DNA of 64,000 nucleotides, taken from Candidatus Korobacter versatilis (GTDB lineage Bacteria > Acidobacteriota > Terriglobia > Terriglobales > Acidobacteriaceae). Shown in pieces: positions 1-64,000 of the stretch. A program made the translations under genes and the position numbers. The DNA lies in assembly GCA_016185395.1 (NCBI GenBank), contig JACPNR010000004.1, forward strand, positions 372,001 through 436,000, read 5' to 3'. Positions within the stretch are counted from its first letter, which is position 1. Each line of letters begins with the position of its first letter. Below the pieces are notes generated by a model. That model worked only from the letters and a program-made list of their open reading frames with translations. It was not told where the DNA came from and ran no database searches.

Positions 1-225
1 GCCGACGTGGTCCTTCAACAAGCTGTCCTGGCCGGAGAGCTTGAAGGTGGAGCCGGTCTGCTCCTGGGAGAGTGTGAAGTTGCCTTCCGCGCCGCTCAAG
101 CACCCGCGGATGATGGTGGACTGCTGGTCGGCGGGCGCAGGCGAGCCGCTCGGATAAGACTGTTGCGCCAGGCCTACGGCCGCCGCGAGCAGCAGGATGG
201 AGAGGACAGAGATTGCTTTCTTCAT
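1..225 (-). CDS. Secreted DUF5818-like protein (partial, N-terminal 75 residues)
   Basis: The gene starts at 225 and runs off the left edge, so only the N-terminus is visible. The protein opens with MKK and a hydrophobic stretch ending AVGLAQQ, a classical Sec signal peptide cleaved near residue 20. After a short Pro/Ser linker comes IIRGCLSGAEGNFTLSQ and a segment ending LKDHVG, which resembles the small GCL...G.F.L...HVG beta domain (DUF5818-like) common in secreted acidobacterial proteins. An AGGAG ribosome site sits just upstream of the ATG. The function is unknown; it is probably a small periplasmic or exported protein. The family call rests on motif recall only. Confidence 0.6.
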   Translation of the reverse strand, partial: MKKAISVLSILLLAAAVGLAQQSYPSGSPAPADQQSTIIRGCLSGAEGNFTLSQEQTGSTFKLSGQDSLLKDHVG

Positions 226-401
226 GGTGGTACTCCTGTGGGTTCCCTTTGGGCGTTCTGTAACCGCGCCCGCGCTTGCGGCGCGAGCAGAGAAGCAGTG
301 CTGCGTGGTTAGAAAGTGGTTAACAGCGGCGGGTTTGCCGGGGTGGAAGGAAGTTCGCCGTAGAATGGGCCAGCAGCTACCCTGCTTTTCGACGGACGCG
401 C

Positions 402-875
402 ATGGACCAGCGACTGCAACAGGACATCCTGTACATGGAAGAGGCGCTGCGGGAGGCGGCGAAGGCGCAGGCCGCGGGGGAGGTCCCGGTGGGCGCGGTG
501 GTGGTGCGTGACGGCAACGTGGTTGGACGCGGGCACAACCGGAACCTGCTGGACAACGATCCCACGGCGCACGCGGAAGTGGTGGCCATGCGCGCGGCCG
601 GGGCGGCGATCGGGAACCATCGGTTGCTGGGGTGCGAGCTCTACGTCACCATCGAGCCGTGCGCGATGTGCGCGGGAGCGATGACGCACGCGCGCATCCG
701 GCGATTGATCTACGGCGCGGATGACCCGAAGGCGGGCGCGGTGCATTCCGTGATGACGGTACTGAACGCGCCGGAACTCAACCACAAAGTGGAAGTGGCG
801 TGGGGCGTCCTGGGCGGGCGCTGCGCCGAGATGATGCAGGCATTCTTCCGGGAGCGGCGCGGCAACGCGGAGTGA
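402..875 (+). CDS. tadA: tRNA-specific adenosine deaminase TadA
   Basis: A 157-residue zinc deaminase that converts A34 to inosine in the tRNA-Arg(ACG) wobble position. The catalytic zinc signature is clear: HAEVVAM (His ligand and proton-shuttle Glu) around residue 58, and EPCAMCAGAM around residue 87, followed by HARIRRLIYGADDPKAGA. Length matches the family. The start used gives MDQRLQQDILYMEEAL; the internal Met at residue 12 (position 435) is an alternative because no strong ribosome site precedes either. It lies just upstream of a tRNA gene on the same strand. Confidence 0.95.
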   Translation: MDQRLQQDILYMEEALREAAKAQAAGEVPVGAVVVRDGNVVGRGHNRNLLDNDPTAHAEVVAMRAAGAAIGNHRLLGCELYVTIEPCAMCAGAMTHARIRRLIYGADDPKAGAVHSVMTVLNAPELNHKVEVAWGVLGGRCAEMMQAFFRERRGNAE

Positions 876-897
876 GAGCTTGGCGATGGCGCTTTGC

Positions 898-903
898 TAA
901 AAT
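898..903 (+). promoter_or_regulatory. Possible -10 box upstream of tRNA-Ser
   Basis: TAAAAT lies 81 bases before the mature tRNA 5' end, between tadA and the tRNA gene. No well-spaced -35 element is obvious, so this is only a candidate promoter for the tRNA. Confidence 0.25.
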
Positions 904-983
904 AGAGGCAGGCGCGACGCTCGTCGCGCTTTCAATCTGTAGGGTCACCCGGTGCGACCACCACCGGTGACTGCGGACGGCGC

Positions 984-1073
984 GGAGAGGTGCGTGAGTG
1001 GTTGAAACGAGCCGCCTCGAAAGCGGCCATACCTGAAAGGGTATCGGGGGTTCGAATCCCTCCCTCTCCGCCA
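984..1073 (+). tRNA. tRNA-Ser(CGA)
   Basis: The acceptor stem GGAGAGG (984-990) pairs exactly with CCTCTCC (1063-1069), followed by discriminator G and an encoded CCA (1071-1073). The anticodon stem GCCGC/GCGGC encloses loop CTCGAAA, giving anticodon CGA (1018-1020), which reads UCG. The long variable arm (paired ATACC...GGTAT) and the GGTTCGAATCC T-arm are typical of a class II serine tRNA. A T-rich tract follows the CCA. Confidence 0.97.
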
Positions 1074-1100
1074 GTTTCTCTTCTCTTTTCTCCTGCAAAC

Positions 1101-3512
1101 CTATTCGGAACCGGATGGGATGGCGGCGGAGCAGCGCCTGGCGGCCTGGCGCAGGGCGGGAAAATCCTGATGGCTGCGGAGCTTTTCGAGGAGCGGGTCT
1201 TTCTCGAGGGCGTCGGTGGCGCAGTAGTTCTGCGCGATGGAGCTGCGGAGGAGTTGCATGGCGAGGTCCTTCTGCCCGCAGTAGGAGAGGACCGTGGCGT
1301 GGTGATACTTGAGCTCCGGGTCGCGCAGGCCGAGCAGCACCGGTGAAGCGGCCTGCGCGAGTTGCTGCGCTTCCCCACCCTGGTTGGCGTCTAGACAGGC
1401 GCGCAGCAGGTCTCCGAACCAGACGGTGTTGCGGGTGACCTTGGCGGAGGCGTCGCGCGCCTCGGTGATCTTTTCTTGCCGTAACAAGACGGTGGGCAGC
1501 ACGTTGGTGGAATACTCCGAGCCGTAGTCGAGGCGGAGATACTCCATCGCGCGGTCGGCTTGGCCCGCTTCGGAGAAGGCGAAGGCGCAGGAGCGGAAAA
1601 CGAAGTTGCCGGGGTCGAGTCCGAGGGCGGCGTCGCATTCTTTGCGGGCGGGTTCGAGCATACCGGCGTAGCGCAGCACGTAGCCGAGGGTGAAGTGCGC
1701 CTCGGCGCTCTTCGGGCGCTGCCGCACCAGTTCCTGCGCTCGCTGGTAGGCCTTGGCGAGTTCTCCCTGCTCGACCCAGTTGCGGGTGAGGTGGGCGGCG
1801 GCGGGGACGAGGTTGGGGTCGAGCGAGAGCGCGCGCTCGTGCGCGGCGTTGGACTTCTGGAAGGTCTCGCGGCCACCGCCGGCGTAAGAAGCGTCGTAGT
1901 AGTAGCGGCGGCCGAGGGCGTCCCATGCCGGGGCGTAGCTGGGGTCGAGTCCGACGGCGCGCTCCAGGCTGGAGATGGCTTCCTTGTTGGGCGCGGGGTC
2001 GTGCGGGATGGAAACGCTGCGCAGGTAGAGGTCGTAGGCCTGCGCGTTGCGCGGGCGCGTGGCGCTCTCGACCGAAGTGACGCCTAACACGGGCAGCAGC
2101 TCGCGGCGAACGAGGGTGGCGAGTTTGTCCTGGAGCGGCGTGAGGTCCTTGGCGGGGCCGATGACCTCGCCCTTCCAGAGCAGGCGGTTGCTTTCGACGT
2201 CGATGGCTTCGACGGTGACGCGCGCTTCGTCACCGGAGCGGAGGAAGTGTCCGGCGAGCACGGTGCCGACGTGGAGGTCTTTGCCCGCATGCTGCGGATC
2301 TTTGTCGGCATATTTCTCTGACGAGGAGACGGGGCGGACTTCGAGGTTGGGTGAGTAGGTGAGCGTGCTGGCGACCTCGTCGGCGAGCGCGAGGCTGAGG
2401 AAGTCTTCGCCGCGATCGTTGCCGGCATTCTTGAAGGGCAGCACCGCGACGGTGTTCAAGCCGGCGTGGACGGTGCCCATCCCTCGAGTGTGCTTGTTCC
2501 AGAGCGCCACGATGACCACGATGGCCATGAGCAACGCGACGCCAAGGGCAACCTGGATATAGCGGGAGCGCCGGCGCCCGGTGCGGAAAGCCCCGGTGGA
2601 GGCGGCGGTGAGGCGGGAGGGCAGCTTGCCGCCGGCGGCAAGGAGCTCCAGCTCGCGCTGCACGACCTCGAGGTCCTGGCGCAGCTCTTTGGCGGACTGG
2701 TAACGCTGGCCACGGTCTTTCTCGAGCGCCTTGCCGATGATGGTCTCGAGGTGCGGCGGGATGCGCGAATTCGACTGGCGAGGCGGCAGCGGCTTCTTGT
2801 GCAGGATGGCGTGCAGGGTGAGGACGACGTTGCGTCCGCGGAAAGGGCGCACGCCGGTGGCCATCTCGTAGAGGACGACGCCGAGCGAGAACAAGTCGGT
2901 GCGGGGATCCAAGTCGTCGCCCTTGATCTGCTCCGGGGACATGTAGAAGGCGGTGCCGGGCATCTGGTCGCCGCTGGAGGTGGGCTCGTCGGCGTAGGGG
3001 AGTCCGAGGGCGGTGTCGTCGTCGGGCGCTGCTTCGGTGGGCGGCTGCATCACTTTCGCCAAGCCGAAGTCGAGCACCTTGGGGCCGCGGGGCGTGAGGT
3101 AGATGTTCCCCGGCTTGATGTCGCGATGGATGATGCCCTGCGCGTGCGCGGTCTCGAGCGCCTCCGCGACCTTGACGGCGATCGAGACCAGTTCGCGCGG
3201 GTCTCTCTGATTGCCAGCGATGTGCCTCGACAGGGGCTCGCCCTCGAGGTATTCCATCACCAGGACGGGCTTGCCTTCGTCCTCTTCGATCTCGTAGATG
3301 CCGCAGATGTTGGGATGATTGAGCAGCGCGGCGGAGCGGGCCTCGCGCTCGAAACGCTCCAGCGCTTGCGGGTCCTTATACAGTTCCGGAGCGAGGAACT
3401 TGAGCGCAACGATGCGCTTGAGGTTGACGTCCTCGGCCTTGTAGACGACGCCCATCCCGCCGCCGCCGAGTTTTTCGAGGATGCGGTAATGGGAGACGGT
3501 GCGGCCGAGCAC
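1101..3512 (-). CDS. Membrane Ser/Thr protein kinase with C-terminal TPR-type repeats
   Basis: An 803-residue eukaryote-like kinase. The cytoplasmic kinase domain covers residues 8-280: Gly-rich loop LGGGGMG, Lys38 in VALKFL, catalytic HRDIKPGN (Asp131), DFG (Asp148) and the MSPEQ activation segment. A single membrane segment lies near 318-337. The remaining ~450 residues face the periplasm. They start with a TolB/adenylate-cyclase-like segment (VAVLPFKNAG...DFLSLALADEVASTL) and continue with TPR-like repeats (AVGLDPSYAPAWDALGRRYY, ALSLDPNLVPAAAHL). The start is GTG, preceded by GGAGG at good spacing. This architecture is very common in Acidobacteriota; substrates are unknown. It sits downstream of metH on the same strand with 87 bp between, which is probably incidental. 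Confidence 0.92.
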   Translation of the reverse strand: MLGRTVSHYRILEKLGGGGMGVVYKAEDVNLKRIVALKFLAPELYKDPQALERFEREARSAALLNHPNICGIYEIEEDEGKPVLVMEYLEGEPLSRHIAGNQRDPRELVSIAVKVAEALETAHAQGIIHRDIKPGNIYLTPRGPKVLDFGLAKVMQPPTEAAPDDDTALGLPYADEPTSSGDQMPGTAFYMSPEQIKGDDLDPRTDLFSLGVVLYEMATGVRPFRGRNVVLTLHAILHKKPLPPRQSNSRIPPHLETIIGKALEKDRGQRYQSAKELRQDLEVVQRELELLAAGGKLPSRLTAASTGAFRTGRRRSRYIQVALGVALLMAIVVIVALWNKHTRGMGTVHAGLNTVAVLPFKNAGNDRGEDFLSLALADEVASTLTYSPNLEVRPVSSSEKYADKDPQHAGKDLHVGTVLAGHFLRSGDEARVTVEAIDVESNRLLWKGEVIGPAKDLTPLQDKLATLVRRELLPVLGVTSVESATRPRNAQAYDLYLRSVSIPHDPAPNKEAISSLERAVGLDPSYAPAWDALGRRYYYDASYAGGGRETFQKSNAAHERALSLDPNLVPAAAHLTRNWVEQGELAKAYQRAQELVRQRPKSAEAHFTLGYVLRYAGMLEPARKECDAALGLDPGNFVFRSCAFAFSEAGQADRAMEYLRLDYGSEYSTNVLPTVLLRQEKITEARDASAKVTRNTVWFGDLLRACLDANQGGEAQQLAQAASPVLLGLRDPELKYHHATVLSYCGQKDLAMQLLRSSIAQNYCATDALEKDPLLEKLRSHQDFPALRQAARRCSAAIPSGSE

Positions 3513-3579
3513 GACGAAGGCACCTCCGCGGGCCTGGAAGGGAGAGGCAGGATGTTAGTCGCGGCGCACAAAAAGCTCA

Positions 3580-3612
3580 ACCACGAAGGACACGAAGGTC
3601 TAAACCACGAAG
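3580..3612. repeat. CCACGAAGGACACGAAGG-type dispersed short repeat
   Basis: Tandem near-copies of the unit CCACGAAGG lie between the kinase start and the metH 3' end, and the metH stop codon is inside them. Similar accacgaagg repeats occur widely between genes of Acidobacteriota and Planctomycetota (recalled, not searched). Confidence 0.55.
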
Positions 3613-6600
3613 TATTTCGCTTGCGGGTGGTGGACAACGAGGGCGCTGGTGGACTGTTCGGGCTCGAGCTGGAAGCCGGAGCTGAGGTGGACGCCGATGG
3701 CCTCCTCCGGCTTCAGCAGCGCGAAGATCTTGGTCTGGTCTTCGAGGTTCGGGCACGCAGGATAACCGAAGGAATAGCGCGAGCCGCGATACTTCTGGTG
3801 GAAGAGGTCGCTGATGCGGGGCGCGTCTTCGCCGGCGATGCCGAGTTCTTCCCTCATCTTCTTGTGCAACAGTTCGGCGAGGGCCTCGGCGGTCTCGACG
3901 CCGAGTCCGTGGAAATAGAGATAGCGGGTGTACTCGCCGTGCTCGAAGAGTTTGTGCGCTTCTTCGGAAGCGCGGGCGCCGACGGTGACGACGGAGAAGC
4001 CGATGACGTCGAACTTGGCGGAGGAGCGCGGCAGGAAGAAATCGGCGATGGAGAGCTTGCGTCCCTCGCGCTGGCGGGGGAAGGTGATGCGCAGGAGCTC
4101 AGTTTCGAGTTTCGGGTCTCGAGTTTCGAGGAGCCGCGGATCGTACACAACCACGTCGTTACCTTCCGATTGGCAGGGGAACCAACCATAGACGGCCTTG
4201 GGCTCGAAGACGCCGGTGGCGGCAACTTCCTCTTGCAGCTTCCTGAGGATGGGGCGGAACTTCTCTTCGACGAGACGCTTGTAGTCTTCCTGTGAAGCGG
4301 TCTTGAGCTGCCACTGGTTCTTGAAGAGAGCGGTCTCGTTGATGTAGCGGAAGACCTGGCGCAGGTCGAAGTCTTTCTTGGCGCGCACGCCCCAGAAGGG
4401 CGGCTGCGGAATGTTGGGCGAGGGAGAGATCGAGGGGGAGGGCTGCGCCGGCGGGCCGCCGGGGTCCGCCTCGAGGGTGGCGGCGGCGCGGGCATACTCC
4501 TTCACGGTGCGGCCCTCGGTGAGGCGCTTCTCGCGCGGGCCATCGGCGGCAATCTTTGCCGTGAGGTCCTGCATGATGTGGAGGCCGCTGAAAGCGTCTT
4601 CACCGTAGAAGACGCCGCGCTGGTATTCGCGGCGCAGGTCGTCTTCCACGTACTTGCGGGTGAGCGCGGCACCGCCGCAGATGACGGGGAAATCAAGCGC
4701 CTGCTGGGTGAGGTCCTGGAGCACGTACTTCATCTCGACGGTGGACTTCACGAGCAGGCCGCTGAGCCCGATGGCATCGGCCTTGTGCTCCTGCGCGGCG
4801 CGGATGATGGCGTCGGCGGGCTGCTTGATGCCGAGGTTCACGACCTTGTAGCCGTTGTTGGAGAGGATGATGTCCACGAGGTTCTTGCCGATATCGTGGA
4901 CGTCGCCCTTCACGGTGGCAAGGACGATGGTGCCCTTCTGCGAGCCTTCCAGCTTCTCCATCTTTGGTTCCAGATAAGCGACGGCCTGCTTCATGACGGC
5001 GGCGGAATCGAGCACGGAGGGGAGCTGCATCTTGCGGGCGCCGAAGAGGTCGCCCACGGTCCGCATGCCGTCGAGCAGGACGTTGTTGATGAGGTCGAGC
5101 GGGGTGTAGGTGGCGAGGGCGTCTTCGAGGACCTGCTCGAGCGAGCGGCGGCGGGCGCCCTCCCCGAGCGCCTTCTCGCCGGAGATGATGCAGTGCTTGA
5201 GCTGGTCTTCGACGCTCAGTTCCTCGACGTGGACACGCTCCTCCGGCTTCCTGCCCTGGTTCTCGAGGCCGGTGAAATAGGCGATGTACTTCTGCAGCGG
5301 GTCGCCGCCGGAGACGTCGTGGTAGATGAGCTTGCGCGCCAGCTCAACTTCTACATCAGGTATCTTGTATAAGGGATAGATCTTGCTGTAGTTGACGATG
5401 GCGATGTCGAGCCCGTGATTGACCGCTTCGTGGGTGAAGACGGAGTTCAGCACGCGGCGCGCGTAGGTGTTGAGACCGAAGCTGATGTTGGAGACGCCGA
5501 GGATGGTATGGCAGAGGGGCAGCTCGTGCTTGATCTGGCGGACGGCGTTGAGCGTCTCGATGCCGGCGTTGCGATATTCGTCCTGCCCGGTGGAGATGGG
5601 CAGGGTGAGGGCGTCGAAGACGAGGTCCTGCGGGCGGATGCCGTACTTTTCGGTCGCGAGCTGGAAGATGCGCCTGGCGATGGCCGTCTTTTTGGCGGCG
5701 GTGAGCGCCATGCCGTCTTCGTCGATGGTGAGCGCGATGACGCCAGCGCCGTAGCGCTTGGCCATGGGCAGGACTTTCGAGGTGCGCTTCTCGCCATCTT
5801 CAAGATTGATGGAGTTGATGATGGCCTTGCCGGGGATGCGCTTGAGCGCTTCTTCGATGACGTCTGCCTCGGTGGAATCGACGAGCACGGGCGCGGGGAC
5901 GCGCGTGGCGATCTTCTCGAGGACGGAGGTCATGTATGCCTTCTCGTCCTCGCCGACGATGGCGCAGCAGAGGTCGAGCATGTGCGAGCCTTCGGCGACA
6001 AGCTTCTTGGCGAGCGCGAGGATGTCGTCGTACTTCTTAGCGCGGACGAGATTGCGGAAGCCCTCGACGCGCGTGGTGGTGTTCATCTCCTCGGCGACGA
6101 CGAGCGGCTTGGGATCGAGATCGAGCGGGACCATGGAGTACGCGCTCGATGCCGCAGCGGTGAGCGCCACTTCCCTCTTGGCGGGCTCGATGCCACTGAC
6201 GGCCGCGACCACGGCCTGGAGATGTTCGGGCGTGGTGCCGCAGCATCCGCCGACGATGCGCGCGCCGTATTCGGCGACGAAGCGCTTGTGGAACTCGGCC
6301 AGCTCGGCAGGCGTGAGTCCGTAGACAGCCTTGCCGCCGACGTTCTGCGGCAGGCCGGCGTTGGGCAGGACGGAGACGTGCTTGGGCGAGTTGTGGCAGA
6401 GGTAGCGGACGGCGTCGTTCATCTCGCGCGGGCCGGTGGCGCAGTTGAGGCCGATGGCGTCCACGTCGTAAGGCTCGAGCGCGGTGAGCGCGGCGCCGAT
6501 CTCGGTGCCGAGCAGCATGGTGCCGGTGGCTTCGAGCGTGACCTGCACCTGCACGGGCAGGCGCTTGCCGGTGTGGCGCATGGATTCGAAGGCGGCGACG

Positions 6601-7106
6601 AGCGCGGCTTTCGTCTGCAACAAGTCCTGGCAGGTCTCGATGAGCAGGAGGTCGACGCCGGCCTCGATGAGCGCCGTCATCTGCTCCATGTAGCTGGCGA
6701 CCATGGGGTCGAAGCCGATGTGTCCGAGGGACGGCAGCTTGGTGGTGGGGCCGATGGAGCCGGCGACAAAGCGCGGCTTGGCTTTGGTGGAGAACTGTTG
6801 CGCCGCTTCACGCGCGAGCTTCACGGCGACGCGGTTGAGCTCGCCGACTTTGGATTCGAGCTGATACTCGGCGAGGACGATGGAGGTGGAGCCGAAGGTG
6901 TTGGTCTCGACGACGTCGCAACCGACGGCGAAGAAGCTGGCGTGGATGTCGCGAATGATGTCCGGCCGCGAGAGCACGAGGAGTTCGTTGCAGCCCTCCT
7001 TGCCCCAGAAGTCGTCGACCGAGGGCTGGCGCACCTGGATGTTGGTGCCCATGGCGCCGTCGTAGACGACCACGCGCTGAGCAACGGCTTTAAAGAATTC
7101 GGACAT
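3600..7106 (-). CDS. metH: Cobalamin-dependent methionine synthase
   Basis: A 1168-residue MetH that transfers the methyl group of 5-methyltetrahydrofolate to homocysteine through methylcobalamin. All four modules are visible. The homocysteine domain has DGAMGT near residue 16 and zinc ligands Cys222 (NCATG) and Cys288/Cys289 (GGCCG). The pterin-binding domain follows. The B12 domain has the cobalt-ligand motif DVHDIGKNL near 735. The C-terminal reactivation domain has RYSFGYPACP near 1113. Oddities: a Pro/Ser-rich linker before the reactivation domain, and an in-frame repeat-like insertion (LLETRDPKLETELL) in that domain. No cobalamin or SAM riboswitch was recognised upstream. Confidence 0.97.
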   Translation of the reverse strand: MSEFFKAVAQRVVVYDGAMGTNIQVRQPSVDDFWGKEGCNELLVLSRPDIIRDIHASFFAVGCDVVETNTFGSTSIVLAEYQLESKVGELNRVAVKLAREAAQQFSTKAKPRFVAGSIGPTTKLPSLGHIGFDPMVASYMEQMTALIEAGVDLLLIETCQDLLQTKAALVAAFESMRHTGKRLPVQVQVTLEATGTMLLGTEIGAALTALEPYDVDAIGLNCATGPREMNDAVRYLCHNSPKHVSVLPNAGLPQNVGGKAVYGLTPAELAEFHKRFVAEYGARIVGGCCGTTPEHLQAVVAAVSGIEPAKREVALTAAASSAYSMVPLDLDPKPLVVAEEMNTTTRVEGFRNLVRAKKYDDILALAKKLVAEGSHMLDLCCAIVGEDEKAYMTSVLEKIATRVPAPVLVDSTEADVIEEALKRIPGKAIINSINLEDGEKRTSKVLPMAKRYGAGVIALTIDEDGMALTAAKKTAIARRIFQLATEKYGIRPQDLVFDALTLPISTGQDEYRNAGIETLNAVRQIKHELPLCHTILGVSNISFGLNTYARRVLNSVFTHEAVNHGLDIAIVNYSKIYPLYKIPDVEVELARKLIYHDVSGGDPLQKYIAYFTGLENQGRKPEERVHVEELSVEDQLKHCIISGEKALGEGARRRSLEQVLEDALATYTPLDLINNVLLDGMRTVGDLFGARKMQLPSVLDSAAVMKQAVAYLEPKMEKLEGSQKGTIVLATVKGDVHDIGKNLVDIILSNNGYKVVNLGIKQPADAIIRAAQEHKADAIGLSGLLVKSTVEMKYVLQDLTQQALDFPVICGGAALTRKYVEDDLRREYQRGVFYGEDAFSGLHIMQDLTAKIAADGPREKRLTEGRTVKEYARAAATLEADPGGPPAQPSPSISPSPNIPQPPFWGVRAKKDFDLRQVFRYINETALFKNQWQLKTASQEDYKRLVEEKFRPILRKLQEEVAATGVFEPKAVYGWFPCQSEGNDVVVYDPRLLETRDPKLETELLRITFPRQREGRKLSIADFFLPRSSAKFDVIGFSVVTVGARASEEAHKLFEHGEYTRYLYFHGLGVETAEALAELLHKKMREELGIAGEDAPRISDLFHQKYRGSRYSFGYPACPNLEDQTKIFALLKPEEAIGVHLSSGFQLEPEQSTSALVVHHPQAKYFVV
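4101..4130. repeat. GTTTCGAG-type repeat inside metH
   Basis: Three imperfect copies of AGTTTCGAG/AGTTTCGGG in tandem fall within the reactivation domain of metH and add about a dozen residues in frame. The unit resembles low-complexity intergenic repeats of environmental bacteria, so this looks like insertion into or expansion within a coding region. Confidence 0.5.
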
Positions 7107-7442
7107 AACGTCAAACGCTTGAAACGCAGAGGCCGCGGAGGAAACCAGAGAACGCAGCGCAAACCTGAGTAGCTGGTTTCCCTACGTGAGTAGCTGGGTT
7201 CCACCGGTTACCAAATCGTAAATCCCCGTGCCAGCCTACGCCAACCAGCAACCCTCGTGCTTGCAACAAGGTGCGCGGAATGGCATCTCTGGCGGTGCAA
7301 TTGCTTTTACATAAGGCGTCTGCCGGCCAGCAACGGATATACGGCCAACGGCCGACAGAAGCAGTAAGCGGTCCCAACGCAGTGCTGTTCCCTTGATCCG
7401 GCGGGTTGGGCGAATGCGGTGCGCCCACACCACCGTTGGCAA

Positions 7443-7587
7443 GTCCGAGGAAATAATACGGGCCCCAGCTCTAACCAACGGCGGACATAACCCAGCTCGA
7501 CGGACAACGATTCCTCGGACGCGGCTTCATACATCTCCTCCTGAGTGTGGTACTGCCGGATCCCGCAAGGGGCCCGGCATTTTCTTT
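7443..7587 (+). ncRNA. Candidate structured RNA ending in a terminator
   Basis: GTCCGAGGAA (7443-7452) pairs perfectly with TTCCTCGGAC (7511-7520), enclosing 58 nt with internal pairing potential. A strong plus-strand intrinsic terminator begins 35 nt later. No open frame explains a terminator here, so a small RNA transcribed on the plus strand is plausible. The family is not recognised; it does not match tmRNA, SRP RNA or RNase P signatures that I know. The 5' end is undefined and could lie upstream of 7443. Confidence 0.35.
7555..7587 (+). terminator. Rho-independent terminator, plus strand
   Basis: The arm GCCGGATCCC (7555-7564) pairs with GGGGCCCGGC (7569-7578) over a GCAA tetraloop with one mismatch, followed by ATTTTCTTT. 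It has no coding gene upstream on its strand. Confidence 0.7.
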
Positions 7588-7604
7588 GCGATGAGCGCGG
7601 CTGA

Positions 7605-8141
7605 TCAGCGCGCGTGCGCGGGACGGTTGCCGGTGCCGGCCGGCATTCGCTGGGCCACGGAAGACGGTGGCAGCTGGGCCGGCGCCGGCGTGTCGAGCTT
7701 CACGAGAAGCTGTTCCTTGCGGTAGATGAGGTTCGAGGCGTTGAAGGTCGCAATCTCGAAGCCGTGGCCGTGTGTGATGGCGTCCGTGGGGCATGCTTCC
7801 ACGCAGTAGCCGCAGAAGATGCAGCGGTTGTAATCGATGTTGTAGACGGCGGCATAGCGCTCGGCGCCGGAGATGCGGCGCTCGGCCGTGTTCTCCGCTG
7901 CCTCGATGTAAATGCAGTTCGAGGGACACGCGGCGGCGCAGAGGAAACAGGCGACGCACTTCTCCAGTCCGTCCTCGTCGCGCTGGAGGACGTGCACGCC
8001 GCGGAAGCGTTCCTGGAAGACGGCGCCACGGAGCGGACCTTTGCCGTCGGGATAGTTCTCGACCACGGTCGGGGCGAACATCTCCCGGAAGGTGACGGAC
8101 ATGCCCTTGAGGACAGCGAAGATGCCGCGGACTGCGCCCAC
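7605..8141 (-). CDS. nuoI: NuoI-like 2x[4Fe-4S] ferredoxin subunit
   Basis: About 178 residues. Two classical cluster motifs, CVACFLCAAACPSNC and CIFCGYCVEACPTDA, match NADH-quinone oxidoreductase subunit I, which relays electrons between clusters N6a and N6b. The N-terminus (GIFAVLKGMSVTFREMF) and the FRGVHVLQRDEDG segment also fit NuoI. The start is uncertain: GTG at 8141 keeps the N-terminal helix typical of the family, while ATG at 8103 has an AAGGG nearby. No other nuo gene is adjacent, so it is an orphan or second copy. The C-terminus has a Pro/Ala-rich tail. Confidence 0.85.
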   Translation of the reverse strand: MGAVRGIFAVLKGMSVTFREMFAPTVVENYPDGKGPLRGAVFQERFRGVHVLQRDEDGLEKCVACFLCAAACPSNCIYIEAAENTAERRISGAERYAAVYNIDYNRCIFCGYCVEACPTDAITHGHGFEIATFNASNLIYRKEQLLVKLDTPAPAQLPPSSVAQRMPAGTGNRPAHAR

Positions 8142-8238
8142 GGAGACAGGATAAATAATCGCCCGGGCGTTGTCGATTGATTGCGGCGTTGCGTGGTGCG
8201 GCGTTGACAGGACCCGAAGCGCGCAGGAGAATCGCCCG

Positions 8239-8775
8239 ATGTCCCTCGCCGCCAAGCTCGCCCCGATCACGCTGCCCGACGCCGACGGCAAGCCAGTGCG
8301 GCTCGGTTCGCTGTGGGCGGACCGGCCTGCCGTGGTCGTGTTCCTGCGGCACTACGGGTGAATCTTCTGCCGCGAGCACGTCGCGCAGTTGCGCGCGCAT
8401 CAGCAGGAGTTCAGCGCCAAGGGCGCCCGCATCGCCGCCATCGGGCTGGGCGGGGCGGACTATGCCCGGCTCTTCCGCGAGGAGACGGGCATCACGTTTC
8501 CGCTGCTGATCGACGAGCAGCGCGAGGCGTATCGCGCGGCCGAGCTGCGCAAGGCGAACATCCTGCATCTGTTCCGCGGCGACAACGCGAAGGGACGCGA
8601 GCGGGCGAAGGCCGCGGGACATCGTCAACATGCCTTGCATGCGCTGACGCAGGATCCGTTCCAACTGGGCGCCAGTTTCGTGTTTGGTCCGGGTGACGTG
8701 GACCGCTTCATGCACGCCAGCGAAACGTTCAGCGACAACGCGCCGGTCGACGACTTGTTGGCCGCCGTCCCTTGA
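8239..8775 (+). CDS. Peroxiredoxin-like (AhpC/TSA-type) protein, probable selenoprotein with UGA as Sec41
   Basis: Translation from ATG 8239 (AGGAG ten bases upstream) gives a thioredoxin-fold N-terminus ending VVVFLRHYG, then TGA (8359-8361). It continues in the same frame with IFCREHVAQLRAHQQEF and on to a stop at 8773-8775. Relatives of this PRXL2/AhpC-TSA_2 type carry Cys in FLRHFGCxFCREH at exactly the TGA position, so the motif here reads UIFC (UxxC). Homology on both sides of the TGA, unbroken frame, and a hairpin just after it argue for selenocysteine rather than a nonsense mutation. Full product: 178 residues including Sec41 and resolving Cys44. It likely reduces peroxides or thiols. 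An ordinary gene caller would split or truncate this gene. Confirmation needs selA, selB and selC in the genome. Confidence 0.8.
8367..8388 (+). promoter_or_regulatory. Candidate bacterial SECIS hairpin
   Basis: Immediately after the in-frame TGA, CTG-C-CGCGA pairs with TCGCG-CAG around the loop GCACG, with one bulged C. The loop starts about 14 nt after the TGA and opens with G. Bacterial SECIS elements are expected to have a G in the first two loop bases and a loop roughly 16-37 nt downstream, so distance is slightly short but close. Confidence 0.5.
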
Positions 8776-8820
8776 AATCGGCGTATACTTCGCGCCTCTG
8801 GCCCTCAAAGGAGGATTGCG

Positions 8821-9531
8821 ATGAACCGATTGGCGCGTATCTCCCTGCTGCTCGTCGCCGTGCTCGCGCTGATGGCGGCAAACCCGACCGGACCGGCGTG
8901 GCGGATGAAGGCCGATTACGTGGAGGCCTGCTCCTGCCACCTGTTCTGCCCGTGCTACTTCAACAAGCACGCGGAACATCCGACGTGCGAGTTCAACATG
9001 GCGGTGAAGGTGAAGGAAGGCTACTCAGGCAAAACGAACCTGGCGGGCGCGAAGTACTGGCTCACCGGCGACCTGGGCGACAAATGGGGTACGGATAAAA
9101 AGGGCGCGTGGGTCGTGGTGTCGTTCGACCCGTCGACGACGAAAGCGCAGCGCGACGCGCTGGCGCCGATGATCCTGAAGACCTACGGGCTGGAATGGTC
9201 CGAGTTGAAGGTGCAGGAGGCGCCGGTCGAGATCACGAACTTCGGCGGCGACGTGGTGGAAGCCAAGCTCGGCGGCGGCAAGATGGCCCACATGAAGCTG
9301 AAGCGTGAGCCCGGCATGGACGGCAAAGGCGTGGTGCTGAAGAACGTGAATTACTTCGGCGCGCAGAACAACAGCGGGTTCTGGATGTACAAATCCATGA
9401 ACCACAGCGCCGACGTGATGGGCCATCAGTTCGACTACGCCGGCCGCAACGCCTTCCTCATCTCCATCGATTCGTACGAAGGCACGGCGGCGCCGGCGGC
9501 GATGGGCGGGGCGGCGAAGAAGAGCAAGTAG
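8821..9531 (+). CDS. Secreted DUF1326-family protein
   Basis: A 236-residue protein with a signal peptide (residues 1-20, LLLVAVLALMAANP) after a perfect AGGAGG site. The mature part starts with the DUF1326 signature ACSCHLFCPCYF, a Cys-rich metal- or redox-like motif, and continues with a beta-rich body (GKYW-like LTGDLGDKWG, GAWVVVSFDPS) and an Ala/Lys tail. The biochemical role of the family is not established. It follows the putative selenoprotein by 45 bp on the same strand and ends at a strong terminator; TATACT at 8784-8789 may be its own -10 box. Confidence 0.85.
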   Translation: MNRLARISLLLVAVLALMAANPTGPAWRMKADYVEACSCHLFCPCYFNKHAEHPTCEFNMAVKVKEGYSGKTNLAGAKYWLTGDLGDKWGTDKKGAWVVVSFDPSTTKAQRDALAPMILKTYGLEWSELKVQEAPVEITNFGGDVVEAKLGGGKMAHMKLKREPGMDGKGVVLKNVNYFGAQNNSGFWMYKSMNHSADVMGHQFDYAGRNAFLISIDSYEGTAAPAAMGGAAKKSK

Positions 9532-9550
9532 TCCCCCGCGGTATTGGACA

Positions 9551-9574
9551 GGCGGCGCCCAGCGCCGCCTTTTT
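9551..9574 (+). terminator. Rho-independent terminator after the DUF1326 gene
   Basis: GGCGGCGC (9551-9558) pairs perfectly with GCGCCGCC (9562-9569) over a 3-nt loop, followed by TTTTT. Confidence 0.9.
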
Positions 9575-9598
9575 CATTTCGTTCTGCGGTCATGGGCA

Positions 9599-10804
9599 TC
9601 ACCGCTTCCCTTCCGCTTCGTCTTCCACTTCGTTCTGGCGGAACTCACCGAGGGTGCTGTAGATGCCTTGGTCTGGCAGGCCGAGGAAGCGAAGCACTTG
9701 CTTCACGATCCGGCCGCTGGCTTTCCCATCGCCATAAGGATTCGGCGGAGGCTTGCGGCTTGCGCGCGCGGAACTGCCGAGCGCTTGCACCGCGTGCTCG
9801 ACGATCGAACGCCGTCCGGTGCCAGCCAGCTGGATCGTGCCGATGCGGAGCCCCTCGGGACGCTCCGTGTGGTTGCGCAGCACCAGCACGCGCACGCCGA
9901 GGGTGGGGGCTTCCTCCTGAATGCCGCCCGAGTCGGTCAGGATGAGTTCCGCCCGCGACATGGCGTGCACGAACGACAAGTAATCGAGCGGCTCGGTGAG
10001 CACGATGTTGGCGGTGGAGCCGAGGATCTCCTGCGCGGGCTGGCGGACGTTGGGATTCAAGTGGACGGGAAAGAAGATCAGCGCGTCGGGAACGGCGGCA
10101 GCCAGGTCGCGCAAGGCGTGAAATATCTCCCGCAGTCCTTCCCCGAAACTCTCGCGGCGATGGATAGTGACGAGGACGAGGCGCTTCCCCTCGAGGGAGG
10201 GCAGCTTGTCCCTGTGGCCGGGGCCGACTTCCAGGGCCGCCAAGAGCATGTCTACCGCGGTGTTGCCGGTGACGAAGACATTGGCGGCAGGAACGCCCTC
10301 GCGCAACAAATTCTGGCGGCTCTCGCTGGTCGGGGCGAAATGCAGGTCAGCCACCACTGAGATCAGCCGGCGGTCGAGCTCCTCGGGAAAGGGAGAGTAC
10401 TTGTCGTAGGTGCGAAGCCCGGCTTCCACGTGACCGACGGGGAGCTTGGCGTAATAAGCGGCAAGCGCGCCCATGAACGCGGTGGTGGTGTCGCCCTGGA
10501 CGAGTATCAGGTCCGGCCGGAACTGTGCGAGAACACCCTCGAAGGCAAGGAGCGCGCTGCTGCTCAGCGCGTAAAGGCTCTGGCCGGGCTGCATCAGCGA
10601 CATGTCGTGGTCCACGCTGAGATCGAAAGGCCGCAGCACCTGGTCGAGCATCTCGCGGTGCTGGCCGGTGGAGATGACCAGCGTACGAAGGTGGTCCCGG
10701 TGGCGGCGCAACTCCCGCAGGACGGGAACGAGCTTGAGCGCTTCCGGCCGCGTGCCGAGCACGAGGGCTGCCACCTTCTTCGGTCCGCCCGCTGGAGTGC
10801 TCAC
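9599..10804 (-). CDS. wecB: UDP-N-acetylglucosamine 2-epimerase (non-hydrolysing)
   Basis: A 401-residue enzyme that interconverts UDP-GlcNAc and UDP-ManNAc for surface polysaccharide synthesis. Family landmarks are LVLGTRPEALKLVPV near the N-terminus, STGQHREMLDQVL, the VQGDTTTAFMGALAAYY block, GHVEAGLRTYDKYSPFPEE, TIHRRESFGEGL and LTDSGGIQEEAP. It starts with GTG in a 4-bp GTGA overlap with the stop of the preceding glycosyltransferase, so the two are translationally coupled. It is the last gene of the long surface-glycan operon. It is distinct from the hydrolysing epimerase NeuC at 19672-20850. Confidence 0.95.
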   Translation of the reverse strand: MSTPAGGPKKVAALVLGTRPEALKLVPVLRELRRHRDHLRTLVISTGQHREMLDQVLRPFDLSVDHDMSLMQPGQSLYALSSSALLAFEGVLAQFRPDLILVQGDTTTAFMGALAAYYAKLPVGHVEAGLRTYDKYSPFPEELDRRLISVVADLHFAPTSESRQNLLREGVPAANVFVTGNTAVDMLLAALEVGPGHRDKLPSLEGKRLVLVTIHRRESFGEGLREIFHALRDLAAAVPDALIFFPVHLNPNVRQPAQEILGSTANIVLTEPLDYLSFVHAMSRAELILTDSGGIQEEAPTLGVRVLVLRNHTERPEGLRIGTIQLAGTGRRSIVEHAVQALGSSARASRKPPPNPYGDGKASGRIVKQVLRFLGLPDQGIYSTLGEFRQNEVEDEAEGKR

Positions 10805-11730
10805 GCGGCAGTCCTCCGCCGTACCAGTTCGGCCAGCAAGAGAAGAGTGTTCTGGAGGCGGGTGCGCTGCGCGCGCAGAGCGATGACGATGCGGTTCCGG
10901 AGCCAGCCAGCGGAGGTCTTCAGGACGTCGCGCCGGTGGGCGAGGTCGCCCGAAAAAGGCTCATCGTGGTCATGCGCGAATTGCACGATCGCGTCCATCG
11001 CTGCGTAGTCACGATACAGTGCGGCGGTGGAGAGGCGATCGTAAAACAACTCGCGCAGGTCCAGCTGCTCCACGCCGCGCGCCACCAGGTCGTAGTGCAG
11101 GCGGAGCGAGACGAACTGCCGGTCCGCGGTATGCCGGGCACTCAGGCTGTTCTTGTGGATCCGGTACTTGTAGTACGGGCGCGAGATACGCGCGATGGGC
11201 CCGCCGTAGTGCCGCAGCCGGAGAAAGAAATCCACATCCTCGACGAGGGGAAATTCGGTGCGGTAGGGCCCGGCCAGGGCGGCAGCCTCAGCGCGGTAGA
11301 GAAAACAGCCCCAGCCCTTCCGTTCGTAGGCGAACGTTCGCCCCGCGTCGTCGATGAGCAGGCAATCGGTACACACCATGGCAGAGCCGGGATGCGCCTG
11401 CATGTAGTCCCACATCACGGCGAGGGCGTTCGGCAGGTAGATGTTGTCGTCCGACGTCCAGCTCAAAAGGCGCGCGCGGGCCTGTGCGAAGCCGGCATTG
11501 AGCGCGGCGGGCAGCCCCTGGTTGGACTGTTTGAGCACGCGCAGCCGCGGGTCGGTGTACGCGCTGAGGATGGCTTCGGTATCGTCCGTGCTGCCGTCCA
11601 CGACCACGATCAGTTCCAAGTCTTCGAAGGTCTGATTCAAGCATGAGTCCACCGACTCACGGAGATGCGCCGCCCCGTTATGTGTCGGCAGAACGATGGA
11701 GACCGAGGGCGATCTTGCTTCCGCCGCCAT
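10801..11730 (-). CDS. Family 2 glycosyltransferase
   Basis: A 309-residue GT-A fold enzyme. The N-terminal nucleotide-sugar domain shows SIVLPTHNGAAHL, VVDGSTDDTEAIL and the DxD-like metal motif SDD near residue 95. GVFLYRAEAAAL-like and EDVDFFLRLRHYG segments mark the acceptor side. The C-terminal third is helical and basic. It probably adds one sugar to a lipid-linked glycan at the inner membrane; donor and acceptor are unknown. It overlaps wecB by 4 bp and abuts the flippase gene directly. Confidence 0.9.
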   Translation of the reverse strand: MAAEARSPSVSIVLPTHNGAAHLRESVDSCLNQTFEDLELIVVVDGSTDDTEAILSAYTDPRLRVLKQSNQGLPAALNAGFAQARARLLSWTSDDNIYLPNALAVMWDYMQAHPGSAMVCTDCLLIDDAGRTFAYERKGWGCFLYRAEAAALAGPYRTEFPLVEDVDFFLRLRHYGGPIARISRPYYKYRIHKNSLSARHTADRQFVSLRLHYDLVARGVEQLDLRELFYDRLSTAALYRDYAAMDAIVQFAHDHDEPFSGDLAHRRDVLKTSAGWLRNRIVIALRAQRTRLQNTLLLLAELVRRRTAA

Positions 11731-13095
11731 CTAGGCGCCTGTCCTTGCACGCGGGTGGATGCGCCAGAACACGTACGCACTGGTAAAAACATGGATGCCG
11801 TACGCGATCAGCGTCGCGAGCGCGTAGCCGTAGGCACCGCTCTGGCGAAAGAGCCACAGAAAGCTGACCAGGGCCACGGCCCAGACCAGATTCAGCGCGA
11901 AGCCCCACCACATGTTCCCCGAGCTGGCGATGGCCTGACCCACGCACCACACCGCCGCCGAGATCACCGCGGCGAGCACCAGCAGGACGAGCGCCGGCAC
12001 GCCGCTGACGAAGCTGCTGCCGTAGCTCGCCATGATCGGCCGCGAAAGCAAGATGACGGCGCCGGCCGCGACCAGCGCGACCAGAGTGTTTGCCAGGATG
12101 CCCGTCGTCAGGACCTTCATGTACTTCGCTGGTTCGGTGCCGAACAGGCTCGAGAGCACCGGCAGGAACGGCGCGCTGAGCGTGAGGGGAAGGAACAGGA
12201 CCAGGCTGTGCCATTGGTTGGCGGCGTTGAAGAGGCCGAGTTGGGCGTATCCCCCGGGCTGGTTCACCAGGATGGTGGAGCATACCCAGGCGACCGGTCC
12301 GGTCATCGCGACGGCGAGCAGAGCCGGCGCGCTGAAGCGCGGTAACACGCGCCACTCCGCGGTACAACCGCGGTAGATGACTGGTAACTTGCTGTGGCGC
12401 AGCTCGTGGCTGAGGCAGATCCAGTAACCGATGCCCTGCAGGGCCACTCCGACGACCAGGCCGACGATGGCGCCGGGCAGGCCGTGCGTGCGCAGCCCCA
12501 GGACGACGGCGCCGAAGCCGAGCAGTCCGGCGATGCCGTCCACGAACGCCACCGCCTTGAAGCGTTCGAAGCCATAGAGTGCGCCCAGCACCGTTCCGTT
12601 CACCACGCCGAAGAACAGCAGCCCGCAACCGAGCTGCAATGGCCAGCCGATGCCGGGCGCGGCGAGCGTCGTGCGCGCCAGCCACGGGGCGGTCGCGACC
12701 AGGACCAGCGTCATCGCTGCGCCGCTGATCACCGCCACCAGCCGGGAGAGTCCGAGGATGCGCCCCAACCGCAGCGGGTCGGAGGCGCGAAGTTCGGCCA
12801 CGTACTTGGTGGCCGTCACGCTCATGCCCAGCCCGGCGAACAGCCCGAACATGCCGACGGTGCTCTGCACCAGGCCGAATTCGCCGAAGACCTCGCGCCC
12901 CATCGCGCGCGCAACGACAATCGAGATGAGCAGCGCGAAGCCGCGTTTGAATCCGGCGTCGAGCACCGACCAGAACGCGCCCCCGACCAGGCGACGGCGG
13001 AGGGGCGAATCGACGGCACCCAGCGCTTCCGACCAGCGGACAAGCAAGGGCCGCGCAGCGGAGAGTTGCGGTTCGAGCTCCGAGAGCTCAGGCAT
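11731..13095 (-). CDS. Wzx-type oligosaccharide flippase
   Basis: A 454-residue polytopic membrane protein, about 12-14 hydrophobic segments, of the polysaccharide-export MATE-like superfamily. The N-terminus has the family pattern GGAFWSVLDAGFKRGFALLISIVVARAMGREVFGEFGLVQSTVGMFG. It would move undecaprenyl-linked repeat units across the inner membrane for the polymerase or ligase encoded at 22757-24076. It overlaps the dehydratase gene upstream by 8 bp, so it is part of the same operon. Confidence 0.9.
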   Translation of the reverse strand: MPELSELEPQLSAARPLLVRWSEALGAVDSPLRRRLVGGAFWSVLDAGFKRGFALLISIVVARAMGREVFGEFGLVQSTVGMFGLFAGLGMSVTATKYVAELRASDPLRLGRILGLSRLVAVISGAAMTLVLVATAPWLARTTLAAPGIGWPLQLGCGLLFFGVVNGTVLGALYGFERFKAVAFVDGIAGLLGFGAVVLGLRTHGLPGAIVGLVVGVALQGIGYWICLSHELRHSKLPVIYRGCTAEWRVLPRFSAPALLAVAMTGPVAWVCSTILVNQPGGYAQLGLFNAANQWHSLVLFLPLTLSAPFLPVLSSLFGTEPAKYMKVLTTGILANTLVALVAAGAVILLSRPIMASYGSSFVSGVPALVLLVLAAVISAAVWCVGQAIASSGNMWWGFALNLVWAVALVSFLWLFRQSGAYGYALATLIAYGIHVFTSAYVFWRIHPRARTGA

Positions 13096-14080
13096 AGAAG
13101 AAGTCGGCGCGATAGGAATCGCGCACCTCGTGCATCCATTCGGCGGTGCGGCGCAGGCCTTCTTCGAGCGGCGTGGCCGGTTGCCATCCGAGCAACTGGC
13201 GGGCGAGCGAGGGATCGGACTCGAGCGCCATGACCTCGCTCGCCTCGGGGCGCATGCGGCGTTCTTCCTGGACGGCGCGCGCCTTCTTGCCGGTCACGCG
13301 GCAGGCGGCCTCGAAGAGTTCGCCGATGGTGACGCTCCTTCCGGTGCCGAGCTGGATGACCTTGCCTTCGATGCCGGCAATCTCGCCGGCGGCGAGAAAG
13401 CCGGCGACCACATCGGCGACGAAGGTGAGGTCGCGGCGGGTGTCGAGACGGCCGAGCTGGACGGTGTCGCCACCGTCGAGCAGTTGCGAGAGGATGGTGG
13501 CGGTGACGGCGCGAGTGGATTGCCGCGGGCCGTAGGTGTTGAAAGGGCGCACGACCGTGACGGGCACGCCGAAGCTGAGGTGATAGGACAACGCGAGCTG
13601 GTCGGCAGCGACCTTGGTGGCAGCGTAGGGCGATTGCGCTTTCAGCGGATGCGTCTCGCGAATGGGAAGCGAGTCCGGCGTGCCGTAGACTTCGCTGGTG
13701 GAGGTATGGACGAGGCGCGCGACACGGGCGCGGCGGCAGGCTTCGAGCACGTTCAGCGTGCCGTCCACGTTCGTCTGCACGAAGGACTGCGGCGCGATGT
13801 AGGAATACGGGATGGCGATGAGCGCGGCGAGGTGGAAAACGACTTCGACGTCGCGACATGAGTCTTCGACGAAACGGGCGTCGCGTACGTCGCCGAGTCG
13901 CACGTCGAGCTGCGCGCGCACGCCGGCGGGGCTGTGCTCGAGCCAGCCGAGTTTGCCTTGCGAGTTGTAGAGGCAGAAGGCGCGGACGTGGGCGCCGGCG
14001 CAAGCCAAGGCTTCGGCCAAGTGGCTGCCGATGAAGCCATCGGCGCCGGTCACGAGGACGCGCCTTCCCTTCCAGCTCAT
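13088..14080 (-). CDS. NAD-dependent sugar-nucleotide 4,6-dehydratase/epimerase (LegB-like)
   Basis: A 330-residue extended short-chain dehydrogenase. Visible are the Rossmann motif VTGADGFIGSHL, the active-site TSTSEVYGT plus YAATKVAADQL (Tyr/Lys), and VRPFNTYGPRQSTRAV. The YSYIAPQSFVQTNVDGTLNV stretch resembles LegB-type dehydratases, which form the 4-keto-6-deoxy sugar in legionaminic acid synthesis. Its neighbours (PtmE-like nucleotidyltransferase, neuABCD) support that role. It could instead be a generic GDP- or UDP-sugar epimerase; the substrate cannot be read from sequence. ATGA overlap with the gene upstream. Confidence 0.85.
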   Translation of the reverse strand: MSWKGRRVLVTGADGFIGSHLAEALACAGAHVRAFCLYNSQGKLGWLEHSPAGVRAQLDVRLGDVRDARFVEDSCRDVEVVFHLAALIAIPYSYIAPQSFVQTNVDGTLNVLEACRRARVARLVHTSTSEVYGTPDSLPIRETHPLKAQSPYAATKVAADQLALSYHLSFGVPVTVVRPFNTYGPRQSTRAVTATILSQLLDGGDTVQLGRLDTRRDLTFVADVVAGFLAAGEIAGIEGKVIQLGTGRSVTIGELFEAACRVTGKKARAVQEERRMRPEASEVMALESDPSLARQLLGWQPATPLEEGLRRTAEWMHEVRDSYRADFFYA

Positions 14081-15135
14081 CGCGACGTCTCCTGGGCAGC
14101 CGACGCGCGGGCACGCGCCTCTTCGTAGTCTTCCGGACGGCCGATATCCACCCAGTACTCGTGGATGGGGAAGGCGGCCACGCGGCGCTGGGCGGCGACG
14201 AGCGCGGCGATCAATTCGGTCATGTCGAAGCGGCGGCCCTGCGGGACGAGCGCGCAGGCCTGCGGTTCGACGAGGTAGACGCCGGCGTTGACGAACATGC
14301 GCTGCGTGGGCTTCTCGGCAATGCCGACGACGAGTGCGTCTTCGGTGTGCACCACGCCGTAAGGCACGTTGAATTCGTAATGGCGCACGCCGACGGTCAT
14401 CTCGGCGCGCTGCTCGCGGTGGAAATCGAACATCGCGCGGTAGTCGAGGTCGGTGACGATGTCGCCGTTGACGACCAGCAGCGGTTCCTTCTGCGCATGG
14501 AGCTTGCCGAGCGCGCCGGCGGTGCCGAGCGGGACCTCTTCGTCGACGTATTGGATGTCCATGCCGAAGGCGCTGCCATCGCCGAAGTGGCGGCTGAGGG
14601 CGTCCGCGCGATAGTGCGTGGCCATCACGACCTGGCGGATGCCGGCGGTGCGGAGCTTCTCCACCATGTGCTGCACGACGGGTTTTTCTCCCAGCGGCAG
14701 CATGGGCTTGGGCGTGCTTTCCGTCAGCGGCAGGAGGCGAGTTCCCATGCCGCCGGCCATCACCACGGCGGTGACCTTGGGAACTTCGGGGACTTCGACC
14801 AGGTCGTCGAGCAACTGCAGTTCAGCGACCTTACCCTGCGCGTCGAGCAGCGGGACCTGGCGGATGGAGTTCCGGCGCATCAATCGCACCAGTTCGGCTG
14901 CTTTGGTACCGACGGGCGCCGTGGTCGGGGGCCGGTTGCGCAGGCCCTTGAGCGTGGAGACGGGCTGATCGAGGCTGGCGCCTGCCAAGACGGCACGGCG
15001 CAGGTCGCCGTCGGTGATGGTATCGAGCAGGCGGCCGGCATCGTCCACGATCAGCACTGCGCCCTTGCGATTGCGATTGATGGCCACCATCGCGTCTCGC
15101 ACGGAGGTTTGCTCGCTGATGCAAGTGTCTTTCAT
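14077..15135 (-). CDS. CBS-domain sugar-phosphate nucleotidyltransferase (PtmE-like)
   Basis: A 352-residue two-part protein. Residues 1-120 form a CBS pair (SVRDAMVAINRNRKGAVLIVDDAGRLLDTITDGDLRRAVL; SIRQVPLLDAQGKVAEL). The rest is a nucleotidyltransferase with VVMAGGMGTRLLPLTESTPKPMLPLGEKPV and the metal/base motif VVNGDIVTDLDY. The same architecture occurs in PtmE, the glucosamine-1-phosphate guanylyltransferase that starts GDP-linked legionaminic acid synthesis in Campylobacter. Neighbouring LegB-like and neuABCD genes fit. Whether it uses GTP, UTP or CTP cannot be decided here. Confidence 0.85.
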   Translation of the reverse strand: MKDTCISEQTSVRDAMVAINRNRKGAVLIVDDAGRLLDTITDGDLRRAVLAGASLDQPVSTLKGLRNRPPTTAPVGTKAAELVRLMRRNSIRQVPLLDAQGKVAELQLLDDLVEVPEVPKVTAVVMAGGMGTRLLPLTESTPKPMLPLGEKPVVQHMVEKLRTAGIRQVVMATHYRADALSRHFGDGSAFGMDIQYVDEEVPLGTAGALGKLHAQKEPLLVVNGDIVTDLDYRAMFDFHREQRAEMTVGVRHYEFNVPYGVVHTEDALVVGIAEKPTQRMFVNAGVYLVEPQACALVPQGRRFDMTELIAALVAAQRRVAAFPIHEYWVDIGRPEDYEEARARASAAQETSR

Positions 15136-15199
15136 CTAAGGAACCACATCTGGAGAACCGCTGGATCGGGCGTGAAGGGCGGCCCCATTATGACATGAC

Positions 15200-16306
15200 T
15201 CAGGAACCGGGCTTCCTACGCACGATCGAGCGCACCAGTCCGTGCAGCCTGGGGAACCTGCGGAGCCCGCGCGCGGCCCCGCCGCGCGCCGACAGGTAGG
15301 CGTAGCGGGCCGCCGATGTGGTCAAGATGTACCCGCGGATGTGTTCCACGCCGTTGGCGAAGCGCGTCTTGTAATCCTCGTCTCCCATCCCGAGGTCAAC
15401 GATCTCCGCCTGGTCGTCCGCCAGGGCGGCCTCGATGACCATGCGCAGCAAGAGCAATCCGGGACTGAAGCGCGTGTGGGAGGCGGCGAAAGTGGGCATG
15501 TACCACAGCCAACGCTTGCCGGTCACGAAGACGATCGCCCATGCCAGCGGCGTTTCGTCCAGACGCAACCGAAACATCCGCGCTTCACCGGTGGCAGCGA
15601 GCGCTTCCAGAGCGCTGGTCAGGAACTGTTGTTTATCCGGATCGCTGTATGGGCCTTGGCGTCCACTTGCCTCGAAGCGCTCGGTATGGGCGCGGACGAA
15701 TCCCGGTAGGGCGGCGCGCAACGCACCAGCGTCACGCCAGCAATCCAGCTCCACCGATCCGAGCTTGCGCAAGGCAGAGAGCTTCTCCTTGAGGCGGCGC
15801 TTTCGCGTCAACTCCTTGTGCAGCGCACTTCGCGCTTCGCCCGTTCCCAGCCGAACGACAGGACAATCACCCACCACCAGCCCGACCACGCGGAAGCCGG
15901 CGGTCTTCGCTGCTTCATGCACCGCCGGGACGGTGGGCGAGTGCTCGGGGACGTTGGTGAGGACTACCTCGTCAATCCCCTGCCGTCGGAGCTCGCGCAG
16001 GAAGGCGTTGAGGACTAACGGCTGACTGCCCGGTGCAGCGAGGACGTCACAATAATCCGCGGTCCCATGCGCGAGCCAGCCGACGCTCCTTTTCGAGAGC
16101 TGCGCAAAGGCGCCGATGCCGACGACCTGGCCGCCTTCCTTTGCCACGAGAACCATGGGCTGCACCAGAAGGTGGCCGGCCACCGCGCGCGCCCACTGGT
16201 GGGTGTAGAAGACGGGGGACTCCGACATGGTGGCCAGCAATGCGTCCCACGCGCGCTGCACCGCAGGCTCATCCGGGACCGCGTTGTAGGTGGTGATCTC
16301 GGGCAT
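15200..16306 (-). CDS. FemAB/CelD-type acetyltransferase
   Basis: A 368-residue protein of the GNAT superfamily, Acetyltransf_6 type. The signature run FRLRLDETPLAWAIVFVTGKRWLWYMPTF and the region SPGLLLLRMVIEAALADDQAEIVDLGMGDEDYKTRFA match the CelD/BcsL-like acetyltransferases that modify extracellular polysaccharides. It lies in the surface-glycan operon, 7 bp after the methyltransferase start-side neighbour, and probably acylates a sugar in the glycan. The start ATG at 16306 has no strong ribosome site. Confidence 0.8.
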   Translation of the reverse strand: MPEITTYNAVPDEPAVQRAWDALLATMSESPVFYTHQWARAVAGHLLVQPMVLVAKEGGQVVGIGAFAQLSKRSVGWLAHGTADYCDVLAAPGSQPLVLNAFLRELRRQGIDEVVLTNVPEHSPTVPAVHEAAKTAGFRVVGLVVGDCPVVRLGTGEARSALHKELTRKRRLKEKLSALRKLGSVELDCWRDAGALRAALPGFVRAHTERFEASGRQGPYSDPDKQQFLTSALEALAATGEARMFRLRLDETPLAWAIVFVTGKRWLWYMPTFAASHTRFSPGLLLLRMVIEAALADDQAEIVDLGMGDEDYKTRFANGVEHIRGYILTTSAARYAYLSARGGAARGLRRFPRLHGLVRSIVRRKPGS

Positions 16307-16312
16307 CTGTCG

Positions 16313-17164
16313 TCAGGTTTTTTGCAGCGCGAAATAAAACCAGTCGGTGCCCAGAGTAGTGGGCTTGCGGGGATAGCTGCCGCCGATGCGGCATAGCGTC
16401 CGGAACCCCGCGGCAGCGAATTCCTTCTCGGCTATCTGCGGCGTGGCGGCATAGAGAGTCTGCTCCGGCTGGAGCGGGTCGGGCAGGAAGCCCACGCCAC
16501 GCCAGAACCCACGCCGAAGAAGGCGGTGGCGCCAGCGCCGGAGATTGACGACCGCCCAGGCGGCGGGTACCGCCACGACATTTATCCCCGCTGCCATCCA
16601 CTGCGCGCGCAGCCGCGAAGCGAGCGCCTTCGACTTCCGGCGAACGATGCTGCGATCGAGCGTAGTGAAGAGACAGCGCGGATTGTGGGTTGAGACGATG
16701 AAGACCCCGCCTTCGCGCAGGACACGCGCGCACTCCGCGATGCATCTCTGCCGCAGAGCCTCGGTAGGCAGACAATCCAGACCGTTGAATGAGAATACGA
16801 CCGCGTCGAAGGAGCCATCGCGGAACTGCGAAAGGTCGGAGGCATCCAGCGCATGGAAGTCCAAGTGGGGGAACTGGGAACGGCAAGCCTCGACCATGCG
16901 CGGTTCGAGGTCTACGCCTACGTAGATAGCGGCACTCTCCGCCAGGACCTTCGTCGTACGTCCGCCGCCGACGCCGAGATCCAGCACCCGGCTGCGCGGC
17001 GGGACATAGGTGGCAAACAGATGCTGCTCCGCCGGGGTCAAGGTGTCATAGCTGGAATAGAACTCAACCGTACTCGGGTCAGAATAAAAGCGGCGCACCC
17101 CTTCCCCGCGCAGTCGTTCGTCACGGCCCAGAGCGGCATCGTTTGCGCGGTCCGCTTCGCTCAT
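16313..17164 (-). CDS. Class I SAM-dependent methyltransferase
   Basis: About 283 residues. Motif I is VLDLGVGGGRTTKVL, followed by YVGVDLEPRMVEACR, DASDLSQFRDGSFDAVVFSFNGLDCL and an EGGVFIVSTHN beta strand. The start ATG at 17164 was chosen because GGGAGGG lies just upstream and because it makes a 4-bp ATGA overlap with the gene before it. A longer in-frame start exists but lacks support. In this operon it likely methylates a sugar hydroxyl of the surface glycan; the substrate is unknown. Confidence 0.85.
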   Translation of the reverse strand: MSEADRANDAALGRDERLRGEGVRRFYSDPSTVEFYSSYDTLTPAEQHLFATYVPPRSRVLDLGVGGGRTTKVLAESAAIYVGVDLEPRMVEACRSQFPHLDFHALDASDLSQFRDGSFDAVVFSFNGLDCLPTEALRQRCIAECARVLREGGVFIVSTHNPRCLFTTLDRSIVRRKSKALASRLRAQWMAAGINVVAVPAAWAVVNLRRWRHRLLRRGFWRGVGFLPDPLQPEQTLYAATPQIAEKEFAAAGFRTLCRIGGSYPRKPTTLGTDWFYFALQKT

Positions 17165-18051
17165 CGGCGGCCCTCCCAGCGGCGGCGCCAGGCGGCGCGC
17201 CAATTTGAACGGGGCGTGAAGCGCAGCGCGTCGCGCACTTCGAGGTCCTGGTCACAGTTGAAGGTGTGCACGCGGAGGGCGCCGTCCACCGTGGCAGCGG
17301 TCATGCGGTCAACCGGTGTCTCGCGGTACGACGCCTCGGACAGCTCATCTACGCGGTTCATGATCACCGCCTGGCCGTATTGGGCGGAGCAATCCTGGGA
17401 AGGACGATAAAGCGTTCCATCGCGCTGGAACAAGGCCCCGGCGGAGCGCGTCCGCAGACCATCGGTTGATATCGGGTTGGCGCGGTGCGGCGTCCAGGGA
17501 CCGCGCGGCGAGGCAGCCCAGAAGAGATGAAGGGGGCCGTAGTACGAGGCTGCGTCGGGCGCCAAGCTGGTGAACATGCACCAGCGGCCGTCGCGCGCAT
17601 GATGGAGCGTGGTATCCGCCGCTTTCACGTCCCGCATGAGGACCGAGTCGAGCTCCCAGCGATGCGGGAACCCGACGGCGCGGTAGAGCTCGATGGTGTG
17701 GTTCGCGGATGTCTCGGGGACCATGTACACCTCGCCGCCATCGGCGAAGACGCAAGGGTAGGACAGATGATAGTCGCGCTCGAGCACCGTCTGCGCCGGG
17801 GTCCATGTCCCGTCGGAACGCTGTTGCATGAAGGCGACCATCCCCTTACCCAGATCGTGGTCGTAGTCCTCGAAGAAGAGGAACTTGCTTCCGGCGTGAG
17901 TCAGCAGGAACGGGTCGGCAAAGAAATGGCCACGCGGAGGAGTGATGCGGCTGGAGGCGGCCGGGTCGGTCTCAAACAAGCGCCCCTGCGCGCGGGGCGC
18001 GACCGCCAGAAACCAACCCTCTTGAAACAATAGGTGGCGCAGGTTCAGCAT
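17161..18051 (-). CDS. GINT1-like beta-propeller protein of the glycan locus
   Basis: About 296 residues. The text HFFADPFLLTHAGSKFLFFEDYDHDLGKG, LSYPCVFADGGEVYMVPET and ELYRAVGFPHRWELD recalls the N-terminal domain of the glucosamine inositolphosphorylceramide transferase family, a five-bladed, GH43-like propeller often present in bacterial polysaccharide loci. Catalytic activity is uncertain; it may be a glycosyltransferase accessory or sugar-binding module. The start ATG (MLNLRHLLFQEGW) overlaps the upstream gene by 7 bp. Confidence 0.7.
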   Translation of the reverse strand: MLNLRHLLFQEGWFLAVAPRAQGRLFETDPAASSRITPPRGHFFADPFLLTHAGSKFLFFEDYDHDLGKGMVAFMQQRSDGTWTPAQTVLERDYHLSYPCVFADGGEVYMVPETSANHTIELYRAVGFPHRWELDSVLMRDVKAADTTLHHARDGRWCMFTSLAPDAASYYGPLHLFWAASPRGPWTPHRANPISTDGLRTRSAGALFQRDGTLYRPSQDCSAQYGQAVIMNRVDELSEASYRETPVDRMTAATVDGALRVHTFNCDQDLEVRDALRFTPRSNWRAAWRRRWEGRR

Positions 18052-19007
18052 CGCTTCTCTCGCAGCCCGTGCAGCGCCTGCTCCGCGGGAAGCTGGAAGA
18101 GCGAATCCGGTGCGAGCGGGACCTCGGGATACAAGCGGGAGGAGGTATTTTCCACGTAAAGCTCGATGCCGGCCGGGTCGAGGACGTGGCGCTTCATCTC
18201 CAACACGACCTGTGAAGCAGGCACACGCCATGCCACGGGTTGTTCCGTCAAATGGAGCTGTGCCCGGTGCATGAACTCCAGGTCGCGCGTGCGCGGGTAC
18301 CGCACGGAGTCCTGATAGAAGTACCGGCCATCCGAGAGGTCCACTCCGCAAAGAACTATCCGGCGATACTGCATGCGGGCCCCCAGCGCCACGATGGAGG
18401 TGAGCGTGGAGCCGTACTTGAACAGTGACTGCACGGGGGACGAGGCGCAAAAAGCACCGCGCGCGCGGAAGTAGCGCAGGCCGTAGGCGACTTCCTCCGC
18501 GGTCCGCGCGGGCAGCGTGAGTTCCATCACGGCGAACAAATGTGCGCGCCACTGCTCCGGCAGGTCCAGCACCAGAGGCAGCTCACAATCGTCGAAGTCC
18601 ATCACGATCTTGGGGACATCGCGGTAGTCGGATGCGCGTTCTTGCATGGCCGCGCGGAGCCGGTCATACGTCTCCGGAGCATATGAGCGCCAGACGTTCT
18701 CGAAAATGAACAGCGACGGCACGAAGCGATGATAGAGCCAGAAATTGAAGCCCACGCTGTCGTGCTGCGCGATGGCGTCCCACCGCGCCGCGGAGATCTG
18801 GTTGATCGACGAGCCACTCGCCAGCACGAACAAGGTGTCGCTGCGCTTGTGGCGCGAGAGATCCAACCCATCGAGAAGCGGGAGCTTCGCCTGCGCGGCG
18901 ACACGCCGCTCTTTCGGCATCGCTAGCAGCCGGCGATGCAGACTGAAGAGGCGAAGGAAGAGCGGGTAGGGCAGCGACCGGATCGCGGACCCGAACAACT
19001 GAGTCAT
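18045..19007 (-). CDS. MAF/CstII-like protein, candidate nonulosonic acid transferase
   Basis: A 320-residue protein. An N-terminal Rossmann-like motif, TLFVLASGSSINQI, precedes a stretch with VGFNFWLYHRFVPSLFIFE. Near residue 210 is SLFKYGSTLTSIVALGARMQYRRIVLCGVDLSDGRYFY. That pairing of a G-S/P-S loop with a late SG/GS...GYKEI.L.GVD.. motif resembles the DUF115/MAF and GT42 sialyltransferase group, whose members move CMP-sialic or legionaminic acids. Its position inside a neuABCD operon fits. Similarity is distant and from memory, so the role is a hypothesis. The start ATG overlaps the neuD stop by 4 bp. Confidence 0.55.
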   Translation of the reverse strand: MTQLFGSAIRSLPYPLFLRLFSLHRRLLAMPKERRVAAQAKLPLLDGLDLSRHKRSDTLFVLASGSSINQISAARWDAIAQHDSVGFNFWLYHRFVPSLFIFENVWRSYAPETYDRLRAAMQERASDYRDVPKIVMDFDDCELPLVLDLPEQWRAHLFAVMELTLPARTAEEVAYGLRYFRARGAFCASSPVQSLFKYGSTLTSIVALGARMQYRRIVLCGVDLSDGRYFYQDSVRYPRTRDLEFMHRAQLHLTEQPVAWRVPASQVVLEMKRHVLDPAGIELYVENTSSRLYPEVPLAPDSLFQLPAEQALHGLREKRC

Positions 19008-19675
19008 GCCAGGCCGCTCCCCTTCTTCTTGTCGAAGGCCTTCGCGGGGACGCCGGCCACGGCGGCGCCGTCGGGTACGTCGCGGATGACGGCGGCGCCG
19101 AGGGCGACGAGGGCGCTGCGTCCGATACGGGTTCCCTGCTTGATGGTGGCGCCGGCCCCAATGAACGCCATGTCGCTGACGCTGACCGAGCCGGAGAGCA
19201 CCGCGCCGGGCGCGATGTGGACGTGATCGCCGATGGAGCAATCGTGGTCCACGGAAGCGCGCGAGTTGATGATGACGTTCGCGCCGACCACGGTGCCCGG
19301 CCCGACGATCGCACCGGCGAGCACGACCGTCCCCTCGCCCAGCCTTGCGCTGGGCGAAACGACCGCGCTGGGATGCACTACGTTGACGAACGTGAACCCC
19401 ATTGCCTTGATGCGGGCAAAGAGCTCCGCGCGCTGCGAGTTGTTGGAGACGCTGCCGATGGCCACCACGGCGTGGCGGGTCCCCTCGCGGAGCAGGCGCG
19501 GAAGTTCCTCGTCTCCGCCGACGATGGGAACGCCGTCGAGCTGTTCACCGCGCAGCGCGGGCTGTGCATCCACAATGGCCTTGATGTCATACCCGCCCTG
19601 CAAGCGGACGGCATCGAGCAGAACGCGACCGTGGCCGCCTCCGCCGAACATCACGACTGGGATGGGAGCGCTCAT
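19004..19675 (-). CDS. neuD: NeuD-family sugar O/N-acetyltransferase
   Basis: A 223-residue acetyltransferase with a Rossmann-like N-terminus (VVMFGGGGHGRVLLDAV) that binds the sugar nucleotide, and a left-handed beta-helix of hexapeptide repeats (VVSPSARLGEGTVVLAGAIVGPGTVVGANVIINSRASVDHDCSIG) with His residues at the active site. In nonulosonate pathways the equivalent is LegH/PglD, acetylating the C4 amine of the 4-amino-sugar nucleotide. ATGA overlaps on both sides tie it to neuC and the candidate transferase. Confidence 0.9.
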   Translation of the reverse strand: MSAPIPVVMFGGGGHGRVLLDAVRLQGGYDIKAIVDAQPALRGEQLDGVPIVGGDEELPRLLREGTRHAVVAIGSVSNNSQRAELFARIKAMGFTFVNVVHPSAVVSPSARLGEGTVVLAGAIVGPGTVVGANVIINSRASVDHDCSIGDHVHIAPGAVLSGSVSVSDMAFIGAGATIKQGTRIGRSALVALGAAVIRDVPDGAAVAGVPAKAFDKKKGSGLA

Positions 19676-20850
19676 CGTGCGGCCTCCCGCGCGGTGGTTG
19701 GCAGATCAGCAAAGCTCTTGATGAGGAGGTCGCGGCCGGCGGTCGCGGTGAGCAGCACGCGGGCGATCTTCTCCGCCGAGTCACCATCGCCATAGGGATT
19801 GCGCATCCCCTTCAGCGCTGCGCGGAAGCCCAGCGCCAGCACCTTGGCGATGGCAGCGAAGATCGCGGAGCGCATGGCGGCAGCGTGTATCACGTTCTTT
19901 CCGTGGATGCGGCCGCGCTGGCGATCCCCGATGTCAACTACCGGCAGCTCGAAGCTGGCGGCTTCAATGATGCCGCTGGAGGAATTTCCGACCATGGCGG
20001 CGGCGAGCTTCATCAGCGAGAGATATGCCTGGGTGCCGAGGCTTGGGACCAGCTTGCTGCGCGGATGGGCGGCGACGAAGGCCTCGATGGCGGAGCGCAC
20101 GGTGCGGCCGGAGGTGTCCGCATTGGGCGCGGTGAAGACGATGGGGCGCTCGGAGTTTTCGAGCGCTGCCAGAAGTTCGGCGACGTGGAGGCTGGTATTG
20201 GCGTAGTCGAGCGTCTCGGGATGGAAGGTGACGAGGAGCGGGGCTGGTAGAAGCTCGAGTCCGATGAGGCGCTCGAGTTCCGCGCGCGAGAGAAACGTCA
20301 GGGTGTGCAGGTGGTCGAGGCCGGGATCGCCGGTGAGGTGGACGCGCCAGGGCTGCTCCCCCATCTGCAGGACGCGGTCGCGGTCGGGCGCGGTGGCGAC
20401 GAAATGGAGATGGCTCAGCTTGGTGATGGCGTGGCGCATGGCGTCGTCGATGGCGCCTTCGGTGATCTGTCCGCCGCCGATGTGGGCGATGGGGATGGTG
20501 AAGGGGGTGGCGGCGGCGGCGGCGGCGAGGACCTCGAAGCGGTCGCCGAGGACGAGCAGGATGTCCGGCTGGGCGCGTTCAAAGAGTTTGCCGAAGCCGG
20601 CGAGCGCGAGCGCCATGGAATGCGCGATGCCGGCGGGAGTGTCGGAGGTGAGGCCGATGGGCACACGTTCCGCGATGGGGATGCCGTCCGCCTCGATCTG
20701 CTGGACGGTGTTGCCGTATTCGGCGGCGAGGTGCATGCCGGTGACGTAGAGGCGGAGGGCGAGTGCGGGCTCGCGCTGGATGGCGCGCAACACGGGGAGA
20801 AGGATGCCGTAGTCGGCGCGGCCTCCGGTGACGACGCCGATGGTCCTCAC
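19672..20850 (-). CDS. neuC: Hydrolysing UDP/GDP-sugar 2-epimerase
   Basis: A 392-residue NeuC/LegG-type enzyme. It releases the nucleotide and inverts C2, giving free ManNAc or 2,4-diacetamido-trideoxymannose for NeuB. Motifs: VVTGGRADYGILLPVL at the start, YVTGMHLAAEYG, LVLGDRFEVLAAAAAA, IPIAHIGGGQITEGAIDDAMRHAITKLSHLHFV, TFHPETLDY and VGNSSSGIIEAASF. The VTGGRADYG opening and HIGGG.ITEGAID block separate it from WecB. Start GTG in a GTGA overlap with the stop of neuB. Confidence 0.93.
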   Translation of the reverse strand: MRTIGVVTGGRADYGILLPVLRAIQREPALALRLYVTGMHLAAEYGNTVQQIEADGIPIAERVPIGLTSDTPAGIAHSMALALAGFGKLFERAQPDILLVLGDRFEVLAAAAAATPFTIPIAHIGGGQITEGAIDDAMRHAITKLSHLHFVATAPDRDRVLQMGEQPWRVHLTGDPGLDHLHTLTFLSRAELERLIGLELLPAPLLVTFHPETLDYANTSLHVAELLAALENSERPIVFTAPNADTSGRTVRSAIEAFVAAHPRSKLVPSLGTQAYLSLMKLAAAMVGNSSSGIIEAASFELPVVDIGDRQRGRIHGKNVIHAAAMRSAIFAAIAKVLALGFRAALKGMRNPYGDGDSAEKIARVLLTATAGRDLLIKSFADLPTTAREAAR

Positions 20851-21902
20851 GCGAACATCTCCGGGGAGAGGAGGGTGCCGGCGGAGACGTCGCGCAGCAC
20901 GCGTTTGCCGAGGATGCGCTTGCGCTCGGCCGGCGGCATGCCGGTGCCGGGACGCAGGATGGCGATGTGTTGCGAGGCGATGGTGGCGCCGGCGGGGATG
21001 TCGCAGGCGGCGACGAGGCTGCGGCGGGCGACGCGGGCGACGTCCTCTTCCTCGGGCATGCGGCGCTTGCGGCCGTCGCCGAGCGCGGCCTCGACGGCGC
21101 GGATGCCGCGGACCATCTCGGCGAAGTCTTTCGGGTCGAGCGAGGCTTGGTGGTCGGGGCCGGGCAGGCGGTTATCGAGCGTGAGGTGCTTCTCGATGAC
21201 GCAGGCGCCGAGGGCGGCGGCGGCGAGCGCGACGGAAGCGCCGAGGGTGTGGTCGGAGTATCCGATGGGGACGCTGAACTCGTCGCGCAGCGTGTGCATG
21301 GCGCGAAGGTTGGCGCTGGCTGGGTCCGCCGGGTAATTACTCACGCAATGCAGCAGGACGAGCTCGCGGTTGCCGGCGGCGCGAAGCGTCTGCACGGCGA
21401 GGCGGACTTCCTCGAGATCGGACATGCCGGTGGAGAGGATGACGGGCTTGCCGGTGCGGGCGACGTGCTCGAGGAAGGGGAAGTTGGTGACCTCGCCGGA
21501 GGCGATCTTGAACGCAGGTACGCCGAGATTGGCGAGGTCGTAGATGCTTTCTTCGTCGGCAGGGGTGGAGAGGAAGAGGATGCCGAGCTTGCGGCAATGC
21601 TCGTTCAGTTCGGCGAAGGCGGCGATGGGGAGCGCGAGCTTCCTCACCATGTCGAGCTGCGACTCGGCTGCGCCCGTAGTGCGCTGCTGGTAGGCGGCTT
21701 TCGGTGCGGCGGGGGAAACGACTTTTTCCGCGCGAAAGGTTTGATACTTCACGGCGTCGGCGCCGGCGGACTTGGCGGCGTCTGCGAGCTGCCTGGCGGT
21801 GGCGAGGCTGCCGTTGTGGTTGACGCCGGCCTCAGCGATGACGAAGCAGGGCGCGCCTTCTGCGATGGTGCGTCCGGCGAGCTGGATGGTGGGGGCGGTC
21901 AC
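20847..21902 (-). CDS. neuB: Nonulosonic acid (sialic/legionaminic) synthase
   Basis: About 351 residues. It condenses phosphoenolpyruvate with a six-carbon amino sugar. The barrel domain shows FVIAEAGVNHNGSLATA, DAVKYQTFRAEKVVSP, FLSTPADEESIYDL, FKIASGEVTNFPFL, ILSTGMSDLEEV, LLHCVSNYPADP and IGYSDHTLG, plus EKHLTLD. The last ~60 residues are the SAF antifreeze-like domain (ACDIPAGATIASQHIAILRPGTG). The GTG start at 21902 overlaps the neuA stop by 4 bp and gives the normal family length; a longer frame exists but lies inside neuA. Confidence 0.95.
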   Translation of the reverse strand: MTAPTIQLAGRTIAEGAPCFVIAEAGVNHNGSLATARQLADAAKSAGADAVKYQTFRAEKVVSPAAPKAAYQQRTTGAAESQLDMVRKLALPIAAFAELNEHCRKLGILFLSTPADEESIYDLANLGVPAFKIASGEVTNFPFLEHVARTGKPVILSTGMSDLEEVRLAVQTLRAAGNRELVLLHCVSNYPADPASANLRAMHTLRDEFSVPIGYSDHTLGASVALAAAALGACVIEKHLTLDNRLPGPDHQASLDPKDFAEMVRGIRAVEAALGDGRKRRMPEEEDVARVARRSLVAACDIPAGATIASQHIAILRPGTGMPPAERKRILGKRVLRDVSAGTLLSPEMFA

Positions 21903-22687
21903 GGCGCCGGCGTCCTGGAGGATACGGAGACGGCGCGGGGCGCGGCGAGCGGTTTTTCGGTGAGCCAGGGGAGGGTGACGAGGCCGCTGGCGAGCGTCCA
22001 CTCGGCGAGGCGGAAGTCGTATTCGTCGTCGATGTCGATGGCGCGCTCCTTGGGCAGCAGCAGCGTGCGGTGGGGAGCGGTCTTCAAGTCGATGGCGGAG
22101 ACGCTCATCAGGTAGTCGCGACGCCAGAGGTAGAGCATGCCGTTGATGCGATAGATGGCGGGGAGGTCCTGGCGACGCGTGACTTGGGGCGCGTCCGGAA
22201 AGGCGCGGCGGAGGTAGCCGCGTCCGTCATCCTCGGCGCAGACGTAGCGGGGATGGAACGGCATCTCGGAGACGGCGATGGCGCCGACGGCTTGCGGATC
22301 AGCGGCGAGCGCGTGGACGGCGGCGCGTATGTCTTCAGGAAGCCGCAACGGGCCGGTTGGCTGGAGCAGCAGTACGGAGTCGACGCGCTTGCCTATGGCC
22401 TCTTCGTGCCAGCGGACGGCGTGCTGCAGGACGGGGAGCGTAGGTGTGTCGTCGCGGGCGAGTTCCTCGGGACGGAGGAACGGGACCTCGGCGCCGGCAG
22501 AGCGCGCGACCTCCGCGATCTCGTCGCTGTCGGTGGAGATAAGGGTGTCCGTGACCTCGGGCGAGTGGCGGGCCAGCTCGATGGCGTGCACGAGCAAAGG
22601 CACTCCGGCGAGCGAACGAATGTTCTTCCCCGGTAGTCCTTTGGACCCGCCGCGCGCAGGAATGACTGCCAGCAAACGCCCCGACAT
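21899..22687 (-). CDS. neuA: CMP-nonulosonic acid cytidylyltransferase
   Basis: About 262 residues. It activates the free sialic- or legionaminic-type acid as the CMP sugar. The nucleotide-binding motif LLAVIPARGGSKGLPGKNIRSLAG is at the N-terminus, followed by LISTDSDEIAEVARSAGAEVPFLRP, LLLQPTGPLR and a terminal AIDIDDEYDFRLAEW metal site. The ATG at 22687 places the motif right at the N-terminus as in the family; no Shine-Dalgarno is evident. It is the first gene of the operon, divergent from the O-antigen ligase gene. Confidence 0.93.
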   Translation of the reverse strand: MSGRLLAVIPARGGSKGLPGKNIRSLAGVPLLVHAIELARHSPEVTDTLISTDSDEIAEVARSAGAEVPFLRPEELARDDTPTLPVLQHAVRWHEEAIGKRVDSVLLLQPTGPLRLPEDIRAAVHALAADPQAVGAIAVSEMPFHPRYVCAEDDGRGYLRRAFPDAPQVTRRQDLPAIYRINGMLYLWRRDYLMSVSAIDLKTAPHRTLLLPKERAIDIDDEYDFRLAEWTLASGLVTLPWLTEKPLAAPRAVSVSSRTPAP

Positions 22688-22698
22688 GCTTCGTAATG

Positions 22699-22716
22699 TA
22701 GCGTGAAAGCACGCTA
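22699..22716. promoter_or_regulatory. Inverted repeat in the divergent neuA / O-antigen ligase promoter region
   Basis: TAGCGTG-AAAG-CACGCTA is a perfect 7-bp inverted repeat in the 69-bp gap between two divergent glycan genes. It may be an operator or an RNA hairpin in the neuA leader. Confidence 0.4.
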
Positions 22717-22756
22717 TGCCGCGAATAATTTGCGCCACGGTTTATGATGTGCGGCC

Positions 22757-24076
22757 ATGGAAAGCCCGGGCAGCCACGCTATCGCGGCGCCAAAATACCG
22801 CTGGGACGGCGCCGTGCTGTGGGGCGCGCTGGGGCTGCTGATGTTCGCGGTGCTTGCGTTCGGCGCGACGGAGGCGTGGTCCATCTTCGTGGTGCGCGCG
22901 GGCGCGGTGATGCTGCTGCTGGTTTGGGCGGTGGGACGGGCCGCGGGCGGCGGCGAGCAGCGCATCGCGGTCCCGCACATCTTCTACCCCGCCGCGCTGT
23001 TCATGGCGCTGGTCGCGGCGCAGTGGGCCGGGCTCTCGGCGTATCGCTACGCCACGATGGTCGAGGGGATGAACTACATCGCATACGGCATCCTGATGTT
23101 GCTGGCAGTGCAGTGCGTCCATGGAGAAGAAGACGCGCGGCGGGTGGTGCTGGCGTTCGCTATTTTCGGCGGAGTGCTGGCGTTCGTTTCCGTGATGCAA
23201 GGACTTTCCGGCTCGGTGAAGCTGCTGTTCCTGCGCACGCCGCGCGTGGCCGCGGTGGGATACGGCTACGGGCCGTATGTGAACCACAACCACTACGCCG
23301 GGATGATGGAGATGGTCGCGCCGTTCCTGATCGTGCTGGCGGCGAGTGACCGGCCGGCGGGAGCGCAGCGCGCGTTCACGGCGTTCGCGGCATTGCTGGC
23401 GGCAGGGTCGATCGTGCTCTCGCGGTCGCGCGGCGGCATACTGGCGTTCGCGCTCGAAGCCGTGTTCCTCGCGGCGTTCCTTCTTCCCGCGAGTGCGGGA
23501 CGGCGGACGCGACAGATCGGCGCGCTCGCCGCCGTGGTGCTGCTGGCGTTCCTGTTGTGGCTGGGCGGCGGCCCTATCCTGGAGCGCGTTGGGAGTATCG
23601 GCGACATCGCGGCCAACCAGATGCGCATCGACATCACGGGCGACAGCCTGCGGATGTTTGCGCAGCGTCCGGTGCTGGGCTGGGGCGTGGGGACGTTCCC
23701 GGTGGTGTATCCGACGCAGCGGAGTTTCTTCAGCGACTTCTTCGTGAACGAAGCGCACAACGACTACGCGCAACTGCTGGTCGAGGCCGGGCTGGCCGGC
23801 TTCGTGGCGATGCTTTGGTATCTCGTGGTGCTCTTCCGGCAGGGATTGCCGAAAATAACAGCGCCGCCGTTGCGGTCGTGGTCCGCGATCGTGACACTCG
23901 CCGCGCTGACCGGGGTTGCGGGATTGCTGGTACACAGTTTCTTTGACTTCAACCTGCACGTGCCCGCGAACGCGGCGCTGTTCTTCTTCCTGGGCGGGAT
24001 CGCGGCGGCGGAGATGCGCGGGGAGAACAAACAGCCGGCGAGGCGTCCGCGGGAAAGTTCCGCGCGGGTGAACTAG
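22757..24076 (+). CDS. O-antigen ligase / polymerase family membrane protein
   Basis: A 439-residue protein with about 11-12 hydrophobic segments. The periplasmic signature region appears twice over: GYGPYVNHNHYAGMMEM, and the Wzy_C-like stretch FAQRPVLGWGVGTFPVVYPTQRSF...NEAHNDYAQLLVEAGLAGF. Ligases and polymerases of the WaaL/Wzy group join lipid-linked glycans to an acceptor or to each other in the periplasm; sequence alone does not tell them apart. The ATG at 22757 has no clear ribosome site. It is divergent from neuA and converges on ruvC with a 4-bp overlap of stops. Confidence 0.88.
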   Translation: MESPGSHAIAAPKYRWDGAVLWGALGLLMFAVLAFGATEAWSIFVVRAGAVMLLLVWAVGRAAGGGEQRIAVPHIFYPAALFMALVAAQWAGLSAYRYATMVEGMNYIAYGILMLLAVQCVHGEEDARRVVLAFAIFGGVLAFVSVMQGLSGSVKLLFLRTPRVAAVGYGYGPYVNHNHYAGMMEMVAPFLIVLAASDRPAGAQRAFTAFAALLAAGSIVLSRSRGGILAFALEAVFLAAFLLPASAGRRTRQIGALAAVVLLAFLLWLGGGPILERVGSIGDIAANQMRIDITGDSLRMFAQRPVLGWGVGTFPVVYPTQRSFFSDFFVNEAHNDYAQLLVEAGLAGFVAMLWYLVVLFRQGLPKITAPPLRSWSAIVTLAALTGVAGLLVHSFFDFNLHVPANAALFFFLGGIAAAEMRGENKQPARRPRESSARVN

Positions 24077-24576
24077 CGCGCGCTGGCTTGCTGGCGCAAG
24101 AGCGTGGCGCTGGTGTGGAGATGGCAGATGGCGATGGCGAGAGCATCGGCGACGTCCGCCGGCTCGGGGCGCGTTTCCAGTTTCAGCAGACGCATCACCA
24201 TCTCTTGCACCTGTGCCTTCTCTGCCTTGCCGTAGCCGACGACGGCGGACTTGATGGTGAGCGGTGCGTATTCCGCGACGTGGAGCTCGAAGCTCGCGGC
24301 CGCCAGCATGGCGACGCCGCGCACGTGTCCGAGCTTGAGCGCGGACTTGGCGTTGACGGCGTAGAAGACGTCTTCGACAGCGACGGCGTCCGGCCGGTAG
24401 GCTTCGATGATCTGGCAGAGCCCGTGAAAGACATGCGCGAGGCGCGCGGGCAGGCGGTCACGACCGGTCAGGGTGATAGCGCCCGAGGTGAGGGCACGCA
24501 GGTCGCCGCCGGGGGCGTCCTCGACTACGCCGTAGCCCGTGACCTCACTGCCGCAATCGATCCCCATGACCCGCAT
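24073..24576 (-). CDS. ruvC: Holliday junction resolvase RuvC
   Basis: A 167-residue endonuclease that cuts Holliday junctions during recombination repair. Acidic active-site residues are visible in MGIDCGSEVTGYGVV (Asp near 6), AVEDVFYAVN (Glu) and PADVADALAIAICH (two Asp). The ATG at 24576 was chosen because it puts the first catalytic Asp at the normal position; a longer frame has no similarity. No ruvA or ruvB is nearby. Confidence 0.95.
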   Translation of the reverse strand: MRVMGIDCGSEVTGYGVVEDAPGGDLRALTSGAITLTGRDRLPARLAHVFHGLCQIIEAYRPDAVAVEDVFYAVNAKSALKLGHVRGVAMLAAASFELHVAEYAPLTIKSAVVGYGKAEKAQVQEMVMRLLKLETRPEPADVADALAIAICHLHTSATLLRQQASAR

Positions 24577-24622
24577 GGCGGCAGTGTAGCCCAGTTCGCG
24601 GAGAGTTTCCTGTGGAAGCTGC

Positions 24623-25465
24623 TTACGAGAGCTTCTTGCGAAAGCCCACGGCGCACCAGAAAGGCGCGTGCTCGGAGAAATGGATGCCCTCGAGTCCGGC
24701 GCGCTCGAACATGGCGGCAATGCCGGCGCGGCTGAAGCGCTTTTCCAGAGAGGTCCCGAAGCGGTCGAGGGCGTCGGTGCGCATCTGGTAGTAGCTGCGC
24801 GTGCGGTAGGTGGCGAGCGGAAGGTTGGTGACGTTCTTCCCCATCTTCTCCAGCCCGGCGGCGAGCTTCGCGAGCGGCCAGTAGACGGTGGCGGCCGCGA
24901 GCTCGCTCACGCCGCGTTTTGCCCAGAAGGGCAAGCGGCAGACGGCGCGCCGGAACAGATCGGAGGTGCGCCAGAGCGCGCGGAACCAGAGCGGCCGGTT
25001 CTCGAAGTCGTAATAGAGGTAGACGAGGAACGGTGCGCCCGGCTTCAGTTTCCCGGCGCAGGCGGCGATGCCGGCGGCGGTGTCGGGCACATGGTGCAGC
25101 ACGCCGAGGGAATAGCCGAAGTCCATGGAGGCGTTGGGCAGCGGGATGGCGTCCACCGCAGCGTGATGGAAGACGACGTTGGGAAACTCGCGCAGGTCAC
25201 GGCGCGCCACTTCGAGTGCCGCGCTGGGATCGATGCAGTGCAACTTGCCGACGCGCGGTGCGACGAAGCGCGCCCAGCGGCCGGTGCCGCATCCGAGGTC
25301 GAAACCGGCTGCGCCTTTCGGCAGACTGTCCCACGGGAAAATGTTGAAGTAGGTGTTGAAGATCCGCTGGAGTTCTTCCGCAGATTCGGTGGATTGGTCG
25401 AAGGCCTGCCACTCGCGTCCGAAGGACGCGACGACCTGAGGATCGATATTGCGGGAGCTGGGCAC
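24623..25465 (-). CDS. Class I SAM-dependent methyltransferase
   Basis: About 280 residues. Motif I FDLGCGTGRWARFVAPRV, then HCIDPSAALEVARRDL, and FGYSLGVLHHVPDTAAGIAACAGKLKPGAPFLVYLYYDFENRP, typical of Methyltransf_11-type enzymes. The C-terminal part (YYQMRTDALDRFGTSLEKRFSRAGIAAMFERAGL) is seen in ubiquinone/O-methyltransferase-like proteins of sugar and natural-product loci. The GTG start at 25465 lies 20 bp after the preceding oxygenase; no ATG is available. It is last in a line of three tailoring-type genes downstream of the RiPP genes. Confidence 0.8.
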   Translation of the reverse strand: MPSSRNIDPQVVASFGREWQAFDQSTESAEELQRIFNTYFNIFPWDSLPKGAAGFDLGCGTGRWARFVAPRVGKLHCIDPSAALEVARRDLREFPNVVFHHAAVDAIPLPNASMDFGYSLGVLHHVPDTAAGIAACAGKLKPGAPFLVYLYYDFENRPLWFRALWRTSDLFRRAVCRLPFWAKRGVSELAAATVYWPLAKLAAGLEKMGKNVTNLPLATYRTRSYYQMRTDALDRFGTSLEKRFSRAGIAAMFERAGLEGIHFSEHAPFWCAVGFRKKLS

Positions 25466-25485
25466 GGGAGCGTGATCCGCGGGTT

Positions 25486-26154
25486 TCAATCCGGCTCGGC
25501 GGCGCTTGCCTGGTGGACCAGGCTGACAAAGTCGCTCTCGCGGTCGAGGAACCATCCGGCCAAAGCTGTCTTGCCGACGGCGCCGGTCACCGATGTGACC
25601 CGATGCTGCAGGTCGGGGGCGAGCGCGAAGAAGATGGCGTCGCCGGGCCCGGTGTTACGGATCGCCCAAAGCACCTGCTTCGAGCTGCGCGAGCGCATTT
25701 CTAGGGCTCCGCCTTCATACACTTCGCCGAGGTTCAGGGTGATGGAAAGCTGGCGGCCGTCTACCAGGTCGTCGTGCCAGGAATCGAAATGCTCGGGGCG
25801 CGGCAGCATGGTGTAGACGCGTCCCCAGAACCCGCGGATGGACTCGATACCGCTCAGTGCGCGCGCGAATGCGAGCGTCGAAGGCTGGTTCAGCATGAAG
25901 CGGAGCATCTGCACGGCGATGGAAGGCTGCAAGGTCAGGTCCGCGCCGACGCCCTTGCTCACGAAATCGCTAAACTTTCCGGAGGCAATGTCTGCGCGTA
26001 CCTTCGCCAACAACTCGGGCGGCAGAAACCCGCGGAAGACCACGTGGTGCTGGCGCTGGAACTGTTGTGCCAGCTCACGCATGGTCTCCGGCACGGGCAC
26101 GGTGACGCCGCTACGGTCAAGCCGGACCTGTGTCGCTGTAGAGGACGCGGTCAT
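25486..26154 (-). CDS. 2-oxoglutarate/Fe(II) oxygenase
   Basis: A 222-residue dioxygenase. The HxD iron site is in FDSWHDDLVDGRQLSITLNL and the distal His plus 2-oxoglutarate-binding Arg lie in ALAPDLQHRVTSVTGAVGKTALAGWF, as in prolyl-4-hydroxylase-like enzymes. It hydroxylates an unknown substrate. It overlaps the PhyH-type gene by 4 bp, so both oxygenases are made together, and it may tailor the RiPP or the surface glycan. Confidence 0.8.
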   Translation of the reverse strand: MTASSTATQVRLDRSGVTVPVPETMRELAQQFQRQHHVVFRGFLPPELLAKVRADIASGKFSDFVSKGVGADLTLQPSIAVQMLRFMLNQPSTLAFARALSGIESIRGFWGRVYTMLPRPEHFDSWHDDLVDGRQLSITLNLGEVYEGGALEMRSRSSKQVLWAIRNTGPGDAIFFALAPDLQHRVTSVTGAVGKTALAGWFLDRESDFVSLVHQASAAEPD

Positions 26155-27119
26155 CGCGGGCCATTACCTCCGAGAAGCGCTTGCGCGAGCGGCCCAAACG
26201 GCGCCAGCAGAGGTTCGAAGCGGGTGTAGCTCAGCAGGCTCCGGCTGATGAGTTTGAGTCGGTGGTCGAGGCTGGGTAATGGTCCGCTGAGCGCGACGAC
26301 CGTCTGGTCCGGCTTGAGCGCAGCCTGGGCACGCGACGAGAATTCCATGGCGGTGGAGATGCGGGGCGTGGCGCCGCCGTGGCAGGTGGAGCCCCAGTGG
26401 ATGACGTTGAAGTCCCAGCCCATCATCGCGCCGGCGCGGGCGGGCAGAGCGCGCGCTGCCTGAAGCAACTGTTTCGTTTCCGGCAAGGTGAAGCTCTTGA
26501 GGTCGAGGAACCCGCGAACGATGTTCTCGGGCACGAGGTCCTGCGGGACAACGTACATGCAACCGTTGTCGAGGGTGGCGTCGGAGAGCGCGAACCAGAC
26601 ACCGATGGCCTCGGGACGCTCGCGGTAGCCGCCCGAGTCCACGTGCGGCGGCCAGCCGTGTGAGCCGCGGGTGGGGCGCACGTAATGCGTCCATATGCCT
26701 TCGAGTTGGACGCAGTCTTCGCCCAACACTCGCCGGAGGAAGCGGAGCATGGGCGCAGTGCGAGTGGCGCGCCAAAATTCGTCGTAGACGAAGCTGAAGC
26801 CGGCCGGCCAGCCGGCGGCGACGAGGGCTTCGACCGCTTGGCGCATCGCTGCGGTGGCCTGGGGGGCGAGCGCTTCTTCAACATGGAAGTATCCGTGATT
26901 GGCCACGGCGCCGGCCGCCGCGGCGACGGTCTCATCGGTCATCGCCGGGCCGGCCATCTCGGCGCCCGCCGCGCCTTCCACCGAGAGTCCGGGCACGAGC
27001 TTGCGCCAGTAGTCCGCAGAAAGGGCACGTTCGCGCAAATCGGCGGGCAGGGCCACGATCGCGCGGCGGCGCATGAGCTCCGCCGCGACTCCTACCAACT
27101 CTTTTTCGTCGAGGGACAC
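26151..27119 (-). CDS. Phytanoyl-CoA dioxygenase (PhyH) family protein
   Basis: About 322 residues, with an Fe(II)/2-oxoglutarate oxygenase fold. The HxD motif lies in GWPPHVDSGGYRERPEAIGVWFALSDATLDNGCMYVVPQ, and the distal His in WGSTCHGGATPRISTAMEF with Arg for 2-oxoglutarate. PhyH proteins of bacteria act on small molecules, lipids and peptides. Start GTG at 27119, which follows TATAAT by only a few bases, implying a leaderless message. It lies 72 bp after the PRMT-like gene on the same strand. Confidence 0.82.
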   Translation of the reverse strand: MSLDEKELVGVAAELMRRRAIVALPADLRERALSADYWRKLVPGLSVEGAAGAEMAGPAMTDETVAAAAGAVANHGYFHVEEALAPQATAAMRQAVEALVAAGWPAGFSFVYDEFWRATRTAPMLRFLRRVLGEDCVQLEGIWTHYVRPTRGSHGWPPHVDSGGYRERPEAIGVWFALSDATLDNGCMYVVPQDLVPENIVRGFLDLKSFTLPETKQLLQAARALPARAGAMMGWDFNVIHWGSTCHGGATPRISTAMEFSSRAQAALKPDQTVVALSGPLPSLDHRLKLISRSLLSYTRFEPLLAPFGPLAQALLGGNGPR

Positions 27120-27125
27120 GCGTGG

Positions 27126-27131
27126 ATTATA
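27126..27131 (-). promoter_or_regulatory. Consensus -10 box, probable leaderless start of the PhyH gene
   Basis: Perfect TATAAT (minus strand, 27131 to 27126) with the GTG codon beginning at 27119. Transcription would be expected to begin about at the start codon. No Shine-Dalgarno is present and the -35 region is weak. Confidence 0.5.
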
Positions 27132-27190
27132 AGGCTGCTCGGGCGTGCGGGAAGCAGCGAATCTGCGGCCGCGCCGGTGAGCGTGCGGCG

Positions 27191-28333
27191 TCAGCGGCCG
27201 TACTTTTGCGACAGCTCGCTCACGCGCGAGAGGGCTTCTTGCCAGGTGTGGAAGCGCTGGGGAAAGGCGCTCGCGACACGGCGCGCGATCTCTTCGAGGA
27301 GGTTCTTTCCGTCCATCAACGCGAGCACCGTGCGATCGATCTCGCCATCCTGATCGAGCACGGGAGTGTGGGCGGAGGATTGCCGCTGCAGCCGCTCCGG
27401 CGACAGCGGCGCGCCGAACAAAGTGGACTGCCGAAAGGTGGCTTTCGAGCGGCCCCCGGGATCGGTCACCTGGGTGTTCCAGCGAAAGACGTAGCCATCG
27501 CCGACCAAGTCCGCGGCCAGGTGGATGGTGATGGAATCGCCCGTTTGGATGGGGACGGGCTCGGACCAAGGGAAAAACCCGCTGCCGTATATCAGTTCGG
27601 GCTCCCAAGGAGCACTGGTGAAGCGGACATCGTCGAACAGAACACTATCGAACCAGAGCGCGAAGCCATGGCCGATGCCATCGGCAGCGGCAGTCCAGGT
27701 GGCTTCGCGGCTGACGTTGGGGGATTCGATGGTGCGGTAGTCCAAGGTGACCCAGGGCTGCGGGCCGGCGAGGCACTGTTCCCTGCGCACACGTTCCTTG
27801 CGCCACATGTTGGTCGCGTGACGCAGGCCGGCGTCCAGGACGAGGCCGTAGTGGTTGTGTTCCCAACCCCGGCGGAGGCGTTGGGATATCTCGGGCGCGG
27901 TCACGGGCGCGAACCACAACGCATCTTCTTGTGGAAGGAGCACGCCGCCGGGTGCGAGGAACCTGCGACGAGCGTCCACGATGGAGGGGATGAGGTGTTG
28001 GTACAAAGGCAGGACGCCGCGCAGGTCGGAGACGATAACATCCACTTTTTCGGGTAGTTGCACGCGGGTGGAGAAGTCCTGGATGAACACGATGCGGTCG
28101 GCGTAGCCATTCGCGTGCGCCAACGCGCGGCCGAGCTCGATGGCGTCACCGTGCTCGATAGCGTAGACGCGCCGCGCGCCGGCGCGACAAGCGAGCAGAC
28201 TCAGGATCCCGGGGCCGCAGCCCAGGTCCAGCACCACGCTGTTTGGCCGGACCGCTTTGCGCAACGCGTTGTCATACGCGCCGGTGCGCCGTTCATCCGC
28301 CACCATGTTGGCATACGCAGCGAGGTTAAACAT
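27191..28333 (-). CDS. PRMT-like methyltransferase with C-terminal PqqD/RRE-like domain (RiPP tailoring)
   Basis: A 380-residue protein. Residues 1-300 look like a protein arginine methyltransferase: MVADERRTGAYDNALRKAV, VVLDLGCGPGILSLLACRAGARRVYAIE, FSTRVQLPEKVDVIVSDLRGVLP, and a beta-barrel with GYVFRWNTQVTDPGG. The final ~60 residues (EIDRTVLALMDGKNLLEEIARRVASAFPQRFHTWQEALSRVSELSQKYG) resemble PqqD, the winged-helix fold that binds RiPP leader peptides. If so, the enzyme would be guided to the precursor at 29345-29485, whose core has one Arg near its end. Starts 8 bp inside the kinase gene. Activity and the PqqD call are inference from pattern recognition. Confidence 0.7.
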   Translation of the reverse strand: MFNLAAYANMVADERRTGAYDNALRKAVRPNSVVLDLGCGPGILSLLACRAGARRVYAIEHGDAIELGRALAHANGYADRIVFIQDFSTRVQLPEKVDVIVSDLRGVLPLYQHLIPSIVDARRRFLAPGGVLLPQEDALWFAPVTAPEISQRLRRGWEHNHYGLVLDAGLRHATNMWRKERVRREQCLAGPQPWVTLDYRTIESPNVSREATWTAAADGIGHGFALWFDSVLFDDVRFTSAPWEPELIYGSGFFPWSEPVPIQTGDSITIHLAADLVGDGYVFRWNTQVTDPGGRSKATFRQSTLFGAPLSPERLQRQSSAHTPVLDQDGEIDRTVLALMDGKNLLEEIARRVASAFPQRFHTWQEALSRVSELSQKYGR

Positions 28334-29324
28334 CGGCCGCCACCCGGCCGTTCGGGGCGTTCACGAGAGCGAAGTCTTCGAGGATGGCCTCACACAACTG
28401 CCGGACATTCGCGGGATCGTCCGCGGGAGTGACATGGCGGAGCGTGACCTGATTTGCCAGGAGACCCACGCGCTCGAGCTCGCGCGCCCGCATGTCGCCA
28501 TCGAGCAAGTGATTCGAAGTGGTGTTGGCGACCAGCGCCATCAGGGCTGCACTACCACTGACCGGCACGATGTTCGTACCCATGCCCCTCCCCGCGCGTG
28601 CTCCCAGCAAATAGATGACGGCCAAGGGAAGCGTCAGGGTCTCGAAGCGGTATGAGTTGCCGCGCAGATCGAGGTAGCGCTTGTCCCAGGTCGGAGTAAG
28701 CCGTGGGAGGGCCTCGGGCGTACCGAAGAGACAGGTCACGGAGTCATCCCACAAACGCACCAGCGGATTGCCGGGGCGCACCATGAAGCCCCCCGCTTGC
28801 TCGACCACCACGGCGGTATCGTCGGTGAGGATGGCGTTACCAAGCTGTGCGAATGCTGCGGCGGTGGTGGACTTGCCTGCGCCCTGTGGCCCGACCAGCG
28901 CGAGGGCGCAGTCTCCGACGCGGACCGCACTGGCATGCAAGCTGAGATGACCGCGGAGCCTGAGGACATACGCCAGCACAGGACCGAGCAAGTAAGTAGC
29001 GGTGTCTTCGAGTGTACCGGCCGGCGATGCGGCCCAAACGTTCGCGCCTGCGCGGTCGACCACAAAACTAGTGCCGTCCGCGTACAGCATGCGCAGGTAG
29101 GCGCCGCCCGCGAGACGACTCGCGGTGAGCAATGGCCGGCGATTGGCGGCAAGCTGCGGGCTGACATAGAACTGCTCACACGGGCATGACGGAATATCTA
29201 TGGGAGGCGGGGCGGCGAGGAAAACACGAAGATCTGGAGGTGTGAGGGTATTAGAGAGCGGCTCCAGGGCCGGCAGGCTGGAGTCCGCGGCGATCAACAG
29301 GCCGAATAGAGAATAGAACCACAC
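28326..29324 (-). CDS. HprK-like P-loop kinase (lasso precursor kinase type)
   Basis: A 332-residue protein with the HprK-like C-terminal kinase fold. LSLHASAVRVGDCALALVGPQGAGKSTTAAAF gives the Walker A loop at about 145-152, with ILTDDTAVVVEQ as the acidic site. Stand-alone HprK-like kinases (PadeK, ThcoK) in lasso-peptide clusters phosphorylate the C-terminal Ser of the precursor. The adjacent precursor here does end in Ser. GTG start at 29324, preceded by GGGGA; overlaps the methyltransferase start by 8 bp. A housekeeping HPr kinase is unlikely given the context and the divergent N-terminal half. Confidence 0.8.
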   Translation of the reverse strand: MWFYSLFGLLIAADSSLPALEPLSNTLTPPDLRVFLAAPPPIDIPSCPCEQFYVSPQLAANRRPLLTASRLAGGAYLRMLYADGTSFVVDRAGANVWAASPAGTLEDTATYLLGPVLAYVLRLRGHLSLHASAVRVGDCALALVGPQGAGKSTTAAAFAQLGNAILTDDTAVVVEQAGGFMVRPGNPLVRLWDDSVTCLFGTPEALPRLTPTWDKRYLDLRGNSYRFETLTLPLAVIYLLGARAGRGMGTNIVPVSGSAALMALVANTTSNHLLDGDMRARELERVGLLANQVTLRHVTPADDPANVRQLCEAILEDFALVNAPNGRVAADV

Positions 29325-29344
29325 TGCCTGAGTTCCCCACGAGA

Positions 29345-29485
29345 CTAACTCCTGGCGTTCTTCCCGTCATTCGACTTGGTAACGGTCGTGGTCTGGGTGA
29401 TGGCGCGGATGTCGCCATAGACGACGAGCTTCGGAGCACGGTACAGCTTGGGCGTCGCCATCTGGCTTTCTGCTTGATTCTTCAT
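29345..29485 (-). CDS. Lasso-type RiPP precursor peptide (46 residues)
   Basis: A small gene with a strong GGGGAG site 8 bases before its ATG. The leader contains YRAPKLVVYGDIRAIT, an exact match to the lasso leader pattern Y-x2-P-x-L-x3-G-x5-T (Tyr15, Pro18, Gly24, Thr30). Thr30 would be the conserved -2 residue, so the predicted core is residues 32-46, TTTVTKSNDGKNARS. Asp at core position 9 could close a macrolactam with the residue-1 amine; the tail is GKNARS with C-terminal Ser. Residue 1 is Thr, less usual than Gly. It sits between the cyclase and kinase genes. The cleavage point and ring are predictions, and the product is unverified. Confidence 0.82.
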   Translation of the reverse strand: MKNQAESQMATPKLYRAPKLVVYGDIRAITQTTTVTKSNDGKNARS

Positions 29486-29489
29486 GCGC

Positions 29490-31352
29490 TCATCTCCCCA
29501 CAAGTTGCTCTTTTATATCGAATGGGCCCTGGGAATGCAACCATAGATTCAGTACGACGGCGCGTAGATTCACGCGGTAGGCCTCGCGCCACGCCCCTGC
29601 CGGGGTGGGCAGCAGCTCCCAGTCGGAGCGGACGTAATGGGCCAGCGCGGGATGCCGCGGCACCGAGCGAACCGGATCCAACCTTCCCGCCTCCAGATAT
29701 TTGCGCAGCGGGTCGGCTGCCATCACGGCCTTGGGGCGGCGGCGGACGGGTTCCGGCAGTACGCCGCGCATCGCTTCCCGGATGAGCAGCTTGCGCAGGG
29801 ACCACGGCACCGGCGGCACGCCCATCATGTAATCGATCATGCGCAGGTCGAAATAGGGATAGCGCACCGCGATGGGCTCGTGCGTCGTGCCCGGGTCGTA
29901 GCCTTCGAAAAGCTGTGGCCAGGAGTATCCGGTCAAGGAGCTTTGGAGCCAGGCGCGAGGATGGTCGCCCGGCGGAGTCTGCGCGGAGCGTTGTTCCCAC
30001 AGCCGATGGAGGTCCAGCCGCGCGGCGAGTCCCGGTTCGAGCCACTCGGGGTACGGGACCCAATCGGTCCGCCGGTCGACCTTATTCTTCAGTCTTGCCC
30101 AAAGACCGTTGAGGAACGAGCGCGGCTCTCCGAGGGAGGCGCGCAGGGCCTCCGCGATGAACGGCCGATACTGCTTTTTCCGCAACGTGGCGAGCAGGGA
30201 GCGGCGGATGGAGGCGACAAAGAGCGGATCGCCGCCGTTGCCATCGAGCAGCACGCGGCTGTGCTTCGCCATGACGGCGAACTCGTCGGCAAAGAGCGCT
30301 GCGCCGGCGCTCTTGATCTCCGGCTCGGGCGCGCGCCACGCCGCTTGCTGCCAGCGCTCGAAGAGTGCGTAGTCGTCGCCGGTGAAATAGTGGATGGGGA
30401 TGCCGAGTTGTTTTGCCACCAGGCCGGAGTAGTGGCGCTCTTCGTCGGGGAAGAGATGGTCAAAGACTTCGGTGTAGGCGCGCAGAGAGAAGGGCGCTCC
30501 GCCGGACTTCAGAAGGTCAAGCGCTGTGGCGGCGATGGATGAGGAATCCAGCCCGCCGGTCATGGATACGCTGACCGTACGCGTGCGCAACCGGTCGCTC
30601 ACTGCTTTCTGCAACAGGTCACGGAAGCGGTCCACGTAGTCCTGCTTGCGCTGGTAGCGGACGGTATCGCCGGGCTGGAGCGTCCAGTAGCGCTCGACGC
30701 GAAGCCCGGCTGCATCGCAGAGAAGGAAGTGTGCCGGCGGAAGACGGCGGATGTCCGCGTAGGAGGTGGCGCCCATCTCGTGGTTCACGTCGAAGAGCAG
30801 GAAGCCGGCGATGGCGCGGTCATCGAGAGCGCTGGAGACTTCGGGATGCAGCCGCAGGCAGCTCAGGGTGTTGCTGAACAGGAAGTGCTTCCCTTTGTCA
30901 GCGTAGTAAAACGGCTTGACGCCGAGATGGTCGCGCGCGCCGAAGAGGAGTTTGCGCGGGGCGTCCCAGATGACAAAAGAAAAATCGCCAAGCAGGTGCT
31001 CGACGCAGCGCTCGCCCCACTGCTGATAACTGGCGAGGATGAGGCGGGCGTCGTCGAGAGCGAGGGCGATGGGAGTTGTGCGTCTCGCGTTCAGCTTGGC
31101 GAGGAGTTCGTCGCGGGCGTCGATGCGGGCGTCGGCGACGATCCAGACCTGGCCGTCGAGCGCGAGCGGCTGCTGCTGCTCAGGGAAATCTTCGGCGGTG
31201 CGCAAGAGAGCGTGGCCGAGACCTATGGGGCCGTCGGCCCAGGTGGCGCACCCGTCTGGGCCGCGAAAGACGAGGAAATCGGTCATGCGGCCGAGCAGCC
31301 GCGCGTCTACCGGCGCGCCGTCCCGGTGATAGATTCCCGCATAGCCGCTCAT
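29490..31352 (-). CDS. Asparagine-synthetase-like lasso cyclase (C protein)
   Basis: A 620-residue AsnB homologue. The N-terminal glutaminase domain begins MSGYAGIY, with Ser instead of the catalytic Cys at position 2, so ammonia release from glutamine is unlikely. The synthetase domain retains the ATP-pyrophosphatase loop SMTGGLDSSSIA and the later EAMRGVLPEPVRRRPKA segment. Such enzymes adenylate an Asp/Glu side chain in the core and form the lasso macrolactam. The precursor gene starts 5 bp after its stop. It is the first gene on its strand, divergent from the nucleotidyltransferase gene, so a promoter lies in 31353-31405. Confidence 0.9.
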   Translation of the reverse strand: MSGYAGIYHRDGAPVDARLLGRMTDFLVFRGPDGCATWADGPIGLGHALLRTAEDFPEQQQPLALDGQVWIVADARIDARDELLAKLNARRTTPIALALDDARLILASYQQWGERCVEHLLGDFSFVIWDAPRKLLFGARDHLGVKPFYYADKGKHFLFSNTLSCLRLHPEVSSALDDRAIAGFLLFDVNHEMGATSYADIRRLPPAHFLLCDAAGLRVERYWTLQPGDTVRYQRKQDYVDRFRDLLQKAVSDRLRTRTVSVSMTGGLDSSSIAATALDLLKSGGAPFSLRAYTEVFDHLFPDEERHYSGLVAKQLGIPIHYFTGDDYALFERWQQAAWRAPEPEIKSAGAALFADEFAVMAKHSRVLLDGNGGDPLFVASIRRSLLATLRKKQYRPFIAEALRASLGEPRSFLNGLWARLKNKVDRRTDWVPYPEWLEPGLAARLDLHRLWEQRSAQTPPGDHPRAWLQSSLTGYSWPQLFEGYDPGTTHEPIAVRYPYFDLRMIDYMMGVPPVPWSLRKLLIREAMRGVLPEPVRRRPKAVMAADPLRKYLEAGRLDPVRSVPRHPALAHYVRSDWELLPTPAGAWREAYRVNLRAVVLNLWLHSQGPFDIKEQLVGR

Positions 31353-31405
31353 TCGTCCGTCACTTTAATGCATCGCGGAGCCGTTCCCCAAGCGCGGTTT
31401 TAGTT

Positions 31406-32695
31406 GTGAGGGACTGCTGGATTCACTATCCTGAGCGCAGAATTCTTGCTGACTTCCGCAGCCACTTGCCCGCTGAACTCAAACCCGCCACGCCGCCTTC
31501 GCCGGAGTTTGCGTTGCTGCTCGCCTGCGCGCGTGCAGCCGTGAATCCATCTGTGGGTGCGGCGCGGGTGGGCGAGCTGGCGCGATCCAAGGACCTGGAT
31601 TGGGAGAAGCTGCTGATCGTAGGCAGGAAGCACGCGCTGCGTCCGCTGCTGCACGAGCAGTTAAAGGCAGCCGCTACCGGCCTGGTACCACCGGCGATCC
31701 GCACGCGCCTGCACGACGTGGTGAACGATAACGCCCACTACAGCTTGCGGCTTACCCATGAACTGCTGCGGGTGGAGGCGGCGCTCCGCGAACGAGGAGT
31801 GCACGTCATCCCTTACAAGGGCCCCGTCCTAGCCGCGACTGCATACCGAAACTTTGCCACGCGGGTATTTCTCGATCTCGACATCCTCGTGCCGCCGGCG
31901 GAGGTGCCCGCAGCCAGGGCAGCGCTGCTGGCCCTGGGATACCGCTCCACGCCGGCGCTCACCCCGCGGCAACAAGCCGCGCTGCTGCGCTCGAATTGCG
32001 AGTCGTCCTTCGAACACCAGGAGCTCGAGACGTGGATCGAGTTGCATTGGCGTATCGCGCCAGTGCAGTTCGCGGTGGAGTTCGACGTGGAGCAAGGCTG
32101 GGGGCGCACGCGACGCCTGGCGCTCGGCGGCGGCGAAGTTCGCACGCTCGCGTCCGAAGACCTGTTACTGGTGCTCGCCGTGCACGCGGCGAAGCATCTG
32201 TGGCAACGCCTGTGCTGGCTCACGGACGTGGCGGCGGTCCTCGGTAGCGAGCCGAGCATCGACTGGACACGGCTCATGGCGGAGGCGGAACGGGTCTCCG
32301 CGCTGCGTATTGTTCTGATCACACTGCACCTGTGCGCCGAATCGCTGGGCGTCGCGCTGCCGGCAGAGGTGAACGCGGCGATCAGCGCCGACGCGGAAGT
32401 GAACGGCGTGGCGGACGCAGTGATGGCCGACATGTATGCCGAAGCCGGAGAGACCTCCTCCCTGCGCACGCATCGCCTGCTGCTACGCACGCGGTCGAGA
32501 TGGCGCGATAAGGGACGCTACGCGTTGCGCGTGCTGTTCACGCCCGGGGTGAGCGAGTGGGCCCTGCTGTCGCTGCCGGCGCCGCTCGCACCGCTTTATC
32601 CGGTGATACGCCTGGGGCGTGTTGCCGGGAAACTCCTGCGCGGTGCTGTCCGGACTCCGGCGCCACTCGACCCCTCGGCGCGAGCGCGCTCTTGA
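31406..32695 (+). CDS. Nucleotidyltransferase family protein (PF14907-type, RiPP-associated)
   Basis: About 429 residues. The core motif VIPYKGPVLAATAYRNFATRVFLDLDILVPPAEVPAARAALLALGYRS and the helical region VHAAKHLWQRLCWLTDVAAVL identify the NTP_transf_5-like group, which repeatedly co-occurs with lasso HprK-like kinases. In the pseudomycoidin system a nucleotidyltransferase is reported to act on the phosphorylated C-terminal residue. The GTG start at 31406 is tentative: no good ribosome site, and the frame is open well upstream. It is divergent from the cyclase gene and is followed by an ABC exporter with TTGA overlap. Confidence 0.78.
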   Translation: MRDCWIHYPERRILADFRSHLPAELKPATPPSPEFALLLACARAAVNPSVGAARVGELARSKDLDWEKLLIVGRKHALRPLLHEQLKAAATGLVPPAIRTRLHDVVNDNAHYSLRLTHELLRVEAALRERGVHVIPYKGPVLAATAYRNFATRVFLDLDILVPPAEVPAARAALLALGYRSTPALTPRQQAALLRSNCESSFEHQELETWIELHWRIAPVQFAVEFDVEQGWGRTRRLALGGGEVRTLASEDLLLVLAVHAAKHLWQRLCWLTDVAAVLGSEPSIDWTRLMAEAERVSALRIVLITLHLCAESLGVALPAEVNAAISADAEVNGVADAVMADMYAEAGETSSLRTHRLLLRTRSRWRDKGRYALRVLFTPGVSEWALLSLPAPLAPLYPVIRLGRVAGKLLRGAVRTPAPLDPSARARS

Positions 32696-33522
32696 GTCGC
32701 GCGAGCGCTTCGCCGAACGTGGACGCGGTGGTCCTCGAGTCCGTCAGCAAAGTATTTCGACACCGCCCGGCGCTGCTGAACCTCGCGGGACGCGAGCGCA
32801 GCGGAGAGACGCGTGCGCTCGATGGCGTTTCGCTCAGCGCACGCAGCGGCGAGATCCTCGTGCTGCTCGGTCCCAACGGCGGCGGCAAGACGACGCTGCT
32901 CAAGCTGGTGGGGACGATCCTGCTGCCGGACAGTGGCAGCGTGCGGGTGAATGGACTGGAGACGCGGACCCACGGCGACGCGGCGCGGCGGACCATCGGA
33001 TTCGCCGTCGCGAATGAGCGGTCGTTCTTCCCTCGCTTGACCGCGTTCGAGAACCTTGACCTCTTTGGCGTGCTCGAAGACCTGGCGCGCAAGGAACGCC
33101 ACGAGCGGGTCGACTGGACGCTCGCGACCACCGGCCTGGCTGCCGCGCGCAATACGCTGGTGATGAAGTTCTCGAGTGGGATGTACCAGCGCCTGGGAGT
33201 GGCGCGCGCGCTGCTCAAGCGTCCGCGCGTGCTGCTGCTCGACGAACCGACGCGCAGCCTCGACGTTCGCGGCGCCGAACACCTGTGGCAGGTCTTCCGG
33301 CAGATCGCCGCCGAAGGCAGCACCGTCCTGCTGGCGACCCACGATTTCGATGAGGCCGCGGCGCTGGGGAGCGAGGTCGTGATCCTGCAACGCGGCGTGA
33401 TACGCGCACGCGAGCGGCTCGCGGGCCACAGCAGCATCGATGCGCTGCGAGCGTTCTACCTGCGCGAGACGCAGTCCGAAGAGGGCGAAGCCGACGCAAC
33501 GCGGAACGAGGTGCGCCGGTGA
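32692..33522 (+). CDS. ABC-2 type exporter, ATP-binding subunit
   Basis: About 276 residues. Walker A LLGPNGGGKTTLLK at about 60-68, an unusual signature FSSGMYQRLGVARAL in place of LSGGQ, Walker B VLLLDEPTRSLD, and LATHDFDEA. The TTG at 32692 overlaps the preceding stop (TTGA) and is in frame; a GTG at 32719 is an alternative. It pairs with the permease at 33519 by a GTGA overlap. Its position next to the RiPP genes suggests export or self-protection, although polysaccharide or lipid export cannot be excluded. Confidence 0.88.
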   Translation: MSRASASPNVDAVVLESVSKVFRHRPALLNLAGRERSGETRALDGVSLSARSGEILVLLGPNGGGKTTLLKLVGTILLPDSGSVRVNGLETRTHGDAARRTIGFAVANERSFFPRLTAFENLDLFGVLEDLARKERHERVDWTLATTGLAAARNTLVMKFSSGMYQRLGVARALLKRPRVLLLDEPTRSLDVRGAEHLWQVFRQIAAEGSTVLLATHDFDEAAALGSEVVILQRGVIRARERLAGHSSIDALRAFYLRETQSEEGEADATRNEVRR

Positions 33523-34325
33523 AGGCCTCGCTGCTCGAGAAGCTTTATCTGATCGTGCTGCGCGACTTGCGCACCGGCATTCGCTATCGCGGCGGGTTCT
33601 GGATGGAGGTGGCCGGGACGTTTGCCGAGCTGAGCACGTTCTTTTTCCTAGCCGCTGCGATCGGCGGCAGCTACCGCCCGCAGGGGATGGACTACTTCAG
33701 CTTTCTCGTGATCGGGACGAGCGTGCTGGGATTCCTCGCCGCCGGCGTGTACCTGTTCGTGAACACGGTGCGGCAGGCGCAGATGACGGGCACGATGGAA
33801 GTGCTGATGACGACGGCGACGCCGGGATGGATCATCATCCTGCTGACGGCGATCTCGTCGTTCACTGCGCGCCTGCTGCCGACGGTCCTGTACATCGCGG
33901 CGGGATTGTTCCTGTTCGGTGCCCCGGTCGGAGCGGTCCGCCTGGCGCCGGCGGCGGTGGTCTTCGTGCTTTCCATCCTCGTGGCACTAGCGATCGGCAT
34001 GCTGGCGGGCGCGATGCAGGTGGCGTTGCAGCGCGGCGGAGGCGTCACGACGCTGATTGCGACGGTGGCCTCGTTCTTCTGCGGCGCGATGTTCCCTATC
34101 AACGCGCTGCCGCGGACGCTGCAGCTCGTCTCGCGCGCCATCCCGTTCACGTATTCCATCCATGGCTTGCGCGCGACGCTGGTTGCCGGCAGCTCGTTGG
34201 GCGATGTTTCCACGGACATCGTGGCGCTCGCGGCGTTCGCCGCCGTGCTGCTGCCGATAGGGACCGGCGTGTTCGCGCTGGCCCTGCGCCGCGCGCGGCA
34301 ACAGGGCACGCTGTCGTTTTACTGA
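33519..34325 (+). CDS. ABC-2 type transporter permease
   Basis: A 268-residue membrane protein with six hydrophobic segments in the ABC-2 pattern. RTGIRYRGGFWMEVAGTFAELSTFFFLAAAIGGSYRPQGMDYFSFLVIG leads, and the middle has MEVLMTTATPGWIIILL. FCGAMFPINALPRTLQLVSRAIPFTYSIHGLRATL is the usual C-terminal signature. Starts with GTG inside the stop of the ATPase gene. Together they form one exporter. The convergent glycosyltransferase gene ends 1 bp beyond its stop. Confidence 0.88.
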   Translation: MKASLLEKLYLIVLRDLRTGIRYRGGFWMEVAGTFAELSTFFFLAAAIGGSYRPQGMDYFSFLVIGTSVLGFLAAGVYLFVNTVRQAQMTGTMEVLMTTATPGWIIILLTAISSFTARLLPTVLYIAAGLFLFGAPVGAVRLAPAAVVFVLSILVALAIGMLAGAMQVALQRGGGVTTLIATVASFFCGAMFPINALPRTLQLVSRAIPFTYSIHGLRATLVAGSSLGDVSTDIVALAAFAAVLLPIGTGVFALALRRARQQGTLSFY

Positions 34326-34326
34326 C

Positions 34327-35211
34327 CTACGGTTTGCCCGGCATGGGGAGCGGCGTGGCGCGGATGCGCGCGATCGCGGCAATGCACGCTTCGCGCTCGG
34401 CGGGAGCAAGTGCCGCGCTGCGCCGCGCGATGAGCCTGTCACGCAGTCCTAGCGCCGTGGCTCCCACATAGACGCCGCCGCGCGCGAGGTGCGCGGCGAC
34501 ATCCACCAGCGCAGGTAAGATCCCGTTCTGGCGCTCGCGCCAGGCCACCCTCGCGACGTGCGCGCGGTTGCGCAGGTACTTCGCCAGCAAGAAGGAAGCG
34601 TACTCGCGGTAGTAGTACAGCAAGTCCGGAAGGTTGGCGAAGCGGCTGCTGCGGTGCGCGGCAAGCCAGAGCTCGAGGTCTTCGCATCCGCGGTTGGATT
34701 CGTTGTAGCGGAAGCGCCGCCACCACTCGGCCCTGGCTATGACGGTTGCGTGACAGAGCAGCGGTCCGACCACGGCGGTACCCATGAGCTGTTCGTGCTC
34801 GGCGGGGTAGACGCGCGCGCCTTTCGGTTCCGAAGCGTGGCCGAGCGAGACCAGGCTGCAACCAAGCACATCGATGCCGGAGTTCCGCTCGAGGAATGCG
34901 AGCTGCCGCGCGAGTCGCTCGGGATGCATCATGTCGTCTGCGTCCATGCGGGCGATGTAGCGGCCACGGGCATGGGCGTGGATGAAGTTGAGGCGCGCCG
35001 CCAGGCCGCGGTTCTCTTTTTCCAGGAGGACGTGCACGCGCGGATCGCGCAGCTGCGCGAGAAACGCGCCGCTGCCGTCGGTCGAGCCGTCGTCCACGGC
35101 GAGCAGTTCCCAGTCGGTGACGGTCTGAGCGAAGACGCTGCGCAGGGTGTCTTCAAGGAAAGGCCGGGCGTTGTAGACGGGCAGGCCGATGGTGATGAGG
35201 GGTGTGGTCAT
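34327..35211 (-). CDS. Family 2 glycosyltransferase
   Basis: A 294-residue GT-A enzyme. ITIGLPVYNARPFLEDTLRSVFAQT, LLAVDDGSTDGSGAFLAQL, ARMDADDMMHPERLARQLAFL (DxD) and a CEDLELWLAAHRSSR acceptor segment are all present; the basic C-terminal part has one possible amphipathic helix. The ATG at 35211 starts the domain immediately. It is separate from the glycan locus and adjacent to the RiPP exporter; the acceptor is unknown. Confidence 0.88.
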   Translation of the reverse strand: MTTPLITIGLPVYNARPFLEDTLRSVFAQTVTDWELLAVDDGSTDGSGAFLAQLRDPRVHVLLEKENRGLAARLNFIHAHARGRYIARMDADDMMHPERLARQLAFLERNSGIDVLGCSLVSLGHASEPKGARVYPAEHEQLMGTAVVGPLLCHATVIARAEWWRRFRYNESNRGCEDLELWLAAHRSSRFANLPDLLYYYREYASFLLAKYLRNRAHVARVAWRERQNGILPALVDVAAHLARGGVYVGATALGLRDRLIARRSAALAPAEREACIAAIARIRATPLPMPGKP

Positions 35212-35373
35212 GCTGTCCGGGGCTGGGTCATTGTAAGCGGGAGGGGTGAAATCTTGTCCGCGCGGGCGTCTGGTCTGGAGGCATCGCGCGGAGCCGTTTT
35301 GGGAACGGCATTCCATTTCAGAACGCAGGCGGGGACGTTGATGAGGACGTGGCGCCGAGTCTTCCCACAGAGT

Positions 35374-35410
35374 CAACGGGTTGCGCAGCTCTGCGCGGCG
35401 CAACCCGTTG
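35374..35410. other. 13-bp perfect inverted repeat (strong hairpin)
   Basis: CAACGGGTTGCGC (35374-35386) is the exact reverse complement of 35398-35410, with an 11-nt spacer. No T-tract follows on either strand, so it is not a standard terminator. It lies between the divergent glycosyltransferase and secreted-protein genes; the rest of the 259-bp gap shows nothing recognisable. Confidence 0.6.
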
Positions 35411-35470
35411 GCCACTGACGTGCCTCTATCTCTGTGCCGGGAGAGTCGCCGGTGAGAGTGAGGGTATGCC

Positions 35471-35914
35471 ATGTCTTTCGCGCGGGTGGCAAACACGACC
35501 GCGCTTGCGCTTCTGTTGGCGCTGCTGCTCGCCGCTAGCCTGGCGCGCGGGCAAAGTTCCGGAAGCGCGGGTTTGGCCATCCGTGTCCACATCACGCAGA
35601 CGCTCTCGAGTTCGATCCGCTCCGCCGGGGCATGCCTGCCGCTGGGCGGAGCGTACCTCACACTCGACGAAGCCGCGCTGCCGGCGGATTGCAACGCGAA
35701 CACCACGGGCGCCGAGCCGCCTGTCCTCCTTGTCCGTGCGACGTTACCGGTCGCGCTGCCAGTCGCGACCAACGCACAAGCGCCAGCAAGCGCGGCGGAG
35801 GCTGGCGCCAGTGCAGGCACGCCCTGCCAGGTCACGACGAGTGAGCCTTCGGCGTGGAAGGGCGAATTGCCGGAAAACGCCAAGCTCTGCACCGCCACCG
35901 TCATTCCAGACTGA
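35471..35914 (+). CDS. Hypothetical secreted protein
   Basis: A 147-residue protein with a clear signal peptide (ALALLLALLLAASLARGQ, cut near residue 28). The mature part is Ala/Pro-rich with four Cys that could form disulfides. A GAGGG site precedes the ATG. No known domain recognised. Its small size, secretion and the downstream beta-lactamase-like gene 94 bp away on the same strand are all that can be said. Confidence 0.6.
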   Translation: MSFARVANTTALALLLALLLAASLARGQSSGSAGLAIRVHITQTLSSSIRSAGACLPLGGAYLTLDEAALPADCNANTTGAEPPVLLVRATLPVALPVATNAQAPASAAEAGASAGTPCQVTTSEPSAWKGELPENAKLCTATVIPD

Positions 35915-36007
35915 CGGAGCCGGTCCACGGTCCACCTTTCGGTTTTGACGTTATCGCTTTCCGGTGGCAGACTGTTCGCCGTCCGTCCTTTCATTGCGGA
36001 GTCCAGC

Positions 36008-36985
36008 GTGGCGAACCGTCTTCTCGTGTTGTTCATCGCGGCACAGCTGGCCGCCGTCAGCGTGTTCGCCGCTTCGCCACCTGTTTCGAAACTGCAAACG
36101 CAGCTCAACGCCATCGCGCGCGCGCATCACGGCAAGGTCGCGCTGTTTGCGCGACATCTGCGCTCGGGCCAGACGGTGGAGATCGATGCGGACCGTGCCG
36201 TGCGCACGGCCTCCGTGATCAAGCTGGCGATCATGCTCGAGGCTTTCGTGGAGCGCAAGGAAGGCAAGATCAGTTTTGCCAAGAAGCTCAAGCTGCGCGC
36301 GGAGGACAAAGTGCCGGGGTCGGGGGTACTCACGCTGCTGCGTCCTGGACTCGAGATCACGCTCGATGACGCCATCGTCTTGATGATGGACGTGAGCGAC
36401 AACACCGCCACCAACCTGGTGATCGACGAACTCACCATCCCGGCGATCAACGCGCGGTTGGGACGCATCGGATTGAAAGAGACGCGGCTGTACAAGAAGC
36501 CTTATTTGCCGGCGGAGACTCCCATCCCGGCGGGCGAGGAATCGTTCGGCATCGGCAAGAGCACGGCGCGCGAGATGGCCAGGATCATGGAAGTGATCGG
36601 GCGCTGCGACCTGCAGGACCAAGAGTATTGCACGCGCATGGTCGACATCATGCGTAACCAGCAGTTCCGCTACATGATCCCGCGATTGATCGAGCGTTCC
36701 GACGCGTCGGAGACGACCTCGGCCATCGCCGACAAGATCGGCGAGCTGGACGATTCCCGCAATGACGTGGCGCTGGTCTTCACCAAGAGCGGGCCCATCG
36801 TGATCTCCATCTTCACGTGGGACAACAAGGACAGGAGTTGGACGGCCGACAACGAGGCGTATCTTACCGTCGCGAGACTGGCCAAGGCGATCGTGGACGC
36901 GTGGTCGCCGGGCGGACTGCCGCCGGGAGTGAAGGACAAGGCGAAGGCGGGTGAGCCGCCGGCAAAGGCGGCGGACACGAAGTGA
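36008..36985 (+). CDS. Class A beta-lactamase-like serine hydrolase
   Basis: About 325 residues with a signal peptide (LLVLFIAAQLAAVSVFA). The penicillin-recognition fold motifs are present: SxxK in RTASVIKLAIML, SDN in MMDVSDNTATNLVID, and a KTG-like KIG in AIADKIGELDDSRNDVALVFT. The typical class A Glu motif (ExxLN) is not obvious, so it may be a carboxypeptidase or an inactive relative rather than a resistance enzyme. The C-terminus is a Lys/Pro/Ala tail. GTG at 36008 follows GGAG; a longer open frame lacks a signal start. Convergent with the outer membrane gene with one base between. Confidence 0.85.
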   Translation: MANRLLVLFIAAQLAAVSVFAASPPVSKLQTQLNAIARAHHGKVALFARHLRSGQTVEIDADRAVRTASVIKLAIMLEAFVERKEGKISFAKKLKLRAEDKVPGSGVLTLLRPGLEITLDDAIVLMMDVSDNTATNLVIDELTIPAINARLGRIGLKETRLYKKPYLPAETPIPAGEESFGIGKSTAREMARIMEVIGRCDLQDQEYCTRMVDIMRNQQFRYMIPRLIERSDASETTSAIADKIGELDDSRNDVALVFTKSGPIVISIFTWDNKDRSWTADNEAYLTVARLAKAIVDAWSPGGLPPGVKDKAKAGEPPAKAADTK

Positions 36986-36986
36986 G

Positions 36987-39900
36987 TCACTGCTGCGGCT
37001 TCGGTTTTTCGACGGGCGCCGGCATGAGGTAGGGCAGCAGTTCCTGCTTGGTGATGACGATGCGCGCCGTCTCCACGTCCACCGGCTCCACGGGAAGCTG
37101 TACCCTGCCGCTCGGAGCCGGCGTCCCTTGCGGCAAAGGCTGCAGCGGGACGATGGAGACCGTCAGCGGTCCGGCGGGCAGGTCGCGGAAGACGAAGTAG
37201 CCGTTCGCATCGGTTTCGACGATCTGGCCAGCCACCGTCAACTTCACGCCCGCGAGCGGCTGCAGCTCTTCCGGAACGGCGGCCCCGGCGGACGTGCTGC
37301 CGTTGCCGTTTCCGTTGCCATTCCCATTGCCGTTACCGTTTCCATTGCCATTCCCGTTGCCGCCGTTCTCGGGGTGGCCCTTGAGGCGTTTGGGGATGCC
37401 GCGCAGCTTCATCCCGGCGCCATTGCCATTGCCGTTCCCGTTTCCATTCCCGTTGCCGTCGTTGCGGCAGGGGCCGTTGCCATTTCCGTTTCCGTTACCA
37501 CCGTTGCCGTTGCCGCCGTTCCCATTGCCGGAGTTGCGGCGGACGTTGCCGGCGTCGGTCAGGGCCGGGCGTCCATTGCCCGCGCTGCGGTTCCCGTTGC
37601 CATTGCCATTGCCGTTGCCGTCGACACGCCAGCACGGGACCGCCTGCCGATTGGGTCCGAGGTGCGGGCCCTTGAAGTAGACGCGTCCGCCGATGGTGCG
37701 CAGAGCGCGCACCGGCATGTCGACCACCGCGCTCGCGGTGGGCGCGACGTGCAGGTGCTGCGGAGCGTTGTCGGCGAGGTAGCGCTCGGGCAGCGTCGTG
37801 GTATCGAGTTGCAACTCGTAGTCGCCCGGCGGGAGATCATAGACCTCGAAGTTGCCGGCGCCATCCGTGGGGACGGTGCGCTCTTTGTCGCCACTCTTGA
37901 GTTTCACGCTGACGCCGCGGATGCCAGGGGCATCCGGCATCTTCTTTCCCGACAACATGTAATCGTTGTAGACGTTGCCGAGCAGACGCGCGAAGTTCAC
38001 CACACCGAACTCGACGTGCGTCGTCTTGTCGCGCTCGAGGTCCAGCGCGACGTCAGTGGCGGAAGTAACGCGGATAGGATCTTTGAACTGGTCGAGCGGC
38101 ATCTCCACGCGATAGGAGCCGCGTTCGAGGTGGTCGAACTCGTAGCGTCCGGAGGCGTCGGTCATGACGGAGCGGCCGTCGCTCAGACGCACGGCGATGC
38201 CGGCGATGCCGGCCTCGCCATCGTTGTATGCGCCGTTGATGTTCATGTCGCGGAACACACGGCCGGCGATACGGTAGTTGTGGCCCGTCACACGCAGCCA
38301 GTTGGGCGCGCCGACCAGTTGTTTGGTCACGCCGAAGTTGAGCATAGTGGTGCGCTGCATGTTGCTGCTCGTGCCGCTCCATGCCAGTCCGTTGGTAAGC
38401 GACGACTGGAGCTGCAGCGTGGGCGCAAGCTGGTAGACCAGGCTGTAGCCGAAGAAATGCGACCGCGAACCGCCACCGAGGTTCTGCTCGTCGCGCAGAT
38501 AGGTGTAGGTGGGGCTGATGGTCAGCTTGCGGGCGATGGCAAATTGTCCCTGGAGGTAGAACTGCATCGTGGCCGGGTCGAGGGCGTTGAGTAGGGAGCG
38601 CAGCTCCGGCGGCATGTTGGGTGAATTCACGAAGGCGAGGGGGTTCTGCTCGAACAAGTCGCGCAGTGCCGGCGAGAGCAACTGCAGTTCGTGCTGCAGG
38701 CGCGTCGCCAGCGCGGGATTCAAGTTGGTCTTCAAGAACCCGAAGGTCAACACGCCCGGTTTGGTGCGAACTTGCAGCACGTCGTGGATGCTGAACGTCC
38801 CTTGCGAGGCGATCTGGAAGGGATCGTTGACGGAGCCGAAGCCGACCTCGGCGGAGTTGCTGAAGCGGCCGAGCGCCGCCCTCCAGCCGACGTCCATGCG
38901 GTTGCCGGAAGAGGAGGCCACGTTCGAGAGGCCGCCCTCGCTGCTGGTCCGCAGGTAGCGCAGGTTCAGCGACTGGCGCTGCGTGAGGGCGTAGGAAACG
39001 CTGGGCGAGAAGGTGGTGGCGCGGGCAGGCGCGACGTTGCCAATGCCTTCCGCCTGGACGTGGGTGAAATAGGACGAGACGCGCAGACGCTCGGAGACGG
39101 CGTAGCCCATGCCGCCCTGCAACGACGTGCTGGCGGCGTAGGAGAACTGCAGCTGTGCCGTCGGGAAGCCAGGACTTCCCTTGAGCGCGGAAACGTATCC
39201 GGTCAGCTTTTCGCCAGTGAAGACGGCGGCGCCTTGGGCGAGGAACCCGCGCGTGCTCGCGCCGAGGATGCCCTGGAACGCCCAGCGCTTGCTGAGGTTG
39301 TAATCCACTCCCATGGTCTGGAAGAAGCTGTTGCGACGCTCGTTGCCGCCGGCGAGCAACTGCGTTGGGACGCTGGCGTAGCCGGTGGTGGCGAAGAGCG
39401 TCATCTTCTCGCTCTGGCGCCGCGTGAAGTTGAAGCCGAACAACTCGCGCGCGCCGTAAAGCGAGAGGAAGTAGGTCTGCTGGCTCACGCCGCCGAAGAA
39501 CTGATAGTTGTTGTCACCGCGCTCGAAGCTCGCTTCCCCGCCGCGCAGCAGAAAGGTCCTGGCGCCGGTGAAGGAGGCGACGTGTCCCTGCCCGGCTCCG
39601 GTGAAGTCGAGGAGGAAATCACCGGCGGTGAAGCTCTTGGTGGGGGTGCTGTACTGCACGTATCCGGTATTCAGGTTGAAGGGGTGAGTGGACGAGCGCG
39701 CGGGGAGCAGGTCGTAGATCTGGCCTCGCACACGGAGGTGGCGCTCATCGCCGAGCGGCTGATCCCACGACATGGTGTGGACGAGGTAGTACGCCGGATC
39801 GCCGCCCGAGGTAAGCGTGGTCTGCATGGCGGTGCCGACAAAGCCGCTGCCCAAGGTGTCTGCGGCGCCCGTCAGGGACGGCGCGATGAGCTGCTTTGGC

Positions 39901-40208
39901 GGCGCGAGCACGCTGACTACCACGGTGTAGCGCGAGCCATTGGCCCAGACGAAGGCAACCGTCTCGCGCTGGCGCAGCAATCCGGTGAAGCGGACAACGT
40001 CGGCGCCGACCTCGGCGTGCGCGACGTCTTCATCCATCACCAGCACCTGCGTAGCGCCGGGAACGGAGACGGTCCGCGTGGTCTGCCAGGTCACCTCGAC
40101 GGTAGCGGGGACGCCGTACTGCGCGCGCGCCGACGCCGCAAACGTCAGTGCGAAGGCGCACACCAGCACGAGCGTTGCGAGCTTCGAGTTGTGGCGCTGG
40201 CAGGTCAT
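36987..40208 (-). CDS. Outer membrane usher-like protein with SdrD-like domains and Gly-Asn repeats
   Basis: A 1073-residue protein. After a signal peptide (residues 1-29) comes a domain with VEVTWQTTRTVSVPGATQVLVMDEDVAHAEV and VVRFTGLL, then ~500 residues of alternating aromatic/polar strands typical of an outer-membrane barrel (YVQYSTPTKSFTAGDFLLDFTG, NNYQFFGGVSQQTYFLSLYG). Three SdrD/CNA-B-like repeats follow (GRVFRDMNINGAYNDGEAGIAGIAVRLSDG; RGVSVKLKSGDKERTVPTDGAGNFEVYDLPPGDYEL; VKLTVAGQIVETDANGYFVFRDLPAG), interrupted by long Gly-Asn stretches. No known family was firmly recognised. Downstream of the chaperone-like gene, it most likely works as the export barrel of a fibre system, analogous to ushers. 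Start ATG 40208. Confidence 0.65.
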   Translation of the reverse strand: MTCQRHNSKLATLVLVCAFALTFAASARAQYGVPATVEVTWQTTRTVSVPGATQVLVMDEDVAHAEVGADVVRFTGLLRQRETVAFVWANGSRYTVVVSVLAPPKQLIAPSLTGAADTLGSGFVGTAMQTTLTSGGDPAYYLVHTMSWDQPLGDERHLRVRGQIYDLLPARSSTHPFNLNTGYVQYSTPTKSFTAGDFLLDFTGAGQGHVASFTGARTFLLRGGEASFERGDNNYQFFGGVSQQTYFLSLYGARELFGFNFTRRQSEKMTLFATTGYASVPTQLLAGGNERRNSFFQTMGVDYNLSKRWAFQGILGASTRGFLAQGAAVFTGEKLTGYVSALKGSPGFPTAQLQFSYAASTSLQGGMGYAVSERLRVSSYFTHVQAEGIGNVAPARATTFSPSVSYALTQRQSLNLRYLRTSSEGGLSNVASSSGNRMDVGWRAALGRFSNSAEVGFGSVNDPFQIASQGTFSIHDVLQVRTKPGVLTFGFLKTNLNPALATRLQHELQLLSPALRDLFEQNPLAFVNSPNMPPELRSLLNALDPATMQFYLQGQFAIARKLTISPTYTYLRDEQNLGGGSRSHFFGYSLVYQLAPTLQLQSSLTNGLAWSGTSSNMQRTTMLNFGVTKQLVGAPNWLRVTGHNYRIAGRVFRDMNINGAYNDGEAGIAGIAVRLSDGRSVMTDASGRYEFDHLERGSYRVEMPLDQFKDPIRVTSATDVALDLERDKTTHVEFGVVNFARLLGNVYNDYMLSGKKMPDAPGIRGVSVKLKSGDKERTVPTDGAGNFEVYDLPPGDYELQLDTTTLPERYLADNAPQHLHVAPTASAVVDMPVRALRTIGGRVYFKGPHLGPNRQAVPCWRVDGNGNGNGNGNRSAGNGRPALTDAGNVRRNSGNGNGGNGNGGNGNGNGNGPCRNDGNGNGNGNGNGNGAGMKLRGIPKRLKGHPENGGNGNGNGNGNGNGNGNGNGNGSTSAGAAVPEELQPLAGVKLTVAGQIVETDANGYFVFRDLPAGPLTVSIVPLQPLPQGTPAPSGRVQLPVEPVDVETARIVITKQELLPYLMPAPVEKPKPQQ
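37300..37625 (-). repeat. Gly-Asn coding repeats (GGNGNGNG) within the outer membrane protein
   Basis: Hexanucleotide-like runs of TTGCCG/TTGCCA/TTTCCG (plus strand) encode four blocks of alternating Gly and Asn of about 7-14 repeats, broken by charged segments. Such simple sequence is prone to length change, so the protein may vary among strains. Confidence 0.85.
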
Positions 40209-40214
40209 CGCTCG

Positions 40215-41039
40215 CTATTCACTGACGGTGAATGGGAACTCCTGCGTGTACGCCTGGTTGTCGCCGTACACCAAGGTGAGGATGGCGGTGTACGTTCCCG
40301 GTTTGAGCGCGCTCGGCCAGGTGATGCTCATGCGGTCGCGTTGCTCGGGGAGGAAACGCTGCGTCTTGCCCTCGGCCTTGCCGACGAGTTGTTTCTGCGC
40401 ATCGAGGATGGCCAGGCGCGGCACCGGGTAGATGTGTGAGTTGCTGCGATTGTGGACCTCGAAGTCCACTCGCAGGTTGCGGCTCTTGTCCGGCTGGGAG
40501 AGCTTCGCGTCGTTGACTTCGACGTGGAAGACTTCAGTGTTCTCCTGCGCGAGCAGCAGCAGCGCGCCCAAGCGGATGTTGGTGTAGAGCGCCTTGCTCT
40601 CCGCCGTGCCGGCCTGCACCAGCACCGGTTTCGATTCGAGGAAGAGGACGGCGTAGTGGCCGCCGGTGGTCTCACCACTCGCGGGCGGCGTGACCACCAC
40701 GTGGACCTTCTTGGTGCTGGCCGCCGGGATCTCAAACTGGCGCGGCACGAACTCTACCCAGTTGGCCGCCGAGCGCGGGAAGGTGCCGGGAGCGTTGAAC
40801 ACCTTCTCGTTCTTGTCGTTGTACCACCAGTCCATGACGGTGCCCTGCATCACGATGGGCTTGTCGGTCTCGTTGGCGACGGCGATATCGAACGCGAGCG
40901 GCTGGCCGGCCTTGAAGCGCTCGTTGATGAGCGCCGGCGCCATCGCCACGCCCTGCCCCAGTGCGACGTGCGCGGACAAAAGGGGCAGCAGGTATGCGAG
41001 AAAGCGTGTGGTCAGGCGAAGAGTTTTGAAGGATCGCAT
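40215..41039 (-). CDS. Periplasmic Ig-like chaperone-like protein
   Basis: A 274-residue protein with a signal peptide (residues 1-29). Two Ig-like beta-sandwich domains are suggested: GVAMAPALINERFKAGQPLAFDIAVANETDKPIVMQGTVMDWW, and DAKLSQPDKSRNLRVDFEVHNRSNSHIYPVPRLAILDAQ. The layout resembles PapD-type chaperones or DUF916-like proteins, in which an edge strand sits near NWVEFVPRQFEIPAASTKKVHVVV. It lies between two spore-coat-U-like subunit genes upstream and the outer-membrane protein gene downstream, an order typical of chaperone-usher operons. ATG start at 41039; upstream stop is adjacent. Confidence 0.65.
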   Translation of the reverse strand: MRSFKTLRLTTRFLAYLLPLLSAHVALGQGVAMAPALINERFKAGQPLAFDIAVANETDKPIVMQGTVMDWWYNDKNEKVFNAPGTFPRSAANWVEFVPRQFEIPAASTKKVHVVVTPPASGETTGGHYAVLFLESKPVLVQAGTAESKALYTNIRLGALLLLAQENTEVFHVEVNDAKLSQPDKSRNLRVDFEVHNRSNSHIYPVPRLAILDAQKQLVGKAEGKTQRFLPEQRDRMSITWPSALKPGTYTAILTLVYGDNQAYTQEFPFTVSE

Positions 41040-42110
41040 CTAGGGCACCATCAAGGTGTAAGTGATCACGGCGGAGTCGGAAGTCCCGCCGCCCGCGGGA
41101 ACGAATGTGTTGTTCGGCGTCACTGCGACGCCGAGGACACGCGATAGCGGCGTGGCACTGACGATGGCGCCGGCGGTGCCGAGCGTCTGGGGCGCGCCCG
41201 CGTTCGTGCTCATGTTCGTGGTGAGGCCGGCGGAGGTTGCAGCCTCACGGATCTTGAGGAAGGTGTTGTTCACAAAGTCGGTGGAGACGTAGGCGGTCAG
41301 CGTGCCATTGGTGCCCGACGTGAAGCCGGACCAGGTCGGCGTGACCCTGTAGTTGGTGAAGTACACCACAGGGTTCGTGCCGGTCGTCTGGACGCAGGCG
41401 CTGCTGGTGACGCCCACGCCGTTCACGCTGCCGAAGTTGATCGAATAGGGGCCAATGTTGTTCGCCGGTGAGACGGTGCAGTTGGGCGCCGCCGCTCCGG
41501 TAGAGAGCGCGAGCCGCATGGCGTTCTGCGAGTTCACGGTGATGGCGAGCGTGACGGTGTCGGTGTTGCCGTTGGTCGTGTCCAGCGCGACGATGCTGAC
41601 GGTAACGGTGGCGGAGCCGGTGAAGGCGCTCGCGCCGTTGAGGTTCAACGCCTGGATGCCGATGTTCCCGATGACGGTGCCGTTATCGGTGCTGGTCTGG
41701 AGGGTTGCGGCGGTGGCGAGGCTGTTGCCCAGTACCGCGTACGAGCCGGCCGCGGCTCCGCAGTTGTTGCTACAACCGACGGCGCGCAGAGCGTTGACCG
41801 CGGCCGCCGGGAACGGCGTGCTCACGAACCCCTTGATCGCAGTGAGGTGAGGCCCGGGCAGACCGGAGATGACGAAGTTGATGGAGCTCTCGTAGATGGC
41901 GCCGGTGGCGGATATTGGGGTGGCGATGGTGACGTTCGCCGCGGGTGTACCCACGCCGAGGCCGTTCATCGCTCCCATGTTCCAGGTGTAGCCCGCCGCC
42001 TTGGAGCCACCGACGGGCAGGCCATTGGTGGTGAGGTTGATGGTGACCTGCGCCGCCTGCGCCGCTGGGACGACGAGCACCGCCAGTCCCAGCAGAGCAA
42101 GCATCGCCAT
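41040..42110 (-). CDS. Spore coat U-like secreted subunit, long form
   Basis: About 356 residues from the ATG at 42110 (MAMLALLGLAVLVVPAAQAAQV signal; GGGAG upstream). Starts at 42191 or 42176 are open alternatives with no signal-like N-terminus. The C-terminal ~160 residues are very similar to the neighbouring gene (42209-42832): NAMRLALSTGAAAPNCTVSPANNIGPYSINFGSVNGVGV, CVQTTGTNPVVYFTNYRVTPTWSGF, NNTFLKIREAAT and DSAVITYTLMVP. The N-terminal half is a second beta-rich domain. SCPU proteins of Csu-type archaic pili are the closest family I can name. Two Cys per domain could form a disulfide. Confidence 0.65.
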   Translation of the reverse strand: MAMLALLGLAVLVVPAAQAAQVTINLTTNGLPVGGSKAAGYTWNMGAMNGLGVGTPAANVTIATPISATGAIYESSINFVISGLPGPHLTAIKGFVSTPFPAAAVNALRAVGCSNNCGAAAGSYAVLGNSLATAATLQTSTDNGTVIGNIGIQALNLNGASAFTGSATVTVSIVALDTTNGNTDTVTLAITVNSQNAMRLALSTGAAAPNCTVSPANNIGPYSINFGSVNGVGVTSSACVQTTGTNPVVYFTNYRVTPTWSGFTSGTNGTLTAYVSTDFVNNTFLKIREAATSAGLTTNMSTNAGAPQTLGTAGAIVSATPLSRVLGVAVTPNNTFVPAGGGTSDSAVITYTLMVP

Positions 42111-42208
42111 ACGCCATAGCTCCCGCCGCTGCGATGAAGCAGCGGGCGGGAGCTGTGGACGCGGTGTCCGAACCATCGGCACGAGGGTCACTTCTGTATC
42201 AGCCTTGG

Positions 42209-42832
42209 TTACGGCACCGTGAGCGTGTAGGTAACGACAGCCGAGTCAGCCGTGGGGCCGGCAGCAACCGTGTTATCGGGAGTGACCGCCACGCCCAATG
42301 CACGATTCAGCGTGGTGCCGCTCACGATGTTGCCGGCGCCGATGGACTGCGGGGCCGCCGAGTTGGTGCTCAGGTCGGTGGTGAGACCGGCGACGTTGGC
42401 CGCTTCGCGCATTTTCAGGAACGTGTTGTTCGTGAAGACGGTGGAGACGTAGACGGTCAGAGTGCCGTTAGTGCCGCCGCCGAGAAAGCCCGTCCAGGTC
42501 GGCGTCACTTTGTAGTTGGTCCCGTACACCACTGGATTGGTGCCCGAGACGGCCACGCAAGCGCTAGGGCTCACGCCCAGACCGTTGACTTGACCGAAGT
42601 CGATCGAGTACGGGCCGGTGTTGTTGGCCGGGGTGATGGCGCAGTTCGGTGCGCCGGCGCCTGTTGCCAGGACCAGGCGCATCGCGTTGACGTAGCTGAC
42701 GTTGACCGTCAGGGCCGAGGTTTGCGTGTGCGTGCCGCCGGCGAGAGCGACGTTGCTGCTCTCCTCCGCCAGCGCCGGTACAGCCGCAATCGCAATCGCG
42801 ACCACCAACAGCAGGGTCATTTTTAGACGCAT
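42209..42832 (-). CDS. Spore coat U-like secreted subunit, short form
   Basis: A 207-residue protein with signal peptide MTLLLVVAIAIAAVPALA and an AGGAG site before the ATG. It is nearly a copy of the C-terminal domain of the adjacent gene (AMRLVLATGAGAPNCAITPANNTGPYSIDFGQVNGLGV; NPVVYGTNYKVTPTWTGF; TFLKMREAANVAGLTTDLSTN; DSAVVTYTLTVP), which points to a tandem duplication. It is probably a fibre or coat subunit exported through the chaperone-like and outer-membrane proteins downstream. Confidence 0.65.
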   Translation of the reverse strand: MRLKMTLLLVVAIAIAAVPALAEESSNVALAGGTHTQTSALTVNVSYVNAMRLVLATGAGAPNCAITPANNTGPYSIDFGQVNGLGVSPSACVAVSGTNPVVYGTNYKVTPTWTGFLGGGTNGTLTVYVSTVFTNNTFLKMREAANVAGLTTDLSTNSAAPQSIGAGNIVSGTTLNRALGVAVTPDNTVAAGPTADSAVVTYTLTVP

Positions 42833-42986
42833 CTTTAGTTACTCCTATCGGTCGATTGAGTTGGACACACCAGATCCCAAGGTCGTGCTCGGGTGCAGGG
42901 CGCGCTTCTTCGACAACCGAAGACGCACCGCTGGGGACCTTCACTGGGAGAGTTAAGTAGTTTTACCGTGAATCTCTTAATCAGGC

Positions 42987-43002
42987 AAGTAACAAAAGTA
43001 AC
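42987..43002. promoter_or_regulatory. Direct repeat AAGTAAC upstream of the coat operon
   Basis: Two copies of AAGTAAC, 9 bases from start to start (42987 and 42996), lie 155 bp upstream of the short-subunit ATG in a 227-bp gap. This may be a binding site for an activator of the minus-strand operon; no matching -35/-10 pair is clear. The rest of the gap shows no further signal. Confidence 0.3.
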
Positions 43003-43059
43003 GTGCCCGTCCCGGAACGGAACGGCCCAAAAAGGGATTTACAAGGGAAAAGGGTTCGA

Positions 43060-43362
43060 CTAGGCGGGGACGCGGGTCACGGTGCACAAGCGGCCGTTGG
43101 CTTCCTTGAGCAAGTCACGCCAGGCGGAGGAATCGGGATCGAGGTTCGGATTGCAGGCGCGGAGGCGGTGCCCCTTGGGCCACAGCACGACGGTGGTACC
43201 GGCGACGCCGGCCGCGCCCACAAGGGGCGCCCATCCGCTGCCGGGATGCCGAGGCGGCGCAGGCGGCGGTGTCTGCACGCCCGGCGTGACGGTGAGGTTC
43301 ACGCCGATGGAGGCAGTGCCTCCGGTCGCAAGCATGGCGACAATGAGTAGCTTGCCGATCAT
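43060..43362 (-). CDS. Small hypothetical exported protein
   Basis: About 100 residues from the ATG at 43362: a hydrophobic start (MIGKLLIVAMLATGGTASIG), a Pro-rich middle (TPPPAPPRHPGSGWAPL) and a second hydrophobic segment before two Cys. No homologue is recognised. The ribosome site is weak and the coding call is uncertain, but the start-proximal signal-like segment and position downstream of cstA/ybdD support it modestly. Confidence 0.4.
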   Translation of the reverse strand: MIGKLLIVAMLATGGTASIGVNLTVTPGVQTPPPAPPRHPGSGWAPLVGAAGVAGTTVVLWPKGHRLRACNPNLDPDSSAWRDLLKEANGRLCTVTRVPA

Positions 43363-43435
43363 GGATTGCTCAGCATTCTCAGCCGTCGCCGCGCACAAGT
43401 CAACGGCTTTCGGAGTGCCGCACGGGCGGCGCGGG

Positions 43436-43624
43436 TCAGCAACAGCGGATGCGGGTGGCATCGCGCTCGCGCAGTTCGTCGAGGAAGGCTTGGTAGGAGG
43501 CGCGTGAGCGCGGCTTCCCAGTCCGGGCGAGGAAGCGGGCATAGGCGTTCTCGTCGAAGATCTCGCGCAGCGTCATGGCCAGGGTGGTGAGCGGCACTTC
43601 AAGTAATGCTTTAAGGCGGGTCAT
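43436..43624 (-). CDS. ybdD: YbdD/YjiX-family small protein (CstA partner)
   Basis: A 62-residue protein with LREIFDENAYARFLARTG and C-terminal RDATRIRCC, matching the short DUF466 proteins found next to cstA/btsT genes (ending RCC). In Escherichia coli the pyruvate/peptide transporters CstA and BtsT are accompanied by such small proteins, which are needed for full uptake activity. The ATG overlaps the cstA stop by 4 bp. Confidence 0.8.
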   Translation of the reverse strand: MTRLKALLEVPLTTLAMTLREIFDENAYARFLARTGKPRSRASYQAFLDELRERDATRIRCC

Positions 43625-45711
43625 GCCGGCTCCTCGCTGGCGAAGCGTGTGGCGACGAAGGGCGATTCCTGCACCTTCGCGACCTTCTTCCCGCTCAGCA
43701 CGCGCACCCACTCACGCGCGGATTCGAGGACCATGAGCGCGACGAGCACGATGAGCAAGGCGGTCACGGCGGCATCCAGACGGTCGTTCAGAATCTGCTT
43801 GGCAACGCCATGGGCTATCTCCGGCGGAAGTGACGGGAGTTGTGCCGCGTAGCGGTCGGCTTCGGCCAGGAACCCAATGCGCGGGTTGGGGTCGAATATC
43901 TTGTGCCACGCGGCGCTGAAGGTTGCCGCCACCAACCACGCCAGCGGTGCGAGCGTGACCCAGGCGTAGCGCGCCTTGCCCATCTTGATGATGATGGTTG
44001 TCGCCACGCAGAAAGCGACGGTCGCCAGCAACTGGTTCGCGATGCCAAAGAGGGGCCACAATGCGTTGATGCCGCCGCGCGGATCGTTCACGCCCTGCCA
44101 CAGGCCGTAGCCCCATGCGCCCACGATGAGCGCGCTGGTGGTGAGGATGCTGGGATACCAACTGGTGCGTCCCAGCGGCGCCCAGATGTGTCCGAGGGCA
44201 TCCTGGAGCATGAAGCGAGCCACACGGGTGCCGGCGTCGAGCACCGTCAATATGAACAGCGCCTCGAACATGATGGCGAAGTGATACCAAATGGCCATCA
44301 AGGCATCGCCGCCGATGGAACTGGCGAAGATGGTCGCCATGCCGAGCGCGAATGCGGGCGCGCCGCCGGTACGGTTGTAGAGTGACTTTTCGCCGACTTT
44401 GTCGGCCAGCGTCTGCATCTCTGCCGGCGTGATCGGGTAACCCCAGCTCGAGATGGTCTGGGTGGCGGCCGCAGGCGAAGTCCCTACCACGCCAGCCGGA
44501 CTATTCACCGCGAAGTATGCGCCGGGCTGGAGCGTGCACGCCGCGATCACGGCCATGATGGCGACGAACGATTCGGCCGCCATGGCGCCGTATCCGACCA
44601 TGCGGGTCTGGGGCTCGCGCGCGATGAGCTTGGGCGTGGTCCCGCTGGAGATGAGGGAATGGAAGCCGCTGATGGCGCCGCACGCGAGCGTGATGAAGGC
44701 GAACGGGAAGATGGTGCCCGCGAAGACCGGACCGCTGCCGTCGATGAACTGCGTGAGCGCCGGCATGTGCAGCGTGGGCCGCAGCGCGAGGATGCCCAAC
44801 GCGAGCAGCGCGATCGTCCCTAGCTTGACGAAGGTGCTGAGGTAATCGCGCGGCGCGAGCAGCAGCCAAACCGGCACGGCCGAGGCCGCGAACCCATAGA
44901 CGATGATGAGGATGGCGAGCGTGGTCCCGCTGAGGGTGAACCACAGTCCTACGGTGGGATGGTGCGACACCCACTGTCCGCCGAAAATGGCTGCCATCAC
45001 GAGCACGAAGCCGATGGCGGAAGTCTCGAGGACGCGGCCGGGCCGCAGATACTTCAGATAGATGCCCATCAGGAGCGCGATGGGGATGGTCATGGCGATG
45101 GTGAACGTTCCCCAAGGGCTCGACTTCAGCGCGTTCACCACGATGAGCGCGGCGACCGATAGAAGAATGACGATGATGCTGATGACAGCGACGAAAGCGA
45201 CGGTGCCGCCGAGCTTTCCTACTTCTTCCTTGGCCATCTGGCAGAGGGATTTGCCGTCGCGCCGCACGGAAAAGAGCAGGATGACGAAATCCTGGACGCA
45301 TCCGCCGAAAACGGCGCCGGCGAGGATCCATAGCGTCCCTGGCAAGTATCCGAACTGGGCGGCGAGCACCGGTCCCACCAGCGGGCCTGGCCCGGCGATG
45401 GCGGCGAAGTGATGGCCGAAGACCACCCACTTGTTGGTGGGGACAAAATCGCGTCCGTTCTCGAGACGCTCGGCGGGTGTGGCGCGGACAGGGTCGAGCG
45501 CCAGGACTTTGGCCGCGATGAACGCGCTGTAGAAGCGGTAGCCGAGCGCATACGAACAGAGCGCCGCGACGATGAGCCAGAGCGCATTGATGGGCTCGCC
45601 GCGGCGCAGCGCGATGGTCCCAACGGCGAGCGCGCCGAGGGCAGCGACAAACGTCCAAAGCAGGTACTTCCCGACCTTGTTGCCTTTAGCTGCCTGCGTC
45701 GTGGGAGCCAT
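43621..45711 (-). CDS. cstA: Carbon starvation protein CstA
   Basis: A 696-residue polytopic membrane protein. Family blocks: SYALGYRFYSAFIAAKVLALD, PTNKWVVFGHHFAAIAGPGPLVGPVLAAQFGYLPGTLWILAGAVFGGCVQDFVILLFSVRRDGKSL, GFHSLISSGTTPKLI and LFGIANQLLATVAFCVATT. Homologues transport peptides or pyruvate under carbon limitation. It is followed by its YbdD partner. The 207-bp upstream gap holds two palindromes that may control it. Confidence 0.95.
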   Translation of the reverse strand: MAPTTQAAKGNKVGKYLLWTFVAALGALAVGTIALRRGEPINALWLIVAALCSYALGYRFYSAFIAAKVLALDPVRATPAERLENGRDFVPTNKWVVFGHHFAAIAGPGPLVGPVLAAQFGYLPGTLWILAGAVFGGCVQDFVILLFSVRRDGKSLCQMAKEEVGKLGGTVAFVAVISIIVILLSVAALIVVNALKSSPWGTFTIAMTIPIALLMGIYLKYLRPGRVLETSAIGFVLVMAAIFGGQWVSHHPTVGLWFTLSGTTLAILIIVYGFAASAVPVWLLLAPRDYLSTFVKLGTIALLALGILALRPTLHMPALTQFIDGSGPVFAGTIFPFAFITLACGAISGFHSLISSGTTPKLIAREPQTRMVGYGAMAAESFVAIMAVIAACTLQPGAYFAVNSPAGVVGTSPAAATQTISSWGYPITPAEMQTLADKVGEKSLYNRTGGAPAFALGMATIFASSIGGDALMAIWYHFAIMFEALFILTVLDAGTRVARFMLQDALGHIWAPLGRTSWYPSILTTSALIVGAWGYGLWQGVNDPRGGINALWPLFGIANQLLATVAFCVATTIIIKMGKARYAWVTLAPLAWLVAATFSAAWHKIFDPNPRIGFLAEADRYAAQLPSLPPEIAHGVAKQILNDRLDAAVTALLIVLVALMVLESAREWVRVLSGKKVAKVQESPFVATRFASEEPA

Positions 45712-45739
45712 TCGGTCACATTCTGCTTACTCACTGCGT

Positions 45740-45785
45740 ATTTGGCAAATCGCAGACGGCGACGAGAGCTCCTCGAGGAGCTCTC
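45740..45785. promoter_or_regulatory. Two palindromes in the cstA / FN3-protein divergent gap
   Basis: ATTTGGCAAAT (45740-45750) is an 11-bp palindrome with a G centre. A perfect 22-bp palindrome (45764-45785) follows, each half GAGAGCTCCTC. They lie 29-75 bp before the cstA ATG and could be operators; no regulator gene adjoins them. Confidence 0.45.
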
Positions 45786-45918
45786 CCCAGCAGCTCCGAA
45801 TGTGAGCCAACGTCCCGCGGGCCGTAGCTATCCAACCTAACTGACGCGATCTTGCGCATCACCCGCGAACCGTTCGACCCGAGCAGTCCAACAAGATCTT
45901 TAGCTTTCCGGAGGCACT

Positions 45919-47052
45919 ATGAAGAAGACAATCCTGACCCTTGCAGCGTTGCTGGCGTTCGCGCCGTGGACGCTGGCGCAGAGCAACAACACGCATGCCG
46001 GCATGCAACACAACACCGGTGACAACGTGCGGATCACCAGCGGCCCCGACGTGGTGAACACCACGGACAACTCCGCGACCATCCGCTGGAAGACCGACGA
46101 TCTCGCTTCCACCAACGTGAAGTACGGCACCGATCCGAGCAACATGAGCCAGACGCGGAAGCAGTCGGGCGGCGCGCGCGACCACAACGTGGTGCTCAGC
46201 GACCTGCAACCCAGCACGACGTACTACTTCGCCATCATGACGAATGACGGCGACGTGCGGCAGCAGGGCCAGTTCACCACCAAGGGCACGGCGGCGAACA
46301 ACAACCCGTCGAGCAACTCGACCGTCGCGAACAACAGCGCCTCGGTGACGACCGGCGGCGACAACATCCAGATCACGATGGGCCCGGAGCTCCGCAACTT
46401 CAACGGTTCGACCGCGACACTTTATTGGCAGACCGACAAAGTCGCGGCGAATGACGTCCGTTACGGCACCGACCCCAACAACCTGAGCCAGCGCGCGTTC
46501 GAGCGCGGCGGCTCGCGTGAGCACACGGCTGAGCTGAGCAACCTGCAGCCGGGGCAGACGTACTACTTCGAGATCCTGCGTCGCAACGGCAGCGAGCGCC
46601 GGAACGGCTCGTTCACGCTTCCCTCGAACGTGAGCGCGAATGCGGCCATGACGCGCGGACAGTACGCCTCCATCCCGGTGCAGATGAGCGACGGCACCGT
46701 GTACAACAACGGCAGCCAGACTGGCTCCGTCAACTCCAGCGGTCCGGTCCAGATCGTGGGCGGCCCGACCGTGCAGTCGGTGAGCGACACGCAAGCCATC
46801 GTCAGCTGGAACACCAACGTTCCATCGAGCTCGACGGTACGTTTCGGTCAGTCGTGGCTCGCGTTGAACCAGCAGGCGCAGGCGCCGTGGGGCGCGCAGC
46901 ACACCGTGACCATCAGCGGGCTGAAGCCGAACACGAAGTACTTCTTCCGCGTTGAGTCGGCGCAGGCCGAGAACACCGGCCAGCAGGCGCGCAGCCAGTT
47001 CGGTACGTTCCAGACGGGCGCGCCGGGACAGTCTGCCCAGGCCCCTCGCTAA
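45919..47052 (+). CDS. Secreted protein with three fibronectin type III-like domains
   Basis: A 377-residue protein with signal peptide ILTLAALLAFAPWTLAQ after a perfect GGAGG. Three similar ~85-residue domains follow: VRITSGPDVVNTTDNSATIRWKTDDLASTNVKYG...STTYYF; IQITMGPELRNFNGSTATLYWQTDKVAANDVRYG...GQTYYF; VQIVGGPTVQSVSDTQAIVSWNTNVPSSSTVRFG...NTKYFF. These resemble purple-acid-phosphatase N-terminal FN3 domains without a catalytic domain. Linkers are Asn/Ser/Thr-rich. Probably a cell-surface or extracellular binding protein; ligand unknown. It ends at a strong terminator. Confidence 0.8.
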   Translation: MKKTILTLAALLAFAPWTLAQSNNTHAGMQHNTGDNVRITSGPDVVNTTDNSATIRWKTDDLASTNVKYGTDPSNMSQTRKQSGGARDHNVVLSDLQPSTTYYFAIMTNDGDVRQQGQFTTKGTAANNNPSSNSTVANNSASVTTGGDNIQITMGPELRNFNGSTATLYWQTDKVAANDVRYGTDPNNLSQRAFERGGSREHTAELSNLQPGQTYYFEILRRNGSERRNGSFTLPSNVSANAAMTRGQYASIPVQMSDGTVYNNGSQTGSVNSSGPVQIVGGPTVQSVSDTQAIVSWNTNVPSSSTVRFGQSWLALNQQAQAPWGAQHTVTISGLKPNTKYFFRVESAQAENTGQQARSQFGTFQTGAPGQSAQAPR

Positions 47053-47070
47053 ACCGTTCGTAACCGATCA

Positions 47071-47095
47071 GGCCGCTCTTCGGAGCGGCCTTTTT
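47071..47095 (+). terminator. Rho-independent terminator with UUCG loop
   Basis: GGCCGCTC (47071-47078) pairs perfectly with GAGCGGCC (47083-47090) around TTCG, followed by TTTTT. Confidence 0.95.
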
Positions 47096-47127
47096 CATTG
47101 CCGCAATCTTTTATTACTATCTCCGGC

Positions 47128-47541
47128 ATGAAGGCGCACACGGAGTACCTGAGGTTCCATACCAAGCAGCGGCGGGAGTTCGTCCACATCACGCCGCAGG
47201 TCGAGCAGGCGGTCGAGCGCAGTGGAGTGAAAGAGGGGCTGGCGCTGGTCTCGGCGATGCACATCACGGCGGCGGTCTACGTGAATGACAACGAGAGCGG
47301 GCTCATTGCCGACATCCAGCAGTGGCTTGAGGAGCTTGCACCCGCCAAGCCCGAATATCGCCATCATCAGACCGGCGAGGACAACGCCGATGCCCACCTG
47401 AAGAACCTGGTCCTGCACCACCAGGTGCTGCTTCCGATCACGAAGGGAGAGCTCGATCTCGGGCCGTGGCAGGCGGTGTTCTATGCCGAGTTCGACGGCC
47501 AGCGGGAGAAACGCGTCATCGTGAAGATCATCGGCGAGTGA
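47128..47541 (+). CDS. yjbQ: YjbQ-family protein
   Basis: A 137-residue member of the UPF0047/YjbQ family (secondary thiamine-phosphate synthase-like). Family features: [105 protein letters not shown]. Its enzymatic role in cells is not settled. ATG at 47128 was chosen because the longer TTG start lies inside the preceding terminator. Confidence 0.92.
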
Positions 47542-47544
47542 GGA

Positions 47545-47576
47545 CAAAAGGAATGGCCGGCCCGAAGGCCGGCCAT
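47545..47576 (-). terminator. Rho-independent terminator, minus strand
   Basis: ATGGCCGGCC (47553-47562) pairs perfectly with GGCCGGCCAT (47567-47576). On the minus strand the loop is TTCG and TCCTTTTG follows, so it would end the barrel gene at 47596-48126. Confidence 0.75.
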
Positions 47577-47595
47577 GGGAGAGGGTTGGATTGAG

Positions 47596-48126
47596 TTACT
47601 TGCTGCCGAGTCGGAAGACGATACCGGTCGAAACGGCGACGTTGTTCTGCCATTCGGAGCCGAACCGGGTCGGCACGTAGTCGGCCTGCACCACGCGCCA
47701 CGCCAGGCGGTCGTTGATGTTCCAATCGCCGCCGCCGCCGATGCGCATCGCGAAAGCGCTATCGGAAGCGCCACCGCCGGAGAGGCGCGCGCCGCCGAAC
47801 AGGGCGTGGGCGAACAGCTTGCCCTTGTCCCCGCGGCGGCTGAACTCAGGACCGAACGTGAAAGTGTGCAGCTTGCCGCTGATGCCGGTTCCCAGCAGGT
47901 CACCGTTGTAGGCGCCGCTGAAATCAGCCTTGATCCCGAACCAATTGGTGAGATTGCCGTTGATGGCCGCTTCCCAGCCATTGGCATTGATACCATCGAT
48001 GCCGCTGCCAGGGTTGAATCGCAGGTACTGATAGCCGCCGAAGACTTCGGCTTTCGGCGTGGTTTGCGCCATTGCCGCGAATGAGAGAGCGACGACGGCC
48101 ATGATTGCGAGAATGGACTTGCGCAT
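47596..48126 (-). CDS. Small outer membrane beta-barrel protein
   Basis: A 176-residue protein with signal peptide ILAIMAVVALSFAAMA and a GGAGG site. It shows eight-stranded-barrel patterning: KAEVFGGYQYLRFNPG, WEAAINGNLTNWFGIKADFSGAYNGD, KLHTFTFGPEFSRR, LFAHALFGGARL, AFAMRIGGGGDWNINDRLAWRVVQADYVPTRFGSEWQNNVAVSTGIVFRLG, ending in an aromatic-poor GIVFRLGSK strand. OmpA/OmpX-type structural or porin-like role; ligand unknown. The 166-bp upstream gap shows no obvious operator. Confidence 0.8.
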   Translation of the reverse strand: MRKSILAIMAVVALSFAAMAQTTPKAEVFGGYQYLRFNPGSGIDGINANGWEAAINGNLTNWFGIKADFSGAYNGDLLGTGISGKLHTFTFGPEFSRRGDKGKLFAHALFGGARLSGGGASDSAFAMRIGGGGDWNINDRLAWRVVQADYVPTRFGSEWQNNVAVSTGIVFRLGSK

Positions 48127-48292
48127 TCTGAGAATCCTCCAAGCGAAATGAACGAATGGTTGTGCCGCCCAGCGCGGAATCCTCCGCTCAGCGCGGCGGT
48201 TGTGGTTGATCAGCAAGAGTCGCGTTTATTTGCTACAGGATTAGACGCATGAGCGGCTTTGCCGTTGCACTTTTATCGCGCATCGTGCGGCT

Positions 48293-51200
48293 TTAGTCGC
48301 CGGCGATACGACGCGGACCGCTGCCTACGGTCTCTTCTTCGCGCAGCAGCTCTTCCTCCGGCTTCGTCCGCTTACGCCGCGCCCACTGCTGGAAGGTCTC
48401 CATGTAGGTGTAGAACACCGGGGTGACGTAGAGGGTGAGGACTTGGGAGACGAGCAGGCCGCCGACGACCGCGAGGCCGAGTGGACGCCGCGCCTCGGCG
48501 CCGGCACCCCAGCCGAGCGCGATGGGCAGCGTGCCCATGAGGGCGGCCATGGTCGTCATCATGATGGGGCGGAAGCGGACGAGCGAGCCATCGTAGATGG
48601 CCGTGGCGGCGTCCTTCCCTTGCGTGCGCTGCTGCTCGAGCGCGAAGTCGATCATCATGATGGCGTTCTTCTTCACGATGCCGACGAGCATGATGATGCC
48701 GACGAAGGCGTAGAGGTTCAGCTCGCTACGGAAAATGAGCAGCGTGAGCAGCGCGCCGAATCCCGCCGAGGGCAGGCCGGAGAGGATCGTGATGGGATGG
48801 ATGAAGCTCTCATACAAGATCCCGAGCACGATGTAGATGACGAGCACGGCGAGGACCAACAGCAGTCCCAGACCTTTGAGCGACGATTCGAAGGCTTGCG
48901 CGGTGCCCTGGAAGCTGGTGCTGACGGTCGCAGGCAGCGTCTGCGCGGCCTCGCGATAGACGGCCGCCACGGCGTCGCCGAGCGACGTGCCTTCCTGGAT
49001 GTTGAACGAGATGGTCACCGCCGGGAGCTGCCCGAAGTGGTTCACCGAGAGCGGCCCGAGCGTGCGCTTCACCGTGACCAACGAGTCCAGCGGCACCAGC
49101 TTCCCGGTCGACGAACGAACGTAGAGCATGGAAAGGGATTTCGGGTCGCCGTAGTACTCGGGCTGCAGCTCGACGATGACGCGATACTGATTATTGGGCG
49201 CGTAGATGGTCGAGACCTGCTGCGAGGCGTAGGCCATCTGCAATGCTGTCTCGATCTGCTCCGCGCTCACTCCCATGGTGGACGCCTGGTCGCGATTGAT
49301 GGCGATGTCGAGCGTCGGACTCTTCAACTGCAGATCGCTGGTCACGTCGGTGAGCATGCCGAGCTGATGCATCTTCGCTTCCAGCCTGGGTGCGCTCTCG
49401 TAGAGTTCGCCGGTGTCGGAATCCTGCAGCGTGAACTGGTAGGGACTCTTGGTGAGGTTGCCGCCGATGCGGATGGGCGGCAGCAATTGCGGATACGCCA
49501 CCACGCCGGGGACGGTGGCCAGTTTTGGACGCAGCTCGGCGATGACTGCCTCGGCCGACGGCCGCTGGTTGCGCGGCTTCATGCGGGCGAAGAAGCGTCC
49601 GACGTTGGTGGCCCCGCCGAAGCGATTATCCACGCTCGAGATGAAGGAATCGATGTACGGGTCCGCGAGCATGATCTTCGAGAGCTCTTGCTGGTGCTTG
49701 ACCATGCTTTGGAACGAAGTCCCCTGGGCGGATTCGGTGAAGATCAGGATCTGTCCAAGATCGTCGTTGGGCAGGAAGCCCTTCGGCACCATGAAGAAGA
49801 GCCCGACGGTCGCGAGCAGCAACAGGCCGGAAACCACCATGGTGGCGAAGCGGTGCCGCATCACGAAGCCGAGCGTGTAGGCGTAGTAGCCGAGGGCGGA
49901 GTCGAACACCTGCTCGGAGCGCTGGTAGAACTTGCCGTGGTGCTGCTCGGCGTGCGGCCGCAGGAAGCGCGAGCACAGCATCGGGGTCAAGGTGAGCGAC
50001 ACGACGCCCGAGACCAGAATAGCGGCGCTGATGGTGACGGCGAATTCGTGCAGCAGGCGTCCAAGGATGCCGCCCATGAACAGCACGGGGATGAACACGG
50101 CGGCGAGCGACAGCGTCATGGAGATGATGGTGAACCCGATCTCGCGCGCGCCGCGCAGCGTGGCCTGGAACGGCTTCTCGCCGGCTTCCATGTGGCGCAC
50201 GATGTTCTCGAGCATGACGATGGCGTCGTCGACCACGAAACCGACGGAGAGCGTGAGCGCCATCAGCGAAAGATTGTCGATGGTGTAGCCAAGCAGATAC
50301 ATCACGGCGAACGTGCCGATGATGGACATCGGCAATGCCATGCTGGGGATGATGGTCGCCGAGATGTTGCGCAGGAAAAGGAAGATCACCATGATGACCA
50401 GGAAGATGGTCAGCACGAGCGTGAACTTCACGTCGTCCACCGATTCGCGGATGGACTGCGAGCGGTCGTATACCACGTTGACGGTGACGGCGGCGGGGAT
50501 CTGCTTCTGGATCGTGGGCAGCAACTGCTTGATGGCGTCCACGACGGCCACGGTGTTGGTGCCGGGCTGCTTCTGGATGGCGAGCGTGATGGAGCGGTCG
50601 GCGTTGAACCAGCTGGCGATCTTGTCGTTCTCCACGCTGTCGATGACATTTCCCAGCTCTTGGAGCCGTATGGGCGAGCCGTTGCGATACGCCACGATGA
50701 GCGGACGGTAAGCCGCGGCGTCGGTCAGCTGTCCACTCGCCTGCACCGTCATCGCTTCCTGCTTGCCGTAGATGGTGCCGGTGGGCAGATTGACGTTGCC
50801 CTGCCGGATGGCGTTCACCACTTCGTCCACGCCGAGGCCGCGGACCGCCAACTGGCGCGGATCGAGCTGCGCGCGGACAGCATATTTCTGCGAGCCGAAG
50901 ACGCTGACTTGGGCCACGCCCGAGACCATGGAGATGCGCTGTGCGAGGAGCGTCTCCGCGTACTCATCGACTTGCGAGAGCGGCAGCGTGGAGGATGCCA
51001 ATGCGAGGTAAAGCACGGGCGAATCCGCGGGATTGACCTTTTGATACGACGGCGGCGAGGGCATGTCCTGCGGCAGGTCGCGCTGCGCCTTGGCGATCAT
51101 CGCCTGCACGTCTTGCGCGGCCGCGTCGATGTTGCGGTCGAGCGTGAACTGCAGCGTGATGGAACTCGAGCCGAGCGAGTTCGCGGAAGTCATGGAATCC

Positions 51201-51430
51201 AGGCCGGCGATGGTCGAGAACTGCTTTTCGAGTGGCGTGGCGACGGCGGAGGCCATCGTCTCCGGGCTGGCCCCCGGCAGGTTCGCGGACACCGAAATGG
51301 TTGGAAAATCGACGTTGGGCAGGTCGCTGACCGGCAACGCGCGATACGCCACCACGCCGAACAATAGGACAGCCGCCATGACCAGCGTGGTCATGACCGG
51401 GCGGCGAACGAATAGTTCGGCGACGTTCAT
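48293..51430 (-). CDS. RND efflux pump, inner membrane transporter (MdtB/AcrB type)
   Basis: A 1045-residue HAE-RND transporter with the twelve-helix, two-large-loop plan. Clear parts: FVRRPVMTTLVMAAVLLFGVVAYRALPVSDLPNVDFPTISVSANLPGASPETMASAVATPLE at the start, GFVVDDAIVMLENIVRHMEAGE in the proton-relay region with two adjacent Asp, and a C-terminal ILYESFIHPITILSGLPSAGFGA. The SDLPNVDFPT string is typical of the MdtBC/MuxBC group. It extrudes drugs or other hydrophobic compounds. ATGA overlap with the adaptor gene; regulated by the TetR protein upstream. Confidence 0.96.
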   Translation of the reverse strand: MNVAELFVRRPVMTTLVMAAVLLFGVVAYRALPVSDLPNVDFPTISVSANLPGASPETMASAVATPLEKQFSTIAGLDSMTSANSLGSSSITLQFTLDRNIDAAAQDVQAMIAKAQRDLPQDMPSPPSYQKVNPADSPVLYLALASSTLPLSQVDEYAETLLAQRISMVSGVAQVSVFGSQKYAVRAQLDPRQLAVRGLGVDEVVNAIRQGNVNLPTGTIYGKQEAMTVQASGQLTDAAAYRPLIVAYRNGSPIRLQELGNVIDSVENDKIASWFNADRSITLAIQKQPGTNTVAVVDAIKQLLPTIQKQIPAAVTVNVVYDRSQSIRESVDDVKFTLVLTIFLVIMVIFLFLRNISATIIPSMALPMSIIGTFAVMYLLGYTIDNLSLMALTLSVGFVVDDAIVMLENIVRHMEAGEKPFQATLRGAREIGFTIISMTLSLAAVFIPVLFMGGILGRLLHEFAVTISAAILVSGVVSLTLTPMLCSRFLRPHAEQHHGKFYQRSEQVFDSALGYYAYTLGFVMRHRFATMVVSGLLLLATVGLFFMVPKGFLPNDDLGQILIFTESAQGTSFQSMVKHQQELSKIMLADPYIDSFISSVDNRFGGATNVGRFFARMKPRNQRPSAEAVIAELRPKLATVPGVVAYPQLLPPIRIGGNLTKSPYQFTLQDSDTGELYESAPRLEAKMHQLGMLTDVTSDLQLKSPTLDIAINRDQASTMGVSAEQIETALQMAYASQQVSTIYAPNNQYRVIVELQPEYYGDPKSLSMLYVRSSTGKLVPLDSLVTVKRTLGPLSVNHFGQLPAVTISFNIQEGTSLGDAVAAVYREAAQTLPATVSTSFQGTAQAFESSLKGLGLLLVLAVLVIYIVLGILYESFIHPITILSGLPSAGFGALLTLLIFRSELNLYAFVGIIMLVGIVKKNAIMMIDFALEQQRTQGKDAATAIYDGSLVRFRPIMMTTMAALMGTLPIALGWGAGAEARRPLGLAVVGGLLVSQVLTLYVTPVFYTYMETFQQWARRKRTKPEEELLREEETVGSGPRRIAGD

Positions 51431-52569
51431 TTTCCGCTCCCGCTCGCGCCGGCGGCGTGCTTGATCTCCACGCGCGCCCCGGGCACGAGGCGCATCTGGC
51501 CGTCGGTCACTACGCGCTCGCCCGCTTGCAGGCCTTCTTGCACGACGGTCTGGTCGTCCACCGCGGCGCCAATCTTGACCGCGCGTGTCTCGACCGTCAT
51601 GTCATTCTTCACGACGTAGACGTACTGGCCTTGCTGCCCGGTCTGCACCGCCATGGTCGGCACGAGGATGGCGTTTGGGACTTCCGCCAAGGTCATGGTG
51701 ACGTCAACGAATTGTCCCGGCCACAGGCGGCGGTCTTCGTTGACGAACTCGCCCTTGAGGGCGATGGTGCCGGTGTCGCGGTTGACCGCGTTGTCCACGA
51801 AGCTCACGTAGCCGGTGGAGACGGCCGTGTCCGTCTTGGGGACCAGCGCCTCGACTTTGAGCTTGCCCCTTGCCATCGCGGCCTTCACCTGCGGCAACAG
51901 CGGCTCGGGAAGAGTGAAGCGCGTGTAGATAGGACGAAGCTGATTGATGACGACGAGCGACGCTTCGTCTGCTTTGACCATGTTTCCCGCGTGGACCTGC
52001 AAGCTGCCAGTGCGGCCATCGATGGGCGAGTAGATGGTGGTGTAGCTGAGTTGAACTTTCGCGTTCTCCAGCGTCCCCTTGCTGGCTTCGACCGAGGCAC
52101 GCAGCGACTCCATGTTCGCCTGCTCCTGCTCGTAACGCTCGCGGGCGACCACGCCTTCCTGCATCAGCTTCGCGTAACGGGCGGTGTTCGTCTCTGCCTG
52201 CGCGAGCTCGGCCTTCGCCTTGGCGAGGTTCCCTTGCGCTTGCGCCACCATCGCTTCCGTCGGCCGCCGGTCGAAGGTGAACAGGAGTTGCCCTCTCTTC
52301 ACATCTTGTCCTTCGCTGAAGTGGACGCTGACGAGCTGTCCCGCCAGGTGCGACTTCACCTCAACGGTAGAAAACGCTTCCACTTCGCCGATGGCGCGGA
52401 CGGTGAGCGGCACCGTCTTCTGCACCGCCGGCGATGCCGTGATGGGCACCGCGACGGGCGCGGCGCTCTGCGCCTTTTCCGAGGAACAGCCGATGATGCC
52501 GGCGAGGACCAGACTGAGTATCGGTGCGAGAAGTATGCGCGTGCGGGCCAAGTTATCTTTTTCTCCCAT
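51427..52569 (-). CDS. RND efflux periplasmic adaptor lipoprotein
   Basis: About 380 residues. The N-terminus carries a lipobox (ILSLVLAGIIGCSS), so it is probably lipid-anchored. Adaptor features: GEVEAFSTVEVKSHLAGQLVSVHFSEGQDVKRGQLLFTFD (lipoyl/barrel-sandwich), a long coiled-coil hairpin AKAKAELAQAETNTARYAKLMQEGVVARERYEQEQANMESLRA, and VQLSYTTIYSPIDGRTGSLQVHAGNMVKADEASLVVINQLRPI. The ATG at 52569 overlaps the tetR stop; a TTG at 52551 behind GGGAG is a fair alternative. Confidence 0.93.
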   Translation of the reverse strand: MGEKDNLARTRILLAPILSLVLAGIIGCSSEKAQSAAPVAVPITASPAVQKTVPLTVRAIGEVEAFSTVEVKSHLAGQLVSVHFSEGQDVKRGQLLFTFDRRPTEAMVAQAQGNLAKAKAELAQAETNTARYAKLMQEGVVARERYEQEQANMESLRASVEASKGTLENAKVQLSYTTIYSPIDGRTGSLQVHAGNMVKADEASLVVINQLRPIYTRFTLPEPLLPQVKAAMARGKLKVEALVPKTDTAVSTGYVSFVDNAVNRDTGTIALKGEFVNEDRRLWPGQFVDVTMTLAEVPNAILVPTMAVQTGQQGQYVYVVKNDMTVETRAVKIGAAVDDQTVVQEGLQAGERVVTDGQMRLVPGARVEIKHAAGASGSGK

Positions 52570-53242
52570 TGCCATTCTTGTGCAAGCCATTCTTGTGCGG
52601 GCCACTGTTCTTAGACGCGTGACCGTTGCCATTCGTTTTGGCCGGCGCCAGCACGCCGCGCAGCCAGGTGTCCGCCAATTCGGCGCTCACGGTCTCCGCG
52701 TCAAACTTCTGATATAGGCCGCCGCCGAAGATCTCTTGCACCAGGTTGTGGTAGAAGATCATCCCCATGAATCCCCGGGCGGCGAGCAGCGGGTCGACGC
52801 GCCGGAACGCTCCCTGGTCGATGCGCCGCTGGATGTGCGCCGCGAGGATGCGGTAATAGTCCGCCACATACGTCTTGAAGAAGCGGCGCGCCAGGCGATG
52901 GTTCTCGAGCCCGCTGAACAGCAATAATCTGGTCCGATTCTTGTCGTCGTCGCTGCGCCGCAGAATGTCTTCGGCGATCGACCGGAACACTTCAAAGTCG
53001 GAGGCTTGCAGATCGACGGTGGCTTGCAGGCTCTCGCGGCGGCGTGAACGCGTGCAGCGGTCCTCGATCACGGCCCAGTAGAGGCTTTCCTTGGTGGGAA
53101 AGTGGCGGAACAGGATGGCTTCATTCACGCGCGCGCGCGTCGCGATCTCCCGCGTGGTCGTCCCTTGAAAACCTTTGCGGGCAAAGAGACGCGCGGATAC
53201 ATCGAGGATCTGCTGCTTGCGGTCCTGGGCGGCGACACGCAT
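52553..53242 (-). CDS. TetR/AcrR-family transcriptional regulator
   Basis: A 229-residue repressor. The N-terminal helix-turn-helix domain reads QQILDVSARLFARKGFQGTTTREIATRARVNEAILFRHFPTKESLYWAVIED, followed by a helical ligand domain of ~130 residues and a Lys/Asn/Gly-rich tail. It is the first gene of the operon with the adaptor and pump, so it most likely autoregulates them. The palindromic operator lies at the start codon itself. Confidence 0.93.
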   Translation of the reverse strand: MRVAAQDRKQQILDVSARLFARKGFQGTTTREIATRARVNEAILFRHFPTKESLYWAVIEDRCTRSRRRESLQATVDLQASDFEVFRSIAEDILRRSDDDKNRTRLLLFSGLENHRLARRFFKTYVADYYRILAAHIQRRIDQGAFRRVDPLLAARGFMGMIFYHNLVQEIFGGGLYQKFDAETVSAELADTWLRGVLAPAKTNGNGHASKNSGPHKNGLHKNGNGRKR

Positions 53243-53258
53243 GTAAGTGAGTACTTAC
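53243..53258. promoter_or_regulatory. Probable TetR operator
   Basis: GTAAGT-GAGT-ACTTAC is a 16-bp inverted repeat with 6-bp arms that abuts the tetR ATG. This length and layout are usual for TetR/AcrR operators; bound repressor would cover the start of the message. Confidence 0.6.
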
Positions 53259-53332
53259 TATGATACTGCCGCGGGGACCGGTGTCAACCATGAGTACGCG
53301 AAACGTGCATTACGCTTGCCGCAAGCTCGTCC

Positions 53333-56209
<2,877 letters not shown>

Positions 56210-56331
56210 TGCGAGCGTCTCCCGGGGCCGCGCTGCGCACGGCCAAAGTCCTGCAGCAAAGTGAAACCTAACAATCTACACCTAGGGATGAATCCGGTGC
56301 GAGTGGGGATTCACTTCGTCAGCGCGAAGGA

Positions 56332-57876
56332 TTACTGCGTCCCGCCGTGGCAATCGGTGCAGCTCACGTCCTTCATGTCGCCGATGTCCACCGGATGCTT
56401 GAACTGCACCCCGCTGATCGCCGAGGACGGGGTGCCGCCCGCCTGCTCGCTCACAAACGTGTGGCAGGACTCGCAGTCTTTACTGATGACCCTGCCTTCG
56501 GGGCTCACGTGGTTGCCATCGTGGCAGCGGAAACATCCGGCAAAGTACATGTGTCCGATGTTGTTGGGATGCGTGCGCCAGTCCACCTTCATCTCGGGAA
56601 AGATGGTGGTCTGGAAGATGCGCTGCACTTCCGTGATGGCCTGGCGCAGGCTCTCCTGCTTCTGCTTGTAAGCCTCCGGATACTTGGTGAGATAGGTGCG
56701 GTCGAGCGTGGTGGCGATCTTCTCGAGCGCTTCGGGCGTGCTGGTGTAGGCCTGCGACAGGACTTCGACGGCGTTCTGCTTGATGGCCGGCAGCGTGACG
56801 TCGATGTGCTGCGCGAACATCGCTTCTTCCACTGAACGGTCGGGCGGGACGTAGACGTGGCTCGGGCGGTTGTGGCAGTCCACGCAATCCATGGTGCGCT
56901 TATCGGCGGCGGCCAGTTGCGCCGGCGTGAGCTTCGCGTCCTTCGCGGTGTACTCGGTGACGCGTCCCTGGCGGTCCTTGATGCGCACCCACGGGATGGT
57001 CTGGCGCTGCTCGTCGGTGGCGACGTAGGTGACCTCATTGGCGATGTTCATGTGCCAATGGATGCCGGCGACGATGCCGGTGGTCGGACTTCCCCCGCCC
57101 GTCTTGATGAGCAGGCGCACTTGCAGCGGCGTGTTCTTCTCGTCGTTCGCGTAGTGCGTGATGACCTTGAGCTGGCCGCCGTAGAAACGCTCCGGCCAAT
57201 GGCACTGTTCGCACGTCTCCCGCGCGGGGCGCAGATTGTGGACCGGCGTGGGGATGGGCCGCGGGAACTTGTTGAACGCGGCCGCGTAGAGCTGCCGCGC
57301 TCCCGACAGTTTCGAGCGCACGTACCAGCCCGCTCCGGGCCCAACGTGACAGCTGACGCAGGGCACGCGGGCGTGCGGCGACGCCTGGTACGCGGTGAAC
57401 TCGGGGTTCATGACGACGTGGCACAACTGCCCGCAGAACTGCGTGGTCTCGGTGTACTCATAGGCGCGATAGCTGCCCAGGGCGCTGAGGAAAAGGAAAA
57501 ACAGACCTCCGGTAAGAAAGAAGACGAACGCACTGCGCTGCCGCGGGCTGTTCAGATCGATGCGCGGATACGGTGGATACTGCCCGGGGAGGAGCTTCCG
57601 CCGCCGCCAACGTTCGATGACCATGCCGATGGGAATGAGCAGCAGGCCCAAGATCATGACTGCCGGCAGGATCATGTACGCGATGATGCCGACGTACGGG
57701 TTCGTTTTTACTCCGAACAGGTCGAGCAACAGCAGGAACAGGATGTTGGCCAGCACGACGAGGGCGATGGCGGTGCCCGCCCAACTGATCCAGTTCCGGT
57801 ACAGCCCGGGGATGGGGATGCGTCCGCCTGCCGGAGTATCTTTCTCGCCTGTCTTCTCGGGTTCCTGCTCAGCCAT
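56332..57876 (-). CDS. NapC/NirT-type membrane-anchored multihaem cytochrome c
   Basis: A 514-residue protein. The N-terminal half has three transmembrane segments (ISWAGTAIALVVLANILFLLLLD; YVGIIAYMILPAVMILGLLLI; FVFFLTGGLFFLFLSALGSY). Then haem sites: CGQLCH (CX3CH, unusual but seen in this family), CVSCH, CEQCH, CVDCH, CFRCH, CESCH and CTDCH, up to seven haems. TETTQFCGQLCHVVMNPEFTAYQASPHARVPCVSCHVGPGAGWYVRSKLSG is the NapC quinol-oxidising signature. It probably passes electrons from menaquinol to periplasmic partners, here the 11-haem and 9-haem cytochromes upstream in the operon. AGGAG precedes the ATG. Confidence 0.9.
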   Translation of the reverse strand: MAEQEPEKTGEKDTPAGGRIPIPGLYRNWISWAGTAIALVVLANILFLLLLDLFGVKTNPYVGIIAYMILPAVMILGLLLIPIGMVIERWRRRKLLPGQYPPYPRIDLNSPRQRSAFVFFLTGGLFFLFLSALGSYRAYEYTETTQFCGQLCHVVMNPEFTAYQASPHARVPCVSCHVGPGAGWYVRSKLSGARQLYAAAFNKFPRPIPTPVHNLRPARETCEQCHWPERFYGGQLKVITHYANDEKNTPLQVRLLIKTGGGSPTTGIVAGIHWHMNIANEVTYVATDEQRQTIPWVRIKDRQGRVTEYTAKDAKLTPAQLAAADKRTMDCVDCHNRPSHVYVPPDRSVEEAMFAQHIDVTLPAIKQNAVEVLSQAYTSTPEALEKIATTLDRTYLTKYPEAYKQKQESLRQAITEVQRIFQTTIFPEMKVDWRTHPNNIGHMYFAGCFRCHDGNHVSPEGRVISKDCESCHTFVSEQAGGTPSSAISGVQFKHPVDIGDMKDVSCTDCHGGTQ

Positions 57877-57927
57877 GGTTCTCCTCGATGGCGGCCGGTT
57901 CGGTGAAGTTGGTACAGTAAAGTACGC

Positions 57928-59883
57928 CTACTTTCCCGGCTTGCCTTTCTCTCTGTCGCGGTCTTCCTTCTGCGGCGCCTCATCATTCGGCGGAGCATCC
58001 GCAGGGACTTCCTGCGCGCGCGGATGGTGCTCCTTCGCGCGTTCTTCGGTGATCTTTCCGTCCCAGAACGCCCAGTCAACGGGATACACGTCGGGATCGA
58101 ACATCACCTGGTAGAAGTGCCACACGACGATGGCGAGCACTGCCAAGATGGCCTCATAGAAGTGGATGGCGGTGGCGATGTCCACTGCGGCGCCCGTCCA
58201 CCACGCGGCGGCGCCGACCTTGAACCACAGCACCATGCCGGTCATGGCCATGAGCAGCGTTCCCCACAGCAGCGACAGATACTCGACCTTTTCCCCGTAG
58301 GTGAAGCGGCCGAAGCGCGGACGCTCGGTCCGGCGGCCGAGGTGGTAGAGCAAGTTCCATTTGAGGTCGGTGGCGTCTTGCAGCGTGGGCAGGAAGTCGC
58401 GGAACAATCGCCTGCCCTCGGGCGAGAACGCGACATAGACAAGGTGATACAGGCCCACGCCCATCAGCACGACCGCTGCGACGCGATGTCCGATGCGCCG
58501 CACCGCGTCGCTCGAGCCGAGCAGCCAGGCCAGCGGCGAGTCCGGATACTTCAAGGCAAATCCGGTGACCGCCAGCGCGATGAAGCTCACCAGCACCAGG
58601 CCATGTTGCAAGCGCTGGCGCGCGTTCATCCGCTCGACCGTCCGCTCGGGAGAGCGCCGCCGTAGCCTCAGTTGCCGCTGCCAGAGCAAGCCGTTGTGCA
58701 GCAGCATGCCGCCAATGACCAGCGCGATGAGCCAGAGATAGACGCGGCGCACCCACCACGCGCCCAGGCTTCCCACGTCTTTCGAGAGCGGCACGCCGAC
58801 GTGCACCTTGGTCAGCGCGAAACGCTGGCTGGAGCCGCCATGGCATTGTCCGCAAGTCGCGGCCAGGTTCGCGTGGTTCACGGTGGAGCGCGGGTCCGCC
58901 GAGCGGTAGATGTTGTGCACGCCGTGGCAGCTCGCGCAGTTTGCGACCACGGCGGAACCCATCTTGGAGGCCAGCCCGTGGTAGCTGTCCATGTAGGAAG
59001 ACGCGCGCTGGCTGGCTACGCCAAACTCCTGCGAGAGCCGCACGCCTTCGTGACACTGCGCGCAGGTGGTGCGGGCCAGCGCCGCCGAGGCGACCGACGA
59101 TTCCGGATCGAGGTGCGACTTGATGGAGTGGATGCCGTGACAATCCGTGCATCCGGCGCTCTGCCAGTTGCCGCGCGCAAGCGCCTCGCCGTGGACGCTC
59201 GGCGCGTATGCCTGCGCGATCTTTTCGTGGCAGCGCCCGCAAGTCTGCGGGACGTTGAATTTGAAGATGGGTGACTTCGGATCGCTGGCCCGCAGGATGT
59301 CGTGCGCGCCGTGACAATCGGTGCAGACCGCAGCCGTCGCCGAGCCGGCCGCGACTGCCTTTCCATGGACGCTCTGTTCGTAGGAGAGGAATGGTTGCGC
59401 GCTGAGGCCGCGGCCCTCCATCACGAACTTCACTCCGTGGCATGCGCCGCACGTCTGCGGGATGTTGGCGCGGCTGACTTTCGACTTCGGGTCGGCGGCA
59501 GGGACGATGCTGTGGGCATCGCCGTGGCACGCCGTGCAGCCGGGCACGGCCGCCACGCCTTTTGCCTTGGCGGCGCCGTGGATGCCTTTCTGGTACGCCG
59601 AGTGCTGGTCGGCGTGGCAGGTCTCGCAAGCGACTGGCTTCGGCGCAGGATCGTGGGGGACGTCGTTGACATCGGCGTGGCAGGCCGCACATTCGAGCGC
59701 CCCGTGGATGGAGTCGTGAAAGGTCTTGGGATCGACTTGCAGGCCCTTGGTCTTGCCAGCGCCGTTGTCGGCGATCATGGCGGGGTCTTCGTGGCAGGAA
59801 AGGCAATCCAATTTGGCGGGGCCGGTGCCGGCCGCCGCCGCACACCCGCACAACAACCCTGCGATAAGAATGCCGTACCGCAT
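57928..59883 (-). CDS. 11-haem cytochrome c fused to a b-type membrane cytochrome
   Basis: A 651-residue protein. A periplasmic part carries eleven CxxCH sites (CLSCH, CAACH, CETCH, CTACH, CGACH, CTDCH, CGRCH, CTDCH, CAQCH, CASCH, CGQCH) in doca/c3-like repeats. The C-terminal ~270 residues have four to five membrane helices with haem-b-type His residues (LQHGLVLVSFIALAVTGFALKY; IGHRVAAVVLMGVGLYHLVYVAF; HFYEAILAVLAIVVWHFYQVMFDPDVYP), resembling FdnI/hydrogenase b-subunits, with a polar tail. It could move electrons between quinone and the cytochrome chain. Starts 16 bp after the 9-haem cytochrome's stop. Confidence 0.9.
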   Translation of the reverse strand: MRYGILIAGLLCGCAAAAGTGPAKLDCLSCHEDPAMIADNGAGKTKGLQVDPKTFHDSIHGALECAACHADVNDVPHDPAPKPVACETCHADQHSAYQKGIHGAAKAKGVAAVPGCTACHGDAHSIVPAADPKSKVSRANIPQTCGACHGVKFVMEGRGLSAQPFLSYEQSVHGKAVAAGSATAAVCTDCHGAHDILRASDPKSPIFKFNVPQTCGRCHEKIAQAYAPSVHGEALARGNWQSAGCTDCHGIHSIKSHLDPESSVASAALARTTCAQCHEGVRLSQEFGVASQRASSYMDSYHGLASKMGSAVVANCASCHGVHNIYRSADPRSTVNHANLAATCGQCHGGSSQRFALTKVHVGVPLSKDVGSLGAWWVRRVYLWLIALVIGGMLLHNGLLWQRQLRLRRRSPERTVERMNARQRLQHGLVLVSFIALAVTGFALKYPDSPLAWLLGSSDAVRRIGHRVAAVVLMGVGLYHLVYVAFSPEGRRLFRDFLPTLQDATDLKWNLLYHLGRRTERPRFGRFTYGEKVEYLSLLWGTLLMAMTGMVLWFKVGAAAWWTGAAVDIATAIHFYEAILAVLAIVVWHFYQVMFDPDVYPVDWAFWDGKITEERAKEHHPRAQEVPADAPPNDEAPQKEDRDREKGKPGK

Positions 59884-59898
59884 AGAAAGCCGCTTCCG

Positions 59899-61194
59899 CT
59901 AGCGACGTTCGAGCTGGCGGATGAACAAGAACAGTCCGGCGATGGTCAAAAGGATAAGAACGACGGCGATTCCCAGGCCTTTGCGGCGGTAGTCGCGCTC
60001 GGCCATCGCCTGCTCGCCCGCGTGCAAGTCATCTTCCGCCAGCTTCAATCCTGACTCGATGTCTGCCTTCATGCCCGCGGCGCCAAAGCTGTGAACGCTC
60101 ACGCGCGCTTTGGTCAGCGCCGCGCGTGCCTGCGCCTGCACGAGTTTTGCCTGGCTCACTTCCATGCCGGAGCGTTCGGCACGTTCCAGCAGTTCGTCTG
60201 CCTGGTCGATCTTCTGGTGTAAACGCTCGAGGCCGCTCTTCATGGCGATGGCCTGTTTCATGCCGGCATCGTCGCCGGTGTGGCAATTGCTGCACACCGA
60301 CTGCGGACCGCTGCCCAGCATGGCGTCGCTGGGACGCACGATCTTGTGATTGCTATGGCACGTCACGCATCCGGGAAGGCCGGCAGCGGCGAAGGGCTGC
60401 TTGTGCGGACTGCCGTCGAAGAGCTGCCCCTGGAAGACGTGGCAGTTGGCGCAGACGTTCTCTACCGACGACAATCCGGGCGGGGCTGCGCCGTGGTTCC
60501 CGTGGCAGGTGACGCAGGTGGGCGCGCTCATGTCGCCACGGACGGTCAACGCCTCGTGATGGACGCTCACGTTGTATCCCGCGACCTGGTCGGTGGGGAT
60601 GCCGTAGGGCTTCATGCGGGCGGCGTCGGCGTGGCAGGAACCGCAGGTGCTCACGACGTTGAGCGCGTTCACCTTCGAGCGCGGATCGTTCGCCGGCAGG
60701 ATGGTGTGCGGCGTGTGGCAATCGCTGCAGACCGCGACCTTGTCGTCCCCGGCCTTTAACTTCTTGCCATGGACGCTGGTGCGGTACTGCGCCAACTGGT
60801 CGGTGCGCAGCGATGGGTTGTACTTGCGCATGTACTCGCCGTTCGAGTGGCAGCTCGCGCAGAGCTGCGGGATGTCCGAACGCTTCGGCTTACCTTTGAA
60901 CCCCTTCGCCTTGCTCATGGCGGAGTCGTCGTCCGCGGTCGGATCGCCGCCGTGACAAGCGGCGCAGTCGATTCCCTTGCTGGCGTGGATATCCTGGGCC
61001 GCCATCTCGGGGGTGACTTGCAGCGGGCCGTCGAGCACGGAGTGGCATTCGACGCAGCTGTTCTTCTTGGCAGGGGGCGGAGCCGCAGGCTTTTCCTGCG
61101 CCCAGGCGGAGGCGGCGCAGAGCAACACGGCGAAGGCGGCAGCGCGCAGTGCGCCGGCGACGCGCGGAGAGAGGTTATTTCGCGTAGTACGCAT
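59899..61194 (-). CDS. 9-haem cytochrome c with C-terminal membrane anchor
   Basis: A 431-residue protein: signal peptide, nine CxxCH sites (CVECH, CAACH, CASCH, CSDCH, CGSCH, CVTCH, CANCH, CVTCH, CSNCH), a coiled-coil-like helical region ([44 protein letters not shown]), and a final membrane helix ([25 protein letters not shown]). The haem domains resemble c3/octahaem-like redox conduits. Begins inside the cytochrome b stop region (20-bp overlap), so the two are translationally coupled. Confidence 0.9.
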
Positions 61195-62251
61195 AGAGAG
61201 TCATGCCTGCAATGAAGACGATCGCCAAGATCCCGACGACCGTGACTAATCTGCGCCGCTTGCCCGCTTCCCCTTCGAGGAACGGGAGGAGCGTCCAGAT
61301 AGCGGCGAGGGCGCCGAAGATGAATATCCCGGCGAGTTCGCCATCGATCTTCCACAGCCGCGGCGGGATGAGCTTCAACGTCTGGAACACGGAGAGGAAG
61401 TACCACTCCGGCTTGATGCCGGCGGGCGCGGGCGCGAAGGGGTCGGCCTTGCTGCCCAGTTCCCACGGGAAGAACGCCGCGAGCGCGCCCAGCACCGCGA
61501 GGCCGATGTACCAGGCGATGGCCTCGCGCAGGAAGAAGTTGGGGAAGAAGCGCATCTCGCGGCGCTTCGAGGGATCGGCCGTCCATTCGGCGTCGATGCG
61601 GCGCGGCACGCTCATTCCCTGCCGCTGGATGAAGGCGAGGTGAACGCCGATGAGGAGGGTGGTGATGCCCGGCAACAGGGCCACGTGGAACCCGAAGAAG
61701 CGCGTGAGCGTGGCGCCGCTCACTTCCTCGCCGCCGCGCAGGAAGACCATGATGGGGTGGCCGATGACGGGAAGCTGCTTCACCATGTCGGTGCCGACCT
61801 TGGTGGCGAAATACGCGAGCGTGTTCCAGGGGAGGAGGTATCCGCTGAAGCCGAATCCGAGGATGAGGAACAGCAGCACCATGCCGGAGACCCAGGTGAG
61901 TTCGCGCGGCTTTCGATACGCGCCCAGGAAGAGCACGCTGAACATGTGCGCCATGGCGGTGGCGACCATCAGGTTGGCGGACCACGAGTGGATGGAGCGC
62001 ACCAGCCATCCGAAGCGCACTTGCGTCACGATGTACTGCACGCTCTCGAAGGCTTCATTCGACGTGGGGCGGTAGTAGAGCAAGAGCAGCATGCCCGTGC
62101 CGACCTGCACCATGAAGAGGAAGAGGGTGATGCCGCCGAGGAAATACCAATAGGAATAGCGATGGACAGGGACGGTCTTGTGCGAGAGGAAGCCGGTGAT
62201 CTGGCTCAGTCCGATCCGCTCTTCGAGCCACGCGCGCACGCGAGAGATCAT
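61175..62251 (-). CDS. Cytochrome b of a bc/b6f-type complex
   Basis: A 358-residue protein. Four-helix b core: [70 protein letters not shown] (haem His pairs), [45 protein letters not shown]. The subunit IV part has [21 protein letters not shown], i.e. the Qo-site PEWY motif. It joins the Rieske protein next door. This is a complex III-like quinol oxidase without a fused cytochrome c1; the multihaem cytochromes downstream probably replace c1. Confidence 0.95.
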
Positions 62252-62253
62252 GC

Positions 62254-62721
62254 TTAGCTTCCCTTGTGGCGGCTGACAAAGATTTCGTCGCCGCGCACGT
62301 TTACGTCATAGGCTTCAAGGGGGCGAGGCGGCGGTCCGGAGATGTTGCGGCCGGACAGGTCATACATGCCGTTGTGGCAGGCGCACCAGATGCGTCGCAA
62401 GTCGCCGCGGTACTGGACGATGCAGTCGAGATGGGTGCAGGTGGCGGAGAGCGCCTTGTATTCCCCGACCGCGTTGCGCACGATGATGCCGGGACGGCTG
62501 CCGAAGCGGAAGATCTTGCCGCTGTTCAGCTTCAGTTCGCCGATCTTGCCGGCGACCACTTCGTCGCTGTTCAGTTCCGCCGAAGCAGGCGGGATCATGT
62601 AGCGCAGGACGGGATAAAAGAACGAGGCCAAAGAACCCAGCAAGCCGGCCCCCAACAACATCTGCAGGAAAGTCCGCCTGCCGGGGCGCGGTTCCGCGGG
62701 CTCTCTGGCCGCCACGTTCAC
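62254..62721 (-). CDS. Rieske [2Fe-2S] protein
   Basis: A 155-residue protein with an N-terminal Tat-like anchor ([28 protein letters not shown]) and the cluster motifs CTHLDC and [23 protein letters not shown]. The pair Cys-x-His/Cys-x2-His is complete. Starts with GTG overlapping the cytochrome c stop by 4 bp and is followed by cytochrome b, as in bc-type operons. It takes electrons from the quinol at the Qo site. Confidence 0.93.
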
Positions 62722-63035
62722 TTTTTCCCCAGCTCTTTCACGTAGCCGGCGAGGGCCTTAATCTGCTCCGCCGTGAGCTTGGTAGCGTAGGCGGGCATCT
62801 TGTTCTTGCCCTTGGTAATGGCGTCGATGATCTGGGCCTCCGTGAGTTTCATGATCTCCGGCGAGTGGAAGTCGCGCGCGCCCATCTTCGTGCCGGTCGG
62901 CGTGCCTTTACCGTCCGGGCCGTGACACATCTGGCATTTGGCCTTATACAGATCGCCGGTGCCGTCTGCCAGCGCCGCCGGGGCCAGCGTGAGGATCATC
63001 GCCGTTATCAGGATCGCTACCGAAGTCTGCCGCAT
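62718..63035 (-). CDS. Class I cytochrome c
   Basis: A 105-residue periplasmic monohaem cytochrome. Signal peptide (VAILITAMILTLAPAALA), haem motif CQMCHGPDGKGTPTG, and a Met ligand candidate in [31 protein letters not shown] perfect AGGAG site precedes the ATG. First gene of the quinol-oxidation operon, so it could accept electrons from the Rieske/cytochrome b pair. Confidence 0.93.
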   Translation of the reverse strand: MRQTSVAILITAMILTLAPAALADGTGDLYKAKCQMCHGPDGKGTPTGTKMGARDFHSPEIMKLTEAQIIDAITKGKNKMPAYATKLTAEQIKALAGYVKELGKK

Positions 63036-63105
63036 TTGGTTCTCCTTGGTGGATTTCCCGCTTCTCGTAAGTTACCGAATCAGGGGCCTTTGCAAAAGAG
63101 TTTTC

Positions 63106-64000
63106 TTACCAGTGATATTCCAGCGTGACGGTGAGCACATGCGCGTTATACGAGGGCTGGTCGGCACCTAGAAACAGGTAGCGCGCCGCCGCCGTGTCAC
63201 CCACGAGGAAGTACGGATAGAACGGGCTTGGTGACTGGACGGCCAGGTTCGCGCCGACGTTGACGCACGGCGGCAGCACCGTGACGGCGCCGGCGCCGAT
63301 GCAGCCCATGTACGGAGTCATGGCGGAGGTCTGGTAGTCGCGGTTATCGAACTGCTGATACCGGTACTCGACCTTGGGCATGATGTTCTTAGTGAGCTTG
63401 TATTTGAACGTGGTCGCGAACTCGTGGATGCGCGTGGTCGTCTCGGGATAATCCTGCGCCGTGCTGCCACCCGTCAGATTGAACTTGTCCGGGCCGGCGA
63501 GGATGGTCGGATCGCCGAGCGCACGCGAGAACACGTTGCCCTTGCCTGCCGCCAGCGAGTAGTACGGCGAGATCCACAGTTTCTTGAAGAAGAAGAAGTC
63601 CAAGCCCGCGGCGTAGGTGTCGAACACGTCGCGGTAGGTGCTCTCCCAGTCGTTGTTGGCGGTGTCGCAACCGGTGCACGTCAGGATGGTCTGCACGCCT
63701 GAAGTGGGAGTGCGACTGCGTGAGATCATCCGCTTGTGATAGGTCTCGTGTGCGTATTCAGCGAAGGCGGAAATGTTTGGAGAGAACGCATATCCGGCGT
63801 CGACGGTGTACGTCCAAGACAGGTCTTTCAGCGCCCCGTACAAGTAATAAGGGCTGGTGACACCGGGAACGAAATTCAGCGGGACCGGGCTGTTGGAGCC
63901 ACCCTTCTGGTTGAAGTCGAGCTGAGTGGTCTGGAAGCTGCTGCCGAGCGTCAGGTTCCGCCAGTTCCACTGCACCAAGGCATCGCCGCGGTCGAGCGTG
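63106..64000 (-). CDS. MtrB/PioB-type outer membrane beta-barrel protein (partial)
   Basis: The visible 298 residues are the C-terminal part of a gene that continues past the right edge. Strands alternate as in porins: LVQWNWRNLTLGSSFQTTQLDFNQKGG, LSWTYTVDAGYAFSPNISAFAEYAHETYHKRM, AAGLDFFFFKKLWISPYYSLAAGKG, HEFATTFKYKLTKNIMPKVEYRYQQFDNRDYQ, and the last strand VLTVTLEYHW ends in an aromatic as barrel termini do. The pattern and placement by multihaem cytochromes fit the decahaem-associated MtrB/PioB group. One CxxC pair (CTGC) lies in a loop. Confidence 0.7.
   Translation of the reverse strand, partial: TLDRGDALVQWNWRNLTLGSSFQTTQLDFNQKGGSNSPVPLNFVPGVTSPYYLYGALKDLSWTYTVDAGYAFSPNISAFAEYAHETYHKRMISRSRTPTSGVQTILTCTGCDTANNDWESTYRDVFDTYAAGLDFFFFKKLWISPYYSLAAGKGNVFSRALGDPTILAGPDKFNLTGGSTAQDYPETTTRIHEFATTFKYKLTKNIMPKVEYRYQQFDNRDYQTSAMTPYMGCIGAGAVTVLPPCVNVGANLAVQSPSPFYPYFLVGDTAAARYLFLGADQPSYNAHVLTVTLEYHW

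Follow-up and report, generated by a model that had tools for sequence, protein, structure and literature searches.

The locus analyzed here raises the question of whether an AsnB-like protein, a 46-aa open reading frame, an HprK-like kinase and a putative methyltransferase form a lasso peptide system when B1 and B2 are both absent from the locus and from the window. The window is the whole analyzed stretch of 64,000 nucleotides (C13:372001-436000), which belongs to a genome of 2.48 Mb in 15 contigs with a completeness of 90%. A placement in Acidobacteriota is supported through another genome of the same family group, a Terriglobia MAG. All genes named in the initial annotation, together with the 46-aa precursor gene, were found in the places it had given; the absence of B1 and B2 had been passed over there. 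The features of the locus and its surroundings, in window positions, are as follows:

22757..24076, plus strand: O-antigen-ligase-like membrane protein, named by eye, with counterparts in relatives
24623-25555: second methyltransferase, flanking gene
25486-26154: 2OG oxygenase, flanking gene
26151-about 27120: PhyH, flanking gene
27191..28333, minus strand: PRMT-fold SAM methyltransferase (MT), with the fold in residues ~1-310 and a C-terminal helical domain in residues 318-380
28326..29324, minus strand: HprK-like kinase (K); TIGR04352, HPr kinase profile match, Walker A
29345..29485, minus strand: putative lasso precursor (A), 46 aa, ATG at 29485 and stop at 29345; leader models
29490..31352, minus strand: putative lasso cyclase (C), AsnB-like, with Ser2 where glutaminases have Cys
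31397..32695, plus strand: PF14907 nucleotidyltransferase-like protein (N), PF14907 at 193 bits, start approximate
32722..33522, plus strand: ABC transporter ATPase, PF00005 at 103 bits, start approximate
33519..34325, plus strand: ABC-2 permease, candidate exporter, PF01061 at 57 bits

The C, A, K and MT genes all lie on the minus strand and nearly touch one another, and N and the ABC pair are oppositely oriented. The ABC pair was also found in the lasso loci of relatives L022 and L023 (58% and 48% identity), and the ligase-like protein shares 46%, 37% and 38% identity with the corresponding proteins of L021, L023 and L024. Since no homologues of PhyH, the 2OG oxygenase and the second methyltransferase were detected in the loci of relatives, except for one 2OG match, these three genes were left out of the cluster.

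As for the precursor, it consists of the leader MKNQAESQMATPKLYRAPKLVVYGDIRAITQ (residues 1–31) and the predicted core TTTVTKSNDGKNARS (residues 32–46). The leader carries the motif YxxPxLxxxGxxxxxTx with Thr at -2, and the core contains Thr1, Thr3, Asp9 and, at its C-terminus, Arg14 and Ser15, Arg14 being the single arginine. The gene at 29345-29485, the leader motif and Asp9 are thus all as initially described. Two checks suggested at that time were run. In the comparison with lasso-leader models, the precursor exceeded the cut-off of NF033521 (19.7 bits, cut-off 19) and was slightly below that of NF033528 (31.0 bits, cut-off 33); in a genome-wide search, it was the sole leader over the lasso-leader cut-off. 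As for conservation of the frame and its coding appearance, the precursor and the corresponding ORF of relative L023 share 44% identity across 41 residues, the precursor ATG is located 4 nt past the cyclase stop, and a good Shine-Dalgarno-like sequence, GGGGAG, lies 8 nt ahead of the ATG; together with the model matches, this makes the 46-aa frame look coding.

Precursors of relatives were picked by the leader motif alone, beside the genes of these relatives, and each distinct sequence entered the count a single time; inspection by eye led to the removal of three matches that were junk or truncated. An Asp or Glu at core positions 8-10 was present in all 63 precursors associated with both MT and kinase, compared with 12.1 in shuffled cores (maximum 28), and in 31 of 32 precursors associated with kinase only, compared with 5.5 in shuffled cores, the relatedness of the sequences somewhat inflating these counts. 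The cyclase matches PF00733 (99.7 bits) and PF13537 (83.5 bits). Among NCBIfam models, the lasso cyclase NF033535 fits it best (371 bits, below the curated cut-off of 525), and it also matches the XrtA/EPS amidotransferase model with 165 bits. With the L021 cyclase, the protein shares 43% identity. Ser2 at the position of the glutaminase Cys, noted in the initial annotation, is present and typical of the family, where most relatives begin with M/L/V-S-G. The reading of the protein as a cyclase with a vestigial glutaminase domain is supported. Taken together, the leader model match, the cyclase model and the ring acid of the relatives bear out the earlier proposal, so that the assignment of the locus to lasso-type RiPP systems is well supported. 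The proposed nine-residue ring between Thr1 and Asp9 stands as a prediction, with Asp9 falling in the 7-9 range of core positions that ring acids of lasso peptides occupy. The computed monoisotopic mass of the lasso (linear core minus water) is 1560.786 Da; phosphorylation would give 1640.752, a phosphate with a hexose 1802.805, and each methyl group would add 14.016.

The kinase scored 31.9 bits with TIGR04352, below the cut-off, and the Pfam match of the single protein was also below its cut-off. A profile of five relatives matched HPr kinases of the PDB at 2e-7; the Walker A motif is GPQGAGKST, in which G-x-G-KS is invariant. This places the kinase, by profile similarity, in the HPr-kinase fold family. 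A [K/R][S/T] pair within three residues of the C-terminus was found in 30 of the 63 cores with MT and kinase (6.0 in shuffles) and in 19 of the 32 kinase-only cores (3.9 in shuffles). Being enriched both with and without MT, the tail motif tracks the kinase. A role of this motif as the MT substrate was rejected, as kinase clusters that lack MT carry it too. In paeninodin and pseudomycoidin, the C-terminal Ser is the target of HprK-like kinases (PMC8498205, PMC9266682), and by this analogy and by the kinase-linked motif Ser15 is the predicted phosphosite. The kinase-modified core of the initial annotation is retained as a prediction. By analogy with BsfK of the Bradymonas cluster, which phosphorylates Ser3 and accepts Thr there (PMC10368454), the site could instead be Thr3.

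In a search by MT alone, 80 loci were collected, and neighbors were counted in the 45 that had 4 kb or more of sequence to either side. The kinase was found in 39 of them, the cyclase in 37, both in 36, B1 in 32, N in 29 and B2 in 24, and five had none of these. The taxa named for the 80 loci include Acidobacteria, Cyanobacteria (Phormidium), KSB1, Gemmatimonadota, Xanthomonadaceae, Deltaproteobacteria and Verrucomicrobia. Because the kinase and the cyclase accompany MT in 36/45 loci across many phyla, the enzyme set, earlier called unusual, is better described as a conserved and recurrent cassette of cyclase, HprK-like kinase and MT, often with the PF14907 protein and B1/B2.

According to the profile comparison, the MT family matches PRMT2 at 4e-53. 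The AlphaFold2 model of MT (pLDDT 94.5) can be superposed on PRMTs across some 320 columns, and Foldseek gave an E value of 2.8e-29 to PRMT2; in the model, MT has the full PRMT fold and SAM site. The last 60 residues (318-380) showed an hhalign probability of 81% with B1/PqqD, part of B1 being aligned, compared with 0.3% for a control segment. No Pfam PqqD match was found for this C-terminal domain, which could be a leader-binding device and is treated here as a lead.

The initial annotation had proposed PRMT-type tailoring. The fold part of this proposal was supported, and the arginine chemistry was not. It is unlikely, in our estimate, that MT is a true arginine methyltransferase that acts, within the same lasso system and despite its altered loops, on Arg14 or on an Arg or Lys of the leader. 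The full PRMT fold agrees with such an activity, as do the position of the sole core Arg next to the predicted phosphosite and the location of Chloroflexi members of the MT family just downstream of small arginine-run proteins in seven loci. Against it, the double-Glu loop of the window protein has Asp103 and Gln112 instead of Glu, and across the family Glu occupies these columns in just 4/50 and 6/50 sequences, with Asp in the first column in 43/50. The THW segment reads L-I-Y-G in the window protein and is Tyr-Gly in most relatives. In addition, 37 of the 63 MT-associated cores contain no Arg, and five contain neither Lys nor Arg. With the double-Glu and THW motifs lost and most associated cores free of Arg, arginine methylation was dropped as a claim, and "PRMT-type" is used here for the fold and not for the chemistry.

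The only B1-B2 pair of the genome, with adjacent genes, was found at C13:31007-31619, 370 kb from the locus, with Pfam matches to PF13471 (75.6 bits) and PF05402 (68.4 bits). B1 is the PqqD-like leader-binding protein and B2 the leader peptidase; both are intact, B2 keeps its Cys and His, and the pair is located beside exopolysaccharide genes. This distant locus (L003) contains Wzc, TPR, B1 and B2, and the window contains the ligase-like gene, N, MT, K, A and C. A single stretch holds the genes for Wzc, TPR, ligase-like protein, B1, B2, N, MT and K in relatives L021, L023 and L024, and in two of these three it also holds C; within this undivided lasso/exopolysaccharide block, the ligase-like gene is flanked by those for TPR and B1 or adjoins the lasso genes. 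In gene content, L003 and the window are complementary halves, and since both loci form one block in relatives, a rearrangement has probably split the lasso cluster. It seems to have required more than one breakpoint, as the ligase-like gene is also gone from between TPR and B1; because this gene moved as well, a single assembly misjoin would not explain the split. We infer from synteny and from the sole copy that the distant B1-B2 pair serves precursor A. With a genome completeness of 90%, a second pair could be missing from the assembly.

Orphan B1-B2 genes elsewhere in the genome, together with A, C and MT lacking a local pair, were found in four other genomes: G582 (lasso locus L098 and orphan pair L188, roughly 0.7 Mb apart on a single-contig chromosome), G586 (L039 and L189), G583 (L044 and L190) and G584 (L045 and L191). 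As the orphan loci of G583 and G586 look alike, these perhaps represent three or four independent cases. G583 also has a second B2 adjoining an AsnB-like fragment. The presence of B1-B2 within the cluster is a trait of clustering and not of the pathway.

These data bear on two further explanations, both of which deny a lasso product. The locus might be a decaying remnant in which, once B1-B2 had been separated, leader removal was no longer available to A, C, K and MT. The distance of 370 kb and the cyclase score below the curated cut-off are what such decay could leave behind, but all genes have open frames and close spacing, neither B1 nor B2 is damaged, and the same separation recurs in the four other genomes; we regard this explanation as improbable. 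It is far less credible still that the AsnB-like protein and its neighbors modify exopolysaccharide, the small ORF being incidental. In three relatives, the block does adjoin genes for Wzc, TPR and an O-antigen-ligase-like protein, and the XrtA/EPS amidotransferase model is matched by the cyclase, but the lasso cyclase model scores more than twice as high, and small ORFs with a lasso leader and a ring acid recur beside such genes across phyla.

We consider it likely that a tailored lasso peptide is encoded here and that its cluster is physically split. In the proposed pathway, B1 would act from the distant locus and bind the YxxPxL leader, and the kinase would phosphorylate Ser15 of the tail within the conserved [K/R]-[S/T] motif. 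The PF14907 protein may add a sugar to the phosphate, by analogy with PsmN, which is required for the hexose on the phosphate in pseudomycoidin (PMC8498205, PMC9266682). MT would methylate the precursor or the product, with its PqqD-like C-terminal domain perhaps serving as a guide. B2 would cleave the leader after Gln(-1), the cyclase would close the ring around the tail by linking the amino group of Thr1 to the side chain of Asp9, and the ABC pair would export the product.

Among known systems, the locus resembles the pseudomycoidin cluster (psm: A, C, K, N, B1, B2) in its lasso precursor, cyclase, HprK-type kinase, nucleotidyltransferase-like protein and C-terminal core Ser, and differs in having the PRMT-fold MT, none being reported in psm, and in the location of B1-B2 elsewhere in the genome. 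Paeninodin and the proteobacterial phosphorylated lasso peptides share the HprK homologue and the C-terminal Ser but belong to other phyla, and the locus has MT and N in addition. The bsf cluster of Bradymonas sediminis (A, B1, B2, C, D, K, N) has a YxxPxL leader, K and N genes and separate B1 and B2 as well, whereas it has Ile at -2, Ser3 phosphorylation, one contiguous cluster of 7.2 kb and no MT among its seven genes. SAM-dependent methyltransferases in lasso clusters are represented by StspM/LasF, which is a C-terminal carboxyl O-methyltransferase, and by the PIMT-like enzymes of lihuanodin and cellulonodin-2, which are isoaspartyl-type; MT has a PRMT fold with an added helical domain. It shares the whole-domain fold and SAM-binding motifs with eukaryotic PRMT2, PRMT6 and Hmt1 (Foldseek E about 1e-29 to 1e-27) but lacks their double-Glu and THW motifs and has an extra C-terminal domain. 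In two review passages (PMC9266682, PMC13352647), the lasso methyltransferases are StspM/LasF and the PIMT-like enzymes, and a PRMT fold is not described there. A literature search found no description of PRMT-like methyltransferases in lasso clusters or of unclustered lasso B genes; most subscription papers were outside its scope, so this is weak evidence. Lasso clusters of Acidobacteria have already been reported from sequence (PMC9064862, PMC10368454).

A broader proposal, which we put forward tentatively and at somewhat less than even chances, is that the MT family is a widespread third class of lasso methyltransferases, in which a PRMT fold was re-purposed from arginine and equipped with its own PqqD-like leader-binding domain, acting together with the kinase and N and, recurrently, with B1-B2 in trans from a distant locus. 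Part of the MT-associated family may make natural ten-residue rings; a Gemmatimonadota precursor (L080), for one, has Asp10. For RiPP chemists, the interest lies in a conserved tailoring methyltransferase whose fold was not expected in lasso clusters, where it is present in many phyla beside defined precursors that can be assayed. Cluster-based mining misses lasso systems, or deems them incomplete, where B1-B2 are located elsewhere. From the [K/R]-[S/T] tail motif that the cores have in common, the site of kinase action can be predicted.

In the relatives' loci compared with the lasso locus of the window (L-numbers), the first usable ring acid was found at core position 10, counted from the end of the leader, in the precursors of L029, L034, L039, L040, L044, L045, L056, L080 (two precursors), L081, L098, L158, and L166. 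This suggests natural ten-residue rings or, alternatively, a shifted cut site. According to a review (PMC8498205), lasso rings comprise 7–9 residues, and a ten-residue ring is given as an in vitro analogue.

In L025 (14053-14430, minus strand) and L026 (near 10582, plus strand), the lasso-type leader and ring segment are followed by a long C-terminal extension; both extensions share the block MCWVAEAVYG..., and they are reminiscent of a CFI-box domain. The Xanthomonadaceae-type cores (L047, L061, L071, L075, and L079) are long, carry Glu8 and a second Cys, and end with KHC; a disulfide is possible in these cores.

The following genes were also noted in the window.

19004-22738, minus strand: putative sialic/legionaminic-type sugar synthesis genes, assigned by eye, adjoining the lasso locus
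24623-27120, minus strand: PhyH-type oxygenase, 2OG-Fe(II) oxygenase, and second methyltransferase, on the same strand as the lasso genes and after them
36987-40208, minus strand: usher-like protein of 1073 aa, likeness assigned by eye

The oxygenase and second methyltransferase set is not conserved in the relatives' lasso loci. The C-terminal part of the usher-like protein contains a long Gly-Asn repeat (GNGNGN...).

Members of the family of the PRMT-fold methyltransferase (MT) were also observed without lasso genes in Anaerolineales and other Chloroflexi (L050, L054, L055, L058, L060, L066, and L072). Directly upstream of MT, these loci encode a small protein with a run of 8–10 arginines and a SHOCT-like tail, which is probably a membrane protein.

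In L086, L094, L097, L104, and L107 (Planctomycetota, Desantisbacteria, Omnitrophota, and Desulfatibia), genes for a B1-like (leader-binding) protein, HprK-like kinase, MT, and PF14907 nucleotidyltransferase-like protein are grouped, with no cyclase or B2 leader peptidase detectable at these loci. Such groups possibly represent another use of the tailoring module.
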